Shown here piece by piece: positions 1 through 64,000 of a stretch of 64,000 nt of DNA. The stretch is from Nitrospirota bacterium. GTDB taxonomy: Bacteria; Nitrospirota; 9FT-COMBO-42-15; HDB-SIOI813. The stretch is taken from contig JADZCV010000008.1 of assembly GCA_020851375.1 (NCBI GenBank), forward strand, positions 1 through 64,000, written 5' to 3'. The translations under genes were made by a program, and so were the position numbers. The notes beneath the pieces were generated by a model. It was not told the origin of the DNA. It ran no database searches and saw only the letters and a program-made list of their open reading frames with translations. How positions within the stretch are numbered: position 1 is the stretch's first letter; each line of letters opens with the position of its first letter.

Positions 1-2
1 AT

Positions 3-302
3 GGGGCGATGGAGAAGGGAAGGATTGAAAGCTTCCGGTTCCACGATCTGAGGCATACCTTTGCCACAAGACTGGTGCAGGCAGGTATCGATTTGTACAA
101 GGTGCAACGGCTTCTGGGGCACAAGACGCCGGCGATGACGCAGCGGTACGCGCATCATTCTCCGGAAAGTCTCAGGGATGGCGTGGAGGCGCTGGATAAA
201 ATGAACGGGAACGGCGTATCACAATTCTATCACAGCGCCAATAAACCGGAGACGGAGCCGAATGTCTCCGGGGAAAATCTATCACAAATCTATCACAATT
301 GA
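3..302 (+). CDS. Tyrosine recombinase/phage-type integrase, C-terminal part (5' end outside window)
   Basis: This is the catalytic C-terminus of a site-specific tyrosine recombinase, which breaks and rejoins DNA through a phosphotyrosine link. Visible motifs are HDLRH (the H-x-x-R box), LLGHK with the usual leucine-glycine-histidine turn, and RYAHH carrying the nucleophilic tyrosine. The reading frame is open to the window edge, so the gene starts upstream and the ATG at position 9 is probably internal. The tail after the tyrosine (about 45 residues) is polar and contains repeated TATCACA DNA words. The gene points toward the 3' end of tRNA-Gly only 43 bp away, the usual position of an integrase at an attachment site. 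It could belong to a prophage, ICE or genomic island, which cannot be decided here. Confidence 0.88.
   Translation, partial: GAMEKGRIESFRFHDLRHTFATRLVQAGIDLYKVQRLLGHKTPAMTQRYAHHSPESLRDGVEALDKMNGNGVSQFYHSANKPETEPNVSGENLSQIYHN
217..297. repeat. Two pairs of TATCACA direct repeats, possible integrase arm sites
   Basis: TATCACA occurs at 217-223, 228-234, 280-286 and 291-297. Members of each pair start 11 bp apart, about one helical turn, and the pairs are 63 bp apart. Three copies extend to TCTATCACA. They lie in the 3' end of the integrase gene, 50-130 bp from the tRNA. Tyrosine integrases commonly bind paired arm-type sites near the attachment core, so this is a candidate arm region. Function is inferred from arrangement only. 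Confidence 0.45.
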
Positions 303-344
303 GGAGTAAGCCTGGTGAGGGTATTTCGTAACTATTTGAAATAT

Positions 345-419
345 TGGAGCGGGAAACGGGATTTGAACCCGCGACCCTCGCCTTGGCAAGGCGATGCTCT
401 ACCGCTGAGCTATTCCCGC
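345..419 (-). tRNA. tRNA-Gly (anticodon GCC)
   Basis: The minus strand folds as a complete 75-nt cloverleaf: acceptor GCGGGAA pairs with TTCCCGC, the D arm begins GCTCAGC, the anticodon stem TCGCC/GGCGA encloses TTGCCAA (anticodon GCC), and the T arm is GCGGG-TTCAAAT-CCCGT. The discriminator base is T and the CCA end is encoded (TGG at 345-347 on the plus strand). The tRNA 3' end faces the integrase gene, so this tRNA is the likely integration target. A plus-strand reading frame across it is an artefact and is not part of hisH. Confidence 0.97.
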
Positions 420-514
420 TTTATGCGGTCACACAACTCATCATTTTTAGCATTTTTACTGTTCCCCTGTCAATAGTGGTGGCAAAATATCGTGATTTGA
501 CTTATAATTTCATG

Positions 515-1129
515 ATGAGTTTGATTGCCATCATAGACTATGGTATGGGGAATCTCAGGAGTGTTGAGAAGGCATTTGAGCGTGTCGGTCATAATGCATT
601 TATTGCAAGGAGGCCTGAAGAAGTCTCAAAGGCATCACATGTAGTCCTTCCGGGTGTAGGTGGTTTTCCGGAGTGCATGAAAAACCTGACTGAAACTGGT
701 ATGATAGATGCCGTATATAAGAGTATTGAGTCCGGGAAGCAGTTCCTCGGGATATGTCTCGGTCTTCAGCTCCTGTTCAGTGAGAGTGAGGAGTTTGGCA
801 GGCACAGGGGATTGGACATTCTGCCTGGCCGGGTTATAAAATTTGATCTGAGGAAGGAGTTTAAGGTTCCTCATATGGGCTGGAATGGTATTAGTTTGAA
901 GAAGGAGGTTCAGTTGCTGAAAGATGTTCCTGATAACTCCTACGTCTATTTTGTCCATTCCTATTATGTGGAGCCTGATGACAAGGCGATTATTGCCACG
1001 GTGTCTGATTACGGTGTTGAGTTTACATCGGCTGTGTATAAAGATAATATCTTTGCATGCCAGTTTCATCCGGAAAAAAGCCAGGATATGGGACTGAGGA
1101 TATTAAGAAATTTCGGGGATAGTAAATGA
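515..1129 (+). CDS. hisH: Imidazole glycerol phosphate synthase, glutaminase subunit HisH
   Basis: HisH is the class I glutamine amidotransferase subunit of IGP synthase. It hydrolyses glutamine and channels ammonia to HisF in histidine biosynthesis. The 204-residue length is normal. The nucleophilic Cys is near residue 81 in GICLGLQ, the His/Glu pair is in FHPEKS near residues 185-187, and the N-terminus has the typical IIDYGMGNL. The frame is open further upstream through the antisense of tRNA-Gly, but that part cannot be protein. I chose ATG 515 (ATG 512 is the alternative). A perfect TATAAT at 503-508 ends 7 nt before 515 and no ribosome site is visible, so the mRNA may be leaderless. The stop overlaps the next gene by 4 nt. 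Confidence 0.95.
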   Translation: MSLIAIIDYGMGNLRSVEKAFERVGHNAFIARRPEEVSKASHVVLPGVGGFPECMKNLTETGMIDAVYKSIESGKQFLGICLGLQLLFSESEEFGRHRGLDILPGRVIKFDLRKEFKVPHMGWNGISLKKEVQLLKDVPDNSYVYFVHSYYVEPDDKAIIATVSDYGVEFTSAVYKDNIFACQFHPEKSQDMGLRILRNFGDSK

Positions 1130-1758
1130 AGACACTCAAAATTGGTTTATCTCTGTTGCTCCTTGCCATCTTTTTTTATACAGGATGCAGTCCTAAATAT
1201 GTATCTACTGCAACTGTGCCCAATTGGGCGGATGCAGGTATCAGGAAAGTTGTAGTGATTCCATTTATTGCAATGCCGGATGGGGATCAGAAGGGATTAA
1301 GGAGTGCCAGGGTAAGTCCGGATGGAGTTACGATGGTCTACAGTACTTTTTACAGCAGGTTTGGAGAGTTGGGGTACCTCAGCATACCATATGATGAAGT
1401 GGACAAAGATGAACTCGCTGCGCCAGGGCCGGTTTCGGTTGATCTTGTGCGGGCTGTCGGAGAGAAAACCGGGGGGGATGCTATACTCACGGGTGTGGTT
1501 ACAAGATATGAGGAGAGGGTTGGAGGGCCGGTTGGCATACGGAAACCGGCATCTGTTGGATTTGAGGCAAGGTTGATCAACGCCAAAGACGGGACTCTCC
1601 TCTGGACAGGAAAATATGCAGAGACGCAGAAGTCTCTTACAGAGGACCTGAGTATGATACTCATATTTATTCAGAGAGGCGGGAAATGGCTGACAGCAGA
1701 GCAGCTTGCAAGGTATGGGGTCAACGAGATGCTGAAAACCCTGCCGAAGGTTAAATAG
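1126..1758 (+). CDS. Predicted outer-membrane or periplasmic lipoprotein between hisH and hisA
   Basis: The product is 210 residues. A lysine-containing start and a hydrophobic stretch (residues 5-20) end in the lipobox FYTGC, so Cys21 should be lipidated. The mature part has a run VVVIPF and a later segment with LTGVVTRY and GTLLWTGKY. This pattern is common in small lipoproteins of the CsgG/LpoB-like or DUF799-like type that bind cell-envelope partners. I do not recognise the family with certainty. The start ATG overlaps the hisH stop, so it is co-transcribed with his genes although no link to histidine synthesis is apparent. The stop codon TAG lies inside the left arm of a 28-bp inverted repeat, so the original C-terminus may have been altered by that repeat. 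Confidence 0.8.
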   Translation: MKTLKIGLSLLLLAIFFYTGCSPKYVSTATVPNWADAGIRKVVVIPFIAMPDGDQKGLRSARVSPDGVTMVYSTFYSRFGELGYLSIPYDEVDKDELAAPGPVSVDLVRAVGEKTGGDAILTGVVTRYEERVGGPVGIRKPASVGFEARLINAKDGTLLWTGKYAETQKSLTEDLSMILIFIQRGGKWLTAEQLARYGVNEMLKTLPKVK

Positions 1759-1830
1759 GGACAGCGACTATTTATTTGTTGCTACATGATCTTCATCTGC
1801 AAAAATAAATAGTCGCTGTCCCTATTTAAC
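1750..1830. repeat. 28-bp inverted repeat (family A, copy 1)
   Basis: Left arm 1750-1777 begins GTTAAATAGGGACAGCGAC. The right arm 1803-1830 is its exact reverse complement, separated by 25 nt. The same arm occurs at 42306-42367 with a 4-nt loop. The hairpin would be very stable and sits between the lipoprotein and hisA, so it may attenuate transcription. Layout and dispersal resemble REP-type elements moved by REP-associated tyrosine transposases, but no such transposase is in the window. Confidence 0.85.
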
Positions 1831-1854
1831 GTAACTATAACAGGAGGGGTTTAA

Positions 1855-2580
1855 ATGAAAATAATTCCGGCAATAGATATTAAAGGCGGACAGTGCGTAA
1901 GATTATATCAGGGGCAGATGGATCAGGAGACTGTTTATTCAGACAATCCCCTGGAGGTTGCCAGGAGATGGGAAGATGCGGGGGCTGAGATGCTTCATGT
2001 TGTGGACCTTGATGGTGCTGTGGAAGGAGCCCCTGTAAATGATGAGATCATCTGTAAGATAATCTCATCTCTCAAAATTCCCGTGCAGGTGGGTGGAGGT
2101 ATAAGAGAGATCCCTGCGGCCGGCAGGTATATTGATGCCGGAGCTGCAAGGGTGGTGCTTGGCACTGCAGCCATAAGCTATACAGGTCTTGTACTCTTAT
2201 TGGCCGAGTCATTTCCAGGAAAAATCGTTATTTCGATAGATGCATCAGATGGAATGGTTGCCATAAGGGGATGGCAGGAAGTTACAAATACAAGTGTTGT
2301 TGAAGTAGCAAAGCAGTTTGAAGATGCACGTATAAGTGCGATAGTATTTACTGACATTAAAAGGGACGGGACTCTGTCGGGCCCGAACATAGAGAGCATC
2401 GAAAGGCTTTCCAAAAATGTCAGGATTCCTGTTATTGCCTCCGGGGGGGTATCAGGCATCAGGGACATTGAGGAGCTGCAGACTATCAGGGATCCGGAGC
2501 TGGAAGGGGTGATTGTCGGGAAGGCAATATACTCCGGTGCGATAGACCTGAGTGCGGCTATAGCGCTTACGAAGAAATAG
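1855..2580 (+). CDS. hisA: Phosphoribosylformimino-5-aminoimidazole carboxamide ribotide isomerase HisA
   Basis: HisA catalyses the Amadori rearrangement of ProFAR to PRFAR in histidine biosynthesis. The 241-residue (beta/alpha)8 barrel shows the two half-barrel repeats: IIPAIDIKGG at the start with the catalytic Asp, VQVGGGIR near residue 80, DIKRDGT near residue 167 with the second catalytic Asp, and VIASGGVS near residue 195. A strong ribosome site (AGGAGGGG at 1842-1849) precedes the ATG. hisF follows after 3 bp, so the two are translationally linked. Confidence 0.97.
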   Translation: MKIIPAIDIKGGQCVRLYQGQMDQETVYSDNPLEVARRWEDAGAEMLHVVDLDGAVEGAPVNDEIICKIISSLKIPVQVGGGIREIPAAGRYIDAGAARVVLGTAAISYTGLVLLLAESFPGKIVISIDASDGMVAIRGWQEVTNTSVVEVAKQFEDARISAIVFTDIKRDGTLSGPNIESIERLSKNVRIPVIASGGVSGIRDIEELQTIRDPELEGVIVGKAIYSGAIDLSAAIALTKK

Positions 2581-2583
2581 ATT

Positions 2584-3381
2584 ATGCTGGCTAAACGCAT
2601 TATTCCATGTCTGGATGTTAAAGAGGGCCGGGTTGTAAAGGGGATCAGCTTTGTTAATCTCAGGGATGCCGGGGATCCTGTTGAGGCGGCCCGTCTTTAT
2701 AATGACGAGGGCGCTGATGAGCTTTGCTTCCTTGATATAACTGCATCGAGCGATAAGCGGTCAATATTGATTGATGTTGTGAGGAAAACTGCTGAGCAGG
2801 TATTTATGCCTCTGACAGTTGGAGGAGGTGTCCGTACTCTCGATGATATAAGGACGCTTCTTAATGCAGGGGCTGACAAGGTGTCAATAAATACTGCTGC
2901 TGTGAAGAGACCGGAGTTTGTGCGTGAGGCGTCAGAGAAATTCGGCAGCCAGTGTATTGTAGTGGCCATTGATGCAAGACGGTCGTCGTTGACATCAGAG
3001 ATGGGCTTGGATCCGGTTCCCGGCAAGTTGCCGCATTGGGAGGTGTTTACTCATGGCGGCCGTACGGCCACAGGGCTTGATGCCGTCCAGTGGGCAAAGA
3101 AGATGGAGGCATACGGGGCAGGGGAGATACTCCTGACAAGTATGGACAGGGATGGGACTAAGGACGGATATGATATAGAGTTGACGCGGGCTGTTTCTGA
3201 GGCTGTTACAATACCCGTAATTGCATCAGGGGGTGCGGGGACGCTTGAGCATTTGTATGAGGGCATTGATGGCGGAAAGGCGGATGCAGTACTTGCGGCC
3301 TCTATATTTCACTTCAGGGAATATACGATAAGGGAGACGAAGGAGTATCTGAAGTCGAAAGGCATATGTGTCAGGTTATAG
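2584..3381 (+). CDS. hisF: Imidazole glycerol phosphate synthase, cyclase subunit HisF
   Basis: HisF is the cyclase partner of HisH. It uses channelled ammonia to split PRFAR into IGP and AICAR. The 265-residue barrel shows [15 protein letters not shown] with the first catalytic Asp, [20 protein letters not shown] with the second catalytic Asp, and IASGGAG at the phosphate site. It is slightly longer than usual because of an extended loop of about 15 residues after the strand VVAIDARR and before WEVFTHGGR. The start ATG lies 3 bp after the hisA stop. Confidence 0.97.
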
Positions 3382-3390
3382 ATTTTGCAA

Positions 3391-4083
3391 ATGAAAGATT
3401 TTATTAATCAGATAAAATTTAACAGCCATGGCCTTGTTCCTGCGATTATTCAGGACTCAAGGACGCTTGCTGTGCTTATGATGGCCTACATGAATGATGA
3501 GGCGCTAATGACCACGATAAAGACAGGGGTTTCGCACTTCTGGAGCAGGTCCAGGCAGAAATTGTGGCAGAAGGGTGAGACCTCAGGCAATAAACAGAAG
3601 GTAAAAAAGATATTGTACGATTGTGATGCCGACACGCTCCTGTTATTGGTCGAACAGACCGGTGTTGCCTGTCACACCGGCAGCCCCTCCTGCTTCTTCA
3701 GGGAATTATACGAAAGGGTTGACAGAAGTGATGAACGCAGGGGTATGGATAAGACGAATCTGTCCGGTATCCTCAACACTGTCTATGATGTAATCATAGA
3801 CCGCAGGGATGTACCATCAGAGACATCTTATGTCAGTTCGCTTTATTCTTCCGGACTTGACAAGATACTTAAAAAGATCAGTGAAGAGTCCGGTGAGCTT
3901 ATTATCAGTTCCAAGAATAATAACAGGGATGAGATAATTTATGAGGCAGCAGACCTGTGGTTTCACTCACTGGTGTTGCTGGGCTATCACGGCCTCAGCC
4001 CGCAGGATGTCTACGGTGAGCTTGAGAAGAGGTTCGGGGTTTCAGGTCTTGAAAAAAAGAAACGGGAGGGTAAGACAAAATGA
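3391..4083 (+). CDS. hisIE: Bifunctional phosphoribosyl-AMP cyclohydrolase / phosphoribosyl-ATP pyrophosphatase HisIE
   Basis: Two sequential enzymes of histidine biosynthesis are fused. The N-terminal HisI domain (about residues 1-110) has [13 protein letters not shown] and the metal-binding segments CDAD and GVACHTG. The C-terminal HisE domain (about 125-225) has the four-helix pyrophosphohydrolase signature EESGE and EAADLWFH. I chose ATG 3391 just after the hisF stop; a TTG two codons earlier is possible. The last codons overlap the HIT gene by 4 nt. The fusion is common across bacteria. The HisE step comes before HisI in the pathway although the domains are in the reverse order. Confidence 0.95.
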
Positions 4084-4424
4084 GTTCATGCATCTTCTGT
4101 AAGATTATATCAAAGGAGATAGCGGGTAAGGTTGTTTATGAGGATGATCAGTGGTTTGCATTTGATGACATTAATCCTCAGGCCCCTGTGCATGTGCTGA
4201 TAGTCCCAAGGGAACATATCCCGACGCTCAATGACCTTAAGGAAAATCACAGGGATATTATAGGGAATCTGGGTATTGTCATAAATAAGATAACTGATAT
4301 CAAGGGTGTCAAGGACCCTGGATTCAGGGTGGTCATTAATTGCAATCCTGCAGGGGGACAGCTTGTCTATCATCTGCATGTGCATCTGCTGGCCGGCAGA
4401 CAGATGACCTGGCCGCCAGGGTGA
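4080..4424 (+). CDS. HIT-family nucleotide hydrolase (HinT-like)
   Basis: The product is 114 residues, the usual size of a HIT protein. CIFCKI at the N-terminus and the histidine triad HLHVHLL near residues 98-104 identify it. Such proteins hydrolyse adenosine 5'-phosphoramidates and aminoacyl-adenylates. The ATG overlaps the hisIE stop (ATGA), so it is the last gene of the his operon, an association seen in other bacteria. The middle histidine acts as nucleophile in this family. Confidence 0.93.
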
Positions 4425-4444
4425 ATGAAGAGTTAACAGTTATA

Positions 4445-4640
4445 TAGGAGCATTTTCAGGTGAACCGTCATGAGCATCAGGCTCACAAATGGTCATGAAA
4501 ACGTCATTCCCGCATAAGGGGGAATCCAGACCAATGGCCTGGTTCTGGATTCCCACTTACGTGGGAATGACGGGGTGAAAAATCCTGCGGGGACAGGTTC
4601 CGTGGGAATGACGGGTACTTAGGAGTATTTTCGAGTGAAC
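4445..4640. repeat. Composite intergenic repeat (family D, copy 1)
   Basis: A unit of about 195 bp fills the HIT-queC gap. Imperfect 21-22-bp direct repeats (TAGGAG-Y-ATTTTC...GTGAAC) lie at 4445-4466 and 4620-4640. Between them is a long stem (about 4502-4572) made of CGTCATTCCCGC and GTGGGAATGACG words, then a further GTGGGAATGACGGG. A closely similar unit is at 33490-33682 before pilR. The right direct repeat supplies the AGGAG and the GTG start codon region of queC. Words of the type GTCATTCCCGC are widespread in dispersed palindromes of other bacteria. Confidence 0.8.
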
Positions 4641-5321
4641 AGGGCGGTTGTCTTATTAAGCGGAGGGATTGATTCAACGACCACAATGGCGATTGCCAAA
4701 TCAGAGGGTTACGAATTAAATGCCCTTACAATAGATTATGGTCAGCGGCATCTGCATGAGATAGAAAATGCCCGCCTTGTGTCCGGCTTCTTCAAAGCAG
4801 GCAGACATATTGTCATTAGTGTTGACCTGAGAGAGATAGGCGGTTCTGCACTTACCTCGTCAATCGAAGTTCCGGTGAACCGGACGCCTGAAGAGATTTC
4901 TCATGGCATACCGGTTACATATGTGCCTGCCCGCAATACCATATTTCTTGCCCTTGCGCTCTCCTGGGCAGAGGTCCTTGATGCGGATGTGATATTTTTC
5001 GGTGCGAATGTGGTTGACTACAGCGGATATCCTGACTGCCGGCCGGAATTTATCAGGGCATTCGAGAAAATGGCCAATATAGGAACCAGGAAGGGTGTTG
5101 AAGGGGAAAGAGGTTTTTCAATAAATACGCCATTGATAAATATGACGAAGGCTGAGATAATACGGAGGGGAATTGAGCTTGGCGTTGACTACAGCCTGAC
5201 CCACAGTTGCTATACCCCTTCTGTAGATGGAATTGCATGCGGGAGGTGTGACAGTTGTCTGATCAGGAAGAAAGGTTTTTCTGAGGCAGGGATAACAGAC
5301 CCTGTACGATATTCAGCATGA
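4635..5321 (+). CDS. queC: 7-cyano-7-deazaguanine synthase QueC
   Basis: QueC converts 7-carboxy-7-deazaguanine to preQ0 with ATP and ammonia, a step toward queuosine in tRNA or deazaguanine DNA modification. The 228-residue protein has the PP-loop LLSGGIDST (residues 7-15), the family segment GYPDCRPEF, and a C-terminal zinc cluster with Cys in HSCY and CGRCDSC. The start is GTG 4635 with AGGAG nine bases upstream; both lie within a dispersed repeat. No queD or queE is nearby. The stop overlaps the next gene by 4 nt. No preQ1 riboswitch could be recognised upstream because the region is taken up by the repeat. Confidence 0.95.
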
Positions 5322-6070
5322 AGATACCCGAAGTTTTTGATACTGCAATTGACATAGAAAAAAGGCTTTCGAATCTTTACCATAAATTTGCCAATCTGTT
5401 CAGGGATAATTCAGACGTGCATAATTTCTGGATAAAGATTGCAGATCATGAGAAGCTGCATTGTGAGATGCTTTCGCTCAATAAAGGATGTCAGTCATGG
5501 AACAACCCTTCTGTCCTGCACAGGGCAAAGAAAAATATAGTAAAGGCAGACATAACTGTTATAGAGTCTCTCAGTCTCATGCTGAAGGAGTATGAGCGGT
5601 TGCTGAAAAAGGAGGCTGTTTCGCTTCAGGATGCAATAGGCATTTTATTGAAGATCGAGAACAGCGGCTATAATCATATTTATAACAAGCTCATTCATAC
5701 GTCTGGCATCAGGTTTCAACAGGATGCTGACGACCCGCACCGTTCTGTATATGAGCATATGAAAATTATCAAGGCTTTTTCTGACAGATATTTCAGCGGG
5801 GAAGATCACGGCATCAGGATCGAAGATTATAAGGATACTAAAGTTCCGGTGCCATCAGTGGTGCCTGGGGATAAAAGAGGAAAGATAACTGAAATAGTTC
5901 GTGACATGTCATACGGCTTCATTGAAGGAGAAGATGGAGAGAGATACATGTTCCTGCCGGATAATCTGACTATTGGAACCTGGGATGAAGCAGGGATAAA
6001 CATGCCAGTCGCGTTCTCTGTGGTTAATCTTCCATGGGGACCCCGGGCAAAAGATGTCAAATGCAGTTAA
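5318..6070 (+). CDS. Ferritin-like helical domain fused to a cold-shock-like domain, function unknown
   Basis: The product is 250 residues in two parts. Residues 1-150 are helical with rubrerythrin-like spacing: an acidic helix with [11 protein letters not shown], then DHEKLHCEM (an E-x-x-H pattern), and a second helical pair. Residues about 183-250 resemble a cold-shock/OB fold: GKITEI, then YGFIEG (an RNP-1-like core) and YMFLPDN (RNP-2-like). I know of no named family with this order. It may be an iron or oxidative-stress sensor that binds nucleic acid, but that is inference, and metal ligands are only partly complete. It is translationally coupled to queC (ATGA overlap) and lies 13 bp before the HD gene. 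Confidence 0.8.
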
Positions 6071-6083
6071 TTGACGCAAATAA

Positions 6084-7499
6084 ATGTCAGAACCAACCGT
6101 ATACGAAGGTATAGCGCTCATCTCAGACCCCATTCACGGCTACATATCCTTTACTGTGCCGGCAGGTAAAGTAAGGGAGAAGACCGAGAAGGACCTGATT
6201 GACTCGCCCTGGGGACAGCGCCTCAGGCAGATTTATCAGATACAGAGTGCGCGCTGGGTCTATCCTTCTGCCGAGCACAGCAGGTTTCAGCACTCCCTTG
6301 GGGCAATGCATCTTGCAGGAAGATTTGCGAGGCACCTCTATCCCATCCTGAAAGATATAGCCCCTGAGTGTCCCTCAGAACCGTATATTGAAGAGATGCT
6401 TCGTGTAGCGGGCTTTCTCCATGACATTGGACATGGTCCGTTTGGCCATTTCTTTGATGATAATGTTCTTGATGAATATAAAGAGACACATGAGACAATA
6501 GGGCAGAGGATTATACGGGAAGAATTAGGTGATACTATAAGGGGTATACGGAGGAGTCCTTCCGGCAACTTTTCAGACGGGGAGAGGCTTGTTCCGGAAT
6601 ATATAGCCTTTCTGATCGGAAAGGGGCCGTACAAGGCCCCGCTGAAACCTTCAGACAATTATCCCGGATGGCTCCTGTTCATGCAGCCGCTTTTAAGCGG
6701 TATTTATACCGTTGATAACATGGATTATGTCCTTCGTGATTCGTATATGTGCGGGGTGGCCATAGGTCCGGTAGATATTAACCGTTTAATTCACTATTCC
6801 TTTTTTACTGAAAAGGGACTGACTCTGCACAGGTCAGGGCTTTCTGCGCTCACCATGTTCTTAAATGCCAGACTTTATATGTACAGCAATGTATACTATC
6901 ACCGGACGACACGCGCCATTGACCTGCACCTGCGGGAGATATTCAGGGATACTTTAGACATATTGTTTCCATACAATCCATCAGAGTCTCTTGATAAGTA
7001 TGTTTCCCTTACTGACTGGTCCTTGCTTGAGGCTGTACGGGGCTGGAGCAGGAGCAGGGAACCCAAAAAACGAAAGCTGTATGCTGAATGGCAGAGGATT
7101 CTTAACAGGGATGTAAAGTGGAAGATGGCTTATGACAGGATTCTCTCAATAGGCGAGGTGGAAAAGGGGCGGAGGTTTATAACTCAGGAGGAATTTCGCA
7201 GGGCTATAAAAGAGAAATTGCCGCCTGACATGAAAAACATCCAGTTTAAGATTGACATGGCGAGTCAGGACCCGAGACCAATTAATCCGCTCATGATGGG
7301 TGACAAGCAGATATATGTATACAGCCCGTCCACCAGAGAGGTGTCAAAAGAGGCTCTAAAGGAGTTCTTCGATTATATACCTGCGAAGGTGGTACTGTGC
7401 CGTATTTTTGCACTAAACCACAGGTATGATTTCGTGCTCGCTTCTGCGGCTGAGAAGGTGCTTGTCTCGGAGGCAAATAGTATCAAGACCAATGTTTAA
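6084..7499 (+). CDS. HD-domain phosphohydrolase of the SAMHD1/COG1078 type
   Basis: The product is 471 residues. The metal-binding HD signature is complete: HSRFQHS near residues 60-66 gives the first His, and FLHDIGHGPFGH near residues 111-122 gives the HD pair. DNMDYVLRDS further on is typical of this subfamily, which contains dNTP triphosphohydrolases and SAMHD1 relatives. A role in nucleotide pool control is likely, but the substrate cannot be read from sequence. It follows the ferritin-like/cold-shock fusion by 13 bp and ends 2 bp from the convergent oppF, with no terminator visible between them. Confidence 0.9.
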   Translation: MSEPTVYEGIALISDPIHGYISFTVPAGKVREKTEKDLIDSPWGQRLRQIYQIQSARWVYPSAEHSRFQHSLGAMHLAGRFARHLYPILKDIAPECPSEPYIEEMLRVAGFLHDIGHGPFGHFFDDNVLDEYKETHETIGQRIIREELGDTIRGIRRSPSGNFSDGERLVPEYIAFLIGKGPYKAPLKPSDNYPGWLLFMQPLLSGIYTVDNMDYVLRDSYMCGVAIGPVDINRLIHYSFFTEKGLTLHRSGLSALTMFLNARLYMYSNVYYHRTTRAIDLHLREIFRDTLDILFPYNPSESLDKYVSLTDWSLLEAVRGWSRSREPKKRKLYAEWQRILNRDVKWKMAYDRILSIGEVEKGRRFITQEEFRRAIKEKLPPDMKNIQFKIDMASQDPRPINPLMMGDKQIYVYSPSTREVSKEALKEFFDYIPAKVVLCRIFALNHRYDFVLASAAEKVLVSEANSIKTNV

Positions 7500-7501
7500 A
7501 C

Positions 7502-8485
7502 TTATGCCCACTCGCCGGCACGGATGCATGCCGCTGTATGACTATTCCCATAGTTATCAAGCGAGGGGATGATCTCTTTACAGCGGGGGATCATTTTGGG
7601 GCATCTTGTGTGGAACCTGCATCCTTCTGGTATGTCAATGGGGCTTGGTATATCACCTTCAAGGAGAATAACCTTTCTCTCTTTTTTCGAAGGGTCCGGG
7701 ACAGGGATGGCCGAGAGCAGCGCCTGAGTATAGGGGTGCAGGGGCCGCTTAAATAATTCTTCCGTTTCAGCATGTTCCACTATCTTCCCAAGGTACATCA
7801 CGGCTATCCTGTCGCTTATTATCCTCACTATATTTAAGTCATGCGCGATAAAGAGATAGGATATCTGATTTTCTTCCTGAAGTTCTTTCAAAAGGTTGAT
7901 GACCTGCGACTGGATGGACACGTCGAGGGCAGACACAGGCTCGTCTGCCACGATTAATCCAGGCTTAAGGGCTATGGACCTTGCTATTCCAATTCTTTGT
8001 CTCTGACCGCCGCTGAATTCATGGGGATAACGCCTCATTACCTCAGGATTTAGTCCCACCTTGTGAAGCAGGCGTGCCACCTCGTCCCTTCTCTCCTGTT
8101 TTGTCCCTATCCTGTGTACAATAAGAGGTTCTTCGACGATTTCTCCTACGGTCATTCTGGGATTCAAAGAGGCGTAAGGGTCCTGAAAAATTATCTGCAT
8201 ATGCCGCCGGAGTTCTTTCATCCTCTTTTTACCGGCATTGCTGATATCTTCACCCATGAAGGTTATTTCGCCTTCAGTCGGTTCAAGGAGCCTCAGTATA
8301 AGCCTGCCGGTTGTGGACTTGCCGCTTCCGCTTTCGCCAACGAGGCTTAAGACCTCATTCCTGCCGAGGTCAAAGCTTATGCCGTCAACGGCATGGACCA
8401 CCCTCTTCCTGCTCCTGAACAGGCGGCCTTCTTCTACAGGAAAGTGTTTTTTAAGGTCTTTAACTGACAGCAGTGAATTTTTCAC
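7502..8485 (-). CDS. oppF: Oligopeptide/dipeptide ABC transporter ATP-binding protein (OppF/DppF type)
   Basis: This 327-residue ABC ATPase powers peptide import. Walker A is GESGSGKST (about 50-58), the signature is [14 protein letters not shown], and Walker B is LIVADEP. The C-terminal extension with [10 protein letters not shown] and a following Cys is the OppD/OppF-specific domain, known to bind an iron-sulfur cluster in some members. It is the second ATPase of a minus-strand pair with oppD. The 108-bp gap between them is largely filled by a C-tract/G-tract repeat. No permease or binding-protein gene is in the window, so these ATPases may serve a transporter encoded elsewhere. Confidence 0.93.
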
Positions 8486-8503
8486 TCAAATATCTCCGTT
8501 CAA

Positions 8504-8577
8504 ATCCCCCCTGTCCCCCCTTTACTAAAGGGGGAAACTAACCTCCCCCTTTGAAAAAGGGGGACTAAGGGGGACTT
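8504..8577. repeat. C-tract/G-tract palindromic repeat (family C, copy 1)
   Basis: The segment alternates CCCCCC(T) and AAAGGGGG blocks: an outer arm AATCCCCCCTGTCCCCCC and inner palindromes around TTTACTAAAG and TTTGAAAAAGG. The same blocks recur at 41057-41163 in opposite order and, shorter, at 35706-35751 inside ispE. It fills the oppD-oppF gap and would form a strong RNA hairpin in the operon transcript. Confidence 0.8.
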
Positions 8578-8593
8578 TCATCTGCATGGCTTC

Positions 8594-9559
8594 TTATTGC
8601 TTCTTCACGTCTACCAAGCACCGCACCAGATGTCCGCCTCCGGCATCAAGTAGGTCAGGTTCGTCTTTCCTGCACTTGTCAATTACATACTTGCAGCGCG
8701 GATTGAACATGCATCCTTCCGGAAGGTCTGAGAGCCGTGGGACACTTCCCTCGATGGTCTGAAGCCTCTTCTTTTTCTCTTCACCCCTCGGTATTGACTG
8801 GAGCAGCCCTATGGTATAGGGATGAAGGGGGGAGGCAAAGAGCTCTGCAGTGTTTGCGTACTCCACTATCTTACCGGCGTACATGATTGCCACGTCGTCA
8901 GCCATCTCTGCAATCACTCCCAGGTCATGTGAGATCAGGATCAACGCCGTCCTGCTTGTTTCAATAAGCTCTCTTAGCAATCTCAATATCTGGGCCTGGA
9001 TCGTAACGTCAAGGGCTGTGGTTGGTTCATCCGCAATGATGAGAGACGGCTCGCAGGAGATTGCCATGGCAATCATTACCCGCTGTTTCATCCCGCCGCT
9101 CATTTGATGGGGATACTCCCTTATCCTCCTTGAAGGGTCCGGAATCCCGACACGCTGAAGCAGGTATTGTGCCTTATTCATTGCCTCAGATCTCTTTAAG
9201 CCTTTGTGTACACGGAGGATCTCAGAGATCTGATTTCCTATGGTGAATACAGGGTTCAGGGAGGTCATGGGGTCCTGAAAGACCATTGCCAGCCGGTTTC
9301 CTCTCAGCTTCCGTATCTCTTCACTGTCGAGTCTTAATAGGTCGCGCCCGTCAAAGAATATTTCTCCGGCAATAATGCGGCCAGGCTGGGGTACGAGGCG
9401 CATTAAACTTAGCGCTGTAACACTCTTTCCGCACCCTGATTCACCGACAAGTCCAAGGACCCTGCCCTTGTCAATCTTAAAACTTACATCGTCCACAGCC
9501 CTGATCACGCCTTCAGGGGTGGAAAAGTGGGTCTTGAGATTGTTTACGGAAAGTAGCAT
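8594..9559 (-). CDS. oppD: Oligopeptide/dipeptide ABC transporter ATP-binding protein (OppD/DppD type)
   Basis: This is the partner ATPase of OppF, 321 residues. Walker A is GESGCGKSV (about 38-46), the signature is [13 protein letters not shown], and Walker B is LIIADEP. The C-terminal extension holds [14 protein letters not shown], the OppD/DppD cysteine motif. The two half-ATPases would pair on a membrane permease dimer that is not encoded here. The gene lies downstream of the TPR gene on the same strand with 10 bp between them, so all three are probably one transcript. Confidence 0.93.
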
Positions 9560-9569
9560 TTAGGCAGCA

Positions 9570-10280
9570 TTAAGGTCTGGCACTTGATACAATAGATATG
9601 TATACCTTTGCATCCCTGTTATCAGGATCTACAACAAGCGCATTCTTCCATTCTTTCAGCGCTAGGTCTACAAATCCCATCATGTAGTATGTTATGCCAA
9701 GGTTTATGACTGCCGGCAGGTGCCTATGGTTGATTTCAATGGCCTTCTGAAAGGTCTCGATTGCGTTCTCAAATTCACCATTGTCCCTGTATGTGGTGCC
9801 GAGCTGGGTGATTATGTCAGCAAACCAGGGCCTGAGTTTTAATGCCTTTTTAAATTCTCCGATCGCCTCTTTATATCTCCCAAGACCATAATACTGGCTG
9901 CCAAGCTGTGCGTGCTCATTTGCCAGTCTGCCTTCAACATAGGGATCTCTAATCTTTCTTGTTTTTGAGACTGTCTTTACTGCCATCTGAAATATCCTGC
10001 CTGCCTCTTCATATTTCCCCAGCTCATTATAAACAATAGAGAGGTTGAGGGCCGCTTCTGTGTATGATGGGTTAATTTTAAGGGCCTGTTCAAAGCTTGT
10101 TATTGCACTCTGAAAAATGCCCTTTTGATGATAGATGATACCCACCTTGTTATGCACATCAGCAAATCTGCCGGGATTGTCCCTGGTGAGTTCAAGGAAG
10201 CATTTCAAGGCATCATTGATTTTACCCTGATCAAAGCAGGTTTTCCCCTGCTCATATATCTCCTGCTGCTCCTGTGTCAT
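9570..10280 (-). CDS. Tetratricopeptide repeat protein
   Basis: The product is 236 residues with no signal peptide, built almost entirely of TPR units. Recognisable helix pairs include GIIYHQKGIFQSAITSFEQA, LGSQYYGLGRYKEAIGEFKK and LGTTYRDNGEFENAIETFQK, giving about five or six repeats. TPR arrays are protein-interaction scaffolds, and the partner is unknown. A TTGACA (10311-10316) and TAACCT (10288-10293) pair with a 17-bp spacer on the minus strand places transcription start within 1-2 nt of the ATG. No Shine-Dalgarno sequence is present, so the mRNA may be leaderless. Confidence 0.9.
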   Translation of the reverse strand: MTQEQQEIYEQGKTCFDQGKINDALKCFLELTRDNPGRFADVHNKVGIIYHQKGIFQSAITSFEQALKINPSYTEAALNLSIVYNELGKYEEAGRIFQMAVKTVSKTRKIRDPYVEGRLANEHAQLGSQYYGLGRYKEAIGEFKKALKLRPWFADIITQLGTTYRDNGEFENAIETFQKAIEINHRHLPAVINLGITYYMMGFVDLALKEWKNALVVDPDNRDAKVYISIVSSARP

Positions 10281-10459
10281 TGATGGTAGGTTACTCTAAA
10301 TGTTGAATAGTGTCAATATATTGAAGCAGTGTGATGGAGAAGATGTAACTGATTCACAGCACTATTACAAGTCGAATAGATTTTCCATTAGGCAGCAGGG
10401 GTATTTGTAAAGTATATAGAAACATTGTTTATCTCAAATTATTGTGATAAAAGACTTAC

Positions 10460-11089
10460 ATGGTCTTTGCCGGTCTTACAGGGGGAATAGCAACAGGGAA
10501 GAGTCTGGTTTCAGAGATGTTCCGGTCTCTTGGAGCCTTTATAATAGATGCGGATTTGATTGCCCGTGAGATTGTCCGGCCCGGTCTTCCTGCCTGGAAG
10601 GCTATTGTGGAGGCCTTTGGCAGTGAAGTACTGCTGAAGGATGGCAATATAAACAGGTCAGTGCTCGGCAGTATTGTCTTTCAGGATTTTTCAAAAAGAA
10701 GCATACTGAATTCCATCATGCATCCGGGGATATTGAAAGAGGCTGCCAAAATGAGAAAAGTTATCGGGGAGGATCACCCGTTTGCCGTTGTTATTTTTGA
10801 TGCAGCCCTTCTGATTGAATCAGGCGCCTATGAAATGGTTGATCTTGTAATTCTTGTATATGTAAATGAAGAATTGCAGATAAACAGGCTGATCAACAGG
10901 GACGGCCTGACAAGAGAAGAGGCAATGGACAGGATAAATGCACAGATGCCGGTTGAAGAAAAGAAGGAATATGCTGATTACGTCATTGACACATCATCAT
11001 CACAAAGAGATGTAATTGAAAAGCAGGTCAGGTATGTATATGAGATATTAAAAACCCTGTCTGTCAAAGACAAGGGCGCCGTTAATTGA
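10460..11089 (+). CDS. coaE: Dephospho-CoA kinase CoaE
   Basis: CoaE phosphorylates dephospho-CoA in the last step of coenzyme A synthesis. The 209-residue protein begins with the P-loop GLTGGIATGKS and the CoaE-typical IIDADLIAREI near residue 30, and the lid region LINRDGLTREEA is present. ATG 10460 is preceded by no ribosome site. TTGTTT (10425-10430) and TAAAAG (10448-10453) would start transcription at about 10460, suggesting a leaderless mRNA. A promoter for galU overlaps the end of the gene. Confidence 0.95.
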   Translation: MVFAGLTGGIATGKSLVSEMFRSLGAFIIDADLIAREIVRPGLPAWKAIVEAFGSEVLLKDGNINRSVLGSIVFQDFSKRSILNSIMHPGILKEAAKMRKVIGEDHPFAVVIFDAALLIESGAYEMVDLVILVYVNEELQINRLINRDGLTREEAMDRINAQMPVEEKKEYADYVIDTSSSQRDVIEKQVRYVYEILKTLSVKDKGAVN

Positions 11090-11114
11090 CTTTTACACCG
11101 CTTTTTTGTAACAT
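11086..11114 (+). promoter_or_regulatory. Predicted sigma70-type promoter of galU
   Basis: TTGACT at 11086-11091 and TAACAT at 11109-11114 are separated by 17 bp. Transcription would begin near 11121, giving a leader of about 32 nt before the galU ATG with a CTGGAG ribosome site. The -35 box overlaps the coaE stop codon. Confidence 0.55.
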
Positions 11115-11152
11115 GAAAAACCGTAAAATATAACCTGGAGTAGTGTGCATAT

Positions 11153-12025
11153 ATGGCTTTACGCCCTGTAACAAAGGCGCTTTTTCCTGCAGCGGGATTG
11201 GGTACGAGGTTTTTACCGGCTACAAAGGCATCTCCGAAGGAGATGCTGCCTCTTGTTGACAAGCCGCTGATCCAGTATGTTGTAGAGGAGGCAATAGCCT
11301 CAGGTATTGAAGATATTGTCATGATAACAGGCCGCGGGAAGCGTGCCATTGAAGACCATTTTGATATATCCTATGAGCTTGAGGATGTCCTTAAGGGAAA
11401 GGGGAATAAAAAATTACTGGCTGAGATACAGAAGATATCAAATATGGTGGACATATTCTATGTACGGCAAAAGGAGGCTTTAGGCCTTGGTCATGCCATT
11501 CTATGCGCAAAAAACCTCGTCAGGGATGAACCATTCGCAGTTCTCCTTGGTGATGACATAATAGATGCGGAAGTCCCTGCCCTGAAGCAGATGCTTGAGG
11601 TTTATAACACTTACAGCGCCAGCGTTATTGCCGTGCAGGAAGTTGATAGAAGTCAGGTGTCGAATTATGGTATAATAAAGGCCGTACCTGTTGCAGAAGG
11701 CGTCTATAAGATATATGATATGGTGGAGAAGCCTGATATTGAAGACGCCCCTTCCAATCTTGCCATAATTGGAAGATATATACTTACTCCGGATATAATA
11801 GAGCTACTCGAGAAAACAAGGCCCGGAAGAGGAAAGGAAATACAGCTTACTGATGCCCTGAGGGAGCTTGCGAAGACGAGGCCTGTTTACGGTTATAAGT
11901 TTCAGGGAAAGAGATACGATGCAGGCGACAAGCTGGGATTTCTCCAGGCAACAGTGGAGATCGCTCTTAAGAATAAAGAATTCGGGGATAAATTCAGAAG
12001 CTATTTGAAGAAGTTAAAATTGTAA
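11153..12025 (+). CDS. galU: UTP-glucose-1-phosphate uridylyltransferase GalU
   Basis: GalU makes UDP-glucose from UTP and glucose-1-phosphate, supplying sugar donors for envelope polysaccharides and possibly for the glycosylglycerate island further on. The 290-residue protein has the nucleotidyltransferase signature GLGTRFLPATKASPKEMLP near residues 13-31, followed by VDKPLIQYVVEE, VLLGDDI with the metal Asp, and VEKP in the sugar site. The length matches bacterial GalU. A promoter lies 40-70 bp upstream, and lon follows after 16 bp. Confidence 0.95.
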   Translation: MALRPVTKALFPAAGLGTRFLPATKASPKEMLPLVDKPLIQYVVEEAIASGIEDIVMITGRGKRAIEDHFDISYELEDVLKGKGNKKLLAEIQKISNMVDIFYVRQKEALGLGHAILCAKNLVRDEPFAVLLGDDIIDAEVPALKQMLEVYNTYSASVIAVQEVDRSQVSNYGIIKAVPVAEGVYKIYDMVEKPDIEDAPSNLAIIGRYILTPDIIELLEKTRPGRGKEIQLTDALRELAKTRPVYGYKFQGKRYDAGDKLGFLQATVEIALKNKEFGDKFRSYLKKLKL

Positions 12026-12041
12026 AAAGGAGGCCATTAAA

Positions 12042-14516
12042 GTGGCAGAAACCATAGAACAGGATTTTGGGCAGATAGAAATACCAAATAAATTACCACT
12101 CCTTCCTGTAAGGGACATCGTTATATTTCCATATATGCTGCTTCCCCTTTTTGTGGGCCGTGAAATGTCTATAAAGGCGATTGAGGCAGCCCTTGCATCA
12201 AACCGCCTTATATACCTTGTGGCACAAAAGGTTCTGGAAGTGGAAAATCCTACACCTCAGGATATTTACAAGGTTGGCACTGTTGGCCTGATAACGAGGA
12301 TGCTCAAGCTGCCGGATGGCAGGATCAAGATCCTTGTTCAGGGGATTGCAAAGGCAAAGACAGTCAAGTACATCCAGACAGAGCCTTACTACAATGTTGA
12401 GATAGACAAGCTGCAGGAGCCAAAGAATGTGCAGGTGACGCTCGAAGTTGAGGCGCTTATGCGAAATGTCAAGGAGCAGCTTGAAAAGATGGTTACACTC
12501 GGTAAAGTGCTCCTCCCTGACATTATGGTGATTATTGAGAATATTGAGGATCCTGGACGCCTGTCTGACATTATTACCTCCAACCTTGGTCTAAAAGTCG
12601 AAATGGCGCAGGAGGTACTGGAGATTAATCACCCTGTGCAGAGATTAAAGAAGGTCAGTGAGATCCTTACCAAAGAGCTTGATGTGCTCATGATGCAGCA
12701 GAAGATACAGGCTGAGGCAAAGGGGGAGATTGACAAGACTCAGCGTGAGTATTACTTAAGGGAGCAGCTAAAGGCCATACAGAAAGAACTCGGAGACATG
12801 GATGAAAGGCAGGAAGAGGTTAATGAGTTCAGGAAAAGGATAGATGAGGCAAAGATGCCTGAGAAGGTGCTGAAGGAGGTGGAAAAGCAGTTAAAACGGC
12901 TTGAGAAGATGCACCCTGACAGCGCTGAGGCGTCAACAGTGCGTACTTATCTCGAGTGGATGGTTGAAATTCCCTGGAGCAAGGGAACAACTGATAATCT
13001 TGATATTAAGGCAGCTTCAAAGGTGCTGAATGAAGACCACTATGACCTTGAAAAGGTTAAGGAACGCATCCTTGAGTATCTCAGTGTCAGAAAGCTTAAA
13101 GAAAAGATGAAAGGGCCGATTCTCTGTTTCTGCGGTCCTCCGGGTGTTGGAAAGACCTCTCTTGGAAAGTCTATTGCCAGGGCGCTTGGAAGGGAGTTTG
13201 TAAGGGTATCCCTTGGCGGCATAAGGGATGAGGCAGAGATCAGGGGGCACCGCAGGACATATGTAGGTGCGCTCCCGGGAAGGATAATCCAGGGTATAAA
13301 ACAGGCTGGGACAAACAACCCGGTGTTTATGATGGATGAGATAGACAAGGTGGGTATGGATTTCAGAGGCGACCCGTCTGCAGCCCTGCTTGAGGTGCTT
13401 GATCCGGAACAGAATAATGCATTCAGTGACCACTACCTTGGGGTTCCTTTTGATCTGTCCAATGTAATGTTTATTACAACGGCCAATCTGATTGATCCGA
13501 TACTGCCGCCTCTTAAAGACAGGATGGAGATCATTAACCTTTCAGGTTATACGGAAGAGGAAAAGCTCGGGATTGCAAGGAACTATCTTATCCCGCGTCA
13601 GCTTGAAGAGCATGGGATCAAAGAAGATGATGCACTTATCTCAGTTGAAACACTTAAGCGCATTATCGGAGAATATACAAGGGAGGCAGGGGTAAGGAAC
13701 CTTGAACGTGAGATTGCCAATGTTTTTCGTAAGGTCGCAAAGCAGATTGCAGAAGGCAAGGTAAAGACATACAGGATTACCCCCAATAACCTCCATAAAT
13801 ATCTCGGGGCGCCCCGGCATTTGCCGGAGACAGAGCAGGAAAAGGATACAGTAGGTGTTTCTACAGGTCTTGCCTGGACTGAGACCGGAGGGGACATAAT
13901 TTACATTGAAGCTACAATTATGAAGGGGAAAGGGACGCTTACGCTGACCGGTCAGCTTGGTGATGTGATGAAGGAGTCTGCACAGGCAGCCCTGAGCTAT
14001 ATCAGATCGCGGTCACAGCATCTTGGCATTAATGTGAATATGTTCAACAGGCATGACATACATATTCATGTGCCGGCCGGGGCTATTCCAAAAGACGGGC
14101 CTTCTGCAGGCATTACAATGGCAACGGCAATAGCCTCTATCTTTATGAATAAGGCGGTAAATCACAAGGTAGCGATGACAGGTGAGGTTACCCTGCAGGG
14201 AAGGGTGCTGCCGATAGGCGGACTAAAAGAGAAGATCCTTGCAGCAAAGAGGGCAGGTATAAGAGAAGTCATATTGCCAAAAAAGAATGAAAAGGATCTT
14301 GATGAGATCCCCAAAAATATACGCAGGGATATGCAGTTTCATTTAGCGGATAAGATGGATGATGTACTGCCTGTCGCGCTGAAGGGGTTGAAGCCCGCGG
14401 CCGGACAAAAGCAGAATGCAAAGAAAAAAAGGTCTGCACCACCTGCACAGGGTGTTTCCCGGAAGACATCAAAAAAGGCATCAAAAAAACCGTCCAAGAA
14501 AGCAACTAAGCGTTAA
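12042..14516 (+). CDS. lon: ATP-dependent protease Lon with a long basic tail
   Basis: Lon degrades damaged and regulatory proteins. The 824-residue protein has the N-terminal substrate domain (about 15-210), a coiled region, the AAA+ module with Walker [10 protein letters not shown] (near 365) and Walker B FMMDEID (near 430), and the protease domain with catalytic Ser in DGPSAGI (near 687) and Lys in GGLKEK (near 729). GTG 12042 is the start, chosen because AAAGGAGG lies 10 bp upstream. The last 40 or so residues form an unusual Lys/Ser/Ala-rich tail with repeats such as [14 protein letters not shown]. This resembles histone H1-like DNA-binding tails and is not standard in Lon. Confidence 0.97.
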
Positions 14517-14523
14517 ATGTATA

Positions 14524-15570
14524 ATGTACATAGAGCAACTTGGTGAAGCAGGACTTATACGGCGAATCAGGCAGAAAATACCGGTTAATGACCCCTCGAT
14601 AGCCGTTGGGATTGGTGATGATGCGGCAATTATCAATCCCTCAAAAAGGGCTTTGCTTTTTTCCACAGATACTATCAAAGAGGGTATCCATTTTTCAAGG
14701 AAGTATTTCTCATTTTATGATATAGGATGGAAGTCTGTTGCAGTTTCAATTAGTGATATTGCGGCAATGGGAGGTCTGCCTAAATATCTCTTGCTTTCAA
14801 TAGCGGTTCCGGAAAAGACGCCTGTAAAAGATATTGATGAATTGCTGGACGGGATTGCTGATATTTCATCAGAATATAAGGTGTCCGTCGTGGGGGGTAA
14901 TCTGTCCGGGTCGAAGAGTGGAATAACAATAGACACTACAATCGTGGGAGAGGTTTCCGGGGGAAGGTCTTTGCTCAGATCAGGGGCAGGTATTGGTGAT
15001 ATGATTTATGTTACTGGTTTTCCAGGGATGTCTGCGATAGGGTTTTCAATTTTAAAATCAGGGAAAAAGGGGACAGAATTGAATTCTGTCCCCAAGCGTG
15101 TTGGTGGCAGCAGGGCGTTTATTACCTCTCACCTGCGCCCTGTTCCAAGGGTATCAGCTGGACTTTTCTTCAGCAAAAGCAAATCAGTTACCGCAGCAAT
15201 AGATATCAGTGACGGACTGCTGGCTGACCTTGGACATATCTGTCAGCAAAGCAATGCAGGTGCGCGTATTTTCAGTAATCTGATTCCAGTACCTCATGTG
15301 CCTCGCATTATTGGAAAAAGTCTTGCAAGGGAGCCTTTATTTTATGCATTATACGGGGGGGAGGACTACGAACTGATGTTTACTGTCCGGCATGATTACA
15401 TTGCAAAATTTGAAACCTCATGCCGGCAAATGGAAATAGGATGTACTATGATAGGGGAAATAGTGCCGGCAGCGGAGGGGATAAGGATGGTTAACGAACA
15501 TGGTGAGGAGTTGCCTGTTGAGAATTATGGTTATGACCATTTTAAATCCGGAAGGAGAAGATTATGTTGA
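14524..15570 (+). CDS. thiL: Thiamine-monophosphate kinase ThiL with an in-frame palindrome insertion
   Basis: ThiL phosphorylates thiamine monophosphate to the active pyrophosphate cofactor. The protein is 348 residues, longer than the usual 310-330. GIGDDAAI near residue 30 and STDTIKEGIHF near residue 60 bind metal and substrate, and IDISDGLLADLG is the later family motif. Between the conserved SGK and the TSHLRPVPR block lies an extra segment containing GTELNSVPK, encoded by a perfect 25-bp palindrome (15069-15093) of the repeat type seen between genes. The frame is intact, so the enzyme probably tolerates it in a surface loop. Start ATG 14524 follows the lon stop by 7 bp. Confidence 0.95.
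   Translation: MYIEQLGEAGLIRRIRQKIPVNDPSIAVGIGDDAAIINPSKRALLFSTDTIKEGIHFSRKYFSFYDIGWKSVAVSISDIAAMGGLPKYLLLSIAVPEKTPVKDIDELLDGIADISSEYKVSVVGGNLSGSKSGITIDTTIVGEVSGGRSLLRSGAGIGDMIYVTGFPGMSAIGFSILKSGKKGTELNSVPKRVGGSRAFITSHLRPVPRVSAGLFFSKSKSVTAAIDISDGLLADLGHICQQSNAGARIFSNLIPVPHVPRIIGKSLAREPLFYALYGGEDYELMFTVRHDYIAKFETSCRQMEIGCTMIGEIVPAAEGIRMVNEHGEELPVENYGYDHFKSGRRRLC
15069..15093. repeat. 25-bp palindrome inside thiL (family B)
   Basis: Arms GGGGACAGAATT (15069-15080) and AATTCTGTCCCC (15082-15093) flank a single G. The GGGGACAG/CTGTCCCC word also forms the core of the family A repeats and is related to the GGGGACG hairpin at 41163-41190. It lies in the thiL coding frame and adds about nine codons. 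Confidence 0.85.
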
Positions 15571-16196
15571 AAAAGTTAACTCTGGTACTTATTTTTATTT
15601 TTGTAAGCACGATGGCATTTGCAACTGAAAACAAAGGCATACAGTTAGAAGGGGCTGCGGAATCCTACAATATTATTCCTGACAAAATGAGTTCACATGA
15701 AAAGGGTAAGGTCAGGATGATGATATTTTTTGATTTCTTCTGTCCGCACTGTCACCAGTTTGATTCTGTAGTGGTGCCTCTTTTGCAGCGTGAATATGGC
15801 GATAAGCTTAAAATTACTTCTATGGGGTATCCGATAATATATGAAGACTCTGTGATCCCGATAGAGGCGTACGAGCTGGCAAAGGCTGCAGGCAAGGGAG
15901 AGGAGATGAAGAGGGGCATATTTGATGCCATTTATTACCAGAGGAAAGATGGTGCAAGTCATGATGTCCTTGTTTCCATAGCAAAGTCTATAGGACTCAA
16001 TGCCGAAAAATTCCAGAAGGACCTCGAGGCGGGTGTAAAGAAAAAGGCGGTGCTCGAGGGACGTGAGCTTGCAAAGAGCTATGGGGCAAGGAGTACACCG
16101 ACTGTAATACTCGATGGTAATATTATTGTAAGAGACAATTCGCTTGCCAATATCAGTTCACTTATAAACAAGATATTGGAGGGTAAGATAAAGTGA
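15564..16196 (+). CDS. Periplasmic DsbA-like thiol-disulfide oxidoreductase
   Basis: The product is 210 residues with an N-terminal signal peptide (MLKKLTLVLIFIFVSTMAFA, cleaved near residue 20). The thioredoxin fold carries FFCPHCHQF: the CPHC active site is the classic DsbA pair, followed by a helical insert and the cis-proline loop STPTVI. It probably makes or rearranges disulfides in exported proteins. The start ATG overlaps thiL by 7 nt and its stop overlaps the next gene, which encodes an exported two-haem-motif protein. A role in keeping the haem-binding cysteines in the right redox state is plausible but inferred from context. Confidence 0.9.
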   Translation: MLKKLTLVLIFIFVSTMAFATENKGIQLEGAAESYNIIPDKMSSHEKGKVRMMIFFDFFCPHCHQFDSVVVPLLQREYGDKLKITSMGYPIIYEDSVIPIEAYELAKAAGKGEEMKRGIFDAIYYQRKDGASHDVLVSIAKSIGLNAEKFQKDLEAGVKKKAVLEGRELAKSYGARSTPTVILDGNIIVRDNSLANISSLINKILEGKIK

Positions 16197-16897
16197 AAAA
16201 ACGGCTTTCCCTTATAATTATTTTGCTCTTGTTTGCAGGCGACATTTCCTTTGCAGAAAATGGGCCCCGCATTAGCTTTACCAGTGATCATTATAATTTC
16301 GGGAATGTACTCCAGGGAAAGACAGTTGAGCATACATTTTTGTTTGAGAATAAGGGAACGGAAGACCTTTGGATCAAAGAGGTTACCACATCGTGTGGAT
16401 GTACAGCAGCCCTCGTAAGTTCCAATACAGTAAAGCCGGGAGAAAAGGGGGAGATCAGGGTTTCGTATGATTCACAGGGACGCGCCGGCAAGGTATCAAG
16501 GACAATAACAATCGTTTCCAATGACCCTGTCGAACCTGTTAAGGAGCTTGCGATAGAAGCAATAGTAGCGCCATCAATGCATACAACATTTAATGTTAAC
16601 GAATCATTATTCTCCGATAAATGCGGTGCGTGTCATTTTATACCTGCAGATCAGAAAAAGGGTAAAGACCTGTATGATGCAGTTTGTGCGTTTTGTCATG
16701 GACGGACTGCGCAGGGGCTCGATATGTTAAGGGAAATGGATACAGATGTCATGAATGAAAGGATAAGAGATGGTATTAAGGGGACAGAGATGCCGGCATG
16801 GATTAAGGAGCAGGGCGGCCCACTCGATGAAGGGCAAATAAGGTCTTTGAGTAATTATATAAAAGGGGTGCCGGATTTTTTACTTGACAAAAGATGA
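16193..16897 (+). CDS. Exported DUF1573 domain fused to a c-type cytochrome domain
   Basis: The product is 234 residues. After a signal peptide (about 1-21), residues 25-125 are a DUF1573 domain with FGNVLQG, the TSCGCT motif and PGEKGEI, typical of extracytoplasmic Ig-like modules. The C-terminal 90 residues contain two haem-binding motifs, CGACH and CAFCH, and EMPAW, which may give the distal Met ligand of a monohaem fold. The CGACH may therefore be a second haem site or a non-haem remnant. GTG 16193 overlaps the stop of the DsbA-like gene. Electron transfer linked to the neighbouring thiol protein is a reasonable inference. Confidence 0.88.
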   Translation: MKKRLSLIIILLLFAGDISFAENGPRISFTSDHYNFGNVLQGKTVEHTFLFENKGTEDLWIKEVTTSCGCTAALVSSNTVKPGEKGEIRVSYDSQGRAGKVSRTITIVSNDPVEPVKELAIEAIVAPSMHTTFNVNESLFSDKCGACHFIPADQKKGKDLYDAVCAFCHGRTAQGLDMLREMDTDVMNERIRDGIKGTEMPAWIKEQGGPLDEGQIRSLSNYIKGVPDFLLDKR

Positions 16898-16981
16898 CTT
16901 ATTATATAATTTTATCCTGATCACCTTTGGCAAATCATCAGTAGTATCAAGTCGTTGCATTAGTATCCCGATAGATAATTC

Positions 16982-18019
16982 ATGAGGAAAATACTTTACA
17001 TCATAATATTGTGTGTGTTGTCAATTCATCTACTATCCATTGACAGCAGGGCTGAACAGCAATACAGGGTAAAAAAGGGTGATACCCTTTATAAGATTGC
17101 AACGAGTTATGGTGTTTCAGTAAAACAGATTAAGCAGGCAAATGGATTTAAAGGTTCTATAATAAACCCTGGTGACCTTATAGTCGTCCCGGTAAAAACA
17201 TCTGTTAAGACCACAACGAATAACAATTCAGCCAGAAAGAAAGAAGTTGTTAATAAGAGTGACAAAGCTGTTGATAAAGTTGTTACTCACAAGGTTAAGA
17301 AGGGTGATACTCTTTACAGGATATCAAAGATCTATGGTGTCACTGTAAGTGATGTCAGGAAATTAAACAATCTCTCCGGCAGCGCATTAAAAATTGGCCA
17401 GAAACTGAAGGTGCGCGAGACGATTAAGGCCAATGATGAAGTGCCTGTAATAATTGAGGAACCTGTTGACCAGGGTGAAGTTGCAGAGGTTGCTAATGAG
17501 GTTAATCAGGAAGCATCCTCCCTGGAAGAGGGTGCGAAACCTTTAACTGATGTTTCCCCGGCAGACCAGGCAACCACTTCTGTAGCATCTGAATCAAATT
17601 GGTTTTCAAGAATAGTGGATACAGCTACGGATTATCTTGGAGTACCTTACAGATTTGGGGGTACGACCCTTAAAGGAATTGACTGCTCTGCATATGTCCA
17701 GATGGTATACAGCTATTTTAGTATTGAATTGCCAAGGACTGCGAGAGAGCAGTTCAAGGCAGGTGTCAGGGTATCATCCAAGAAAGAGTTGGAGATCGGA
17801 GATTTGATTTTTTTCAGGACCTACGCAAAATTTCCATCCCATGTTGGAATTTATATTGGGGGTGGGAAGATGATTCATGCATCCTCAAGGAATAAGAAAG
17901 TTACTGTATCAAGTATAAATGAACCATATTATGTAAAAAGATATATAGGAGCAGTAAGACTGCCTGATACTCCTTATTTAAGTCCCACCCAGGATTTTAC
18001 CCCGGTTTCTTCCAATTAA
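16982..18019 (+). CDS. Exported LysM-LysM-NlpC/P60 peptidoglycan hydrolase
   Basis: The product is 345 residues. A signal peptide ends near residue 24 (DSRAEQ). Two LysM domains follow, at about 27-70 (YRVKKGDTLYKIA) and 104-148 (HKVKKGDTLYRIS), then an acidic low-complexity linker. The NlpC/P60 endopeptidase domain is at about 210-330, with the catalytic Cys in GIDCSAYVQ and His in SHVGIYIGGG. Such enzymes cut peptide stems in the cell wall at sites chosen by LysM binding. It is a stand-alone gene. Confidence 0.95.
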   Translation: MRKILYIIILCVLSIHLLSIDSRAEQQYRVKKGDTLYKIATSYGVSVKQIKQANGFKGSIINPGDLIVVPVKTSVKTTTNNNSARKKEVVNKSDKAVDKVVTHKVKKGDTLYRISKIYGVTVSDVRKLNNLSGSALKIGQKLKVRETIKANDEVPVIIEEPVDQGEVAEVANEVNQEASSLEEGAKPLTDVSPADQATTSVASESNWFSRIVDTATDYLGVPYRFGGTTLKGIDCSAYVQMVYSYFSIELPRTAREQFKAGVRVSSKKELEIGDLIFFRTYAKFPSHVGIYIGGGKMIHASSRNKKVTVSSINEPYYVKRYIGAVRLPDTPYLSPTQDFTPVSSN

Positions 18020-18063
18020 CGTTGCTCTGCATGGTTGCCATAGCTGTCTGGAAATTATGAGGT

Positions 18064-18588
18064 ATGAAAAATAATCGTATATGTTCAGGTAAGCGTATAG
18101 TAACTGCTTTAACGCTCGCTCTGATTATAATCTGGCTGATAGGATACAGGCATGCCTTTCTTGCTGAATGGCACAGTCTGAGGGCGGTGCCATTCCTGGC
18201 GAGATTGAGTTATGCGGAAAAAAATCATCTGATCTGGGGAACATTCTATAATCCTTACAGGGATGGTTTGTCTGTTGTTCCTGAAACAGGCAGTATCTAT
18301 TTTTTGAATTACTGCCCTGAAACAAAAAGGGACTGGCAGTGGCTCCTCGCAAGATACTATTTTACCCCCCGCAAGATAATCTTCTCTAATCCAGGTGATG
18401 CCAGCAAAGAGGCAGCCGTTAAAAGTGACTTTGCTATCGCGTGCATATGCGCAGAAATGTCAGGTACAGGCCTGGAAGAACTCGGTTTCCTGGAGCAGCT
18501 CCCATTTAGAAAAGTTGGCGGCAATTCTTACCTGAACGGGACATATGCCATTTACAGAATAGACAGGACAGGGGAAGGAGCAAGGTGA
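18064..18588 (+). CDS. Single-pass membrane protein of unknown function
   Basis: The product is 174 residues. One hydrophobic segment (about residues 12-30) anchors a soluble domain that contains RDWQWLLARYYFTPRKI and ends with a short AIYRIDR strand. I do not recognise the family. Its stop lies next to the start of a polytopic glycosyltransferase-like protein, so the two probably work together at the inner membrane, for example in glycan transfer. The soluble domain resembles the lumenal or periplasmic regions often encoded beside GT-C proteins only in a general way. Confidence 0.75.
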   Translation: MKNNRICSGKRIVTALTLALIIIWLIGYRHAFLAEWHSLRAVPFLARLSYAEKNHLIWGTFYNPYRDGLSVVPETGSIYFLNYCPETKRDWQWLLARYYFTPRKIIFSNPGDASKEAAVKSDFAIACICAEMSGTGLEELGFLEQLPFRKVGGNSYLNGTYAIYRIDRTGEGAR

Positions 18589-18592
18589 GTTG

Positions 18593-20017
18593 ATGACAGG
18601 ATTATTCTGGTTTACCTTCGCAATCGGAATCATAATCCTTTCAGGTGTGGCAGTGCTTCATTATACCAGGATATGGCAGTCCTTCAATTTGTTCACAGGA
18701 TTAGCAATTTCATATATGCTTGGAATGGGGGTCATATCCCTTCAGATGTTTGCTTATTCACAACTATGGGTCCCATTTAATATCTATTCCATAGCCTTTC
18801 CGTGGATTATTCTCGCAGCCTTGACGATTCTGATTAAATCAAGCCGTGAGGGACTTCCTGCAACTATAAAATTCAATGTGCAGGCAGCATTGAAAGATGT
18901 AAGATGGCCCGATATAATTTTGATTTTAATTATCCTGTCGCAGGTGTCATATGCCTTCTTCTTTGCCCCCATGTTGCCAATAAGCGGGTGGGATGCATTG
19001 CAGACATGGGTCTTTAAAGGGAAGGTGTTTTTTTATGATATGGGCATATCTTCCGGTTTTCTGCAGGATCCATCCAGCCATCCCGACTACCCTCTTTTAA
19101 TTCCATTAACATTTTCATGGATCTACACCGCTATGGGGCATGTGAATGACGAAATGGGGAGATTTATTTATCCGGTGCAGTTTGTATGTCTGCTTATGAT
19201 ATTTTATTATTCAGTCAGAAAAGCTTCCACGAAACGGATCTCATTATTGTTTACCACTCTTTTATCAATGACCCCTGTTATCATGGTGCATACCAGCGGA
19301 TTTATTGTTCGGATAGGGGGATTGTACAGCGGTGATTTTGCAGGTTATGCAGACCTTGCTCTCTCCATCTTCTTTCTTGGCGCAGGGGCCTTTTTTTATC
19401 ATTATGTATTGGAAGGAAACAGGGCATACCTGCTTGCGGCAGTACTGTTTCTTGCCATGGGTGCATGGACGAAGAATGAGGGGTTGGTGTTTTTGCTGTC
19501 TGGCGGTGTATTAATTTCAGTCAGCCTTGTTTATGGCCAAAGGAAAAAGTATCTGTTTATATTAATGACGTGGGTGATTCTTGGAGCGGTTACTTTACCC
19601 TGGCTTATTTATAAAACCTATTTCAATATCACGAGCGAGTATACGCCGAATATGAATGCCGAAGTAATTCAAAACAATCTATGGCGCCTTCCCTACATCA
19701 TCAGGATGTTTGTTTATGTTCTGTTCCGCGATACGGATCTGTATAACTATGCGTGGTACGGATATATTATTTCTTCTTTGATAAATCTCAGGGAATCTCT
19801 CAGAAATCCTATAGTCTCCTTACATGTCATGTTACTGCTGCAGTTTGCTGCCTATATTTTCATTTACCTGATTTCCCCGCTTGAAATAAAACAGCATATT
19901 GGAACTTCTGTAGACCGGGTTATTATTCATTTAACACCACTGGCCATGATGGTTATGGCAGTGAATTTCAACAGGCTGATATTGAACAGAGGCGGCGTTG
20001 ACAGTCAATCAAGGTGA
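18593..20017 (+). CDS. Polytopic membrane protein, GT-C (ArnT/PMT-like) glycosyltransferase candidate
   Basis: The product is 474 residues with about ten to twelve hydrophobic segments. After the second or third helix comes a polar loop with SGWDALQTWVFKGKVFFYD. An Asp in the first large outer loop is the catalytic hallmark of lipid-linked sugar transferases of the GT39/GT83 type, and PDYPLLIPLTFSW follows as in relatives. Transfer of a sugar from a polyprenyl carrier is therefore the best guess, with no substrate prediction. I chose ATG 18593, directly after a TTG, with GGTGAGT upstream. The gene is coupled to the preceding one. Confidence 0.75.
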   Translation: MTGLFWFTFAIGIIILSGVAVLHYTRIWQSFNLFTGLAISYMLGMGVISLQMFAYSQLWVPFNIYSIAFPWIILAALTILIKSSREGLPATIKFNVQAALKDVRWPDIILILIILSQVSYAFFFAPMLPISGWDALQTWVFKGKVFFYDMGISSGFLQDPSSHPDYPLLIPLTFSWIYTAMGHVNDEMGRFIYPVQFVCLLMIFYYSVRKASTKRISLLFTTLLSMTPVIMVHTSGFIVRIGGLYSGDFAGYADLALSIFFLGAGAFFYHYVLEGNRAYLLAAVLFLAMGAWTKNEGLVFLLSGGVLISVSLVYGQRKKYLFILMTWVILGAVTLPWLIYKTYFNITSEYTPNMNAEVIQNNLWRLPYIIRMFVYVLFRDTDLYNYAWYGYIISSLINLRESLRNPIVSLHVMLLLQFAAYIFIYLISPLEIKQHIGTSVDRVIIHLTPLAMMVMAVNFNRLILNRGGVDSQSR

Positions 20018-20020
20018 AAT

Positions 20021-20050
20021 AAAAAAGGCCACACCTTTACAGATGTGGCC
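20021..20050 (-). terminator. Rho-independent terminator for the 20075-20671 gene
   Basis: GGCCACA (20027-20033) and TGTGGCC (20044-20050) form a 7-bp stem with a 10-nt loop. Read on the minus strand it is followed by TTTTTT (complement of 20021-20026), the classic arrangement. It may also act weakly on the convergent plus-strand transcript. Confidence 0.8.
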
Positions 20051-20074
20051 TGAGTTATTTGCATGATTTATTAT

Positions 20075-20671
20075 CTACCTTGATGCAAGCCTGCTGTTGC
20101 GATATGAAGCGTAGCGGTTCATTGCAGTCGTAAGGTCTTTTAAGGACGTCTGCACTGTCCTCACCTCAGCCCTGAGGTCCTTTATATACACTGCATGTCT
20201 TAGACGGTCTACCTGGGTAAAGAAGGTCGTCTCTTTATTTTCATAGTCTTCTTTTATTGAGAAGTGTCTTCTTACCATATCCATTGATACATCAGTGTTA
20301 TTTAATGACATTTCCTGAGCTGAGAGCTCATCTTTTATCTTGTTATCTACCTTTATCAACTCAAATATCCTGTACATAAGATAATCATATACCAGTGATA
20401 CATCTTTATTGACGGTAAAGTCTGTATCATTTTTAATGGTATTATTTTTTAACTCCCTGTCTATTACCGAATTGAGCTCTGCAAGGGTAACTTCAAGCCC
20501 CTTCATAACCTGCTGCTGTTGTAACGAAATGTTACTTTCTTCAGGAATTATAGAGCTCCAGGTGATTTTGTCTAAATCCCCTGCAAACACGGTTGACGTG
20601 GAAAGGGTTAAAACCATGAAACTTAATATTGAGGTAGATATCAGTCTTTTCATAGGGTGAGAATTAAACAT
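20075..20671 (-). CDS. Exported helical protein of unknown function
   Basis: The product is 198 residues. A signal peptide (about residues 7-30, ending STVFAGD) is followed by an all-helical, polar region with SLQQQQVMKGLEVTLAEL and TTFFTQVDRLRHAVYIKDLR, suggesting a coiled-coil or four-helix bundle. I recognise no family. ATG 20671 was chosen because AGGAGG lies 8 bp upstream; ATG 20653 would shorten the leader peptide. The gene is monocistronic with its own terminator just downstream. A periplasmic scaffold or adhesion role is possible but unsupported. Confidence 0.78.
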   Translation of the reverse strand: MFNSHPMKRLISTSILSFMVLTLSTSTVFAGDLDKITWSSIIPEESNISLQQQQVMKGLEVTLAELNSVIDRELKNNTIKNDTDFTVNKDVSLVYDYLMYRIFELIKVDNKIKDELSAQEMSLNNTDVSMDMVRRHFSIKEDYENKETTFFTQVDRLRHAVYIKDLRAEVRTVQTSLKDLTTAMNRYASYRNSRLASR

Positions 20672-20802
20672 TTTGATTCCTCCTGATAATTTATATTTTT
20701 GAGCTAATCACCTCCCTTCATCATTTGATATTCCTGTTTCCAGCAGATATTTTTCGGATACGGGGATTGTAAACTTTAAGATATGGTCTGATTCAGTGGC
20801 TG

Positions 20803-21144
20803 CTACTTTTTAACGAACTCAAGGAATCCTGATAAAACCGGATGGTCGTTTATGTTTATGTCTTTGAACTCAATGCCAATCAGAAAGCGGTTGCCAAACA
20901 GTTTAACCCATTTTACACTGCCTGCTACAACTTCATCTTTTCCGGTCTTTGGGTCTGACTCAAAGGATATATACAAATCTACTTTTTGTCCCTGTTCTAA
21001 CTTGCTGTCAGAATAGACTTCAACTCCTCCTCCGCTAATGTTGGTAATAAATGCCCCAAAGGATTGATTGCTTTCCGGTAAGACGATCTTTAGATGAGGT
21101 GAAATCAGCTCTCGTCTGTGTTTTCTTCTGTCGTCTGAGCTCAT
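20803..21144 (-). CDS. Single-domain PilZ protein (c-di-GMP receptor candidate)
   Basis: The product is 113 residues, almost entirely one PilZ beta-barrel. The c-di-GMP-binding motifs are both present: RRKHRRE (R-x-x-x-R) at residues 6-12 and NISGGGVEV (N/D-x-S-x-x-G) near residue 36. It should bind cyclic di-GMP and act on a partner. A type IV pilus cluster lies 7 kb away and could be a target, but that is inference. The gene is divergent from the M24 peptidase. Confidence 0.9.
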   Translation of the reverse strand: MSSDDRRKHRRELISPHLKIVLPESNQSFGAFITNISGGGVEVYSDSKLEQGQKVDLYISFESDPKTGKDEVVAGSVKWVKLFGNRFLIGIEFKDININDHPVLSGFLEFVKK

Positions 21145-21214
21145 TAGGATTCCAGGGTGTCTTTATGCAACATAAGTTTTGATTTTAAAACAGTTATGTA
21201 TTAACATAAAAAAA

Positions 21215-22345
21215 ATGAAAATACAAGAGGCAACTTTATTTATCTCGTCCAGCGAGACCGATTCAAACCTTTATTATGCCACGCGATTTCTTGCGCCTGA
21301 CCCCTTTATTTATCTTGAGGCAGGCGATGAAAAGGTAGTTCTTATGAGTGACCTTGAATTGGACAGGGCAAGGTCGCAGGCCCGGGTAACAACGGTACTG
21401 TCATATTCAGCATATGAAGAAGCGGTAAAGAAAAGTTCAGGGACAGAAAATCCGACGGTGGTGGATGTTGTAAGTGAATTTTTGCGGGAGAGGCAAATAA
21501 AGCGGGTTGTCGTTCCCTCATATTTTGGGATTAGTAATGCCCTTCTTCTTCAGGAAAAGGGATATGACATTGATGTAAGGCAGGACCCCTTTTTTGAGCA
21601 AAGGGTTATTAAACGTGAGGATGAGGTAAAGCATATAGAGGAGTCCCTTCGCCTTACAGAGAGTGCAGTAAAAAAGGCGATAGAATATCTGAGACAGGCA
21701 GAGATCAGGGATGGTTTTCTCTATTCCGGAAACAGGAAAGTTACCTCTGAAGATGTCAGGAAATTGATTGACCTTTACCTGATGGAAAACTCTATGATTG
21801 CACAACATACGATTGTGGCATGCGGCGAGGATTCCTCATTTCCGCACAATGAAGGGAGCGGGGCGCTCAGGGCTAATGTTCCGGTAATTATAGATGTCTT
21901 CCCCCGGTCTGTAAAAAGCCGCTATTATGCCGATATAACACGTACGGTTGTAAGAGGGGTTGCATCTGAGGAAATAAAGAAGATGTTTGATGCTGTTTCG
22001 GCTGCGCAGGAAATAGCGTTTGCAATGATTAGGAATGAGGTAAATGGCAGGGACGTCCATGAAGCAATCCTCGGGCATTTCAAAAATTGCGGGTTTGAGA
22101 GCGGTCTGATTGATGGCAGGATGCAGGGTTTTTTTCACGGAACCGGTCATGGCGTAGGGCTGGATATTCACGAAGCGCCAAGGATTAGCAGGAAAACAGA
22201 TATACTGCGTACCGGTCACGTGGTTACTGTAGAGCCAGGACTATATTACAGGGGGCTTGGCGGAGTCAGACTGGAAGATATGGTTGTTGTACAGGCCGAT
22301 GGTGTAGTTAATCTTACAAGATCCCCCAGGATCCTGGAAATCTGA
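21215..22345 (+). CDS. M24-family Xaa-Pro aminopeptidase-like metallopeptidase
   Basis: The product is about 376 residues: an N-terminal creatinase-like domain (1-140) and a pita-bread catalytic domain. Metal ligands are visible as Asp in PVIIDVFPR, Asp in ADITRT, His in HGTGHGVGLDIHE, Glu in TVEPGLY and Glu in RLEDMV. It probably removes residues before proline from peptides. I chose ATG 21215; an earlier in-frame ATT/ATG extension is not family-like. TTGATT (21179-21184) and TAACAT (21202-21207) start transcription at about 21214, right at the ATG, and no ribosome site exists, so it may be leaderless. Confidence 0.88.
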   Translation: MKIQEATLFISSSETDSNLYYATRFLAPDPFIYLEAGDEKVVLMSDLELDRARSQARVTTVLSYSAYEEAVKKSSGTENPTVVDVVSEFLRERQIKRVVVPSYFGISNALLLQEKGYDIDVRQDPFFEQRVIKREDEVKHIEESLRLTESAVKKAIEYLRQAEIRDGFLYSGNRKVTSEDVRKLIDLYLMENSMIAQHTIVACGEDSSFPHNEGSGALRANVPVIIDVFPRSVKSRYYADITRTVVRGVASEEIKKMFDAVSAAQEIAFAMIRNEVNGRDVHEAILGHFKNCGFESGLIDGRMQGFFHGTGHGVGLDIHEAPRISRKTDILRTGHVVTVEPGLYYRGLGGVRLEDMVVVQADGVVNLTRSPRILEI

Positions 22346-22362
22346 AATAACAGCAATATAAA

Positions 22363-24114
22363 ATGGTACACACATCCTTTGACAGCAGCATGTCCGGACT
22401 TCAGCGAAGGATTGAAGTTGCGAGAGGTATAAGACCGGCGGACCTCCTCATTCGGGGAGGCAGGGTAGTGAATGTCCTGACAGGTGAAATATACAGGGCA
22501 AACATAGCAATATCTGATAATGTAATTGCCGGAGTAGGTGATTATTACTCTGATGGCACAGATATCCTTGAAGCAGGGGATCAGTATCTCCTGCCTGGTT
22601 TTATCGATGCCCACGTACACGTTGAGAGTTCAATGCTCTCAGTCCCTGAGTATGCAAGGGCTGTACTTCCCCGCGGTACGACCTCTGTAATTTGTGATCC
22701 GCATGAAATAGCCAATGTGTCCGGTCTTGAGGGTATCAAGTACTTAATCAGGTCAGGCGTCACAGTTCCCCTGAATCTCTTTGTGATGGCATCATCCTGT
22801 GTCCCTGCCACACAGTTTGAGACATCGGGTGCTGTTCTCTCTCCCAATGACATAGAGGAGATGCTTCAGTGGGAAGGAGTGATTGGACTTGCAGAGGTAA
22901 TGAACGTCCCTGATGTACTCAGTGGCAGCGACATGTCTCTTCGGAAATTATTATGCGCACAGAGAAGGGGTTATCCTGTTGACGGGCATTCCCCTTTCCT
23001 GACAGGAAAGGACCTGAATGCTTATATCGGGGCTGGTGTGCGGAGTGATCATGAGGTGACATCGAGGGAGGAGGCAATAGAGAAACTCAGACTTGGCATG
23101 TATCTTATGATCCGTGAGGGGTCTGTTGCAAGGAACATGGAGGACCTGCTTCCTGTTGTCAACACATCTACTTACAGGAGGTGCATGTTTGTCACTGATG
23201 ATGCCCATCCGGGGGATCTCCTTAAAAGGGGCCATATGGATCACATACTCAGAAAGGCGGTCAGCCTGGGTATGGACCCTGTAATGGCGATCAGCATGGT
23301 AACGATAAATCCTGCGAGGGTATTTTTAAGAAATGACCTGGGCGCCATCATGCCTGGATACCGTGCAGATATTGTTGCTGTGAACAGCATAAGAGACTTC
23401 AGTGTCAGGGATGTTGTTAAAGAAGGTAAGATTGTTGTCAGGGACTGTAAGGTGGTATGCAGTATTGAAAATATTGAAGATGATTCAATGAAAGACATTA
23501 TTAAGATCAAAGACCTTTCACCTGAAAGGTTTAAGGTAAAAATAACAGGAAGAAAGATAAGAGTTATTGAGCTCATTCGGAGGCAGATATATACGCGTCA
23601 TATTATTGAAGAGGTAGAAGCTGGAGAGGACAGGGAAATTAAGGCGGACCCGTCGCGGGATATGCTGAAGATAGCAGTTGTTGAGAGGCACCACGCCACA
23701 GGAAATATCGGGATAGGGTTTGTCCGTGGATTCGGACTCAGGGAAGGGGCGATAGCCTCATCTGTTTCACATGATTCTCACAATGTGATTGTTGTAGGTA
23801 CCAATGACCTGGATATGTATGAAGCGGTGAAGGAAATTATCAGGCTGGGAGGAGGTCACGTGATAACATCCGGAGGTGAGGTAATGGGGAGTCTGCCGCT
23901 TCCAATAGCCGGCCTGTTATCGGATAAGCCCCTTGAAGATGTCGTGCAGGAAGAAGAGAGGCTGCTTGCCATTGCGCGGAGTCTTGGAGTAAAACCTCTT
24001 TCACCATTTATCAAGCTTTCTTTCCTTGCCCTTTCTGTTATACCGGAACTGAAGATTACAGACAAGGGTCTGGTTGATGTTAAAAAGTTCGGAATTGTTG
24101 GAATTGAACCCTGA
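22363..24114 (+). CDS. ade: Adenine deaminase
   Basis: This amidohydrolase-superfamily enzyme converts adenine to hypoxanthine for purine salvage. The 583-residue length is typical. Metal sites are in DAHVHVESSM (near residue 85) and DPHEIANV (near 113), the urease-like NPAR motif is in INPARVFL, and the C-terminal domain has SHDSHNVIVVG and PLPIAGLLS. It follows the M24 peptidase by 17 bp and is probably co-transcribed. It ends 14 bp before the convergent fbp gene. Confidence 0.96.
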   Translation: MVHTSFDSSMSGLQRRIEVARGIRPADLLIRGGRVVNVLTGEIYRANIAISDNVIAGVGDYYSDGTDILEAGDQYLLPGFIDAHVHVESSMLSVPEYARAVLPRGTTSVICDPHEIANVSGLEGIKYLIRSGVTVPLNLFVMASSCVPATQFETSGAVLSPNDIEEMLQWEGVIGLAEVMNVPDVLSGSDMSLRKLLCAQRRGYPVDGHSPFLTGKDLNAYIGAGVRSDHEVTSREEAIEKLRLGMYLMIREGSVARNMEDLLPVVNTSTYRRCMFVTDDAHPGDLLKRGHMDHILRKAVSLGMDPVMAISMVTINPARVFLRNDLGAIMPGYRADIVAVNSIRDFSVRDVVKEGKIVVRDCKVVCSIENIEDDSMKDIIKIKDLSPERFKVKITGRKIRVIELIRRQIYTRHIIEEVEAGEDREIKADPSRDMLKIAVVERHHATGNIGIGFVRGFGLREGAIASSVSHDSHNVIVVGTNDLDMYEAVKEIIRLGGGHVITSGGEVMGSLPLPIAGLLSDKPLEDVVQEEERLLAIARSLGVKPLSPFIKLSFLALSVIPELKITDKGLVDVKKFGIVGIEP

Positions 24115-24128
24115 AGGTGTGATTTAGA

Positions 24129-25136
24129 TTAACCTTTCTTTACGAATTCTTCATACCTTAGCACCTCATTCTTGTTTCCTGCGATCAGCGGAACCCGATG
24201 ATGCAAATGCTCCGGTTTAATATCCAGTATCCTTTGCGTCCCGGTAGTCGCATAACCTCCTGCCTGTTCGGCAATAAGCGCTATCGGCGAGGCCTCGAAC
24301 AGCAGCCTGAGTTTTCCTTCCGGTTTTTTGGGGTCTTTTTTGTAATCAGCAGGGTAGAGGAAGATCCCGCCATATATCAGGTTCCTGTGGAAGTCTGAGA
24401 CAAGTGAACCAATATACCGTGAGGTATATGGGCGATTCGTGGATTTATCCACCTCCTTCAGAGACTCAATATATTTTTTTGTACCACTGTCCCAGAAGTT
24501 ATAGTTTCCTTCATTTACACTATAAATCTTACATGGCTCCGGCATCTGAATATTCTCATGAGAAAGAATAAATTCTCCCACTGTCGGATCAAGTGTAAAC
24601 CCATGAACACCTGTTCCTGTTGTATAGACCATCATTGTTGAAGAGCCATAGATCACGTAACCGGCGCATGCCTGTTTTGTGCCTTTCTGGAGGCAGTCCT
24701 CTTCCGAACCCTTGTGCCCCTTGCTGATCTTGCGATGTATTGAGAAAATAGTGCCTATGCTGACATTGGCCCCGATATTTGAGGAACCATCCAGAGGGTC
24801 CATATTGATTGCATATTTGCCAACCAGAAACTCATCATGTATTTCAATAATATTCTCATTCTCCTCTGAAGCTATTGCACAGACCTTACCGCTGTTAGTC
24901 AATATATTGATCAGGAGTTCATTGGCATACGTATCCATCTTTTGAACCACTTCACCCTGAATATTGACGTCTCCGGTAGATCCGATGACATTGACAAGTC
25001 CGGCCATATTTACCTGTTTGGATATCATTTTTGCGGCTAATGCGATATCATAAAGCAGCCCTGAGAATCCGCCTGATGCCTCCGGATACTTACGCTGCTG
25101 TTCAAGAATATGCCGCTCAATAGTCTTAAGTTTCAT
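24129..25136 (-). CDS. fbp: Fructose-1,6-bisphosphatase, class I
   Basis: Fbp is the committed enzyme of gluconeogenesis, giving fructose-6-phosphate. The 335-residue protein has the class I metal motif NMDPLDGSSNIGANV near residue 115, the upstream EENE segment, and GGIFLYPADYK and LLFEASPIALIAEQAGG near the C-terminus. I chose ATG 25136 because GGGAGG lies just upstream on the minus strand; a longer frame to 25178 has no ribosome site. A strong promoter lies 30-60 bp upstream. Gluconeogenic supply of sugar phosphates fits an autotrophic or acetate-using life style, but this is only suggestive. Confidence 0.96.
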   Translation of the reverse strand: MKLKTIERHILEQQRKYPEASGGFSGLLYDIALAAKMISKQVNMAGLVNVIGSTGDVNIQGEVVQKMDTYANELLINILTNSGKVCAIASEENENIIEIHDEFLVGKYAINMDPLDGSSNIGANVSIGTIFSIHRKISKGHKGSEEDCLQKGTKQACAGYVIYGSSTMMVYTTGTGVHGFTLDPTVGEFILSHENIQMPEPCKIYSVNEGNYNFWDSGTKKYIESLKEVDKSTNRPYTSRYIGSLVSDFHRNLIYGGIFLYPADYKKDPKKPEGKLRLLFEASPIALIAEQAGGYATTGTQRILDIKPEHLHHRVPLIAGNKNEVLRYEEFVKKG

Positions 25137-25168
25137 GGCAGGACCTCCCTGTGAATAGATTTTACTGG

Positions 25169-25197
25169 ATGTTAACAAAGCAGGAGGTGCTTGTCAA
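25169..25197 (-). promoter_or_regulatory. Predicted sigma70-type promoter of fbp
   Basis: On the minus strand TTGACA (25197-25192) and TAACAT (25174-25169) are separated by 17 bp. The predicted start is near 25162 and leaves a leader of about 26 nt containing the GGGAGG site. Confidence 0.6.
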
Positions 25198-25234
25198 ACT
25201 AACGGCACAAGACTCCGGAAGCCGTTTTGGTTTG

Positions 25235-25263
25235 TTGACAGCCATGTTGCTATTCCATATAAT
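25235..25263 (+). promoter_or_regulatory. Perfect-consensus sigma70-type promoter of the yhaM-like gene
   Basis: TTGACA at 25235-25240 and TATAAT at 25258-25263 are separated by exactly 17 bp. The predicted start is near 25270, followed at once by AGGAGA and the ATG at 25288. This is the best -35/-10 match in the window and is divergent from the fbp promoter. Confidence 0.8.
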
Positions 25264-25287
25264 TTTCACAGGAGAATCGGTATTGCT

Positions 25288-26250
25288 ATGAAAACAAGAT
25301 TTGTCAGTGAAATTATAAATCTAAAAGATGGCGACATGATTGAAGACATCTTTCTTGTGAAAACTAAACAACGACTTATGAGGAAAGACGGGAAGCCATA
25401 CCTGATGCTCAGGTTTTGCGACAGGACAGGCGTTATTGACGGAAAGGTCTGGGACAGTGTGGATGAGATCTCGGGCAGGATTGCAGGAGATGATTTTGTA
25501 AAGATAAAAGGTGTTCTGAACAGCTATCAGGGAACGAAGGAGGTCAACGTAAAGGCAATAGAGAAGATTGCAGATGACATGGTTGATCTGAAGGATTTCG
25601 TTGCCGTTTCAGAATATGGATTTGATGTACTTGAGAAAAGGCTTCATACTGTAATAGCAAACATCAAAAATCCTTACTTAAAGAAATTATTGACACTCTT
25701 CATTGAAGATAAGGAATTTATGGAGTTGTTCAGGGCAGCGCCTGCTGCCAAGGACATCCATCATGCCTTCCTTGGTGGATTGCTGGAACACTCGCTTGAA
25801 ATAGTTGATCTTTGTAATGATATAAAGAATCATTACAGGGAGATTGACCTGGAACTGCTCATAACAGGAGCGATCCTGCATGACGTTGGCAAAGTGCGTG
25901 AGTTAAAATACAGGAGAAGTCTTGATTATACTGATGAAGGCAGGCTTATCGGCCATATAATGTTAGGTGTAGAAATGGTGGATGAAAAGATAAGACTTAT
26001 AGCTGATTTTCCCGGCAGGCTTGCTATGCTCATAAGACATCTCATAGTAAGCCATCAGGGAACCTATGAATGGGGATCGCCCAAGATGCCGCAGACCTTA
26101 GAGGCACTGGTACTCCATAATCTGGATGATCTCAGCGCCAAGGTTAATGTATTCCGAAAGGCTGTACAGACGGATTCGGGTGAGGGTGACTTTACAAGTT
26201 TTAATAAACCTCTTGGAAGATATCTTTATAAAAACAGACAGACAGAGTAA
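25288..26250 (+). CDS. OB-fold/HD 3'-5' exoribonuclease (YhaM-like)
   Basis: The product is 320 residues. Residues about 15-95 form an OB fold (VKTKQRLMRKDGKPYLMLRF and DRTGVIDGKVWD) that binds single-stranded nucleic acid. Residues about 150-290 form an HD domain with HHAFLGGLLEHS and ILHDVGKVREL. This domain order defines YhaM/CBF1-type exonucleases that trim RNA 3' ends. The gene has a consensus promoter and the ribosome site AGGAGA. It is followed directly by pgsA. Confidence 0.9.
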   Translation: MKTRFVSEIINLKDGDMIEDIFLVKTKQRLMRKDGKPYLMLRFCDRTGVIDGKVWDSVDEISGRIAGDDFVKIKGVLNSYQGTKEVNVKAIEKIADDMVDLKDFVAVSEYGFDVLEKRLHTVIANIKNPYLKKLLTLFIEDKEFMELFRAAPAAKDIHHAFLGGLLEHSLEIVDLCNDIKNHYREIDLELLITGAILHDVGKVRELKYRRSLDYTDEGRLIGHIMLGVEMVDEKIRLIADFPGRLAMLIRHLIVSHQGTYEWGSPKMPQTLEALVLHNLDDLSAKVNVFRKAVQTDSGEGDFTSFNKPLGRYLYKNRQTE

Positions 26251-26251
26251 A

Positions 26252-26785
26252 TTGGTTTTATTGAAGCATTTACCTAATCTTATTACCATCTTAAGGATAC
26301 TGTTAATCCCTGTATTTGTTTCATTACTGATACGCGGCAATCACATATATGCCTTTGGCGTCCTTGTGGCAGCAGGCGTATCAGATGCACTTGATGGATT
26401 CATTGCGCGTACATGGGGTTTTAAAACCAAAACCGGGGCTTATCTTGATCCAATTGCGGATAAGCTCCTCTTCGTCTCATCATTTGCCACACTTGCAACC
26501 TTAGAAATGATACCCCTGTGGGTTGCAATTGTTGTTATTGGAAGGGATGTCGTGATTGGTGTTATTGCCCTGGTCCTGATTGGTCACATAGATATACATA
26601 GTTATCATGTAAGACCCTCAATTCCGGGAAAGGCGGCAACGGTACTGCAGGTATTGACAATCCTGGCAGTCCTGGCAGGACTCAGGCAAGAGGTACTGTA
26701 TGCCTTTTTTACGGTAACGGTTGTGGTGACCGCTGTATCCGGGTTACATTATATATACAGGGAGATAAGGGGCGTTTATCGTTAG
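26252..26785 (+). CDS. pgsA: CDP-alcohol phosphatidyltransferase, probable phosphatidylglycerophosphate synthase
   Basis: The product is about 177 residues with several transmembrane helices. The signature D-G-x2-A-R-x8-G-x3-D-x3-D is intact in DALDGFIARTWGFKTKTG plus AYLDPIADK. PgsA makes phosphatidylglycerophosphate from CDP-diacylglycerol and glycerol-3-phosphate; the N-terminal NLITILRILLIP is typical of it. The start is uncertain: TTG 26252 (just after the previous stop) or TTG 26261 gives the family-typical N-terminus, while a longer in-frame extension overlaps the upstream gene and is not conserved in character. Confidence 0.88.
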   Translation: MVLLKHLPNLITILRILLIPVFVSLLIRGNHIYAFGVLVAAGVSDALDGFIARTWGFKTKTGAYLDPIADKLLFVSSFATLATLEMIPLWVAIVVIGRDVVIGVIALVLIGHIDIHSYHVRPSIPGKAATVLQVLTILAVLAGLRQEVLYAFFTVTVVVTAVSGLHYIYREIRGVYR

Positions 26786-26830
26786 ATACTGCCGCCCTTG
26801 TCATCCGGATATGCCATGATATAATAACAA

Positions 26831-27709
26831 ATGAAAATTACGGGAAAATCAAAGGTCTTTGGAATTATCGGCTGGCCATTAAGCCATAGCCTTTCACCTG
26901 TTTTTCAGAATGCTGCATTTGAGCATCTTGGATTTGACTGCTGTTATGTCCCTTTCCCAGTTGATCCTGGACAACTCGATGCTGCCATACGTGCCATTCC
27001 GGCCCTCAACATAGCAGGACTTAATGTAACGGTGCCACATAAGGAAAGTGTAATACATTGTCTGTCATCATTGTCGGATGAGGCGATGATGATAGGGGCT
27101 GTTAACACAATTACAGTGTCAGCAAATGGCCTCGTTGGTCATAATACTGATGGTCAGGGATTTGTTGCCGCCCTCAATGAGGCAGGAGAACCAGTCAAAG
27201 GACGTTCCATACTGGTTATCGGTGCAGGCGGGGCGGCAAGGGCAGTCGTTGTTTCTCTTGCAATGGAAGGGGCCAGTGCCATTTTTATTGCAAACAGGAC
27301 GGTCAGCAAGGCTGAATCCCTGAAAGAAGTGCTGAACAGACACTTTTCTAAAGTAAAAGCAGAGGCAATAGGGATAGAACCTGTTGATTTAAAAAGAGTA
27401 TTTAAAAATATTGATATAATAATAAATACAACCTCCATAGGTCTGAAGAAGGGAGATCCCTCTCCTGTCAAAAAAGAATTTCTTCATAAAGACCTTTTTG
27501 TCTGTGACCTAATTTATAACCCTCCTGATACCGAACTAATAAGATGTGCAAAGGAGTTGTGCAGGGGGCATATGAACGGTTCGGGTATGTTGATCCATCA
27601 GGGAGCCGCATCGTTTAAGTTATGGATAGGTATTGAACCTCCAGTCCATATCATGAAACAGGCGCTGCAAGACGCACTTCAGAACTTGTCAACTTCAGGC
27701 AGACAGTAA
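26831..27709 (+). CDS. aroE: Shikimate dehydrogenase AroE
   Basis: AroE reduces 3-dehydroshikimate with NADPH in aromatic amino acid synthesis. The 292-residue protein has the substrate motif GWPLSHSLSP, catalytic Lys in NVTVPHKE, Asp in NTDGQGF, and the Rossmann loop GAGGAARAV with NRT as the NADPH phosphate pocket. The C-terminal GSGMLIHQGAASFKLW is typical. It precedes the pilus cluster by about 80 bp and is often next to pilB in related genomes, so co-transcription is possible. Confidence 0.96.
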   Translation: MKITGKSKVFGIIGWPLSHSLSPVFQNAAFEHLGFDCCYVPFPVDPGQLDAAIRAIPALNIAGLNVTVPHKESVIHCLSSLSDEAMMIGAVNTITVSANGLVGHNTDGQGFVAALNEAGEPVKGRSILVIGAGGAARAVVVSLAMEGASAIFIANRTVSKAESLKEVLNRHFSKVKAEAIGIEPVDLKRVFKNIDIIINTTSIGLKKGDPSPVKKEFLHKDLFVCDLIYNPPDTELIRCAKELCRGHMNGSGMLIHQGAASFKLWIGIEPPVHIMKQALQDALQNLSTSGRQ

Positions 27710-27787
27710 AGAAATACAGGATCGGTAAACTTGCGTCATGAATGGTTACTGACTGTTTCTGCGTGCTGTCTTGAATCAGGAGCGTAG

Positions 27788-29494
27788 GTGATAATCAGCA
27801 AAATTGGAAGAATGCTTGTAGCCGCAAGCCTCATTACTGAGGAACAACTGGAAAAGGCACTCGCTTATCAGCAGAAAGAAGGCGGGCGTCTTGGCAGTAT
27901 ATTAGTAAAGCTCGGCTACATCCAGGAGCAGACTCTGCTGCAGTTTTTAAGCAAGCAATATGGTGTTCAGTCGGTTGACCTGTCAAAGATTGAGATAGAT
28001 CCTTCAGTAACCAAGCTGATACCCACAGATGTTGTTCAGAAGTACAATGTTGTTCCTGTTCGCCGTGTAGGGGCGGTCCTTACGATTGCTATGGTGGACC
28101 CATCCAATGTATTTGCCATTGATGACATCAAGTTCATGACCGGTTACGACATTGAGGTCGTTGTATCCTCTGAAAGCGCCATAATGGCCGCAATGTCCAA
28201 ATCATATGATACGAGCTCTATGAACCTTCAGCAGGTATTGAAGAGCATGGATGGAGGTGAAGAGAGCCTGGATGTGCTGGAGTCTGATGATGAGGAACAG
28301 GTTGACTTAAGGGAGCTGAAAGAGGCAATTGATGATGCCCCTGTTGTAAAGCTGGTCAATCTGATTCTGACAGACGCAATCAAAAAAGGCGCAAGCGACA
28401 TTCATATAGAGGCTTATGAAAAGAAATTCCGGGTGCGCTACCGTATTGACGGCGTTCTTTATGAGGTGATGAATCCTCCCATGAAGCTCAGGGCTGCCCT
28501 TACATCGAGATTGAAGATAATGGCAGAACTTGACATAGCAGAAAGAAGACTGCCGCAGGACGGCAGGATAAAATTAAAGATGAAAGACAAGGAGATAGAC
28601 CTTCGTGTAAGCACACTACCATGCCTGTTTGGAGAGAAGGTAGTTATGAGGATACTGGACAAGGGGGCACTCAGCCTTGATCTGAAGAAAATGGGCTGGG
28701 AGCAGAAGGCCCTTGACGACCTGATGAAGGCGATCCATTCTCCTTTCGGTATGGTGCTTGTTACAGGCCCAACCGGAAGCGGAAAGAGTACGACACTTTA
28801 TGCAGCACTCCAGCAGATAAATGAAATCGGAATCAACATTATGACTGCAGAAGATCCGGTAGAATACAATCTGTTTGGAGTTAATCAGGTTCAGATGAAG
28901 GATGAAATAGGGCTTAATTTTGCAGCAGCCCTGAGATCATTCTTAAGACAGGATCCTGATGTTGTGCTTGTAGGAGAAATCAGGGATTACGAGACTGCAG
29001 AAATTGGTGTTAAGGCAGCCCTTACAGGACATCTTGTCCTTAGCACTCTTCATACAAACGATGCCCCGAGTACGGTTACAAGACTTATAAATATGGGCAT
29101 CGAACCTTTTCTTGTAGCCTCATCAGTAATATTGATTATAGCACAGAGGCTTGTGCGTCGAATATGTAAAGATTGTAAAGAAGAAGAAAAGATAGCTCCC
29201 GCCATCCTTCTTGATATGGGAATCAGCCCGCAGGAGGTTGAATCTGTTGTGACTTACAAGGGGAAGGGTTGCGTCAATTGCAGTGATACAGGTTACAAAG
29301 GGCGTGTAGCGTTATATGAGGTTATGACAGTTGATGATGAGCTCAAGGAGTTGATCCTGGCAGGCGCATCAGGAGCAGAGATAAAGAAAAAGGCCGTGGC
29401 ATCCGGCATGAAGACGCTAAGAATGAGCGGGATAACGAAGCTTAAAGAAGGCATGACTACTGTTGAAGAGATCTTAAGGACGACGTTCGGGTAG
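27788..29494 (+). CDS. pilB: Type IV pilus assembly ATPase PilB
   Basis: PilB is the cytoplasmic hexameric ATPase that drives pilus extension. The 568-residue protein has an N-terminal MshEN/GSPII-E domain (about 1-150), Walker A GPTGSGKST (near residue 330), the Asp box and Walker B region DPDVVLVGEIRD, and the zinc site CKDC...CVNC near residues 460-498. GTG 27788 is preceded by AGGAG. It begins the cluster pilB-pilT-pilC-pilS-pilR. No major pilin gene (pilA) is present in the window. Confidence 0.96.
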   Translation: MIISKIGRMLVAASLITEEQLEKALAYQQKEGGRLGSILVKLGYIQEQTLLQFLSKQYGVQSVDLSKIEIDPSVTKLIPTDVVQKYNVVPVRRVGAVLTIAMVDPSNVFAIDDIKFMTGYDIEVVVSSESAIMAAMSKSYDTSSMNLQQVLKSMDGGEESLDVLESDDEEQVDLRELKEAIDDAPVVKLVNLILTDAIKKGASDIHIEAYEKKFRVRYRIDGVLYEVMNPPMKLRAALTSRLKIMAELDIAERRLPQDGRIKLKMKDKEIDLRVSTLPCLFGEKVVMRILDKGALSLDLKKMGWEQKALDDLMKAIHSPFGMVLVTGPTGSGKSTTLYAALQQINEIGINIMTAEDPVEYNLFGVNQVQMKDEIGLNFAAALRSFLRQDPDVVLVGEIRDYETAEIGVKAALTGHLVLSTLHTNDAPSTVTRLINMGIEPFLVASSVILIIAQRLVRRICKDCKEEEKIAPAILLDMGISPQEVESVVTYKGKGCVNCSDTGYKGRVALYEVMTVDDELKELILAGASGAEIKKKAVASGMKTLRMSGITKLKEGMTTVEEILRTTFG

Positions 29495-29511
29495 AAAAAT
29501 AAAGGAGGTTG

Positions 29512-30606
29512 ATGATGAGTACTAATTTGTATGAGCTTCTTCAGCTTTCCATTCAGCGTGGGGCTTCCGACCTGCATATTACAACAGGGTCACCGCCGCA
29601 GATGAGGATTAATGGAAAACTGTCCCCTGTAGGCAGCAATGAGCTTTCAGCGTCTGATACCAAGCAGATGTGCTATAGCATACTTACCGAAACCCAGAAA
29701 CACCGTTTTGAGGAAGAAAACGAACTTGACCTGTCTTTTGGCATTAAAGGATTAAGCAGGTTTAGGGCAAACATCTTTGTTCAGAGGGGTGCAGTGAGTG
29801 CAGCCATACGTTCGATTCCGTTTCAGATAAGATCATTTGATGAACTTGGTCTCCCACAGGTTGTTAAAGAGCTTGTAAAAAAACCGCGCGGCCTGATACT
29901 CGTTACCGGTCCTACGGGTAGTGGAAAGTCAACCACGCTGGCCACTATGATTGATATGATTAACTCCGAAAGAGAGGAGCATATAGTAACCATAGAAGAT
30001 CCGATTGAATTTATCCATACTAACAAGAAATGTGTGGTAAATCAGAGAGAGGTTCATGCCGATACTAAATCATTTAAGAATGCACTGAAGTATATATTAA
30101 GACAGGACCCTGACGTAGTCCTTATAGGTGAAATGAGGGACCTCGAGACTATCGAGGCGGCGCTGACAATATCAGAGACGGGACATCTGACATTTGCTAC
30201 TCTTCACACCAACTCCTGCGCCCAGACCATGAACCGTATTGTTGATGTATTCCCCCCTCATCAGCAGACACAGATCAGGGCGCAACTGTCATTTGTTCTT
30301 GAGGGTGTCATTTCTCAGCAGTTATTGCCGAAAAAGGGTGGTGCAGGCAGAGCTCTTTGTCTGGAGGTTATGGTGCCTAATCCGGCTATCAGAAATCTTA
30401 TAAGAGAAGACAAGGTTCATCAGATTTATTCAATAATGCAGACTGGTCAGAACAAATTTGGAATGCAAACAATGAACCAATCCCTGTATGACCTCTTTAT
30501 ACGCGGGATTATCACTAAAGATGACGCTATTGGACGCTCAAATCTGCCGGACGAGTTATTGTCTATGATTAACAGGGGAGGAATTGGTGCAGGAGGTGTA
30601 AAATAA
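29512..30606 (+). CDS. pilT: Type IV pilus retraction ATPase PilT
   Basis: PilT powers pilus retraction and twitching. The 364-residue protein begins with the YELLQLSIQRGASDLHIT signature and has Walker A GPTGSGKST, Walker B region VVLIGEMRD, the HTNS box and the PilT-specific LRALCLEV-like segment GRALCLEVMV near the C-terminus. ATG 29512 or 29515 is used after AAAGGAGG (29501-29508). The stop overlaps the pilC ATG (TAATG). Confidence 0.96.
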   Translation: MMSTNLYELLQLSIQRGASDLHITTGSPPQMRINGKLSPVGSNELSASDTKQMCYSILTETQKHRFEEENELDLSFGIKGLSRFRANIFVQRGAVSAAIRSIPFQIRSFDELGLPQVVKELVKKPRGLILVTGPTGSGKSTTLATMIDMINSEREEHIVTIEDPIEFIHTNKKCVVNQREVHADTKSFKNALKYILRQDPDVVLIGEMRDLETIEAALTISETGHLTFATLHTNSCAQTMNRIVDVFPPHQQTQIRAQLSFVLEGVISQQLLPKKGGAGRALCLEVMVPNPAIRNLIREDKVHQIYSIMQTGQNKFGMQTMNQSLYDLFIRGIITKDDAIGRSNLPDELLSMINRGGIGAGGVK

Positions 30607-31811
30607 TGGAAACTTATGTATGGAATGGAAGGACAAGAGACGGACAGAGGCAAAAAGGGGAGCTGGCAGCCAAAAGTAAAGAGGAAGTAATATCCATAAT
30701 GCGCAAGCAGAATATTATGGTTACTTCCGTGGCAGCCCGCGCAAAGAAACTCACCATTAACCTGCCGTTTGGTTCAAAGGCATCTGATAAGGATATCGCC
30801 ATATTCACGCGTCAGTTTGCTACAATGATTGATGCAGGCCTGCCTCTCGTGCAGTGTCTGGATATATTATCCAAACAGGCCGACAAAAAGACCTTTGCCG
30901 CAGTTATTAATGAGATACGGCAGGATGTTGAGGCAGGTTCCACCTATGCGGACTCACTGAAAAAACATCCGGCTGTTTTTGGCGACCTGTATGCAAACAT
31001 GGTTGCAGCAGGCGAGCTTGGTGGCATACTTGATACGATATTAAACAGGCTTTCCAAATATATTGAGAAGAATATAAAGTTGAAGCGCCAGGTAAAGGCA
31101 GCCCTTTTTTATCCTGCAACAATCGTGGCAGTGGCATTTATCGTAATTATAGTATTGCTCGTATATGTCATCCCGATATTTGCAAAGATGTTTACAGATT
31201 TTGGAGGTACCCTCCCGGCGCCTACGCGTCTTGTGATAGGGGCAAGTAATTTCATGCGTGCGAATATACTCATTATAATGGGTATAATTGCTGCAGCAAT
31301 AATTGGGGCTCGAAAGTATTATAAGACGCAGAACGGCAGGCTGGTTATAGACTCCACGGTACTGAAGATGCCTGTATTCGGTATGCTTGCAAGGAAGATT
31401 TCGGTTGCAAAATTCACCCGTACCCTTGGCACACTGCTAAGCAGTGGTGTGCCGATACTTGACGGCCTTGACATAGTTGCCAAAACGTCAGGAAACAAGG
31501 TGGTTGAAAAGGCCATATATGCTACAAGGCAGAGTATAAGCGAGGGAAAAACCCTCTCTGAGCCGCTTGAACAAAGTAAGGTTTTTCCACCCATGGTAGT
31601 GCAGATGATTGCAGTTGGAGAGACGACCGGAGCGCTGGATGCCATGTTGTCCAAGATAGCTGATTTCTATGATGAAGAAGTTGATTCGACAGTGGGCATT
31701 CTGACATCTCTTCTTGAACCTATACTTATGATCTTCCTTGGAGTTGTCATTGGATTCATCGTTGTTGCAATGTATCTGCCTATCTTTAAGCTGGCAGGGA
31801 CAATAGGATAA
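30606..31811 (+). CDS. pilC: Type IV pilus inner-membrane platform protein PilC
   Basis: PilC is the membrane platform that couples the PilB/PilT motors to the growing pilus. The 401-residue protein has two GspF domains (about 65-190 and 270-395) with IFTRQFATMIDAGLPLVQ and its repeat VAKFTRTLGTLLSSGVPIL, plus three transmembrane helices near residues 170, 220 and 380. It is translationally coupled to pilT by TAATG. Confidence 0.96.
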   Translation: METYVWNGRTRDGQRQKGELAAKSKEEVISIMRKQNIMVTSVAARAKKLTINLPFGSKASDKDIAIFTRQFATMIDAGLPLVQCLDILSKQADKKTFAAVINEIRQDVEAGSTYADSLKKHPAVFGDLYANMVAAGELGGILDTILNRLSKYIEKNIKLKRQVKAALFYPATIVAVAFIVIIVLLVYVIPIFAKMFTDFGGTLPAPTRLVIGASNFMRANILIIMGIIAAAIIGARKYYKTQNGRLVIDSTVLKMPVFGMLARKISVAKFTRTLGTLLSSGVPILDGLDIVAKTSGNKVVEKAIYATRQSISEGKTLSEPLEQSKVFPPMVVQMIAVGETTGALDAMLSKIADFYDEEVDSTVGILTSLLEPILMIFLGVVIGFIVVAMYLPIFKLAGTIG

Positions 31812-31821
31812 TGGCGGGGAG

Positions 31822-33483
31822 TTGTCAGCCGGAATAGATTTGGAAGAACTTGGGAAAAAGCTCATAAGGTATATGGTTATCAGGGTGGCTGGTGTCACCC
31901 TTTTCCTGGGCTCTTTCCTGTTCCTTGGCATCAGATTCAAGGAGGGCCCTTTCTTAGTTCCTGCTTTTTACGCCCTCATCGCAGCAACATATTTTGCTAC
32001 ACTTGTTTATGCAATCCTTTATAGATTAGTAAGTCACAGGGTATCTGCTTATATACAGATATCCTGTGACCTAATCCTTGTTACCGCCCTTGTTTCAGCC
32101 ACAGACGGGGTTGAAAGTCCTTTTGTATTTTTGTATCTCTTATCAATAATACCTGCCTCAACAATGCTTTATCGCAGAGGCGCACTGGCGGCTGCTGCGG
32201 CCTCAAGCATATTATACGGCTTGGTGGTGGATGTTCAGTACTATAACCTGCTTCCATTTATTTCAGCCACCACACTTCCTGTAAAGACTTTATTTTATGT
32301 GCTGTTTCTGCATATTGCGGCCTTTTTCGCCGTAGCGTATCTCGGGAGCAGCGCAGTAGAGACACTGAGGAGGATGAAGGAAGAGCTGAGGGCTAAAGAC
32401 AGCAACATTGAGGAGCTGCAGGCATTTAATGCAAATGTTGCCCAATGCATGAGTACAGGCCTGCTTACGACAGATGAAGCAGGAAGGATTACGGCATTTA
32501 ACAGGGCTGCTGAAGATATAACAGGCTTTAGGTGGGATGATGTGCGCGGCAAAAGATTCCTCGACATCCTTCCGGTAAAGGAAATAGAAGAAATTCTGAA
32601 TAGTGCGAAACAGATACTGCCAATATACCGATTTGAGAGTGGTGTCTGTAAGAGGGATGAATCACGGATCATACTTGGATTGAACGTATCTCACCTTTTG
32701 GATGAAAATGGAAAGAGTCACGGTCTTATCGTTATCTTTCAGGACCTGACCAAGGTCAAAGAGATGGAAAGGGAGGTCAAGAAGAGGGAGAAGATGTCAA
32801 TGATAGGAGAGATTGCCGCCGGAATGGCACATGAGATAAGAAATCCTCTTGCATCCCTCAGCGGTTCCATGCAGATACTGAAAGAGGAGTTGTCCCTGCA
32901 GGGGGAAAATGCCTACCTGATGGATATTGCCCTCAGGGAAATGGACAGGCTTAATACGACTATTACTGAGTTCCTGACATATGCAAAGCCTAATCCGCCG
33001 CAGAAAAAGATAATGGATGTAAACGACCTGTTGCTCGATACGATTAATTTATTACAGAACAGTGACGTTTACAGGAAATCAGGTATCCATACACAGCATG
33101 AGTTTAAAGAAGGGAATCTGATGCTTTCTGTTGATCCGCATCAGATTTCGCAGGTATTCTGGAATCTATCCATGAATGCGCTCCAGGCGATGCCTGACGG
33201 CGGGGTTTTGACTATCAGCACAAGAATGAGCGGTGTTAAGGGGGCTGATCTGATGTTGAAAGAAAGAAAATGGGCAGAGATAATCTTCAGGGACACAGGT
33301 CAGGGTATTCAGGATGGTATTCTGGAAAAGATTTTCGTCCCATTTTTTACAACAAAGGAAAATGGTTCAGGTCTCGGTTTATCCATAGTCCACCGGATAA
33401 TAGAGGAGCATGAAGGCAGGATTTATGTCAGGAGCAGGCCAGGCAGGGGGACACAGTTTACAATATACCTGCCTGTAGAGTAG
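31822..33483 (+). CDS. pilS: PilS-type sensor histidine kinase
   Basis: The product is 553 residues. About six transmembrane helices (15-185) are followed by a coiled linker, a PAS domain (about 205-310), a HisKA domain with the phospho-accepting His in GMAHEIRNPLASL (near residue 337), and the ATPase domain with NALQAM, DTGQGI and GSGLGLSIV. PilS senses membrane signals, including pilin level, and phosphorylates PilR. I chose TTG 31822 because GGGGA lies just upstream; TTG 31840 is possible. The gap to pilR is filled by a family D repeat. Confidence 0.92.
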   Translation: MSAGIDLEELGKKLIRYMVIRVAGVTLFLGSFLFLGIRFKEGPFLVPAFYALIAATYFATLVYAILYRLVSHRVSAYIQISCDLILVTALVSATDGVESPFVFLYLLSIIPASTMLYRRGALAAAAASSILYGLVVDVQYYNLLPFISATTLPVKTLFYVLFLHIAAFFAVAYLGSSAVETLRRMKEELRAKDSNIEELQAFNANVAQCMSTGLLTTDEAGRITAFNRAAEDITGFRWDDVRGKRFLDILPVKEIEEILNSAKQILPIYRFESGVCKRDESRIILGLNVSHLLDENGKSHGLIVIFQDLTKVKEMEREVKKREKMSMIGEIAAGMAHEIRNPLASLSGSMQILKEELSLQGENAYLMDIALREMDRLNTTITEFLTYAKPNPPQKKIMDVNDLLLDTINLLQNSDVYRKSGIHTQHEFKEGNLMLSVDPHQISQVFWNLSMNALQAMPDGGVLTISTRMSGVKGADLMLKERKWAEIIFRDTGQGIQDGILEKIFVPFFTTKENGSGLGLSIVHRIIEEHEGRIYVRSRPGRGTQFTIYLPVE

Positions 33484-33489
33484 AATCAT

Positions 33490-33682
33490 GTGAACCGTCA
33501 TGAGCCCTTCGACTGTTCGACAAGCTCACAGCTCAGGGCTCACAAGGTCATGAAAACGTCATTCCCGCGTAAGCGGGAATCCAGGCCGTGGGCATGATTC
33601 TGGCTTCCCACTCCCCGCTTAAATCCTGCGGGGGCAGGTTCCGTGGGAATGACGGGTGAATAGGAGTATTTTCAGGTGAACC
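33490..33682. repeat. Composite intergenic repeat (family D, copy 2)
   Basis: This unit has the same order of words as 4445-4640: GTGAACCGTCATGAG, GGTCATGAAAACGTCATTCC, a CCCGCGTAAGCGGG palindrome, GCAGGTTCCGTGGGAATGACGGGT, then TAGGAGTATTTTCAGGTGAACC at the right end. The left direct repeat is reduced, and an extra GAGCCCTTCGACTGTTCGACAAG-type segment is present. It lies between pilS and pilR, so it would place a strong RNA structure inside the operon. Confidence 0.8.
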
Positions 33683-33736
33683 AGCCTGGGGTGGTTTGAC
33701 AATAATGTCATTTTCCGGATACTTCGGAGGTCTTGC

Positions 33737-35125
33737 TTGGGTAAGATTCTTGTAGTTGATGATGAACGGGGTATGAGAGAGTTTCTCACGATCATGCTGC
33801 AGAAAGAGGGCCATGATGTTACATCTGCCTCGAATGGCAGGGAGGCTGTTGATTATCTTGGACACAAAACCTTTGACATTGTCATCTCTGACCTCAGGAT
33901 GCCGCAGATTGATGGCATTGATGTATTGAAAACCGTTAAAGACAGCGCCCCTGAGACAGTTGTAATTATGATCACTGCCTACGCCTCGGCAGAAACTGCT
34001 GTTGAGGCAATGAAGCAGGGGGCATATGATTATGTAACGAAACCTTTCAAGATCGAAGAGATCAAGCTGATTGTAAGAAACGCCCTCGAGAAGAGGATGC
34101 TGAGGGAGGAAAACCTTATCCTCAGGAAGAAGATTCAGGAATGGACTACCTCTGGTGTTATAGGCGGTATAGTTGGCAAAAGCCCCTCTATCGTCAACCT
34201 GATTCAATTGATTATCAAGGTTGCTGATAGTCCAAGCAATGTCCTGATTACAGGTGAATCAGGGACAGGCAAGGAATTGGTCGCAAGGGCGATTCATAAC
34301 TACGGTAACAGAAAGGACCGTCCTTTTGTCGCGATCAACTGCAGTGCAATCCCGGAGGGCCTCTTTGAGAGTGAGATATTTGGTCATATAAAGGGTTCAT
34401 TTACAGGGGCGATTGCAAACAAGGAGGGTATTTTTGAAACAGCCAATGGTGGCACCGTCTTCCTTGATGAGATAGGAGATATACCCCCTAATTTTCAGGT
34501 AAAGCTGCTTCGGGTCCTTGAGGACAAGTCTGTTAAACGGCTTGGCGGGACACAGGAAACAAAACTTGATGTAAGGATTGTTGCGGCGACCAACAAAGAT
34601 CTTAAGAAGGCTGTTGCAGAGGGATGCTTCAGGGAAGATCTCTTCTACAGGCTTGATGTAATACCGGTTGAGACGCCTCCTTTGAGAGAGAGGAAGGATG
34701 ACATCCCCATGCTGACCGGGCATTTTCTTTCAAAATATGGCCGTCTGATTGGACGGGAAGTCAATGGCTTATCGCCTGAAGCAATGGAGAAAATGATAAA
34801 CTTTCCCTGGAAGGGAAACGTCCGTGAGCTTGAAAATGTAATTGAGCGTGCAGTGACGCTCGGTATAGGTTCGATAATTGATGAACAAACAATTGATGAG
34901 TGCCTGCAGAGAGGAATACCATTCAAAGTTCCCATATCAACAGATATACCTGCAGGTGGTGTTGACATGGAAGGATTACTCATGGATATTGAAAAGAATT
35001 TCCTTATAAAGGCGCTCAATATGTCAAAGGGTGTAAAAAAGGACGCCGCTGAACTACTGCATCTTGATCTGAGGTCCTTCCGCTACCGTCTTGCAAAGTA
35101 TAACTTATCCGGGGACGACGAGTGA
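33737..35125 (+). CDS. pilR: PilR-type sigma54-dependent response regulator
   Basis: PilR activates sigma54 promoters, classically pilA, when phosphorylated by PilS. The 462-residue protein has a receiver domain with phospho-accepting Asp near residue 52 (DIVISDLRMP), an AAA+ domain with Walker A GESGTGKE and the sigma54 loop GSFTGA, which varies from GAFTGA at the second position as is common in PilR, and a C-terminal Fis-type helix-turn-helix ending RSFRYRLAKYNL. TTG 33737 follows CGGAGG. The stop overlaps the ispE GTG. Confidence 0.95.
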   Translation: MGKILVVDDERGMREFLTIMLQKEGHDVTSASNGREAVDYLGHKTFDIVISDLRMPQIDGIDVLKTVKDSAPETVVIMITAYASAETAVEAMKQGAYDYVTKPFKIEEIKLIVRNALEKRMLREENLILRKKIQEWTTSGVIGGIVGKSPSIVNLIQLIIKVADSPSNVLITGESGTGKELVARAIHNYGNRKDRPFVAINCSAIPEGLFESEIFGHIKGSFTGAIANKEGIFETANGGTVFLDEIGDIPPNFQVKLLRVLEDKSVKRLGGTQETKLDVRIVAATNKDLKKAVAEGCFREDLFYRLDVIPVETPPLRERKDDIPMLTGHFLSKYGRLIGREVNGLSPEAMEKMINFPWKGNVRELENVIERAVTLGIGSIIDEQTIDECLQRGIPFKVPISTDIPAGGVDMEGLLMDIEKNFLIKALNMSKGVKKDAAELLHLDLRSFRYRLAKYNLSGDDE

Positions 35126-36126
35126 CCCCGCCTCCCGAATTTATCAGTATAAAAACCCCTGCAAAGATAAATCTACTGCTTCATGTAAAAGGAAAAAGGG
35201 CGGACGGCTATCATGACATTGTCACAGTGATGCAGGCTATAGACTTATTTGACGAGCTATTGCTTGAAAAGGGAGACAAGATTACATTCATATCCGATTC
35301 ACCTGATGTCCCTTCAGATGAAAATAATCTTGTGTATAAAGCGGCCGTAAAACTCCGGGAATTTTCACGGATAAAAGAGGGGGCGAAGATAACTCTTAAA
35401 AAAAATATCCCTGTTGCTGCAGGGCTTGGGGGCGGCAGCAGCGATGCCGCCGCAGTATTATCGGGTTTGAATTATCTGTGGAAACTCGGGTTGCCATTCG
35501 AAACGCTCTGCGGGCTTGGGAGAGATATAGGAAGCGATGTCCCCTTTTTCATCGGCGGTCCCACTGCAGCCGGATTTGGAAGGGGTGATGAGCTCATTCA
35601 GCTGTCCAACGAGACGGATTACTGGTACCTGCTTGTCAACCCTGGCATATTGATTTCCACTGCATGGGTGTACGGCCAGATTGATATTTCTGCCAATGAT
35701 GAAAATAATCCCCCCATCCCCCCTTTAGAAAAGGGGGGCAAGGGGGGATTTGAAAGGATATCTCCAGGTGAAAAATGGATAGGCCCCCTGGTCAGGCCAA
35801 ATTTAGAGTTGACAAAAGCGGATGACCATATTAAAATTTTTCTGCCTGACGGCTTAAGGCCTGAAGGTAATAAAATCTGGTTGTTTCCTTATAACGACCT
35901 TGAGGGGGTGGTGATACGCAGGTATCCTGTTATTAAGAAAATAAAAGACGAGATGGTTGCCAGTGGGGCAATCAGTGCATTGATGTCAGGGAGTGGATCG
36001 TCAGTTTTCGGGATATTCAGGGATAGAGACAGCGTAGAGAGGGCCGGACGTAATCTGCAGCATAAGGAATGGAGAACATGGATTGTTAAAGCCCTCCACA
36101 GTTCCCCGTATCAGTTTGTTTCATAA
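35122..36126 (+). CDS. ispE: 4-diphosphocytidyl-2-C-methyl-D-erythritol kinase IspE with an in-frame repeat
   Basis: IspE phosphorylates CDP-ME in the non-mevalonate isoprenoid pathway. GHMP-kinase motifs are visible: KINLLLHVKGKRADGYHDI at the N-terminus, the ATP loop AGLGGGSSDAAA near residue 97, and LMSGSGSSVFG near residue 290. At 334 residues it is about 40 longer than usual. Most of the excess is a segment at about 196-211 with NPPIPPLEKGGKGGF, which is a direct translation of the C-tract/G-tract repeat. The enzyme is essential in this pathway, so the insertion must be tolerated. GTG 35122 overlaps the pilR stop. Confidence 0.95.
   Translation: MTPPPEFISIKTPAKINLLLHVKGKRADGYHDIVTVMQAIDLFDELLLEKGDKITFISDSPDVPSDENNLVYKAAVKLREFSRIKEGAKITLKKNIPVAAGLGGGSSDAAAVLSGLNYLWKLGLPFETLCGLGRDIGSDVPFFIGGPTAAGFGRGDELIQLSNETDYWYLLVNPGILISTAWVYGQIDISANDENNPPIPPLEKGGKGGFERISPGEKWIGPLVRPNLELTKADDHIKIFLPDGLRPEGNKIWLFPYNDLEGVVIRRYPVIKKIKDEMVASGAISALMSGSGSSVFGIFRDRDSVERAGRNLQHKEWRTWIVKALHSSPYQFVS
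35706..35751. repeat. C-tract/G-tract palindrome inside ispE (family C, copy 2)
   Basis: The word AATCCCCCCATCCCCCC is followed by TTTAGAAAAG and then GGGGGGCAAGGGGGGATT, its near inverse. It is in frame and adds about 15 codons to ispE. The same blocks occur between genes at 8504-8577 and 41057-41163. Confidence 0.85.
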
Positions 36127-36149
36127 AAACTTTAGAGGAGGCGACCAAC

Positions 36150-36419
36150 ATGGAAGTTACAGAGGTTAAAATTTTCCCGGTTAATGAAGAAAGATTAAAG
36201 GCTTATGTAACCGTTACATTTGATGATGCATTTATTGTAAGGGACGTGAAGGTTATCAATGGGAATAGCGGGTTATTCGTAGCTATGCCAAGCCGCAAAC
36301 GGAAAGATGGCACTTTCCGGGATATCGCCCATCCTCTGAATAATGAAGCAAGAGAAAAGATTGAAGGGGTAATTTTAAAGGAGTATGAAAGAGAGTTGTG
36401 CAAGAAGGTAATACAGTAA
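36150..36419 (+). CDS. spoVG: SpoVG-family RNA/DNA-binding regulator
   Basis: The product is 89 residues, the normal SpoVG size. The family pattern is clear: VTEVKIFPVNEERLKAYVTVTFDD, then DVKVINGNSGLFVAMPSRK, then DIAHPLN. SpoVG binds nucleic acids and acts as a global regulator in Firmicutes; in Gram-negative lineages the role is less clear. It has a strong AGGAGG site and lies between ispE and tRNA-Gln. Confidence 0.96.
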   Translation: MEVTEVKIFPVNEERLKAYVTVTFDDAFIVRDVKVINGNSGLFVAMPSRKRKDGTFRDIAHPLNNEAREKIEGVILKEYERELCKKVIQ

Positions 36420-36680
36420 GGATGAAGAAGGTAAGAAGGTAGTAAGGCTGAAGACCGAAGGTTACGTATTGGGGCGTCGACAAGCGGTAAGTCACGAGAT
36501 TTTGGATCTCGCATCCGGAGGTTCGAATCCTCCCGCCCCAGCTAAGGTGAAAGGGAGTAAAGGGAAAGAGGCTGAAGACTACAGAAGGTAGATAGGCTGA
36601 AGACTGAAGGATGAAGGTATTTTATGCTGCATTAAAGACCTTCGGTCTTCAGTCTTCAGTCTTCGGCCTGTTTCTCTTAT
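36420..36680. repeat. CTGAAGA-type short repeats flanking tRNA-Gln
   Basis: Words such as GGCTGAAGAC and GACTGAAGG recur on both sides of tRNA-Gln (near 36446, 36570, 36596). They reappear inverted as CTTCAGTCTTCAGTCTTCGGCC at about 36645-36667. The repeats form a potential stem of 17 bp or so between about 36595 and 36667, just before prs. No coding role is apparent. Confidence 0.7.
36470..36541 (+). tRNA. tRNA-Gln (anticodon TTG)
   Basis: The 72-nt cloverleaf has acceptor TGGGGCG pairing with CGCCCCA, an anticodon stem CGAGA/TCTCG with loop TTTTGGA (anticodon TTG), and a T arm GGAGG-TTCGAAT-CCTCC. The U1-A72-type first pair (TGGGG...CCCCA) is typical for tRNA-Gln. The CCA end is not encoded, unlike the tRNA-Gly in this window. 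Confidence 0.96.
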
Positions 36681-36703
36681 CCTTTCCCCGGTTGTTATCA
36701 AAT

Positions 36704-37648
36704 ATGCTTGACCATGAAATGAAGATATTTACAGGAAATTCCAACCGAGACCTTGCTGAGGAGATATGCAGGTATTTGCAGATAACCCTGGGAAAGGCTT
36801 CTGTTGGTACGTTTAGTGATGGCGAGATACTGGTGAAGTTGAACGAGAATGTGCGCGGCAGGGATATTTTCCTTATTCAGACATTCTCCACTCCGGTTAA
36901 CAGGCACCTCATGGAGCTGCTGATAATGATGGATGCCTTTAAAAGGGCTTCAGCCTACCGGATAACTGCTGTCCTTCCATATTTCGGATATGCAAGACAG
37001 GACAGAAAGGCAGAACCGAGGGTGCCAATTACGGCCAAACTCGTTGCAGACCTGATTACCGTTTCCGGCGCTGACAGGGTACTTACTTTGGACCTGCATG
37101 TCGGCCAGATACAGGGATTTTTTAACATACCGGTTGACAATATCTTTGCCACACCGGTAATACTTGAATATTTGAAGAAGAAGGATCTTCAGGATCTTGT
37201 GGTGGTATCTCCGGATGCCGGAGGTGTGGAAAGGGCGAGGGCGATTGCCAAGAAACTGGATGCGTCGCTTGCCATTATAGATAAGAGGAGAGAGAAGGTT
37301 AATGTATCTGAGGTAATGAACATCATAGGTGACGTAAGAGACAGGGATGCCCTTCTGCTGGATGACATGATTGATACGGCAGGAACGATTACCCAGGGAG
37401 CCGGAGCGCTGAAAAAAGCCGGGGCACGGAAGATCCTTGCCGCATGCACTCATCCCGTACTGTCGGGTTCAGCAATCGAGCGTTTGAATGGATCTGTGAT
37501 TGATGAAGTTATTGTGACCAATACGATTCCCCTCAACGGGAAAGAACAGTCCTGTAAAAAGATCACTACCTTATCAGTTGCACCTCTTCTGGGTGAAGCG
37601 ATAAGAAATACCCACAATGAGACATCGGTAAGCTCTCTCTTTCTGTAA
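36704..37648 (+). CDS. prs: Ribose-phosphate pyrophosphokinase (PRPP synthetase)
   Basis: Prs makes PRPP for purine, pyrimidine, histidine and NAD synthesis, including the his genes in this window. The product is 314 residues if started at ATG 36704 (ATG 36719 also possible). Visible features are KIFTGNSNRDLAEEI, the flexible loop QDRKAEPRVPITAK, DLHVGQIQGFF, and the PRPP-binding loop ALLLDDMIDTAGTI. It is the usual partner of rplY and pth downstream. The frame continues upstream through CTTCAG repeats, which I do not consider coding. Confidence 0.96.
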   Translation: MLDHEMKIFTGNSNRDLAEEICRYLQITLGKASVGTFSDGEILVKLNENVRGRDIFLIQTFSTPVNRHLMELLIMMDAFKRASAYRITAVLPYFGYARQDRKAEPRVPITAKLVADLITVSGADRVLTLDLHVGQIQGFFNIPVDNIFATPVILEYLKKKDLQDLVVVSPDAGGVERARAIAKKLDASLAIIDKRREKVNVSEVMNIIGDVRDRDALLLDDMIDTAGTITQGAGALKKAGARKILAACTHPVLSGSAIERLNGSVIDEVIVTNTIPLNGKEQSCKKITTLSVAPLLGEAIRNTHNETSVSSLFL

Positions 37649-37701
37649 ACAGATAATAATTCAAAACACGACAAACAATTAATTAAGGAGGAGTTGGTAT
37701 C

Positions 37702-38391
37702 ATGGAAAGAATATCATTAAACGCAAATGTCAGGAAAGAAAGTGGTAAGGGAGTTGCAAGGGGCCTCAGGAGGAGCGGCCGCATCCCTGCAGTTCTGTAC
37801 AGTAAGGGTAAGTCAACAAGCATCAGCCTTGATCCTGCAAAGGTAAAGAAATTAATCATGCTTGGGCACGCTGAGAGCACCCTTATTGATCTGAAGCTGG
37901 AAGGAACAGTTGAAAAGACTGGCAAGGTTGCTATCCTGCGTGATTATCAGAAGGACCCCCTTACAGGAGAACTTCTGCACGCAGATTTCTTTGAGGTGTC
38001 AATGGATGAAAAGATCAGGGTTACTGTTCCGATCGAGCTTACAGGGAAGACTCCGGCAGGTGTTGCAGAAGGTGGTCTCCTCCAGCTCATAAGCAGGGAA
38101 GTTGAGATAGAGTGCCTTCCGTCATTGATACCGGACAATATCCAGGCAGACGCATCAGCGCTTGGGATAGGGGACAGCCTCCATGTCAGGGATATAAGTA
38201 TCCCTGAGGGGATCAGGTTTGTTTCTGACCAGGAGCAGGTCGTTCTTACGATCGTTGCGCCTGTGTCTCAGGAAAAACTGCAGGAGCTGCTGACTACGCC
38301 AGCCCCTGGCGAGGGGACGAAGGAGCCTGAACTTATAAAGAAGCCTGTCAAGGAAGGTGAAAAGGTTGCTGAGAAGGAGGGCAAGGCCTGA
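37702..38391 (+). CDS. rplY: Ribosomal protein bL25 (CTC type)
   Basis: The product is 229 residues, comprising the 5S rRNA-binding L25 domain (about 1-95, with GKGVARGLRRSGRIPAVLY) and the C-terminal TL5/CTC beta domain (about 100-185). A charged tail ends in KEGEKVAEKEGKA. AAGGAGGAG precedes the ATG. It is part of the conserved prs-rplY-pth order. Confidence 0.96.
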   Translation: MERISLNANVRKESGKGVARGLRRSGRIPAVLYSKGKSTSISLDPAKVKKLIMLGHAESTLIDLKLEGTVEKTGKVAILRDYQKDPLTGELLHADFFEVSMDEKIRVTVPIELTGKTPAGVAEGGLLQLISREVEIECLPSLIPDNIQADASALGIGDSLHVRDISIPEGIRFVSDQEQVVLTIVAPVSQEKLQELLTTPAPGEGTKEPELIKKPVKEGEKVAEKEGKA

Positions 38392-38393
38392 AG

Positions 38394-38945
38394 TTGATTG
38401 TCGGACTTGGCAATCCCGGAGACAAATATAAGGATACGAGACACAATACCGGTTTTCTGGTTATAGAAAAACTTGCAGCATATCATTCTATTAAGATCAG
38501 AGAAGAGAGCAGGCTGTACCTGTCAGGGAAGGGGAAAATAGCCGGCAATGATGTAATGCTCGCAATGCCCATGACCTATATGAACAGGAGCGGCGACGGT
38601 GTTAGAGAGTTGATGAGATATTACAGGTTATCGCCGTCAGACCTGATCCTTATTTATGATGACCTCGATCTGGATTCCGGTCAGATGAGGATAAAGACAA
38701 AAGGCGGCAGCGGAGGCCATAATGGTTGCGCATCGGTAATCGCTGCTATCGGCACTGAGGAGTTCATAAGAATCAGGATAGGGATAGGCAGGCCGGCCGC
38801 TGGTGCTGATATAACAGGATATGTGCTGTCAAAGTTTTCAGGGACTGAGACACATGTTATTGAATTGGCACTGGAAAATGCGGCTGATGCGGTAAGGATG
38901 ATCGTTGCCGGTGATTTAGTTGGGGTGATGAATAAGTATAATTAA
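38394..38945 (+). CDS. pth: Peptidyl-tRNA hydrolase
   Basis: Pth releases peptides from dropped-off peptidyl-tRNA. The 183-residue protein starts IVGLGNPGDKYKDTRHNTGF with the catalytic His in RHNTG, followed by PMTYMNRSG with the catalytic Asn, and DDLDLDSGQMRIKTKGGSGGHNG. TTG 38394 comes 3 bp after the rplY stop and inside the ribosome-site region of that end (AAGGAGGGC at 38374-38382). Confidence 0.96.
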   Translation: MIVGLGNPGDKYKDTRHNTGFLVIEKLAAYHSIKIREESRLYLSGKGKIAGNDVMLAMPMTYMNRSGDGVRELMRYYRLSPSDLILIYDDLDLDSGQMRIKTKGGSGGHNGCASVIAAIGTEEFIRIRIGIGRPAAGADITGYVLSKFSGTETHVIELALENAADAVRMIVAGDLVGVMNKYN

Positions 38946-39037
38946 GAGTTCAAGGGGGCAAGGGGGCAAGTGAATAGAAGTTAAATTTTACACTGGGCTA
39001 CTCGAGTCCTCTATTTTTAATCAAGAAAGGAGATGAG

Positions 39038-41029
39038 ATGGAAAGATTGGTTGAGTTTGCGTGGTTGTTCGGAATAGGAGGACTGATTATAGCAGGGTTT
39101 ATTTTCCTGTATATAACCAGGCAGCCTGACGGGAATGACAAGATGCGGGGTATTGCAAAAAAGATCCATGAAGGGGCCATGGCATATCTGAGACGTCAAT
39201 ATACCATACTGGCTGTCTTTATAGTGATAATATTCTTTGCCCTCCTCTACGGACTTGGAATTCAGACCGCAATTGCGTATGTTGGTGGCGCCATTTCTTC
39301 AATGCTTGCAGGCCTTTTCGGAATGAATGCTGCAACACGCGCAAATGTCAGGACAGCTAATGCAGCTAATTTATATAAGCCAAATTCATCAAAAGCCCTT
39401 TTTATCGCCTTTGCAGGCGGCTCTGTCATGGGATTGTGCGTAGCCAGTATAGGGGTAGTTGGTGTCGGCGTATTCTTCTATTTCTATGGTCATGACCTTT
39501 CAACAGTATCTGCAGTCAGTGGTTATGCAATGGGTGCAAGCTCTATAGCCCTTTTTGCCCGTGTAGGCGGCGGTATTTACACAAAGACGGCTGATGTCGG
39601 CGCTGACCTTGTCGGTAAGGTTGAGGCAGGTATTCCGGAAGATGATCCAAGAAACCCTGCTGTTATTGCAGATAACGTAGGTGACAATGTTGGCGATGTA
39701 GCAGGAATGGGAGCTGACCTCTTTGAGTCCTATGTTGGATCTGTCATAGCAACAATTGCCATTGCAACAACTTCCATGGTTGGGAGCAGCATGTTAATGA
39801 CATACATGGCATTTCCAATCGCCGTTATTGTTGTAGGACTTATTTCATCACTTATTGGTATAGGCTCCATGCTGATACTGGAGAAGTTGAGTCCGGCAGC
39901 AGCACTGAGATATGCAACGTTTATTGCTGCAGGTATATTCCTGGTATTGTCATATTTCCTGACAAAGTCCAGCGGTGTTGACCTGGGGGTCTTCTGGGCT
40001 ATTGCTGTAGGGTGTATAGTAGGCATTTCTATAGGCCTTATAACGGAATGGTACACATCTGCATCGCCTGTTGCAAAGACCGCAAATGCCTCGACCACAG
40101 GCGCTGCAACCAATATTATCACAGGACTTGCAATAGGGATGGAAAGTGTCGCCCTTCCGATGATTGCAATTATAATAGGTATTTATGTTTCAAATTATTT
40201 TGCCGGTTTGTACGGTATAAGCATAGCAGCAGTAGGTATGCTTGCCACAATTGGTATAACAATGTCGGTTGACGCCTATGGCCCGATAGCAGATAATGCA
40301 GGCGGTATATCTGAGATGAGCGGCCTGGGTAAAGACACGAGGGCTATTACAGACAGCCTGGATGCACTCGGCAATACAACAGCAGCCATAGGCAAGGGGT
40401 TTGCTATTGGATCTGCGGCGCTTACTGCCCTTGCCCTCTTTGCAGCCTATGCTCAGGCAGCAAAAATAGCAGTGATATCGTTGATTGATGCCAATGTGGT
40501 TATGGGGGTGCTCCTTGGCGGGATTATCCCGTTCTTCATAGCTGCTCTTACAATGTCATCAGTTGGGAGGGCCGCAAGCAAGATGGTAGATGAGGTTAGA
40601 CGCCAGTTCCGTGAGATCAAAGGCCTTATGGAAGGGAAGGCAGAGCCTGATGTGGTAAGGTGCGTTGAGATAAGCACAACTGCAGCGCTGAAGGAGATGA
40701 TCATCCCAGGCGTGCTGGCAGTCATTGCACCTATCTTTGTCGGTTTTGTCATGGGGGCCCAGGCCCTTGGAGGATTCCTGGCAGGCGCAACAGTGGTTGG
40801 TGTTCCCATGGCGCTTTTTCTGGCAAATGCAGGCGGTGTATGGGATAATGCAAAGAAATACATAGAACATGGAAACCTTGGCGGAAAGGGTTCTAATGCT
40901 CACAAGGCAGCGGTAGTAGGTGATACGGTAGGTGATCCATGTAAAGACACTTCAGGTCCTGCTATGAACATTTTGATCAAACTGATGTCAATCGTGGCGC
41001 TGGTTATTGCACCGCTATTGATACGGTAG
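39038..41029 (+). CDS. hppA: Membrane-bound ion-pumping pyrophosphatase HppA, K+-dependent type
   Basis: This enzyme hydrolyses pyrophosphate to pump H+ (or Na+) across the membrane, saving energy from biosynthesis. The 663-residue protein has about 16 transmembrane helices and the family signature [22 protein letters not shown], then [20 protein letters not shown]. The segment [16 protein letters not shown] carries Ala where K+-independent enzymes have Lys, so K+ stimulation is expected from known family rules. Whether H+ or Na+ is moved cannot be read with certainty. AAGGAG precedes the ATG. Confidence 0.97.
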
Positions 41030-41056
41030 GCAGGCCTGGTTTACAAGGAACAATGA

Positions 41057-41163
41057 AATTCCCCCTTACTCCCCCTTTTTCAAAGGGGGAAATCACATAA
41101 TCCCTTGTGAAATGGAGAAATTAGTTTCCCCCCTTTAGTAAAGGGGGGGAGGGGGGATTTGAA
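41057..41163. repeat. C-tract/G-tract palindromic repeat (family C, copy 3)
   Basis: The segment runs AAATTCCCCCTTACTCCCCC, a CAAAGGGGG palindrome, a spacer ATCACATAATCCC, then TTTCCCCCCTTTAGTAAAGG and GGGGGAGGGGGGATTTG. It carries the blocks seen at 8504-8577 in the opposite order and lies between hppA and ychF. Confidence 0.8.
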
Positions 41164-41196
41164 AAGGGGACGCAGGATGACGTCCCCTTTATTTTT
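41163..41196 (+). terminator. Hairpin with T-run downstream of hppA
   Basis: AAAGGGGACG (41163-41172) and CGTCCCCTTT (41181-41190) form a 10-bp stem with an 8-nt loop, followed by ATTTTT. It looks like a rho-independent terminator for hppA, made from the GGGGAC-type repeat word. It lies 12 bp before the ychF ATG. Confidence 0.65.
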
Positions 41197-41207
41197 GAAG
41201 GAGTTTT

Positions 41208-42302
41208 ATGGGTTTTAATTGCGGCATAGTCGGACTTCCGAATGTCGGGAAGTCCACCATATTCAATGCGCTGACATCTGCCGGCGCCCAGGTGGCGAAC
41301 TATCCCTTCTGCACCATAGACCAGAATGTGGGGGTGGTATCTGTTCCTGATCTCCGGTTGAAAAGGCTTACTGTGATGTTTAAACCCGAGGCAGTCACCC
41401 CAACAACAATGGAGTTTGTTGATATTGCGGGTCTTGTCAAGGGCGCTTCAGCAGGTGAAGGGCTTGGCAATAAATTTCTCGGACATATACGGGGAGTGGA
41501 TGCTATAGTCCATGTGGTACGCTGTTTTGAAGACCCTGATGTTGTTCACGTTCACGGAAATGTTGACCCCAGGCGGGATATAGAAATCATTGAGACAGAG
41601 CTTGCCCTTGCTGATATGGAGTCAGTAAGCAAGAGAATTCAGAGGACTGAAAAACAGGTGAAGACAGGTGATAAGAACGCCAGGGCTGAAATGGAATTTC
41701 TTCTGATGCTCAATGACCAGCTTTCAAAGGGGAAGCCTCTAAGACATTTAACCTATTCAGAAGCAGAAAACAGGATCCTTGACGAGCTTCACCTGCTTAC
41801 GACTAAACCTGTCCTCTATGCAGCGAATCTGAGCGAAGAGGAGATGCTGGAGGGGAATGAATACGTCCGGGTTATAGAGGATATAGCCGCAAAAGAGGGT
41901 GCAACTGTTGTCACGATCTGTGGTAAGATAGAGGATGAACTATCCACCATGCCTATTGAGGAGCATGAAGCCTTTCTGAAAGAGATGGGGCTTTCTGAGC
42001 CAGGTCTATACAAACTTATCCGTGCAGGGTATGATCTGTTAAACCTCCTCACCTTTTTTACGGCAGGTGAGAAGGAGGTAAGGGCCTGGACAGTGCTTAA
42101 GGGCACAAAGGCCCCGCAGGCAGCAGGAAAGATACACTCAGATATAGAACGCGGTTTCATAAGGGCTGAGGTGATGTCATTTGCTGACCTTGATTCTCTT
42201 GGCTCAGCACAGGCTGTAAAGGAAAAAGGTCTGCTCCGCCTTGAAGGGAAGGATTATGTTATGAAGGAAGGGGATGTGGTGTACTTCCGTTTCCATGTAT
42301 AG
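41208..42302 (+). CDS. ychF: Redox-regulated ATPase YchF/OLA1
   Basis: YchF is an Obg-family P-loop protein that prefers ATP and binds ribosomes. The 364-residue protein shows GLPNVGKSTIFNALT at the N-terminus, DIAGLVKGAS (G3 region), a coiled-coil insert (about 130-200), a G4-like YAANLSE and the C-terminal TGS domain (about 280-364) ending VVYFRFHV. The ribosome site GAAGGAG precedes the ATG. Confidence 0.96.
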   Translation: MGFNCGIVGLPNVGKSTIFNALTSAGAQVANYPFCTIDQNVGVVSVPDLRLKRLTVMFKPEAVTPTTMEFVDIAGLVKGASAGEGLGNKFLGHIRGVDAIVHVVRCFEDPDVVHVHGNVDPRRDIEIIETELALADMESVSKRIQRTEKQVKTGDKNARAEMEFLLMLNDQLSKGKPLRHLTYSEAENRILDELHLLTTKPVLYAANLSEEEMLEGNEYVRVIEDIAAKEGATVVTICGKIEDELSTMPIEEHEAFLKEMGLSEPGLYKLIRAGYDLLNLLTFFTAGEKEVRAWTVLKGTKAPQAAGKIHSDIERGFIRAEVMSFADLDSLGSAQAVKEKGLLRLEGKDYVMKEGDVVYFRFHV

Positions 42303-42305
42303 AGC

Positions 42306-42367
42306 GTTAAATAGGGACAGCGACTATTTATTTTGTGCAAAATAAATAGTCGCTGTCCCTATTTAAC
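42306..42367. repeat. 29-bp perfect inverted repeat (family A, copy 2)
   Basis: The arm beginning GTTAAATAGGGACAGCGAC (42306-42334) and its exact reverse complement (42339-42367) are separated only by GTGC. The arms match those at 1750-1830. The perfect pairing suggests recent duplication or selection. It lies just after the ychF stop and may terminate or stabilise that transcript. Confidence 0.9.
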
Positions 42368-42380
42368 TTGGAGGCATACA

Positions 42381-44310
<1,930 letters not shown>

Positions 44311-44311
44311 G

Positions 44312-44512
44312 TCAGACTTTATCTTTACTCAGATTGAGCAGGGATTCCACCCTGTTTGAGATCACAGTCAACGACTCCCTCGTCTGGTTAAAATAAATAG
44401 GAAGCCTTGAGAGTATACAATTTTTACCCTGTCCGCCAATATACAGGGCGCAATTTTCTTTACAAATAACCTCTTCAACTGCATTGCTCATGAAAGGACA
44501 GATTGTATTCAT
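44312..44512 (-). CDS. Small cysteine-containing protein, function unknown
   Basis: The product is 66 residues with four Cys: CPFMS near the start, CKENC (C-x3-C) and a further C after GGQGKN, a possible small metal site. AAGGAGG lies 7 bp before the ATG and a promoter pair (TTGACC, TATACT) lies just upstream, so I consider it a real gene. It has no strong similarity that I can name. It is convergent with purA and divergent from thiI. Confidence 0.72.
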   Translation of the reverse strand: MNTICPFMSNAVEEVICKENCALYIGGQGKNCILSRLPIYFNQTRESLTVISNRVESLLNLSKDKV

Positions 44513-44534
44513 TATTTACCTCCTTGTATAATAA

Positions 44535-44564
44535 AGTATAAGCGATAAGGGCGATTTGGGTCAA
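44535..44564 (-). promoter_or_regulatory. Predicted promoter of the small Cys-protein gene
   Basis: On the minus strand TTGACC (44564-44559) and TATACT (44540-44535) are separated by 18 bp. Transcription would start near 44528, giving a short leader that contains AAGGAGG. The -35 box lies just before the thiI ATG at 44572. Confidence 0.5.
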
Positions 44565-44571
44565 GGTCAGT

Positions 44572-45708
44572 ATGCACATAATAGTCCACTATCAGGAAAT
44601 AGTCCTAAAAGGCAAAAACCGGCACGTATTTGTCAAAAAGTTAATAGACAATATCAGGTATGCAACAACAGGCCTTGGTGCAGGAAATATCAGACATAAA
44701 GACGGCAGGATTATCCTTGACCTGCCTTCAAATGCAGATGAGGCCAAAATATGCAACAGGCTCTCAAAGACCTTTGGAATTGCCAATTTCGTCCTGACCC
44801 GAAGACTTTCAAATGATGTCAATCTGTTTAAGGATGAGGTCCTCCATTACATAAAGGGGAGAGAGTTTAAGAGCTTCAGGGTGTCCACAAGAAGGGGATA
44901 CAAGGGATACCCACTCACGTCAATGGATGTTGACAGGATTGTCGGCGCCCATATTAAGGAGTCTATAGGGGCCAGGGTCAATCTCACCAATCCTGAGCTT
45001 GTTGTTCATATCCAGATATTGTCCGGCGAGACATACTTCTATATTGACCGTATTCAAGGCCCAGGCGGCCTCCCTGTTGGCACCGGCGGCACTGTGGTAT
45101 GCCTCCTTTCCGGCGGCATTGATTCGCCTGTTGCAGCCTGGCGTATGATGAAGCGTGGTTGTTCCGTAATCTTCGTTCACTTCCACAGCTACCCCTATCT
45201 GAGCAAGGCATCACAGGAGAAGGTGCAGGACATCACAGAGATACTGAATGAATATCAGCGGCATTCCAGGGCATATCTTCTCCCGTTCGGTGATATACAG
45301 AAGGATATAGTCTTAAGCGTGCCTGCGAAATACAGGGTGGTAATATACAGGCGCATGATGTTGAGGGTCGCTGAAAGGATTGCAGCACAGACAGGCGCCC
45401 TTGCACTCGTAACAGGCGACAGTCTCGGACAGGTGGCCTCCCAGACCCTTGAGAATATATCTACAACCGGCGATGCAGTAACGCTTCCCATACTAAGGCC
45501 GCTAATCGGCATGGATAAGGAGGAGATTATCGCCCAGGCAAAACGCATCGGCACTTACGACATCTCCATAATCCCGGACCAGGACTGCTGCCAGTTGTTC
45601 ATCCCCAAAAACCCTTCTTTAAGGACTACAATCCGGGAAATCGAGAGGGTTGAAAAGAGGCTTGACATTGAAGGGCTGATTAAGATGGCCCTGGCTCACA
45701 TAAAGTAG
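44572..45708 (+). CDS. thiI: tRNA 4-thiouridine synthase ThiI (short form)
   Basis: ThiI activates tRNA uridine-8 with ATP for sulfur insertion and also serves thiazole synthesis. The 378-residue form has an N-terminal ferredoxin-like part, a THUMP domain (about 60-165) and a PP-loop LSGGIDSPVAAW near residue 180. DQDCCQLFIPKNP near residue 340 holds the PP-domain cysteines. The C-terminal rhodanese domain of enterobacterial ThiI is absent, as in most short forms, so sulfur must come from another carrier. thiL in this window uses the thiamine branch product. Confidence 0.95.
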   Translation: MHIIVHYQEIVLKGKNRHVFVKKLIDNIRYATTGLGAGNIRHKDGRIILDLPSNADEAKICNRLSKTFGIANFVLTRRLSNDVNLFKDEVLHYIKGREFKSFRVSTRRGYKGYPLTSMDVDRIVGAHIKESIGARVNLTNPELVVHIQILSGETYFYIDRIQGPGGLPVGTGGTVVCLLSGGIDSPVAAWRMMKRGCSVIFVHFHSYPYLSKASQEKVQDITEILNEYQRHSRAYLLPFGDIQKDIVLSVPAKYRVVIYRRMMLRVAERIAAQTGALALVTGDSLGQVASQTLENISTTGDAVTLPILRPLIGMDKEEIIAQAKRIGTYDISIIPDQDCCQLFIPKNPSLRTTIREIERVEKRLDIEGLIKMALAHIK

Positions 45709-45742
45709 TTATTATCAGCATCTAAGGTGTAGTCATAACTCC

Positions 45743-46177
45743 TCAATATCTGCTGTTGAAATAATCATCCAGTATTTTCCTGTGGTCAAAGGCTATTTCC
45801 ACGGGGAGTGTTTCCCTCGTAAAGATTTCTGCCTCTTTGGCATCATCTGCAGCAACTGGTGTTCCTGCTGCACGGGCGATAAACACTGTAGCAATGGTAT
45901 GGAATCTCGGGTCACGGTCAGGGGATGAGTAGACGTGGAATTGCCGTACAAGTTCTACGTTGAGCGATGTCTCTTCCAGTGCCTCACGCACTGCCGCTTC
46001 TTCTAATGATTCTCCGTAATCAACAAACCCGCCGGGTATTGCCCAGCCATAAGGCGGATTTTTCCTTTTGATCAACACGATCCACTTATCTTCAATCTCA
46101 ATAATAATATCCACAGTAGGAAAAGGATTCCTGGGCTGGATGGTAACACCGCACTCCGGGCAAGTTGTTAATTTCAT
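45743..46177 (-). CDS. NUDIX hydrolase (ADP-ribose pyrophosphatase-like)
   Basis: The product is 144 residues. The Nudix box G-x5-E-x7-R-E-U-x-E-E-x-G-like pattern is present in [21 protein letters not shown] with final TS in place of the usual TG. An N-terminal CPECG starts a short zinc-knuckle-like segment with only one pair of cysteines. The substrate is unknown, and ADP-ribose or nucleotide sugars are likely. TTGCAT (46212-46207) and TATAAA (46189-46184), 17 bp apart, place the start of transcription at about 46177, the A of the ATG, so the mRNA may be leaderless. Confidence 0.92.
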
Positions 46178-46303
46178 GACTATTTTATAGCAGAGACAGG
46201 ATCGAAATGCAATTTAGGCACGCTGATAGTGGTTACTAACATTCTATTGTGGTTTTACTCAGTGTGATTTAAAGATTTCAAATTCAGACAGTAAAAATCT
46301 GAT

Positions 46304-46333
46304 TTGATATTTTATGCGTATATAGAGTAAAAT
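46304..46333 (+). promoter_or_regulatory. Predicted sigma70-type promoter of the MpgP-like gene
   Basis: TTGATA (46304-46309) and TAAAAT (46328-46333) are separated by 18 bp. The predicted start is near 46340, giving a leader of about 60 nt before GTG 46399. The 220-bp intergenic region is AT-rich and otherwise without a gene. Confidence 0.45.
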
Positions 46334-46398
46334 CTTATCTACTAAGCAGTCATCACAAGACGCTACGATGTTCTGATAACCGATTTAACTCTTATGCA

Positions 46399-47214
46399 GT
46401 GACAAGTATAATAATAATTACAGACCTGGATGGCACCCTGCTGCATCCGGCAAGCTATTCGTTTAAGGATGCTATTCCTGAGCTTGAGGAAGCTCATACG
46501 GCGAATATTCCGGTAATTCTTTGCTCCAGTAAGACCAGGGCTGAAATTGAAGTATACCGCAGGCAGTTGAATAATCACGACCCGTTCATTTCTGAGAACG
46601 GAGGCGGAATCTTCATTCCTGCCGGATATTTTGCAGGTTCTGAGAAAAGTCGCAGGGATGACGAATACATCGTAACGATTCTTGGCAGGCCATACAATGT
46701 TATCAGGAGAATATTTAATGATATCCGGGACAGAACAGGGATAAGAGTAAGGGGATTTGGCGATATGAGTCCGGAAGAAGTGGCACAGCTTACAGGTATG
46801 GAGTTATCAGATGCCAGGTTATCAAAACAGCGGGACTTCGATGAGCCTTTTGTTTTTGAAGAGGGGGAAAAACGTGTTGAAGAGTTTCTGAATGCAATTG
46901 AGAAAACCGGACTGCACTGGACGCAGGGGAGATTTTATCACATCCTCGGTGACAATGATAAAGGGAAGGCCGTCAGGATGCTCATGGATTATTATAAAGA
47001 AACCCGGAAAATTATTGTTACAATCGGTCTTGGTGACAGTTTCAACGATCTTCCACTTTTGGAGAATGTGGACTATCCTGTTCTTGTTCAGAAGGAGGAC
47101 GGGAGTTATGAGAAGAGAATAAAACGTGAAAACCTTATTTATGCGAGTGGTATAGGTCCTGCCGGATGGAGCAGAGAGGTTAGCAAACTTATAAGAAGGA
47201 TAAGAGAGAATTAA
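46399..47214 (+). CDS. mpgP: Mannosyl-/glucosyl-3-phosphoglycerate phosphatase (MpgP/GpgP-type HAD hydrolase)
   Basis: The product is a 271-residue HAD-IIB phosphatase. Motif I is ITDLDGTLL (nucleophilic Asp at the first D), motif II SSKT, the cap carries GRPYNVIRRIFNDI, and motif IV GLGDSFNDLPLL. This set matches the family that removes phosphate from mannosyl- or glucosyl-3-phosphoglycerate to give the compatible solute. The window has a GpgS-like synthase at 54561, so glucosyl-3-phosphoglycerate is the more likely substrate. GTG 46399 is the start. A degraded copy of the same gene lies at 49346-49529. Confidence 0.85.
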   Translation: MTSIIIITDLDGTLLHPASYSFKDAIPELEEAHTANIPVILCSSKTRAEIEVYRRQLNNHDPFISENGGGIFIPAGYFAGSEKSRRDDEYIVTILGRPYNVIRRIFNDIRDRTGIRVRGFGDMSPEEVAQLTGMELSDARLSKQRDFDEPFVFEEGEKRVEEFLNAIEKTGLHWTQGRFYHILGDNDKGKAVRMLMDYYKETRKIIVTIGLGDSFNDLPLLENVDYPVLVQKEDGSYEKRIKRENLIYASGIGPAGWSREVSKLIRRIREN

Positions 47215-47253
47215 TAAATAGAGTAAGAAGTATAAACGGACAGAGGAGGACCG

Positions 47254-48456
47254 ATGGAGGCATCCGAATTTTTTCTGAAGTTACTTGTAATCATCCTGTC
47301 CGCAAAGTTCCTTGCCGAAGTCTTTGCATATATAAAGATCCCCTCTGTCCTCGGTGAGGTTGTTGCCGGCATCATCATTGGACCCAGCCTTCTCGGATTC
47401 ATTGAGCCTGTTCCAACCTTCTATCTCCTTGCAGAGATCGGGATACTGCTTCTCCTCTTCGAGGTTGGTCTTGAGACAGATGTAGGACAGATTATCAGGG
47501 TTGGGGGACAATCCTTTCTTGTAGCGGCAACAGGGGTAATCGCCCCGGCTGTATTCGGGTTCTGGGTATCCCATTACGGATTCGGTCTCTCACTTATCCC
47601 CTCCCTGTTTATTGGCGGAACGATTGTGGCCACGAGCATTGGCATTACTGTCCGGGTTCTGGTAGATCTGAAGAAAGAAAAGACCAGAGTATCCAGGATC
47701 GTACTCGGGGCTGCTGTTTTAGATGACGTTATTGGTGTGGTCATCCTTGCTGTTCTTTATGACTTTGCAGTAAAAGGAACAGTTAATGTCTTCAACACGA
47801 TAAAGATACTGGCCTTCATCACTATCTTTCTTCTTATTGCACCAGTCATCGCAAAATTGTTCGTTCCGATGTTGGCAAGGTTAACATTGATAAGCAAAAC
47901 AAAGGGGATGGCGCCCACATTAATAATATCGGTGATCCTTATCCTCGCTGTTATTTCTCATAAGGTCGGTGCCCCTGAAATATTGGGATCTTTTGCTGCA
48001 GGAATTGCGCTGGCAAGACGTTTCTTTTTCCCATTGGGCTCAACCATTGATCACTACAGCCACCAAATGGCGGAAAAGATCGAGGATAGCATGAAGCCGA
48101 TTATCGAACTCTTCGTCCCGCTCTTTTTTGTCATGGTTGGGGTGTCGATCAACTTCAGGGTTATTGACCTTGCCTCAGGGGCCTTCTGGGGATTTGCCGG
48201 CATATTGACAATTACCGCCGTTATCACAAAGATGGTCAGTGGTATATGGGTCAAGGGTGGCTGGAACAGGAAGCTTTCTACAGGGATTGCAATGGTGCCG
48301 AGGGGGGAAGTGGGGCTCATATTTGCTGAAGTTGCAAAAAGGGGCGGTATATTCAATGATGAGACCTATGCAGTAGTTGTATTTGTAGTAGCCCTGACAA
48401 CGCTCCTCGCCCCTCTTGCCCTGAGATATTTCATGGAGGATGACTCGGAGACTTAG
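47254..48456 (+). CDS. CPA2-family cation/proton antiporter (Kef/NapA-like, membrane part only)
   Basis: The product is 400 residues with about 12 hydrophobic helices. Typical CPA2 segments are PSVLGEVVAGIIIGPSLLGF near the N-terminus, LDDVIGVVILAVLYD with the conserved Asp pair region, and APEILGSFAAGIALARR. Near the end MVPRGEVGLIFAEV matches the conserved helix of Kef/NapA transporters. There is no cytoplasmic NAD-binding or TrkA-N domain. It exchanges Na+ or K+ for H+ and fits an ion-homeostasis and osmotic-stress role with its neighbours. GGAGG lies upstream. Confidence 0.93.
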   Translation: MEASEFFLKLLVIILSAKFLAEVFAYIKIPSVLGEVVAGIIIGPSLLGFIEPVPTFYLLAEIGILLLLFEVGLETDVGQIIRVGGQSFLVAATGVIAPAVFGFWVSHYGFGLSLIPSLFIGGTIVATSIGITVRVLVDLKKEKTRVSRIVLGAAVLDDVIGVVILAVLYDFAVKGTVNVFNTIKILAFITIFLLIAPVIAKLFVPMLARLTLISKTKGMAPTLIISVILILAVISHKVGAPEILGSFAAGIALARRFFFPLGSTIDHYSHQMAEKIEDSMKPIIELFVPLFFVMVGVSINFRVIDLASGAFWGFAGILTITAVITKMVSGIWVKGGWNRKLSTGIAMVPRGEVGLIFAEVAKRGGIFNDETYAVVVFVVALTTLLAPLALRYFMEDDSET

Positions 48457-48575
48457 ATGCTCCGTGATTATGGATCAGCTTGCCTCCTACCAGACCCATA
48501 GCAAGCTAAGGGGATTGCGCTCGTTATGCATTTTTATGTTTCAACCATAGAATAGCTAAAATTTCCTGTTTCAGT

Positions 48576-48929
48576 TCAGCTCCTGATCCTGTAACCATTC
48601 CTTTCAAGAATTATCAACTTCCCGCTGAAAGAAGGGGATTTGTATTGATTTAAAAGGAGATCTAATGAAGGCAGTATATATTCCAGAAGTGGCGGATGTA
48701 TTCTTATATGAATTATTCCGGATGTCTTCCCAGGGGGGTATTTCAGAATATTGCCAAAGTGTTTATCAAACGTTATAACAGTCCGATCTTCTTCTTTGGC
48801 CATACGCATAACTTCGTCATCTATACTTTTGAAGATACCTTCTTCCTGGAGAGATTTTACATCATGCCCCTTATCACGGAGATGGGCAGTAATTTTAGGG
48901 AAAATATTTTCGTCAGCAAGAAATTTCAA
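48576..48929 (-). CDS. DUF5615 PIN-like toxin
   Basis: The product is 117 residues. FLADENI at the start, DDEVMRMAKEEDRTVITFDKHFGN in the middle and the following GIIHIRI strand fit the DUF5615/Mut7-C PIN-like nuclease pattern with Asp ligands in ADEN and TFDKHF. Such proteins are toxins of DUF433-linked toxin-antitoxin pairs and probably cut RNA. The ATG overlaps the stop of the DUF433 gene (ATGA), giving tight coupling. The pair sits inside the osmoadaptation island. Confidence 0.88.
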   Translation of the reverse strand: MKFLADENIFPKITAHLRDKGHDVKSLQEEGIFKSIDDEVMRMAKEEDRTVITFDKHFGNILKYPPGKTSGIIHIRIHPPLLEYILPSLDLLLNQYKSPSFSGKLIILERNGYRIRS

Positions 48930-49162
48930 CGTACCGGCTCTTCAAATGGAACATATTCCTGTTCCTTGATGAGCGTTGCAGCGTAATGAAGACATGCGGT
49001 AATATCTTCGGTTTTCAGGTTAGGATAATAGTCTCTTACAATGTCACGAGGAGTAAGTCCTGCTTCCAAAAGTTCAAGAATAAGGTAAACCATAATTCTC
49101 GTACCTTTTATACATGGCTGGCCATGGCAGACATTATCATTTATTTCAATTCTCTCATTCAT
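48926..49162 (-). CDS. DUF433 antitoxin
   Basis: The product is 78 residues and a typical DUF433 protein: CHGQPCIKGTRIMV, then LILELLEAGLTPRDIVRDYYP and the helix-turn-helix core, then DITACLHYAA. It would bind and repress its promoter and neutralise the DUF5615 toxin. A TTGACT/TATTCT pair (49212-49207 and 49189-49184) with GAGGACG near 49170 forms the promoter and ribosome site. Confidence 0.9.
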   Translation of the reverse strand: MNERIEINDNVCHGQPCIKGTRIMVYLILELLEAGLTPRDIVRDYYPNLKTEDITACLHYAATLIKEQEYVPFEEPVR

Positions 49163-49345
49163 TTTAACGTCCTCTCATCCAAGAGAATATAATAGAGAAT
49201 ATGAAAAGTCAATTTTTAAAGCCTTAATTTTGTCTGGAAATCAGGGGATGATTGAAGTATACTGATGGATGTCAGGCTGGTCAAGCATATAACATCGCAG
49301 TTGGTCCGTAAACCTTACTTATATTGTGACACAGGTCATCTTTTT

Positions 49346-49529
49346 ACAGATCTTGACGGGACGTTGCTTTATCCCGGAAGGGTATTCCCCATTTCCGGCA
49401 GACGGGGAGCTCACGATTGGTTACAGAGTGATCACCTTCGGCAGACCATACAGCAAGGTCTGGAAGGTACTCCTGAAGATTCAAGAGAGGATCGATCTGC
49501 CGCGCCAGATCAGGGCAGAAGGAATCTGA
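49346..49529 (+). pseudogene. Remnant of a second mpgP-like phosphatase gene
   Basis: In one frame (from 49346) TDLDGTLLYPG matches HAD motif I of the intact gene at 46399. A frameshift near 49385 leads to a second frame whose ELTIGYRVITFGRPYSKVW and the following helix match DEYIVTILGRPYNVI of the intact protein, ending at a TGA. The central and C-terminal parts, including motif IV, are missing. It lies just upstream of the DUF389 gene and marks a former tandem or duplicated phosphatase locus. Confidence 0.75.
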
Positions 49530-49562
49530 TCTGAGGGTGCCTCGATTTAGAGTGGGCAAAGA

Positions 49563-51212
49563 GTGGATGAAGAATGGAGGAAGAGATTGGATTTTGAGAG
49601 TTTGACATATAAATTAATCTCCTATCTGAAAAATATCCCAGGCAAGATGGCAGCCGAGGTCAACCATCGCACGGTGATCAAGGACATCTACCTCGAAGTG
49701 GATATATCTCCTGGCTACTTTCTCTTTCTGACACTTGCCAATTTGATTGCCCTGTCCGGCCTGATTACAAACAGCGCAGCGGTCATCATCGGCGCCATGT
49801 TGATCTCCCCATTGATGGGGCCGATCCTGAGCTGCGGTTTTGCATTTATCACAGGGGATTGGACAATTGGAAAGAAAGCCCTAAGGAAGGTGACCCTCAG
49901 CGTTGCCGTCACTATTGTGATAGCGGCCTTTGCAACCTATCTGTCTCCCCTGCATGAAGTGACAGATGAGATACTATCGAGGACAAGACCGAATCTCTAT
50001 GACCTGATCATCGCCTTTTTTGCTGGCATCGCCGGTGCGATCGCGATATGTACGAGGAAGAATTACATCACGATAGTCACCGGTGTGGCGATTGCCACAG
50101 CAGTCATCCCTCCCCTGAGTGTTGCAGGATTCGGTATGGGGACGTGGAATTTCTATGTTGCAGGTGGCGGATTTTTTCTCTTCTTTACAAACTTCGTTGC
50201 CATCATCTTTGCCACCTCCATCATCTTTTTCCTCTACGGATTCAAACCTGGAATCATTACAGAGATCGGGATTGCACAGCTCAGGAAGAGGATTATCATC
50301 CTTACACTCAGTTTTATCATAATTGCAATTCCCCTGATCTATACCCTCCATGTCTCTGTATCAGAGGTAAGGCTAAGGGGTAATATCAATTTTGCTTTGA
50401 AGCAGGAATTCGACGTGGAAAGACGTTCCCATCTGGCCACTTTCGGATATGTTGAGGGAGAAGAGGATACACTTGAGATCAGCGCCATTGTCAACACCGT
50501 GGACTATCTGAAGGAGGCTGAGGTAAAAAGGATTGAGGAAAAGGTTGCCCGCTATCTCAATCGGGATGTTATACTGAATGTGGAGCAGGTGCGAGTGCAG
50601 ACAGGAGGATTGAAGGAAGAAGCGGCGAGATCACCTTTACTGCCGACCCTTGTCCCTTCAAGACCTCCATCTGAAATTATCAGGAGCTCCCGTGAGGATT
50701 CTCTGGGGACTATCAGAAAGACCGTAGAAAAAATTGACAGGATAATTGCTCCTTCTATTGTGGATGATTTCTATATAGGCTTTCACTATAAGGCAACCCC
50801 TGTTGTTGTCAGCCTTAAGATAAAAAAAGATACCCCCATGACAGAGTCGGAGATTCAGTGGCTCAGTAAAATACTTTCTGAAGACCTGGGTCACCCGGTT
50901 GATCTGAAGGTGGAGACCATCCCGTTTATCACTCCTCTGGTCTTCAACAGGGGGGAGACAACTCTGTCAGATGAGATGAAGACTGTGCTGCTGGAAATAA
51001 AAAAGGTCTATCAAAGGGATCCATCATCTGAATTTGTTGTCGAATCCTATCCTGAAACAGCGAGCCGGAAGGAGAAGATGCTTGCAGAGGAAAGAGCAGG
51101 TATTGTTGTTAATATCCTTGTGGATGAATTTAAGATACCCCGTGAATCTGTAAAAAAAATAGTTCATAGAAGTACAATGAAATCACCTGTTGTAAGGATT
51201 TCTGTTTTATAG
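49563..51212 (+). CDS. DUF389 membrane protein with an added C-terminal domain
   Basis: The product is 549 residues. The DUF389 core (about 50-270) has SGLITNSAAVIIGAMLISPLMGPI and DLIIAFFAGIAGAIAICTRKNY, with five or six membrane helices. A BON- or TCR-like alpha/beta region follows, and a final part (about 465-549) with FNRGETTLSDEMKTVLLEI and AEERAGIVVNILVDEFKI resembles OmpA-like periplasmic domains. Transport function has been suggested for DUF389, but the substrate is unknown. GTG 49563 was chosen as the start; no ribosome site is obvious. It could work in osmotic sensing. Confidence 0.85.
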   Translation: MDEEWRKRLDFESLTYKLISYLKNIPGKMAAEVNHRTVIKDIYLEVDISPGYFLFLTLANLIALSGLITNSAAVIIGAMLISPLMGPILSCGFAFITGDWTIGKKALRKVTLSVAVTIVIAAFATYLSPLHEVTDEILSRTRPNLYDLIIAFFAGIAGAIAICTRKNYITIVTGVAIATAVIPPLSVAGFGMGTWNFYVAGGGFFLFFTNFVAIIFATSIIFFLYGFKPGIITEIGIAQLRKRIIILTLSFIIIAIPLIYTLHVSVSEVRLRGNINFALKQEFDVERRSHLATFGYVEGEEDTLEISAIVNTVDYLKEAEVKRIEEKVARYLNRDVILNVEQVRVQTGGLKEEAARSPLLPTLVPSRPPSEIIRSSREDSLGTIRKTVEKIDRIIAPSIVDDFYIGFHYKATPVVVSLKIKKDTPMTESEIQWLSKILSEDLGHPVDLKVETIPFITPLVFNRGETTLSDEMKTVLLEIKKVYQRDPSSEFVVESYPETASRKEKMLAEERAGIVVNILVDEFKIPRESVKKIVHRSTMKSPVVRISVL

Positions 51213-51267
51213 GGATTATTTCGCATTTGTAACCGGGTGTCACAAACCTGAAAAGAACGAGTCTGTT

Positions 51268-52620
51268 ATGACAATAAATAAAGAATATCTTATTGATATC
51301 TTCAACTTTGCAATCAAGGCGGCAGACCCTTATCGAGCAGTCATGGGGAAGCTAAGAGTCGCCGGTGATAAGATAATCCTCCCTGAAGAGGAGTATAACC
51401 TCAACGGTTTCAGGCGGATAGTTGTGATAGGGGCGGGGAAGGCTGTGTCTCCAATGGCACGTGCCATCGAAGAGATATTTGAAGGTAAAATTGAGGAGGG
51501 GATTATCATTGTCAAGTATGGACACACGGGATTACTCAGAAAGGTCAGGCAGATCGAGGCATCCCATCCGCTTCCTGATTTCAATGGTGTCAGAGGAACG
51601 AATGAAATAATGGATGTGCTGAAAAGGGCGGATGAAAAGACTTTGGTTATCTGCCTGGTATCCGGTGGCGTCTCATCCCTTCTTGTTTCACCTATAGATG
51701 ACGTGGGTCTGGAAAATAAACGGGCTGTTACAGATCTTCTTCTGAAGGCAGGGGCTAACATCGATGAGCTAAATGCAGTCAGGAAACATATCTCCAATGT
51801 CAAAGGTGGCAGGATGGCGGAACTGGCCTACCCTGCTACTATATATACAATGATCCTTTCTGATGTAATCGGCGACAGGCTTGATGTTATTGCCTCAGGG
51901 CCGACCGTACCTGACCCCACTACATATAAAGATGCTGTAGAGGTTATAAGGAAATATGGACTTGAAGACAGGATTCCTGTCAGGGTAGTGAAGATTTTAG
52001 AAGGTGGTGAGAAAGGGAAGCATAAAGAGACACCAAAGGGCGGTGAAGAGTTTTTTAGAAAGGCAAGGACAGTCATCTTAGGGGGAATAAAAGAGGCGAT
52101 TGATGCTGCCAGGGAAAAGGCTGAAGCCATGGGGTTTACAGTTGACATAGTGACGTCGGAACTTCAGGGGGAGGCGAAAGAAGTGGCAAAGGACCTTGCT
52201 GTCAGGGCAATAGAAGCAAGAAATGACATGAAGGCCGGTGATAAACCCCTCTGTCTCATCTCCGGCGGAGAAACAACTGTCACAGTAAAAGGAAACGGTC
52301 TCGGCGGAAGAAACCAGGAGCTTGCCCTCGCCTTTGCTATAGAGATTGCAGGAAAAAGGGGGATAACGCTCCTATCCGCCGGCACTGACGGCACTGACGG
52401 CCCTACGGAGGCTGCAGGAGCCATCGTGGACAGCAGGACGATGTCTCTTGCAAGGGAATACGGGCTTGATGCAGAGTTTTATCTTGAGAATAATGATTCA
52501 TATCATTTCTTTGAAAAACTCGATTCCTTGTCGCGTGAGCGGCATCATTTAAAGACCGGCCCTACTGGTACCAATGTAATGGATCTTCAAATCATCATGG
52601 TAGACAAACATGAAAACTGA
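51268..52620 (+). CDS. Glycerate 2-kinase (MOFRL family)
   Basis: The product is 450 residues. The family motifs are LVSGGVSSLL, NAVRKHISNVKGGRMAELA, SDVIGDRLDVIASGPTVPDPT and, in the C-terminal MOFRL domain, LISGGETTVTVKGNGLGGRNQE and SAGTDGTDGPT. It phosphorylates D-glycerate to 2-phosphoglycerate. Its stop overlaps the start of a glycosyltransferase gene by 11 nt, so the two are co-translated. In this context it would control glycerate as substrate or breakdown product of glycosylglycerate solutes. Confidence 0.93.
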   Translation: MTINKEYLIDIFNFAIKAADPYRAVMGKLRVAGDKIILPEEEYNLNGFRRIVVIGAGKAVSPMARAIEEIFEGKIEEGIIIVKYGHTGLLRKVRQIEASHPLPDFNGVRGTNEIMDVLKRADEKTLVICLVSGGVSSLLVSPIDDVGLENKRAVTDLLLKAGANIDELNAVRKHISNVKGGRMAELAYPATIYTMILSDVIGDRLDVIASGPTVPDPTTYKDAVEVIRKYGLEDRIPVRVVKILEGGEKGKHKETPKGGEEFFRKARTVILGGIKEAIDAAREKAEAMGFTVDIVTSELQGEAKEVAKDLAVRAIEARNDMKAGDKPLCLISGGETTVTVKGNGLGGRNQELALAFAIEIAGKRGITLLSAGTDGTDGPTEAAGAIVDSRTMSLAREYGLDAEFYLENNDSYHFFEKLDSLSRERHHLKTGPTGTNVMDLQIIMVDKHEN

Positions 52621-53824
52621 GAAGGCGGACATCCTCGTCGGGATCGCAAGTTTTAATAACGCAGGTACAATAGGTCATGTGGTGAAGGCCGTGGATGCAG
52701 GGCTTGTGAAATATTTCCCGGATAAAAAGGCGATTATCGTCAATTCCGATGGAGGATCCAGGGACGGGACGCCGGATATTGTGAAGACTGCCACCCATGA
52801 CCAAGCCGCGATCTTTCTATCCCACCCTGTATACCCGGCCCACAGGATCAGCATTCCCTACAACGGGATCCCAGGGAAAGGGAGCGCCTTCAGGGCCATT
52901 TTCCGCAAGGCTGTCGAGATGAAGGCTGAGGCATGTTGCGTGGTGGATGCTGATTTACGCAGCATAACGCCTGAATGGGTGGAGCTTCTTTTGTCCCCTG
53001 TAATTCAAAATGGATTTGACTTTGTAGCCCCACTCTACAACAGGCATAAATATGATGGAACGATTACTAACTCAATCGTCTATCCTCTAACAAGGGCCCT
53101 CTATGGCAGGAGGATCAGGCAGCCAATAGGAGGTGAGTTTGGATTTTCAGGAAGAATGGCTGATTTTTACATGTCTCAGGAGGTATGGGAAAGTCATGTG
53201 GCCCGCTTTGGTGTTGATATATGGATGACAACAGAGGCGATTGCCGGTGATTATAAAGTCTGTCAGACCTTTCTGGGGGCAAAGATCCACGACCCTAAGG
53301 ATCCGGGTTCAGACCTTGCGGATATGCTGCTGCAGGTGGTTGCTACCCTGTTTGCCCTGACAGAGAAACACTATGACAAGTGGAAGGATGAAAAGGGATC
53401 GTCAGAGGTTCCGACTTTAGGCTTCAGATATCAGGTCGGACTTGAATCCGTAAAGGTGAATGCAGAGAAGATGCTTAACATATTCAGGGCAGGGCAGGAA
53501 AATCTTCGGGATATATGGTTGAAGATAATAGGACAGGGGGATTTTGGTGAGATAGAACGTCTCAGTCGTCTTCCTGACGCGTCATTTAAATTTCCTGATG
53601 GATTATGGGCAAAGGTTGTATATGACTTTATCATTGCGTATCATAGAAAGGTGATGGCGCCGGAACACCTTATCAGGTCGCTTGTACCATTATATCTTGG
53701 AAAAACTGCATCATTTGTGCTTGAAGTGGAAAACATGGAACAGGAAGGTGCGGAGGCCTGCATAGAGAAATTGTGTCAGGAGTTTGAAAATAACAAAGAT
53801 TATCTTATAAGTAACTGGAAATGA
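52610..53824 (+). CDS. GT-A glycosyltransferase resembling glycosylglycerate synthases
   Basis: The product is 404 residues. Features are ILVGIASFNNAGTIGHVV at the N-terminus, SDGGSRDGT, a DADL metal motif (D-x-D) near residue 110, and GGEFGFSG and FGVDIWMTTEAIAGDY, with the W-x-T-E pattern seen in mannosyl-/glucosylglycerate synthases. It has no membrane helix. It could be Ggs (NDP-glucose + D-glycerate) or an MggA-like enzyme that extends the solute. I cannot choose between these; the overlap with glycerate kinase (11 nt) favours a glycerate-linked acceptor. Confidence 0.75.
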   Translation: MKTEKADILVGIASFNNAGTIGHVVKAVDAGLVKYFPDKKAIIVNSDGGSRDGTPDIVKTATHDQAAIFLSHPVYPAHRISIPYNGIPGKGSAFRAIFRKAVEMKAEACCVVDADLRSITPEWVELLLSPVIQNGFDFVAPLYNRHKYDGTITNSIVYPLTRALYGRRIRQPIGGEFGFSGRMADFYMSQEVWESHVARFGVDIWMTTEAIAGDYKVCQTFLGAKIHDPKDPGSDLADMLLQVVATLFALTEKHYDKWKDEKGSSEVPTLGFRYQVGLESVKVNAEKMLNIFRAGQENLRDIWLKIIGQGDFGEIERLSRLPDASFKFPDGLWAKVVYDFIIAYHRKVMAPEHLIRSLVPLYLGKTASFVLEVENMEQEGAEACIEKLCQEFENNKDYLISNWK

Positions 53825-53836
53825 GGAGGTGATATT

Positions 53837-54550
53837 ATGGAGAACTTTATGGAGTTGTTATTTCAGCCGCTGATTAATTTTGGAATAAAAGTCTTTGAGT
53901 TTGTACCAAATGTGCTGGCAATGCTGATTATCTTTATCGCCGGTTTCTTATTCTCCCGCCTCATTAAAATGTTTTTGTTGCGGCTCTTCAGGGTTACAAA
54001 CTTTGACAGCTGGTGTGACAGGGCAGGTTTGACCGCTATTATAAGAAAAGGGGATATATGGTCAAAACCATCAGAGGTATTCGGGGGTATAATCTACTGG
54101 TTTCTTATTATACTATTTCTGATGATCGGATTCAGCGCCCTTCAGTTGCAGACTATTGACAATCTGACAGCACAATTCTTTCTCTATATCCCGCGGGCAT
54201 TTTCCGCTCTTATCATCCTTATCGGGGGTTACATGTTTGCCGGTTTTATCAGCAGGGCAGTGTTGATCACCGCAGTTAACAGCGGATATCACTATGCAAA
54301 GATACTTGCCGAGGCAGTGAGGCTTCTGCTGATTGTGCTAATTCTTGCGATGGCGCTTGAACAGCTTCAGATAGCGCGGGGTATAGTGATAGCAGCCTTT
54401 TCCATAGTCTTTGGCGGCATTATACTTGCCCTTGCAATAGCATTTGGCATAGGCGGAATAGATGCAGCGAAAAGGATAATCAGCGCCGGCGGGGCGGAGC
54501 ATAAAGGGGACAGGAGGAATGAAAAAGAAAGAGATGCTGAACATTTATAG
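53837..54550 (+). CDS. CmpX-like membrane protein with TM-helix repeats
   Basis: The product is 237 residues with four or five hydrophobic helices. Two repeats of a conserved helix pair (VPNVLAMLIIFIAGFLFSRLI and IPRAFSALIILIGGYMFAGFI) are the TM_helix domain of CmpX/MscS-related proteins. The MscS beta-domain that gates a pore is missing. A charged tail (KGDRRNEKERDAEHL) ends the protein. It probably belongs to the mechanosensitive or envelope-stress set of the cluster. It starts 12 bp after the glycosyltransferase stop. Confidence 0.85.
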   Translation: MENFMELLFQPLINFGIKVFEFVPNVLAMLIIFIAGFLFSRLIKMFLLRLFRVTNFDSWCDRAGLTAIIRKGDIWSKPSEVFGGIIYWFLIILFLMIGFSALQLQTIDNLTAQFFLYIPRAFSALIILIGGYMFAGFISRAVLITAVNSGYHYAKILAEAVRLLLIVLILAMALEQLQIARGIVIAAFSIVFGGIILALAIAFGIGGIDAAKRIISAGGAEHKGDRRNEKERDAEHL

Positions 54551-54560
54551 GAGGTGAAAG

Positions 54561-55769
54561 ATGGCGGATTTCTATCAGACTGATTTAATAATTACATTGC
54601 ACAGGCTTGGAAGTCCGGGGCTGGAAAGGATTGAGTCTGAACTCAGGGAATTTTCCAGACAGCGTCCCATTGCGCTGGTGCTCCCTGCGCTCGTTACTGA
54701 GTTTCAGAGAGATGCTATCAAAGGTATAATTGCAGAGTTAAAAAAGGTCAGATACCTCAGTGAGATTATCCTGGTTCTTGGCAGGGCAAGTGACAAGGAA
54801 TTCAGTTATGTCCGGGAGTTCATGTCCCAGCTTCCATGTGAAGTCAGGATTATTCATAATGAGGGTAAAAGGGTTAAGGAGATTTATGCCACACTCGAGA
54901 GAAATAATGTCTCGGCGGGCGAGGATGGGAAAGGACGCTCTGCATGGTTTGCCTATGGATACATATTAGCCAATGCACAATCTGAAGTCATTGCGCTGCA
55001 CGATTGTGACATAGTTACATACAACCGGGAGATGCTCGCCAGATTATGCTATCCGGTTGCCAATCCTAATATAGACGTAGTGTTTTGCAAAGGCTTCTAC
55101 AGCAGAATTACCGACAAGATGCACGGAAGGGTGACGCGCCTCTTAATGACTCCGCTCATCAGGGCCATGCAAAAACTTGTGGGGCCGAATCCATTCCTTC
55201 TTTTTCTGGACAGCTTCAGATATCCGCTTGCCGGGGAATTTGCAATGATAACTGATATGGCAAGGACTAACAGGATACCGTGGGATTGGGGGCTCGAGGT
55301 TGGCGTGCTGTCAGAGGTCTTCCGGAATTATTCACCGCACCGTGTCTGCCAGGTTGATATAGCGGATAACTATGAGCATAAGCATCAAATACTTTCCGCT
55401 GATGATGCCCAAAAAGGATTGATGAGGATGTCTGTGGACATTTGCAAGTCCATGTTCAGATTCCTTGCTGCAGAGGGGATTGTCATGTCAGACAGTTTTT
55501 TTAAATCGCTTCAGGTGGCATACATCAGACTTGCAGAGGATACCATGGTAAAATACGAGGCGGATGCAGCGATAAATGGACTCATATTTGACAGGCATGC
55601 GGAGGCAGGCGCTGCAGAGGCATTTGCAAACGCTATAAGGATAGCTTCTGAGGCATATTCAGAAAACCCTATGGCCGCCCCGCTGATCCCAAACTGGAAC
55701 AGGGTTACATCAGCCATACCTGGAATTCTTGATATGCTGAAGAAGGCTGTAGACGAGGACAACAGATAA
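54561..55769 (+). CDS. gpgS: Glucosyl-3-phosphoglycerate synthase (GT81, GpgS-like)
   Basis: GpgS transfers glucose from an NDP-glucose to 3-phosphoglycerate, the first step of the phosphorylating route to glucosylglycerate. The 402-residue protein has IALVLPAL, IHNEGKR, the metal motif HDCDIVTY (D-x-D), PLAGEFAMI and DWGLEVGVLSEVF, which correspond to the GT81 acceptor and metal sites. The C-terminus has IPNWNRVTSAIPGIL. The intact MpgP-like phosphatase at 46399 supplies the second step. GGAGG precedes the ATG and 10 bp separate it from the CmpX-like gene. Confidence 0.85.
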   Translation: MADFYQTDLIITLHRLGSPGLERIESELREFSRQRPIALVLPALVTEFQRDAIKGIIAELKKVRYLSEIILVLGRASDKEFSYVREFMSQLPCEVRIIHNEGKRVKEIYATLERNNVSAGEDGKGRSAWFAYGYILANAQSEVIALHDCDIVTYNREMLARLCYPVANPNIDVVFCKGFYSRITDKMHGRVTRLLMTPLIRAMQKLVGPNPFLLFLDSFRYPLAGEFAMITDMARTNRIPWDWGLEVGVLSEVFRNYSPHRVCQVDIADNYEHKHQILSADDAQKGLMRMSVDICKSMFRFLAAEGIVMSDSFFKSLQVAYIRLAEDTMVKYEADAAINGLIFDRHAEAGAAEAFANAIRIASEAYSENPMAAPLIPNWNRVTSAIPGILDMLKKAVDEDNR

Positions 55770-55817
55770 TTATCCGGTATATAAACGCCAGTGTCTATGC
55801 CCCTGCAGAGCTGAAAT

Positions 55818-56171
55818 CTATTTGATCCTTTTCTTCGTTCTGGCTATGACCTTCTTTACAGACTTCTGTGCCTCTTTTTCCAGTTTGACGATCTGTGATT
55901 CAATCTTCCTGATCTTTGAAATTGCGGTTTTGACCTTATTATCCAGCATAGGATTTTTCACTTTTGAACTTAAGTCATATATTTTGCCGCCCAACTCAGA
56001 AATCTCTTTTTGAACTTTTGTCTTAAGGAGAAATATCCGGTACCGTCTCTTGCCTTCTTCCGTCATTACTTCGGCCTTCTCTTTTGCTGATGCGACACCC
56101 TCTTTCATTACTGCCACCCCGTCCTTTAACCCTTTTTGCACATCTTTCTTGATCTTCTGCCAGAAATCCAT
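55818..56171 (-). CDS. Small lysine-rich coiled-coil protein
   Basis: The product is 117 residues, with no membrane segment, rich in Lys and Glu. A helical N-terminus (FWQKIKKDVQKGLKDG) is followed by AVMKEGVASAKEKAEVMTEEG and a long coiled coil KIRKIESQIVKLEKEAQKS. It resembles small stress proteins of the YtxH or apolipoprotein-like kind only in composition. A GGGGGAAAA run precedes the ATG. It points toward gpgS (convergent). Confidence 0.8.
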   Translation of the reverse strand: MDFWQKIKKDVQKGLKDGVAVMKEGVASAKEKAEVMTEEGKRRYRIFLLKTKVQKEISELGGKIYDLSSKVKNPMLDNKVKTAISKIRKIESQIVKLEKEAQKSVKKVIARTKKRIK

Positions 56172-56243
56172 CTTTTCCCCCTTTCATTTTCCAGTCTCCG
56201 GTTAATACTGCATCTGTTCCATCCAGGTCAGTTACATTTTTTC

Positions 56244-56272
56244 TTGATCAACTGGATATTTATTACTATACT
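56244..56272 (+). promoter_or_regulatory. Predicted sigma70-type promoter of the MscS gene
   Basis: TTGATC (56244-56249) and TATACT (56267-56272) are separated by 17 bp. The predicted start is near 56279, 28 nt before the ATG at 56307. Confidence 0.5.
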
Positions 56273-56306
56273 TTAATTGTTTCGTGATTTCCAGACTATT
56301 CACATT

Positions 56307-57377
56307 ATGGATTCAAATTTAAAAGGCATATTAATACCGTCAGCGACAACTATCCTGTCAATCGCTGTTCTGCTTGTCCTCAGGAATATAGCATTCGGAA
56401 TCCTCAACAAATGGGCACGAATGACAGAAACAGACATTGACGACATCATCATCAGGTCTTTTAAGACCCCCTCCATCTACTGGATCATAGCAATAGGGCT
56501 GTATATCGGAGTCGCCATATCAGGGCTTCCTGAGAAATATATCTTTTATCTGAGCAAGACCATCCATGTCATTGTGATCCTTTCAGTTACGGTTGCTACA
56601 GCCAATCTGTCGGGTAAAATATTTACCACTTACATACAGAAGTCGAAACTGCCGATCCCCACAACAGGTCTTGCCAACGTTATATTAAAGGGGGTCATCC
56701 TGATTCTGGGTCTCCTGATTGCTTTAAGCGTCATCGGAATTTCTATCACCCCCTTTCTTACAGCCCTCGGAGTAGGCGGCCTTGCCGTTGCCCTTGCCCT
56801 TCAGGATACGCTGTCCAACCTCTTTGCAGGGGTACATATCCTTGTGGAAAAATCGGTCAGTGTCGGAGACTTCATCAAACTTGAGACCGGACAGGAAGGG
56901 TGCGTTGATGATATCACATGGAGGACTACCCGAATCAGGATGCCCAACAATAACATGGTTATCATACCTAACAGTAAACTCTCTCAAAGTATTGTGACAA
57001 ATTACAATCTTCCTGAAAAGAGTATGTCACTCGCAATCCCCATCGGGGTCAGCTATTCTTCGGAACCTGAAAAGGTCGAGCAGATTCTGATCGAAGAGGC
57101 AACAAAGGCCGTTGGTCATATCCCCGGGCTGCTCGGAAATCCTGGGCCTGCTGTACGGTTTATCCCTGGTTTTGGAGAGAGCTCCCTTAATTTCACCCTC
57201 GTATGTCAGGTGAAGGAGTTTACGGACCAGTTTCCTGTTCAGCACGAACTGAGAAAGATTATACTTAAGAGGTTCAGGGAAGAAGGGATAGAGATACCTT
57301 TTCCGCACAGGACAGTCTATCTCCGGGAGGAAGATGAGTGGAAAAAACAGGAATCTTCGGGTTCCGGTAATTCGTAA
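56307..57377 (+). CDS. MscS-family mechanosensitive channel
   Basis: The product is about 356 residues. Three or four helices (about 10-160) end in the pore helix region GVGGLAVALALQDTLSNLFAG, the hallmark of MscS. The beta-domain follows with VGDFIKLETGQEGCVDDITWRTTRI and MPNNNMVIIPNSKLSQS. The C-terminal part has VAIPIGVSYSSE-type strands (SLAIPIGVSYSSEPEK). It would open under membrane tension to release solutes, the natural release valve for an osmolyte island. I chose ATG 56307; a TTG 10 codons earlier is possible. Confidence 0.93.
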   Translation: MDSNLKGILIPSATTILSIAVLLVLRNIAFGILNKWARMTETDIDDIIIRSFKTPSIYWIIAIGLYIGVAISGLPEKYIFYLSKTIHVIVILSVTVATANLSGKIFTTYIQKSKLPIPTTGLANVILKGVILILGLLIALSVIGISITPFLTALGVGGLAVALALQDTLSNLFAGVHILVEKSVSVGDFIKLETGQEGCVDDITWRTTRIRMPNNNMVIIPNSKLSQSIVTNYNLPEKSMSLAIPIGVSYSSEPEKVEQILIEEATKAVGHIPGLLGNPGPAVRFIPGFGESSLNFTLVCQVKEFTDQFPVQHELRKIILKRFREEGIEIPFPHRTVYLREEDEWKKQESSGSGNS

Positions 57378-57397
57378 ATAACAAGAACGTCCTCATT

Positions 57398-57429
57398 CTT
57401 GCCCACCCTCATTTTTGGGGGTGGGCAAG
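57398..57429 (+). terminator. GC-rich hairpin downstream of the MscS gene
   Basis: CTTGCCCACCC (57398-57408) and GGGTGGGCAAG (57419-57429) form an 11-bp perfect stem with a 10-nt loop. No T-run follows, so termination efficiency is uncertain. The rest of the 180-bp gap before the NfeD gene shows no gene. Confidence 0.45.
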
Positions 57430-57556
57430 GCAATTCGCCCCCCTGACGCCTGAGATTTTGGAGAAATGAAAGTTTCCTGTTGACAGCAAAATCTCATCCT
57501 GCTACCGTAACCTCATAAAAGCAAGTTCCTGGTGTGCAACGAGGTAAAAATAAATA

Positions 57557-57991
57557 ATGGAATGGTGGATCTGGATTCTGCTCGGTCTTGCACTATTATT
57601 GGGGGAGCTGCTTACACCAGGCGGTTTCTATATTATTTTTTTCGGCATCGGTGCCATAGTGGTGGGTACACTTGCCGGTTTTGGTGTAGCGGGTCCTGCC
57701 TGGTTTCAGGTTATTCTATTCTGTGTAGCCTCGGTTGTCACCCTCGGGTTGTTTCGCGGACGGCTTCTCCAACTGACTTACGTAGAAAGCCGGGACGACA
57801 TCGACAGCCTGGTTGGCGAAACAGCGGTCATGATGGAGGAAGTCCCGGTTAACAACGTTGGCAAAGCCGAGATGCGCGGGACATCCTGGAGTGCGCGTAA
57901 CATTGGAGAGCGAACCTTGTCGCTCGGAGAGCGCTGTAAAGTGGAACGCGTTGAAGGCCTCACAATCTTCGTCCGCGCCGAACAAAAGTGA
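57557..57991 (+). CDS. NfeD-like membrane protein
   Basis: The product is 144 residues: about four short hydrophobic segments (1-75), then a soluble OB-fold domain (about 80-144) with GETAVMMEEVP and VERVEGLTIFVRAEQK. This is the short NfeD1b form that partners SPFH proteins. It ends 14 bp before the SPFH gene. Codon use is richer in CGN arginine codons than the AGG/AGA-dominated neighbours, as in the next gene. Confidence 0.9.
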   Translation: MEWWIWILLGLALLLGELLTPGGFYIIFFGIGAIVVGTLAGFGVAGPAWFQVILFCVASVVTLGLFRGRLLQLTYVESRDDIDSLVGETAVMMEEVPVNNVGKAEMRGTSWSARNIGERTLSLGERCKVERVEGLTIFVRAEQK

Positions 57992-58004
57992 AACGGAGGA
58001 AACC

Positions 58005-58949
58005 ATGGGCGTATTAAGTGTCGTCATCATATTGGCAGTTGTAATTATGGTTATCGTCGCCAAGACGGCCGTAGTAGTTCCGCAACAGAGTGCATACGTA
58101 GTTGAACGACTGGGAAAATACAGCGGCACGCTCAGCGCCGGGTTTCATATTCTCATCCCCTTCCTCGACGTGGTTCGCTACAGACATTCTTTGAAAGAGC
58201 AGGCCATAGATATACCGCCCCAGGTTTGTATAACAAGGGATAATGTGCAGGTTTCCGTTGATGGTGTGCTTTACCTGAAGACTCTTAACCCCGAGCGTGC
58301 TTCCTATGGTATCGGCGACTATATCTTCGGTATCACCCAGCTCGCCCAAACGACACTGCGCAGCGAGCTCGGTAAGATTGAGTTGGACCGCACCTTTGAA
58401 GAACGGACCAACATCAACACCCAGGTTGTCAGTGAACTGGACAAAGCCTCCGAGCCGTGGGGCATCAAAGTCATGCGCTATGAGATAAAGAATATTACGC
58501 CGCCTCAGGATATCCTTGCGGCAATGGAGAAACAGATGCGCGCAGAGCGGGAAAAACGGGCGCTCATTTTGACCTCCGAGGGACAAAGAGATGCCGCCAT
58601 CAACAGTGCTGAGGGCGAGAAACAACAGGCGATCAAGGCCTCCGAGGGGAAGAAACAGCAGCAAATCAACGAAGCCGAAGGTCAGGCGGCAGCCATTCTC
58701 GCCATCGCTGATGCCACAGCTAACGGGATACGCAAGGTCGCCGAAGCGATTCAGCATCCAGGTGGGTTTGAGGCGGTGCAACTACGTGTCGCCGATAATT
58801 ATCTGACTCAGTTCGGTAAACTTGCACAGGAAGGAAATACCATGATCTTGCCGGCTACCCTGAGTGATGTGGGCTCAATGGTCTCACTCGCAATGAACGT
58901 TATTCGACGCCAGGGCACGGGCAGCGCTGACGGGACAGGCAAATCGTAA
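58005..58949 (+). CDS. SPFH-domain protein (stomatin/QmcA-like)
   Basis: The product is about 314 residues. One N-terminal membrane helix (about 2-22) precedes the SPFH domain (VVPQQSAYVVERLGKYSG, DVVRYRHSLKEQAIDIPPQ) and a coiled-coil flotillin-like tail with repeats of EGEKQQAIKASEGKKQQ. These proteins form membrane cages that control proteases such as FtsH. ATG 58005 has a CGGAGGA site (57994-58000); an earlier in-frame start overlaps NfeD. Arg codons are mostly CGN, which differs from the rest of the window and suggests horizontal acquisition of the NfeD-SPFH pair. Confidence 0.93.
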   Translation: MGVLSVVIILAVVIMVIVAKTAVVVPQQSAYVVERLGKYSGTLSAGFHILIPFLDVVRYRHSLKEQAIDIPPQVCITRDNVQVSVDGVLYLKTLNPERASYGIGDYIFGITQLAQTTLRSELGKIELDRTFEERTNINTQVVSELDKASEPWGIKVMRYEIKNITPPQDILAAMEKQMRAEREKRALILTSEGQRDAAINSAEGEKQQAIKASEGKKQQQINEAEGQAAAILAIADATANGIRKVAEAIQHPGGFEAVQLRVADNYLTQFGKLAQEGNTMILPATLSDVGSMVSLAMNVIRRQGTGSADGTGKS

Positions 58950-59102
58950 GGTCCGGGATCGCTCCTCTATGTGGATGAACCCACTTATTACTTTTTGCAG
59001 CTTACTGTGAAGAAGCAGTCAAATCCTCGGAAGAAATCAGACCCATAGAACTGGACATCCTGTCTTTACAATCAGAGATCGGGGCCCGTGAGCTTGAACT
59101 GT

Positions 59103-59210
59103 CACCGGCCATTTATCGGCGGGACGATCGTATCCACTGTCTTCACGCTGTTCGTGGTTCCATGCGTTTATATCCTGCTGAGCCGTTTTGAAATGAATAA
59201 AAGGGCATGA
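59103..59210 (+). pseudogene. Remnant of an RND efflux pump gene (C-terminus)
   Basis: Reading from 59103 in the frame ending TGA 59210 gives RPFIGGTIVSTVFTLFVVPC and VYILLSRFEMNKRA. This is the last transmembrane helix of an RND/CusA/AcrB-type pump, with the upstream 1000 residues missing. Just upstream (about 58985-59100), a frame with EEAVKSSEEIRPIE faintly resembles the N-terminus of the adaptor protein of such pumps. If that is right, an adaptor-pump operon was deleted internally. The 301-bp gap between the SPFH and DUF454 genes holds nothing else. Confidence 0.65.
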
Positions 59211-59250
59211 ACTGGCGAAGTGCCGGTAAATTGGATATAGTTGTATATAT

Positions 59251-59616
59251 ATGTATAAACTATTGCTCATTACATTGGGGCTTTTATGCGTTGGTCTGGC
59301 TGTTCTCGGCATATTCCTTCCGGTGTTGCCTACAACCCCTTTCCTGCTGCTGGCCCTTGCCTGTTTTGCAAAATCTTCAATAAAACTTCATCACTGGCTT
59401 TTGACAAATAAGACATTCGGCCCGCTTATCAAACAGTGGCATGAGACAAGGAGTATGCCCAGGAAGGCAAAGGTCTATGCGATCTTCTCTATTTTTATAG
59501 TAGGAGGTACATCGCTTATTTCTGTGGATACGTTTATCCTGAAACTGCTCTTAATTGCGGCACTCGTATTACCTGTTGTTATTATACTGAAAATCAAGAC
59601 CACGGAGTCCTTGTAA
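59251..59616 (+). CDS. DUF454/YbaN-family inner-membrane protein
   Basis: The product is 121 residues with three hydrophobic helices. It shows the YbaN pattern: GIFLPVLPTTPFLLLALACFAKSS (P-T-T-P-F core) then HHWLLTNKTFGPLIKQW and a final helix pair. The family has no assigned function. It is intact and lies between two pseudogene remnants. Confidence 0.92.
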   Translation: MYKLLLITLGLLCVGLAVLGIFLPVLPTTPFLLLALACFAKSSIKLHHWLLTNKTFGPLIKQWHETRSMPRKAKVYAIFSIFIVGGTSLISVDTFILKLLLIAALVLPVVIILKIKTTESL

Positions 59617-59643
59617 GCCTTCTATCGAAGTTAAACTCTGAAA

Positions 59644-59780
59644 TCAGTGCGTTGAGATTATCCGCTCCACATCAGCCCGTTCAAGCATCTCTTCCTTCAT
59701 CAGAGCCTCTGCAAGGAGTTGAGTGACACCCATCGCCATACCGCGCAGGATGATACTGACCTTGTATATGCGAGCTCGTC
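59644..59780 (-). pseudogene. Fused remnant of an FtsH-type M41 protease gene
   Basis: On the minus strand a frame reads YKVSIILRGMAMGVTQLLAE and then ALMKEEMLERADVERIISTH before a TGA. The first part matches the FtsH peptidase segment HKVSIIPRG.ALGVT and the second resembles the C-terminal helix of FtsH. The intervening sequence has been deleted and the rest of the gene is missing. No other gene is visible in 59781-60003. Confidence 0.6.
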
Positions 59781-60003
59781 CTTGTTTGACAGCGAAAATT
59801 AATCATGTTATCTTATCACTGCAAAAAACCGCCGGCTCGAGCTGTAACATCGCCATCCTCCTCTTCACACATCCGGCGAGAGAGCGGTTTACGATTGTTT
59901 TTTAGAGACGTCTCCTTCCCTGGTATGGCCCTATCACATGCCGTCTTATTGGATACCAGGAGGATACGCCTTTTTTGTTTTTCACAGCAATCAGGACTCT
60001 ACC

Positions 60004-60477
60004 ATGATAGCCGGCATTTCAATTGAAAACGCACTCTTAATAGCTTCAGTACTGATATTTATTTCTCTCGTTGCAGGGAAAACCTCATACAAATTAGGTT
60101 TACCTATATTAATCTTCTTCCTGGCAATAGGGATGCTGGCAGGTTCAGAAGGTATAGGCGGCATATACTTTGACAATCCTAAAGTGGCACAGGCTATCGG
60201 AGTCATCGCATTGAATGTTATCCTTTTCTCAGGAGGGTTTGACACGGACTGGAAGGCGATCAAACCCATTCTCTGGCAGGGATTAAGTCTGTCGACTATA
60301 GGTGTACTCCTGACAGGTATTTCTGTCGGACTCCTTGTCTGGGCAATATCAGACTTTACTATTTATGAGGGCTTATTACTGGGTTCGATTGTTTCTTCAA
60401 CAGATTCAGCGGCAGTATTAGAGAGATCTGCACTATATCTTGAAGAAGCAAAAATGATGCAAAAGTTAGGCAGATGA
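60004..60477 (+). pseudogene. Truncated CPA1 (NhaP2/CvrA-like) cation/proton antiporter
   Basis: The first 150 residues match a CPA1 antiporter: GLPILIFFLAIGMLAGSEG, ALNVILFSGGFDTDWKAI and GSIVSSTDSAAV, with four or five membrane helices. After AAV the frame turns into an unrelated tail (ERSALYLEEAKMMQKLGR) and stops, so about 250-400 residues of the usual protein are missing. ATG 60004 gives the family-like N-terminus. The tail overlaps a run of ATGATGCAAAA-type repeats at 60454-60495. Not expected to be functional. Confidence 0.8.
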
Positions 60478-60495
60478 TGCAAAAATGATGCAATA
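60454..60495. repeat. Short tandem repeat ATGATGCAAAA
   Basis: The words AAAATGATGCAAAAG, AGATGATGCAAAA and ATGATGCAATAA follow each other at the truncated 3' end of the antiporter remnant. It may mark the deletion junction. Confidence 0.6.
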
Positions 60496-60619
60496 AATAG
60501 TCCAAGACCGTTTCAAAGAGTTGCGGGATGGAGAGGTTACTATAGTATGCAGGCTATGGGGTAAAGAAAACGAACTTACCTGTTTTTGCCTTGAGAGCAT
60601 GATATAGGAAGTAAGGAAA

Positions 60620-60745
60620 ATGAAAGCTGTAATGAGCACAGAGTACAAAACGTCTTTTAAAGGGGTTAAAGAGCGCATATATATATATAAAGCCCAGTAT
60701 GATGCTCTTAAGGCTGTAAATAAGGAACTTATAAATCTCTACCGG
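60620..60745 (+). pseudogene. Remnant of a DUF1016 (YhcG-type) nuclease gene
   Basis: The first 40 or so codons contain ERIYIYKAQYDALKAVNKEL followed by INLY, the N-terminal helix of DUF1016 proteins (usually followed by WEIG). The sequence then leaves the family and joins a DNA methyltransferase C-terminus in another frame near 60750. Only a vestige is left. Confidence 0.6.
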
Positions 60746-60870
60746 GGGGAGGCCCCAACGCTGACACCTCCGCCCTTGAGCGGCAGATTGATGAAATGGT
60801 CTATAAACTCTACGGCCTGACGCCGGAGGAGATTGCGATTGTGGAGGGACGGGATAACTATGCAAATTAA
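60745..60870 (+). pseudogene. Remnant of an Eco57I-type adenine-N6 DNA methyltransferase (C-terminus)
   Basis: In the frame ending TAA 60870 the translation contains NADTSALERQIDEMVYKLYG and LTPEEIAIVEGRDNYAN. This is the conserved end of class I restriction-modification methylases (I-D-x-x-V-Y-x-L-Y-G-L-T-x-E-E). The rest of the gene is absent, and the stop overlaps the next remnant. Confidence 0.8.
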
Positions 60871-61091
60871 ATATTCAAAGCACATTGAGGCAAGGATTTT
60901 AATGAGAAAAATTGAACATAATCTGCCTCAGAAAAAATTACGAACAGGCAGAGGAACGATTCATGGATAAAGAGACAGGGCATACAGTTGCAGTGATGAA
61001 GGGAGTATTATATGGAGAAGAAAGGGATATAATGGTAGCATACAGGCTTGACGATGCAGATGTTAAGCTGTTAACTATATACAACCTCTAA
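60860..61091 (+). pseudogene. Frameshifted DUF4258-like toxin gene
   Basis: ATG 60860 starts MQIKYSKHIEARILMRKIEH and NLPQ. At an A-run (AAAAAA near 60935) the frame must change by one base to continue as IYEQAEERFMDKETGHTVAV, then GVLYGEERDIMVAYRLD and a stop at 61091. Read together the two parts give a full-length small toxin-like protein. A sequencing indel, recent inactivation or phase variation are all possible. It is followed by an intact DUF2283 gene. Confidence 0.7.
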
Positions 61092-61143
61092 AGGAAGGGC
61101 AGAAGGAAAACAGGATTTAGTCAGGAAGATGGAGGAAAATCTA

Positions 61144-61353
61144 ATGAATGATTTTAATGTTTTTTACGACGAAGAAGAGGACATTCTCTACCTTGCAAAA
61201 GAGGGAGAAGAAGCTGAGGTTGTGGAAGTATCTCCTGGAGTAAACATGGAACTTGACGGTCACGGCAAGCTTATAGGCGTTGAATTGTTTAAAGCATCAC
61301 GCATGTTTAAGGGTGTTCTTAAATCAATGGAGAAGAAGCTTCATCTTGTATAG
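61144..61353 (+). CDS. DUF2283 protein, plus-strand module
   Basis: The product is 69 residues: NVFYDEEEDILYLAKEGEEA, then VEVSPGVNMELDGHGKLIGVE and LFKASRMF. This is the DUF2283 pattern (Y-D...D-x-L-Y, G-x-L-I-G-x-E). These small proteins are usually encoded next to DUF4258 proteins and are presumed antitoxins. ATG 61144 has GGAGG at 61131; an upstream ATG (61129) overlaps that site. It is the same length as its convergent twin at 61436. Confidence 0.88.
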   Translation: MNDFNVFYDEEEDILYLAKEGEEAEVVEVSPGVNMELDGHGKLIGVELFKASRMFKGVLKSMEKKLHLV

Positions 61354-61435
61354 TTGCCTCTGCCTAAACAACAAATCATGTTGCGAAAGGCATTGCAGTT
61401 GACTATGCTGACGGCAAAAAAGCAAATTCCATAAA

Positions 61436-61645
61436 CTACGCTTTCAAAACCTCATACTTAACAGGTAGAAGCCTGTCCAGGGTTACATGCCTGGAAGCAT
61501 CAAGAATCTCTATTCCTACAATTCTATCATCCGCACCTATATCGAGTACAATATCTTCAGAGACTCGCCTGTTAATAACGTCCTGTTTTTTTTCATCCAG
61601 CCTGATATAAAGAAGATCAGTTTTATCATCATAACTAACTTTCAT
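61436..61645 (-). CDS. DUF2283 protein, minus-strand module
   Basis: The product is 69 residues: SYDDKTDLLYIRLDEKKQD, EDIVLDIGADDRIVGIEILD and ASRHVTLDRLLP. It belongs to the same family as the 61144 gene but is clearly divergent in sequence. Its ATG follows directly after the stop codon of the DUF4258 gene (TAA-ATG), so translation is coupled. Confidence 0.9.
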   Translation of the reverse strand: MKVSYDDKTDLLYIRLDEKKQDVINRRVSEDIVLDIGADDRIVGIEILDASRHVTLDRLLPVKYEVLKA

Positions 61646-61909
61646 TTAACCCTCCCACTTTCCGTAAAATACATATACTGTAACAGTTATTATTGTATTT
61701 CCTTCAATAGTATAAAATACTTCAACCCTTTTCTGTTCATAATATGTGTCAAGACGATTTTTTTGAAAGCCATATACCTTAGCCTTTCCTATTCGTCCAT
61801 ATTTAGCAGGAATAGTTATTCCTGTATTAATTACTTCGATGATTTCATTTTCATTGGTTCCACGTTCTTCAGCGCGATGTAACGTGTGAGGGTCTATTTG
61901 TATTTCCAT
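61646..61909 (-). CDS. DUF4258 toxin-like protein
   Basis: The product is 87 residues: MEIQIDPHTLHRAEERGTNE, NEIIEVINTG, an AKYGRIGKAKVYGF segment and a C-terminal VEVFYTIEGNTIITVTVYVFYGKWEG. This matches DUF4258 (H-x-x-E-R), small RelE-like fold proteins. ATG 61909 was chosen over an upstream in-frame ATG because the family begins there. It precedes the DUF2283 gene at 61436 and forms a convergent second copy of the frameshifted module on the plus strand. Confidence 0.88.
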   Translation of the reverse strand: MEIQIDPHTLHRAEERGTNENEIIEVINTGITIPAKYGRIGKAKVYGFQKNRLDTYYEQKRVEVFYTIEGNTIITVTVYVFYGKWEG

Positions 61910-61970
61910 GACATTGTATTTTATTTTCGACCTGGAGATTAAATAAAAACTCCTTACAATATATAACACA

Positions 61971-62225
61971 CATGATATAATTCTTCAAATACGACTTGGT
62001 GACATAGTTGTGCTTGCGTGCCAGACATGCAATGCATCGAGAGGCGATAAGGGCGTCTTTGAATGGCTCGGGTTGAAGGAAAAAGATAAGTTGCATCGCC
62101 TTGTGGCCGGCAAATACCTGAAACAATTATTTATTCTCCATGAGATGGCAGGGACTCTTAATGTGGACAAATCACAGCTTCCTGATTTGTGCAATAGATG
62201 TAAACTGACTGAAGTATGCAAGTGA
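61971..62225 (+). pseudogene. Remnant of an HNH-type nuclease gene (C-terminal part)
   Basis: A frame without an obvious start contains GDIVVLACQTCNASRGDKGV, then LGLKEKDKLHRLVAGKYLKQ, and ends with LCNRCKLTEVCK. ACQTCNASRGDKG fits the C-x-x-C-N-x-x-K part of HNH nucleases, and the Cys pairs fit a zinc finger. The N-terminal half is not visible upstream, where the minus-strand DUF4258 gene lies. GTG 62010 could start a 71-residue product. Confidence 0.6.
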
Positions 62226-62242
62226 TAGAGTTAAGATAACAG

Positions 62243-62285
62243 TTGACCATTTACCTAAAGTGTTATATTATGTAAGCCATAGGTA
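62243..62285 (+). promoter_or_regulatory. Promoter and possible operator of the AbiE operon
   Basis: TTGACC (62243-62248) and TATTAT (62266-62271) are 17 bp apart and give a start near 62278. TACCTA (62252-62257) and TAGGTA (62280-62285) are inverted copies on either side of the -10 box, in a position suitable for binding of the AbiEi antitoxin, which represses its own promoter in known systems. Confidence 0.55.
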
Positions 62286-62295
62286 GGCTGAGGAA

Positions 62296-63105
62296 ATGAC
62301 AAATGGCATGCAAAATGTAACAAGAAGCCCTTTGGGAAGAAAGGAAGCTCATTTTATTGCCAAAATAGGGATTCTCCCTGCTTTCAGCATTGCGGACGCT
62401 CGCCGCGTCCTTGGCCACAAGAAAAGTGATCCTACCAGACAATTTCTGGAACGCCTTCAAACTAAAGGGTGGATAAAGCGCATCAAACGAGGAAGATTCG
62501 CCGTCATTCCGCTTTCGTCAGGAGAAGACAGAACCCCTCAACTGCATGAATTCATTATTGCCATGGAGCTTGTATCGCCGGCTGCGATTGCATACTGGTC
62601 TGCTCTGAATTATCACGGCATGACAGAGCAGCTTCCCCGAACTGTGTTTGTGGCAACCAACCATCCTGTACGGCGGCCTCCGGGCGAGGTATTAGGTGTT
62701 ATCTACAAAATTATTTCGCTGCGGCCCGAGAGGTTTTTTGGTACTCAAAAAGATTGGATAGGCGAGATGCCATTTTTTGTAACAGACAGAGAGAAGACGA
62801 TCATTGACGGACTTGATCTTCCACAGTATGTCGGGGGAGTAGGGGAAATAGCCAAAGCACTGTTGACTTCCTGGAAACAGCTCGATGAATCCAGACTTAG
62901 GAAATATGCAGCCAGGATTGGAAACAGCGCAGTTGCCAAGCGTCTCGGGTTTTTAATGGAAACACTGGGGTTGGGCGATGTTGAAATGCTCCGGAAACTC
63001 GTTACGCTTTCGCCAGGATTTTCGCTACTCGATCCTGCACTGCCGCGGCGCGGAAAATACAACCGCCGGTGGGGGCTTCTGATTAATGCGGTGATTAAGG
63101 CATGA
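62296..63105 (+). CDS. abiEi: AbiEi-type antitoxin/transcriptional regulator
   Basis: The product is 269 residues. The N-terminal winged helix (about 15-70) with FSIADARRVLGHKK and ERLQTKGWIKRIKRGRFAVI matches AbiEi. The C-terminal domain has SPAAIAYWSALNYHGMTEQLP and PRTVFVATNHP, then DREKTIIDGLDLPQYVGGV and EIAKALL. AbiEi is the antitoxin of type IV toxin-antitoxin systems and represses its operon. ATG 62296 or 62308 is the start; GAGGAA at 62290 fits 62308 better. The stop overlaps abiEii by 4 nt. Confidence 0.93.
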   Translation: MTNGMQNVTRSPLGRKEAHFIAKIGILPAFSIADARRVLGHKKSDPTRQFLERLQTKGWIKRIKRGRFAVIPLSSGEDRTPQLHEFIIAMELVSPAAIAYWSALNYHGMTEQLPRTVFVATNHPVRRPPGEVLGVIYKIISLRPERFFGTQKDWIGEMPFFVTDREKTIIDGLDLPQYVGGVGEIAKALLTSWKQLDESRLRKYAARIGNSAVAKRLGFLMETLGLGDVEMLRKLVTLSPGFSLLDPALPRRGKYNRRWGLLINAVIKA

Positions 63106-63941
63106 TTACAACTGCAGAACTACATAGGGTAGCTGAAAAAGAGGGACTCAGATTCGACCAGACTGAAAAGGATTACATTATCCTTTGGGTTCTATGGGGA
63201 CTGACACATTCAGGGCTGGTTAGGCATGGATGGGTATTCAAGGGGGGGACATGTCTTAGACACTGCTATTACAGGGGGTACAGGTTTTCCGAGGACATTG
63301 ATTTTAGCTGCAGTCCTGGTGGCGATAATCTTGATGCATCCCTGCAATTACTTAAAAAGGCGGATGACAAGGTACAGAGTGATTCAGGGATCAGGATGAC
63401 CGTGAAAGAGCCAATATCTGTTCCCGGTGATTTTCAAATGGAGATTCCCATTGAGTACAGCAGGGGTAGCTTGCGCAGGCAAGGGTTGCCACAGGTCAGG
63501 ATACACCTGACATTCGATGAGCCAATCCTTGAAACACCAATTGTCTGCACAATCAAAGCCAAGTCCAGGTATTCCGACCTTACCGCGTTCAAAATACAAT
63601 CATACACAAAAACAGAAATCGTTTCGGAGAAGCTGCGTTCCCTTCTCCAGCAGCAGAATAAATGGCCTCGGCCCAGGGATTTATATGACCTCTGGTATAT
63701 GTTGTGTTACTCTGGCGAACACTTCTCATGGGCTGAGTTATTTCCGATGTTTCAGGAAAAATGCCGGACCAGGGATATCACACCTGATCTTTCCGGGGTG
63801 ACATCTGACAGTCTCAGGGAATTGAACATAAATGTTTGGCGAGACCGCCTGGGGCCGATGCTTAAGGAGTTACCGGATTTTGAACTTATATGGAAGGAAT
63901 GGACAGAAACATTTCGTAGAATTACAGGAGAAAATATATGA
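63102..63941 (+). CDS. abiEii: AbiEii-type nucleotidyltransferase toxin
   Basis: The product is 279 residues of the DUF1814 family. Motif I is WVFKGGTCLRHCYY (G-G-T-x-L-R) near residue 48, and motif II is FSEDIDFS near residues 62-69. Lys in YTKTEIVSEKLRSLLQQ and Asp in RPRDLYDLWYM form motifs III and IV, all four of which are intact. Such toxins transfer nucleotides to targets (tRNA or other) and give phage resistance by abortive infection. ATG 63102 overlaps the AbiEi stop. Confidence 0.95.
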   Translation: MITTAELHRVAEKEGLRFDQTEKDYIILWVLWGLTHSGLVRHGWVFKGGTCLRHCYYRGYRFSEDIDFSCSPGGDNLDASLQLLKKADDKVQSDSGIRMTVKEPISVPGDFQMEIPIEYSRGSLRRQGLPQVRIHLTFDEPILETPIVCTIKAKSRYSDLTAFKIQSYTKTEIVSEKLRSLLQQQNKWPRPRDLYDLWYMLCYSGEHFSWAELFPMFQEKCRTRDITPDLSGVTSDSLRELNINVWRDRLGPMLKELPDFELIWKEWTETFRRITGENI

Positions 63942-64000
63942 GCATCCCATATGTCATGGATAACCATGCTCATAAGCTCTCGGAGTTAATATATGCAGGA
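63938..64000 (+). CDS. Start of a third gene in the AbiE operon (3' end outside window)
   Basis: ATG 63938 overlaps the abiEii stop (ATGA). The visible 21 residues include YVMDNHAHKLSELIYAG. The phrase DNHAHKLSELI recalls the N-termini of some helicase-related or phospholipase-D-like defence proteins that begin D-N-x-x-H-x-L-x-x-L, but this is only a hint. The coupling indicates that it works with the toxin-antitoxin pair or is carried along with it. Confidence 0.6.
   Translation, partial: MSIPYVMDNHAHKLSELIYAG

Follow-up and report, generated by a model that had tools for sequence, protein, structure and literature searches.

Gene organization at the locus

The window, meaning the whole 64,000-nt stretch of Nitrospirota DNA that was analyzed, carries a run of forward-strand genes that includes a glycerate kinase, a glycosyltransferase (GT), a small membrane protein (Msc1) and a member of the glucosyl-3-phosphoglycerate synthase family (GpgS), with a phosphatase upstream (Table 1). 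The best NCBIfam glycerate 2-kinase model gives the kinase 249.8 bits, below its cut-off of 550, and the narrower TIGR02461 gives the phosphatase 233.4 bits, below its cut-off of 244.35. The CPA2-type antiporter recurs in the Desulfuromonadales locus L075, and the DUF389 membrane protein in L075 and L076.

The kinase and GT frames share 11 nt, as the earlier note had reported; the range given there starts at 52595, 15 nt upstream of the transferase ATG. Taken alone, this overlap suggests that the two genes may be co-translated.

Table 1. Genes and transferase motifs in the window (positions counted from its first letter)
Feature	Position	Strand	Evidence
MpgP-type mannosyl/glucosyl-3-phosphoglycerate phosphatase family, HAD-IIB	46399..47214	+	TIGR01486 249.1 bits, cut-off 164.75
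CPA2-type cation/proton antiporter	47254..48456	+	PF00999 219 bits
DUF389 membrane protein, weak OmpA-like C-terminus	49563..51212	+	PF04087 138.6 bits
Kinase (GK), MOFRL-type glycerate 2-kinase family, 450 aa	51268..52620	+	PF13660 281 bits, PF05161 142 bits, both above cut-off
Overlap of kinase and GT frames, 11 nt	52610..52620	+	ORF coordinates
GT, predicted MgS-like GT-A fold, 404 aa	52610..53824	+	ORF; PF00535 29.5 bits, above cut-off
D113-A-D115, metal/nucleotide motif of GT	52946..52954	+	both Asp invariant (57/57 rows); aligned with MgS D100/D102
R145-HKYDGT-I152-T153-N154, candidate acceptor loop of GT	53042..53071	+	aligned with MgS R131, I138-T139
D203 of GT	53216..53218	+	aligned with MgS D192; Glu in GpgS
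H227 of GT	53288..53290	+	aligned with MgS metal ligand H217
Msc1, small membrane protein, putatively MscS-pore-like, no cytoplasmic cage	53837..54550	+	PF05552; 79/80 loci
GpgS, methanogen-type glucosyl-3-phosphoglycerate synthase family	54561..55769	+	NF040724 343.9 bits, below cut-off 700
Full MscS-type channel	56277..57377	+	PF00924, PF21082, PF21088 above cut-off

Fold and active site of the transferase

The AlphaFold2 model of GT (mean pLDDT 88.8) predicts a fold like that of MgS from Rhodothermus marinus (PDB 2bo4, 2y4j-2y4m), an enzyme of family GT78 that glycosylates D-glycerate. The model aligns with MgS 2y4k over 360 residues of the 380-residue chain, C-terminal part included (VIA Z 34.8; 17% identity in the structural alignment), and Foldseek returns the match at E 8.4e-16. 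GpgS follows at Z 19.7 over 227 residues, and the lipid-linked GT2 enzymes ArnC (Z 17.2) and GtrB (Z 17.0) stand further down the list. A tree groups GT with MgS, apart from both GpgS types (support 92/85), on a very long MgS branch. A profile built from 57 GT relatives places MgS (4.1e-6) ahead of GpgS (0.003), a ranking that comes from the profile alone: as a single sequence against the PDB, GT finds GpgS best (4.7e-5), then MpgS of R. xylanophilus (0.066), with MgS not among the matches at E up to 1. By the curated cut-off GT is not GpgS (NF010496, 53.5 bits, cut-off 262), and it has no match to NF040724 at E up to 0.01. The full-length fold and the profile lend good support to the proposal of a glycosylglycerate-synthase type, even though the single sequence found GpgS instead. 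The alternative named in the earlier note, a transferase for lipids or polysaccharides, is not favored by the fold list.

The positions of MgS D100, D102, R131, I138, T139, D192 and H217 are all kept in GT, where D113, D115, R145, I152, T153, D203 and H227 are invariant across the 57 aligned rows; the roles of MgS R131 and D192 are assumed here. If GT resembles MgS in action, its mechanism would be retaining. With GpgS (GT81), GT has in common the GT-A core, the D-x-D, the His ligand and a Val/Ile-Thr acceptor motif; it differs in aligning with MgS through to the C-terminal end and in the position of GpgS Arg185, which presumably contacts phosphate in the 3-phosphoglycerate acceptor site. This position is Thr151 in GT (Thr in 56/57 rows, Ser in 1/57), which leaves no familiar anchor for a phosphorylated acceptor at that place. 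H146 (57/57), K147 (56/57) and K230 (57/57) take the place of the Ala, Ser and Tyr of MgS. PMC2581804 describes GpgS V186/T187 and MgS I138/T139 as carboxylate contacts, and likewise gives the role of MgS H217. The donor-side stretch of GT, Q-P-I-G-G-E/D, is close to that of MgS and of M. hassiacum GpgS alike.

Two signatures had been put forward for this family, and one stands. The D-x-D is present as D113-A-D115, whereas the proposed W-x-T-E actually reads W205-M-T-T-E209 and was rejected as a signature, because E209 is Glu in 20/57 rows and Thr in 31/57. W205, M206 and T207 are invariant in the 57 rows, and in the alignment neither MgS nor GpgS has a Trp opposite W205.

Conserved partners of the transferase

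Among 80 named GT loci, Msc1 (PF05552) is present in 79, mostly adjoining GT, GpgS in 52, an MpgP-type phosphatase in 50 and the glycerate kinase in 23. The steady partners of GT are thus GpgS, which also makes a protectant, and the small, putatively pore-forming Msc1; the glycerate kinase is not one of them. GpgS is encoded elsewhere in the genome for 24 of the 28 named loci that have no local copy. In four named GT genomes (G199, G208, G217, G224), a search with the window GpgS at 1e-10 returned nothing, and no classic GpgS scored above cut-off; L154 and L155, which came closest to a GpgS in G208 and G224, were rejected as extra intact copies of GT. Of 142 GT-family ORFs read, a count that contains some places twice (e.g. 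L053 and L083), 126 are intact and 16 catalytically dead. Msc1 lies directly behind all 16 dead ORFs and behind 104 of the intact ones; the 22 non-adjacent cases include L053 and L083, scored so solely since an overlong frame masked Msc1.

Co-occurrence across 198 Nitrospirota genomes is strict in one direction: canonical GT and GpgS of either type are found together in 86, GT alone in 0, GpgS alone in three and neither in 109. An MpgP-type phosphatase is present in 82 of the 86. Three GT genomes lack the methanogen-type GpgS, and these are the very three in which a classic GpgS is fused to GT; the GpgS part of the fusion scores above the curated cut-off of NF010496, and one such fusion protein is that of G034. 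GpgS stands without canonical GT in G111 and G116, and also in G026, where the contig starts 59 bp before Msc1 and the absence of GT may be an assembly gap. In 14 genomes from 12 genera, chosen by eye from tables (one of which lacks three match-less genomes), GT and GpgS are both absent though congeners have both; this list omits G084 and G154, which hold only a dead paralog and lack GpgS, as well as G111 and G116, where the pattern is discordant. Nine of the 14, from eight genera, are at least 95% complete, and the kinase is retained in 6/14, GpgS in 0/14. Fisher values for the 198-genome co-occurrence ignore descent, and the within-genus co-absences are the better support. Taken in aggregate, the pattern suggests that GT depends on GpgS and acts on its product.

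The kinase is a less constant companion. It occurs in 85/86 canonical-GT genomes and also in 48 of the 112 Nitrospirota genomes that have no canonical GT; with its presence in only 23/80 loci, this led to rejection of the overlap as the main clue. In eight of the 80 loci the kinase is fused to an MpgP-type phosphatase, in one order in seven loci and in the reverse order in L114, and because such fusions exist it is retained as a genuine side member. The pathway link drawn from the kinase in the earlier note is therefore real, but that the kinase explains the presence of the GT gene is not supported: GpgS occurs in all 86 canonical-GT genomes and is fused to GT in three. That note had also proposed D-glycerate as the direct acceptor, a reading made less certain by the dependence on GpgS, which suggests action on the GpgS product.

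In 247 genomes around G205, GpgS is found in the same genome for 46 of 51 catalytically intact GT ORFs; no GpgS was found in G260, G273, G365 and G381, which hold intact GT, and in G455 it is only partial, at a contig end. In a second phylum (46 genomes), four genomes (G271, G350, G446, G464) carry GpgS without any GT match.

Dead paralogs and the putative Msc1 pore

Of 35 loci with a GT copy that has lost catalytic residues, 34 retain Msc1; the set includes repeats and many short loci. These dead copies lie mostly in trehalose operons and beside GpgS in 0/35. Residue calls for the most distant copies (L166-L168, L219-L233) rest on weak alignment, and L218 is interrupted by a contig end. A neighbor of the dead copies was named GlgE by eye; against NCBIfam it has no family at 1e-20.

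In the 247-genome set, intact catalysis gives Fisher values of 1.2e-14 when set against GpgS and 2.7e-9 when set against Msc1, both inflated by descent, and the P-values were for this reason rejected as proof. On the tree of the tested ORFs, catalysis is lost in a single change, and a paired test comprises one pair and has no power. A quick tree of 96 ORFs needs three changes, its starred branches forcing at least two losses; 33 dead copies group together with L040, which is intact, and L036 stands apart.

Msc1 is modeled as an all-helical protein of 237 residues. It matches PF05552 only, with no PF00924 or PF21082, the MscS beta domain and cytoplasmic cage being absent. The model aligns with MscS over 106 residues (Z 10.6, rmsd 6.5), where Z below about 13 may reflect a common helical arrangement, and its seven top structural matches are all MscS. 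As modeled, Msc1 may resemble the MscS pore minus its cage.

Proposed role and alternative readings

GT probably takes part in making a sugar-glycerate that protects against salt or drying stress. Comparison places it in a compatible-solute module with GpgS, the phosphatase and Msc1, and shows its predicted fold, its intact catalytic residues, its dependence on GpgS and its constant Msc1 neighbor. The leading reading, held tentatively at somewhat less than an even chance, is that GT is an active MgS-fold transferase that adds a second sugar after GpgS. We infer an activity, an acceptor and a second sugar for GT as follows: GpgS would form glucosyl-3-phosphoglycerate; GT would place another sugar on this compound (or on glucosylglycerate), so that the glycerate carries two sugars, as in glucosylglucosylglycerate or mannosylglucosylglycerate; and the phosphatase would remove the phosphate. 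Msc1, with GT in putative contact on its cytoplasmic side, may assist in holding or releasing the solute upon turgor change, and the glycerate kinase would merely feed free glycerate back into central metabolism. Against this reading, a small glycerate acceptor would suit the MgS fold and the invariant I152-T153 no less well, Thr151 offers a phosphorylated acceptor no familiar anchor, and dual routes to one solute have been reported in other organisms. There are also intact GTs in genomes where no GpgS was found, as well as GpgS without GT in others. Co-occurrence is silent on the order of steps.

A one-step glucosylglycerate or mannosylglycerate synthase acting on D-glycerate, in parallel with GpgS and the phosphatase while the kinase draws down the pool of D-glycerate, is a doubtful but serious possibility. 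It would account for the full-length MgS fold, the profile ranking, the seven retained MgS positions with loss of the Arg185 position, the kinase-phosphatase fusions and the kinase in nearly every GT genome, and it agrees with the ggs gene of Persephonella marina, which reportedly shares an operon with gpgS and gpgP and whose product is said to use ADP-glucose and D-glycerate in vitro. An independent route should, however, outlive the loss of GpgS, yet canonical GT never stands without it in the 198 genomes and the two are jointly absent in genomes whose congeners hold both. Fusing two redundant enzymes would also be of little benefit, and the kinase is widespread where canonical GT is missing.

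That GT serves mainly as a subunit that activates GpgS and Msc1 or acts as their scaffold, by analogy with the unrelated GT of Thermoproteus tenax, which activates its trehalose synthase, is improbable. Such a role would fit the retention of Msc1 by dead paralogs, mostly in trehalose operons, and according to PMC3634074 the T. tenax GT activates TPSP through complex formation, in an msc-gt-tpsp operon whose 197-aa MSC is like the MscS transmembrane region. However, that GT is described there as a GT4 enzyme of GT-B fold, no relative of the window GT, whose catalytic residues are invariant in 57/57 rows. Dead copies also never lie beside GpgS, although 9/12 of those from Nitrospirota have GpgS elsewhere in the genome. 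An ordinary GT2-kind lipid or polysaccharide transferase, in the cluster by chance, is very improbable: PF00535 exceeds its cut-off and ArnC and GtrB appear in the fold list, but MgS and GpgS rank higher, and GT, GpgS and the phosphatase co-occur across genera.

MggA and MggS of Petrotoga and Rhodopirellula reportedly add a second sugar after GpgS; they may belong to another GT family than the window GT. The logic of their mannosylglucosylglycerate pathway would match the proposal. Dual routes to one solute within one organism are said to exist in Rhodothermus, Persephonella and Petrotoga. MgS differs from GT in that GT is accompanied by GpgS, the phosphatase and Msc1. The P. marina Ggs (EC 2.4.1.268) may be a true relative, its reported gene set with gpgS and gpgP being matched by GT genomes. 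PMC11009771, PMC6608630, PMC2674218 and PMC2874817 yielded no Ggs sequence information, and mannosylglucosylglycerate is described as a solute in PMC3694870. The T. tenax operon (PMC3634074) likewise joins a solute synthase, a GT and an MscS-transmembrane-like protein, and makes trehalose where the window module would make a sugar-glycerate; because its GT is GT4/GT-B and the window GT is GT-A and MgS-like, the likeness is convergent. In the open-licence literature searched, mostly at listing level, no paper describing a GT-Msc1-GpgS module was recognized.

A wider reading, rather unlikely as a whole, is that the MgS-fold GT supplies the half of a cage-less MscS-type pore that faces the cytoplasm, with a GpgS-tied catalytic state and a dead sensing or gating state of at least two origins, mostly in trehalose operons. 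If true, one bacterial protein pair would couple solute synthesis to release, with a separate invention in Thermoproteales using an unrelated GT. The P. marina "glucosylglycerate synthase", if orthologous, would be the missing two-sugar glycerate enzyme.

More generally, the comparison calls into question whether the one-step and the two-step route are true alternatives, and it makes an unnamed GT, which occurs in Nitrospirota, Acidobacteriota and Gallionellaceae among other groups, a testable step in osmolyte synthesis. It also indicates that osmolyte-making enzymes are repeatedly paired with small proteins like the MscS pore, and the dead version in trehalose operons could separate catalysis from channel control.

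The glycosyltransferase and its neighbourhood

The glycosyltransferase (GT; 404 aa) follows a glycerate kinase, and the overlap claimed for the two genes in an earlier note was borne out, with 11 nt common to both ORFs. The best NCBIfam match of GT is a weak one, to glucosyl-3-phosphoglycerate synthase (GpgS), scoring 53.5 bits where the cut-off is 262. The genome comprises 2.5 Mb in 49 contigs.

Features of the window around the kinase/GT pair, and of two loci of GT relatives (L043, L040; locus positions)
Feature	Positions	Strand	Remarks
MpgP-type phosphatase	46399-47214		near kinase/GT pair
117-aa ORF	48576-48929	-	DUF5615/PIN-like look, by eye
DUF389 membrane protein	49563-51212		weak OmpA-like C-terminus
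Kinase	51268-52620	+	ORF reading; both Pfam domains that mark glycerate 2-kinases of the MOFRL type
GT	52610-53824	+	PF00535 above cut-off
Msc1, small membrane protein	53837-54550		PF05552 as sole Pfam domain
GpgS, methanogen type	54561-55769		NF040724, 343.9 bits, below model cut-off of 700
117-aa coiled-coil-like ORF	55818-56171	-	opposite strand, between GpgS and MscS; sole Pfam match DUF5344, below cut-off
NfeD-looking membrane protein, then SPFH/stomatin-looking protein	57557-58949		by eye, from ORFs
CPA2 antiporter			near kinase/GT pair
Full MscS channel			near kinase/GT pair
L043: dead GT and Msc1	1939-10699		inside trehalose operon (TreS, TreT-like, maltokinase), as in other dead-GT loci
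L040: catalytically intact GT copy with Msc1	4451-5947		in trehalose operon; among dead copies on tree

Fold and active site

The closest solved fold to the AlphaFold2 model of GT (mean pLDDT 88.8) is mannosylglycerate synthase (MgS, 2y4k; Z 34.8, rmsd 3.5, 360 residues, 17% identity), followed by GpgS (Z 19.7, 227 residues); Foldseek concurs with MgS as the best fold. A search with a profile of 57 GT sequences returned MgS at 4.1e-6 and GpgS at 0.003, and a single-sequence search returned GpgS-type chains only. On a tree, GT groups with MgS and is separated from the two GpgS types (92/85), the MgS branch being very long and the MgS row partial.

MgS residues D100, D102, R131, I138, T139, D192 and H217 (residue numbers by count along the alignment) align with GT D113, D115, R145, I152, T153, D203 and H227, which are invariant in 57/57 rows. 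Modelled fold and residues thus support the glycosylglycerate-synthase class that had been claimed for GT. The D-x-D motif claimed with it was confirmed; the W-x-T-E signature proved not to be conserved. The residue preceding the Val/Ile-Thr pair is Thr151 in GT and Arg in GpgS, where it presumably contacts the phosphate. The pair itself, Val186/Thr187 in GpgS and Ile138/Thr139 in MgS, contacts the acceptor carboxylate, according to PMC2581804. Three GT residues, H146, K147 (56/57) and K230, are absent from MgS; they might suit an acceptor of greater size or acidity.

Co-occurrence of GT with GpgS

In a sample of 198 Nitrospirota genomes, GT or a paralog was found in 91. Excluding five with a divergent paralog only (G084, G111, G116, G118, G154), 86 genomes carry canonical GT, and GpgS is present in 86/86: 83 of the methanogen type and three of another (G006, G025, G034). 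In these three, a single ORF joins a GpgS-like N-terminal half to a GT C-terminal half. Classic GpgS exceeds the curated cut-off of 262 in precisely these 3/198 genomes, at the fusion site (365.2 to 374.3 bits); scored alone, the GpgS half of the G034 fusion gives 365.3 bits. GpgS without canonical GT occurs in 3/198 genomes (G026, G111, G116). The contig of G026 starts 59 bp before Msc1, and GT may be absent only from the assembly. The phosphatase is present in 82/86 canonical-GT genomes and the kinase in 85/86, but the kinase is also present in 48 of 112 others.

A within-genus comparison was used to lessen the effect of descent. GT and GpgS are both absent from 14 genomes of 12 genera with congeners having both, nine of the 14 being at least 95% complete; six retain the kinase and one the phosphatase. 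A similar absence is seen in G084 and G154, yet with a dead paralog (catalytic residues lost), and G111 and G116 are discordant with the pattern.

Loci were surveyed for the best 80 of at least 579 confirmed relatives in named genomes; many of the genomes in the analysis as a whole are metagenome-assembled. These best scorers, hence biased toward close relatives, span Nitrospirota, Acidobacteriota, Gallionellaceae, other Proteobacteria, Aminicenantes, KSB1 and Zixibacteria. Of these best 80 loci, 79 contain Msc1, 52 GpgS, 50 the phosphatase and 23 the kinase, some loci being clipped by contig ends. In L102 and L105, Msc1 lies upstream of GT and not immediately behind it. Where a local GpgS is lacking (28 loci), the gene is encoded elsewhere in the genome for 24; G199, G208, G217 and G224 yielded neither a GpgS match at 1e-10 nor a classic GpgS above cut-off. 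A DUF389 gene upstream of GT is retained in L075 and L076 as well, and L075 also has the antiporter.

The kinase is a genuine but optional pathway member. Phosphatase and kinase are fused in one ORF in 8 of the best 80 loci, in two opposite orders (phosphatase first in L081, L084, L086, L088, L092, L095 and L100; kinase first in L114), which fits recycling of glycerate by the kinase. Such a fusion is odd for a solute operon.

In a second phylum, 247 genomes around G205 (a genome entered via an Acidobacteriota locus) were searched, giving GT matches in 70 and GpgS matches in 46. GpgS is present in 14/14 of these genomes with GT of at least 50% identity; four of the 46 GpgS genomes (G271, G350, G446, G464) gave no GT match. 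Of 74 GT-family ORFs read, 51 retain D113, D115, D203 and H227, and 23 have lost catalytic residues. The genome encodes GpgS for 46/51 intact ORFs, and a GpgS match was found for 0/23 dead ones. Outside these 46, a partial GpgS adjoins the intact GT in G455, and G260, G273, G365 and G381 have an intact GT and no GpgS was found in the genome. Msc1 adjoins 22/23 dead ORFs (the 23rd is clipped by a contig end) as compared to 12/51 intact ones. This intact/dead contrast is one change on the tree of these ORFs, so its p-values are not independent evidence.

Proposed reaction

Together, the dependence on GpgS, the GpgS-GT fusion and the near-constant phosphatase suggest that the GT reaction is part of the GpgS pathway rather than an independent route. 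For the same reasons, we tentatively favour a second glycosylation, in which GT would act on the GpgS product. Direct use of D-glycerate is only slightly less probable. In Persephonella marina, ggs reportedly shares an operon with gpgS and gpgP, and the ggs product is said to have glucosylglycerate synthase (Ggs) activity. PMC3899277 cites that synthase (EC 2.4.1.268) as well as the GpgS/GpgP pair. Mannosylglucosylglycerate is a solute of Petrotoga and Rhodopirellula, as stated in PMC3694870.

Msc1, dead copies and trehalose operons

The Msc1 model (pLDDT 90.1) is all helical, and its seven best structural matches are the MscS transmembrane core (Z up to 10.6, ~106 residues, rmsd 6.5). For a helical protein, this modelled likeness is suggestive only. 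The cage domains of MscS are absent by Pfam.

Dead GT copies lie mostly within trehalose operons. Trehalose synthase (TIGR02456) is over cut-off in 6/6 neighbour ORFs tested (L043, L045, L166, L167, L168, L179), L043 and L045 also encoding a TreT-like protein that scores below 775, its cut-off, and L043 and L168 a putative maltokinase. A GlgE-looking protein, named by eye, is also among these neighbours. By tblastn, the 35 dead-GT loci contain TreS in 21 (15/16 of those of at least 10 kb, the exception being L036), Msc1 in 34 and GpgS in none; 161 other loci, repeats included, contain TreS in two and GpgS in 83. At the level of whole genomes the separation is less sharp in Nitrospirota, where 9/12 dead copies read have GpgS elsewhere in the genome, seven of the nine with canonical GT too.

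A tree of 96 ORFs calls for three state changes, two or more of which the starred branches make unavoidable. It groups 33 dead copies with the intact L040, which may represent a stage preceding the loss of catalysis, and places L036 separately. At least two catalytic losses, with Msc1 in the dead loci, argue that the GT fold retains Msc1 through them, while copies beside GpgS retain catalysis.

The closest published arrangement found is the Thermoproteus tenax msc-gt-tpsp operon, in which a GT4 protein activates trehalose synthase/phosphatase and MSC (197 aa) resembles the MscS transmembrane region; PMC3634074 states that the arrangement is unique to Thermoproteus and Pyrobaculum. Compared with that description, the bacterial module relies on a GT of another fold and, in the window, on a solute other than trehalose; the bacterial variant in trehalose operons, where GT is dead, forms a striking parallel. 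Two GT-family ORFs are overlong (L216, 706 aa; L192, 680 aa), which may reflect an extra domain or a start codon placed too far upstream.
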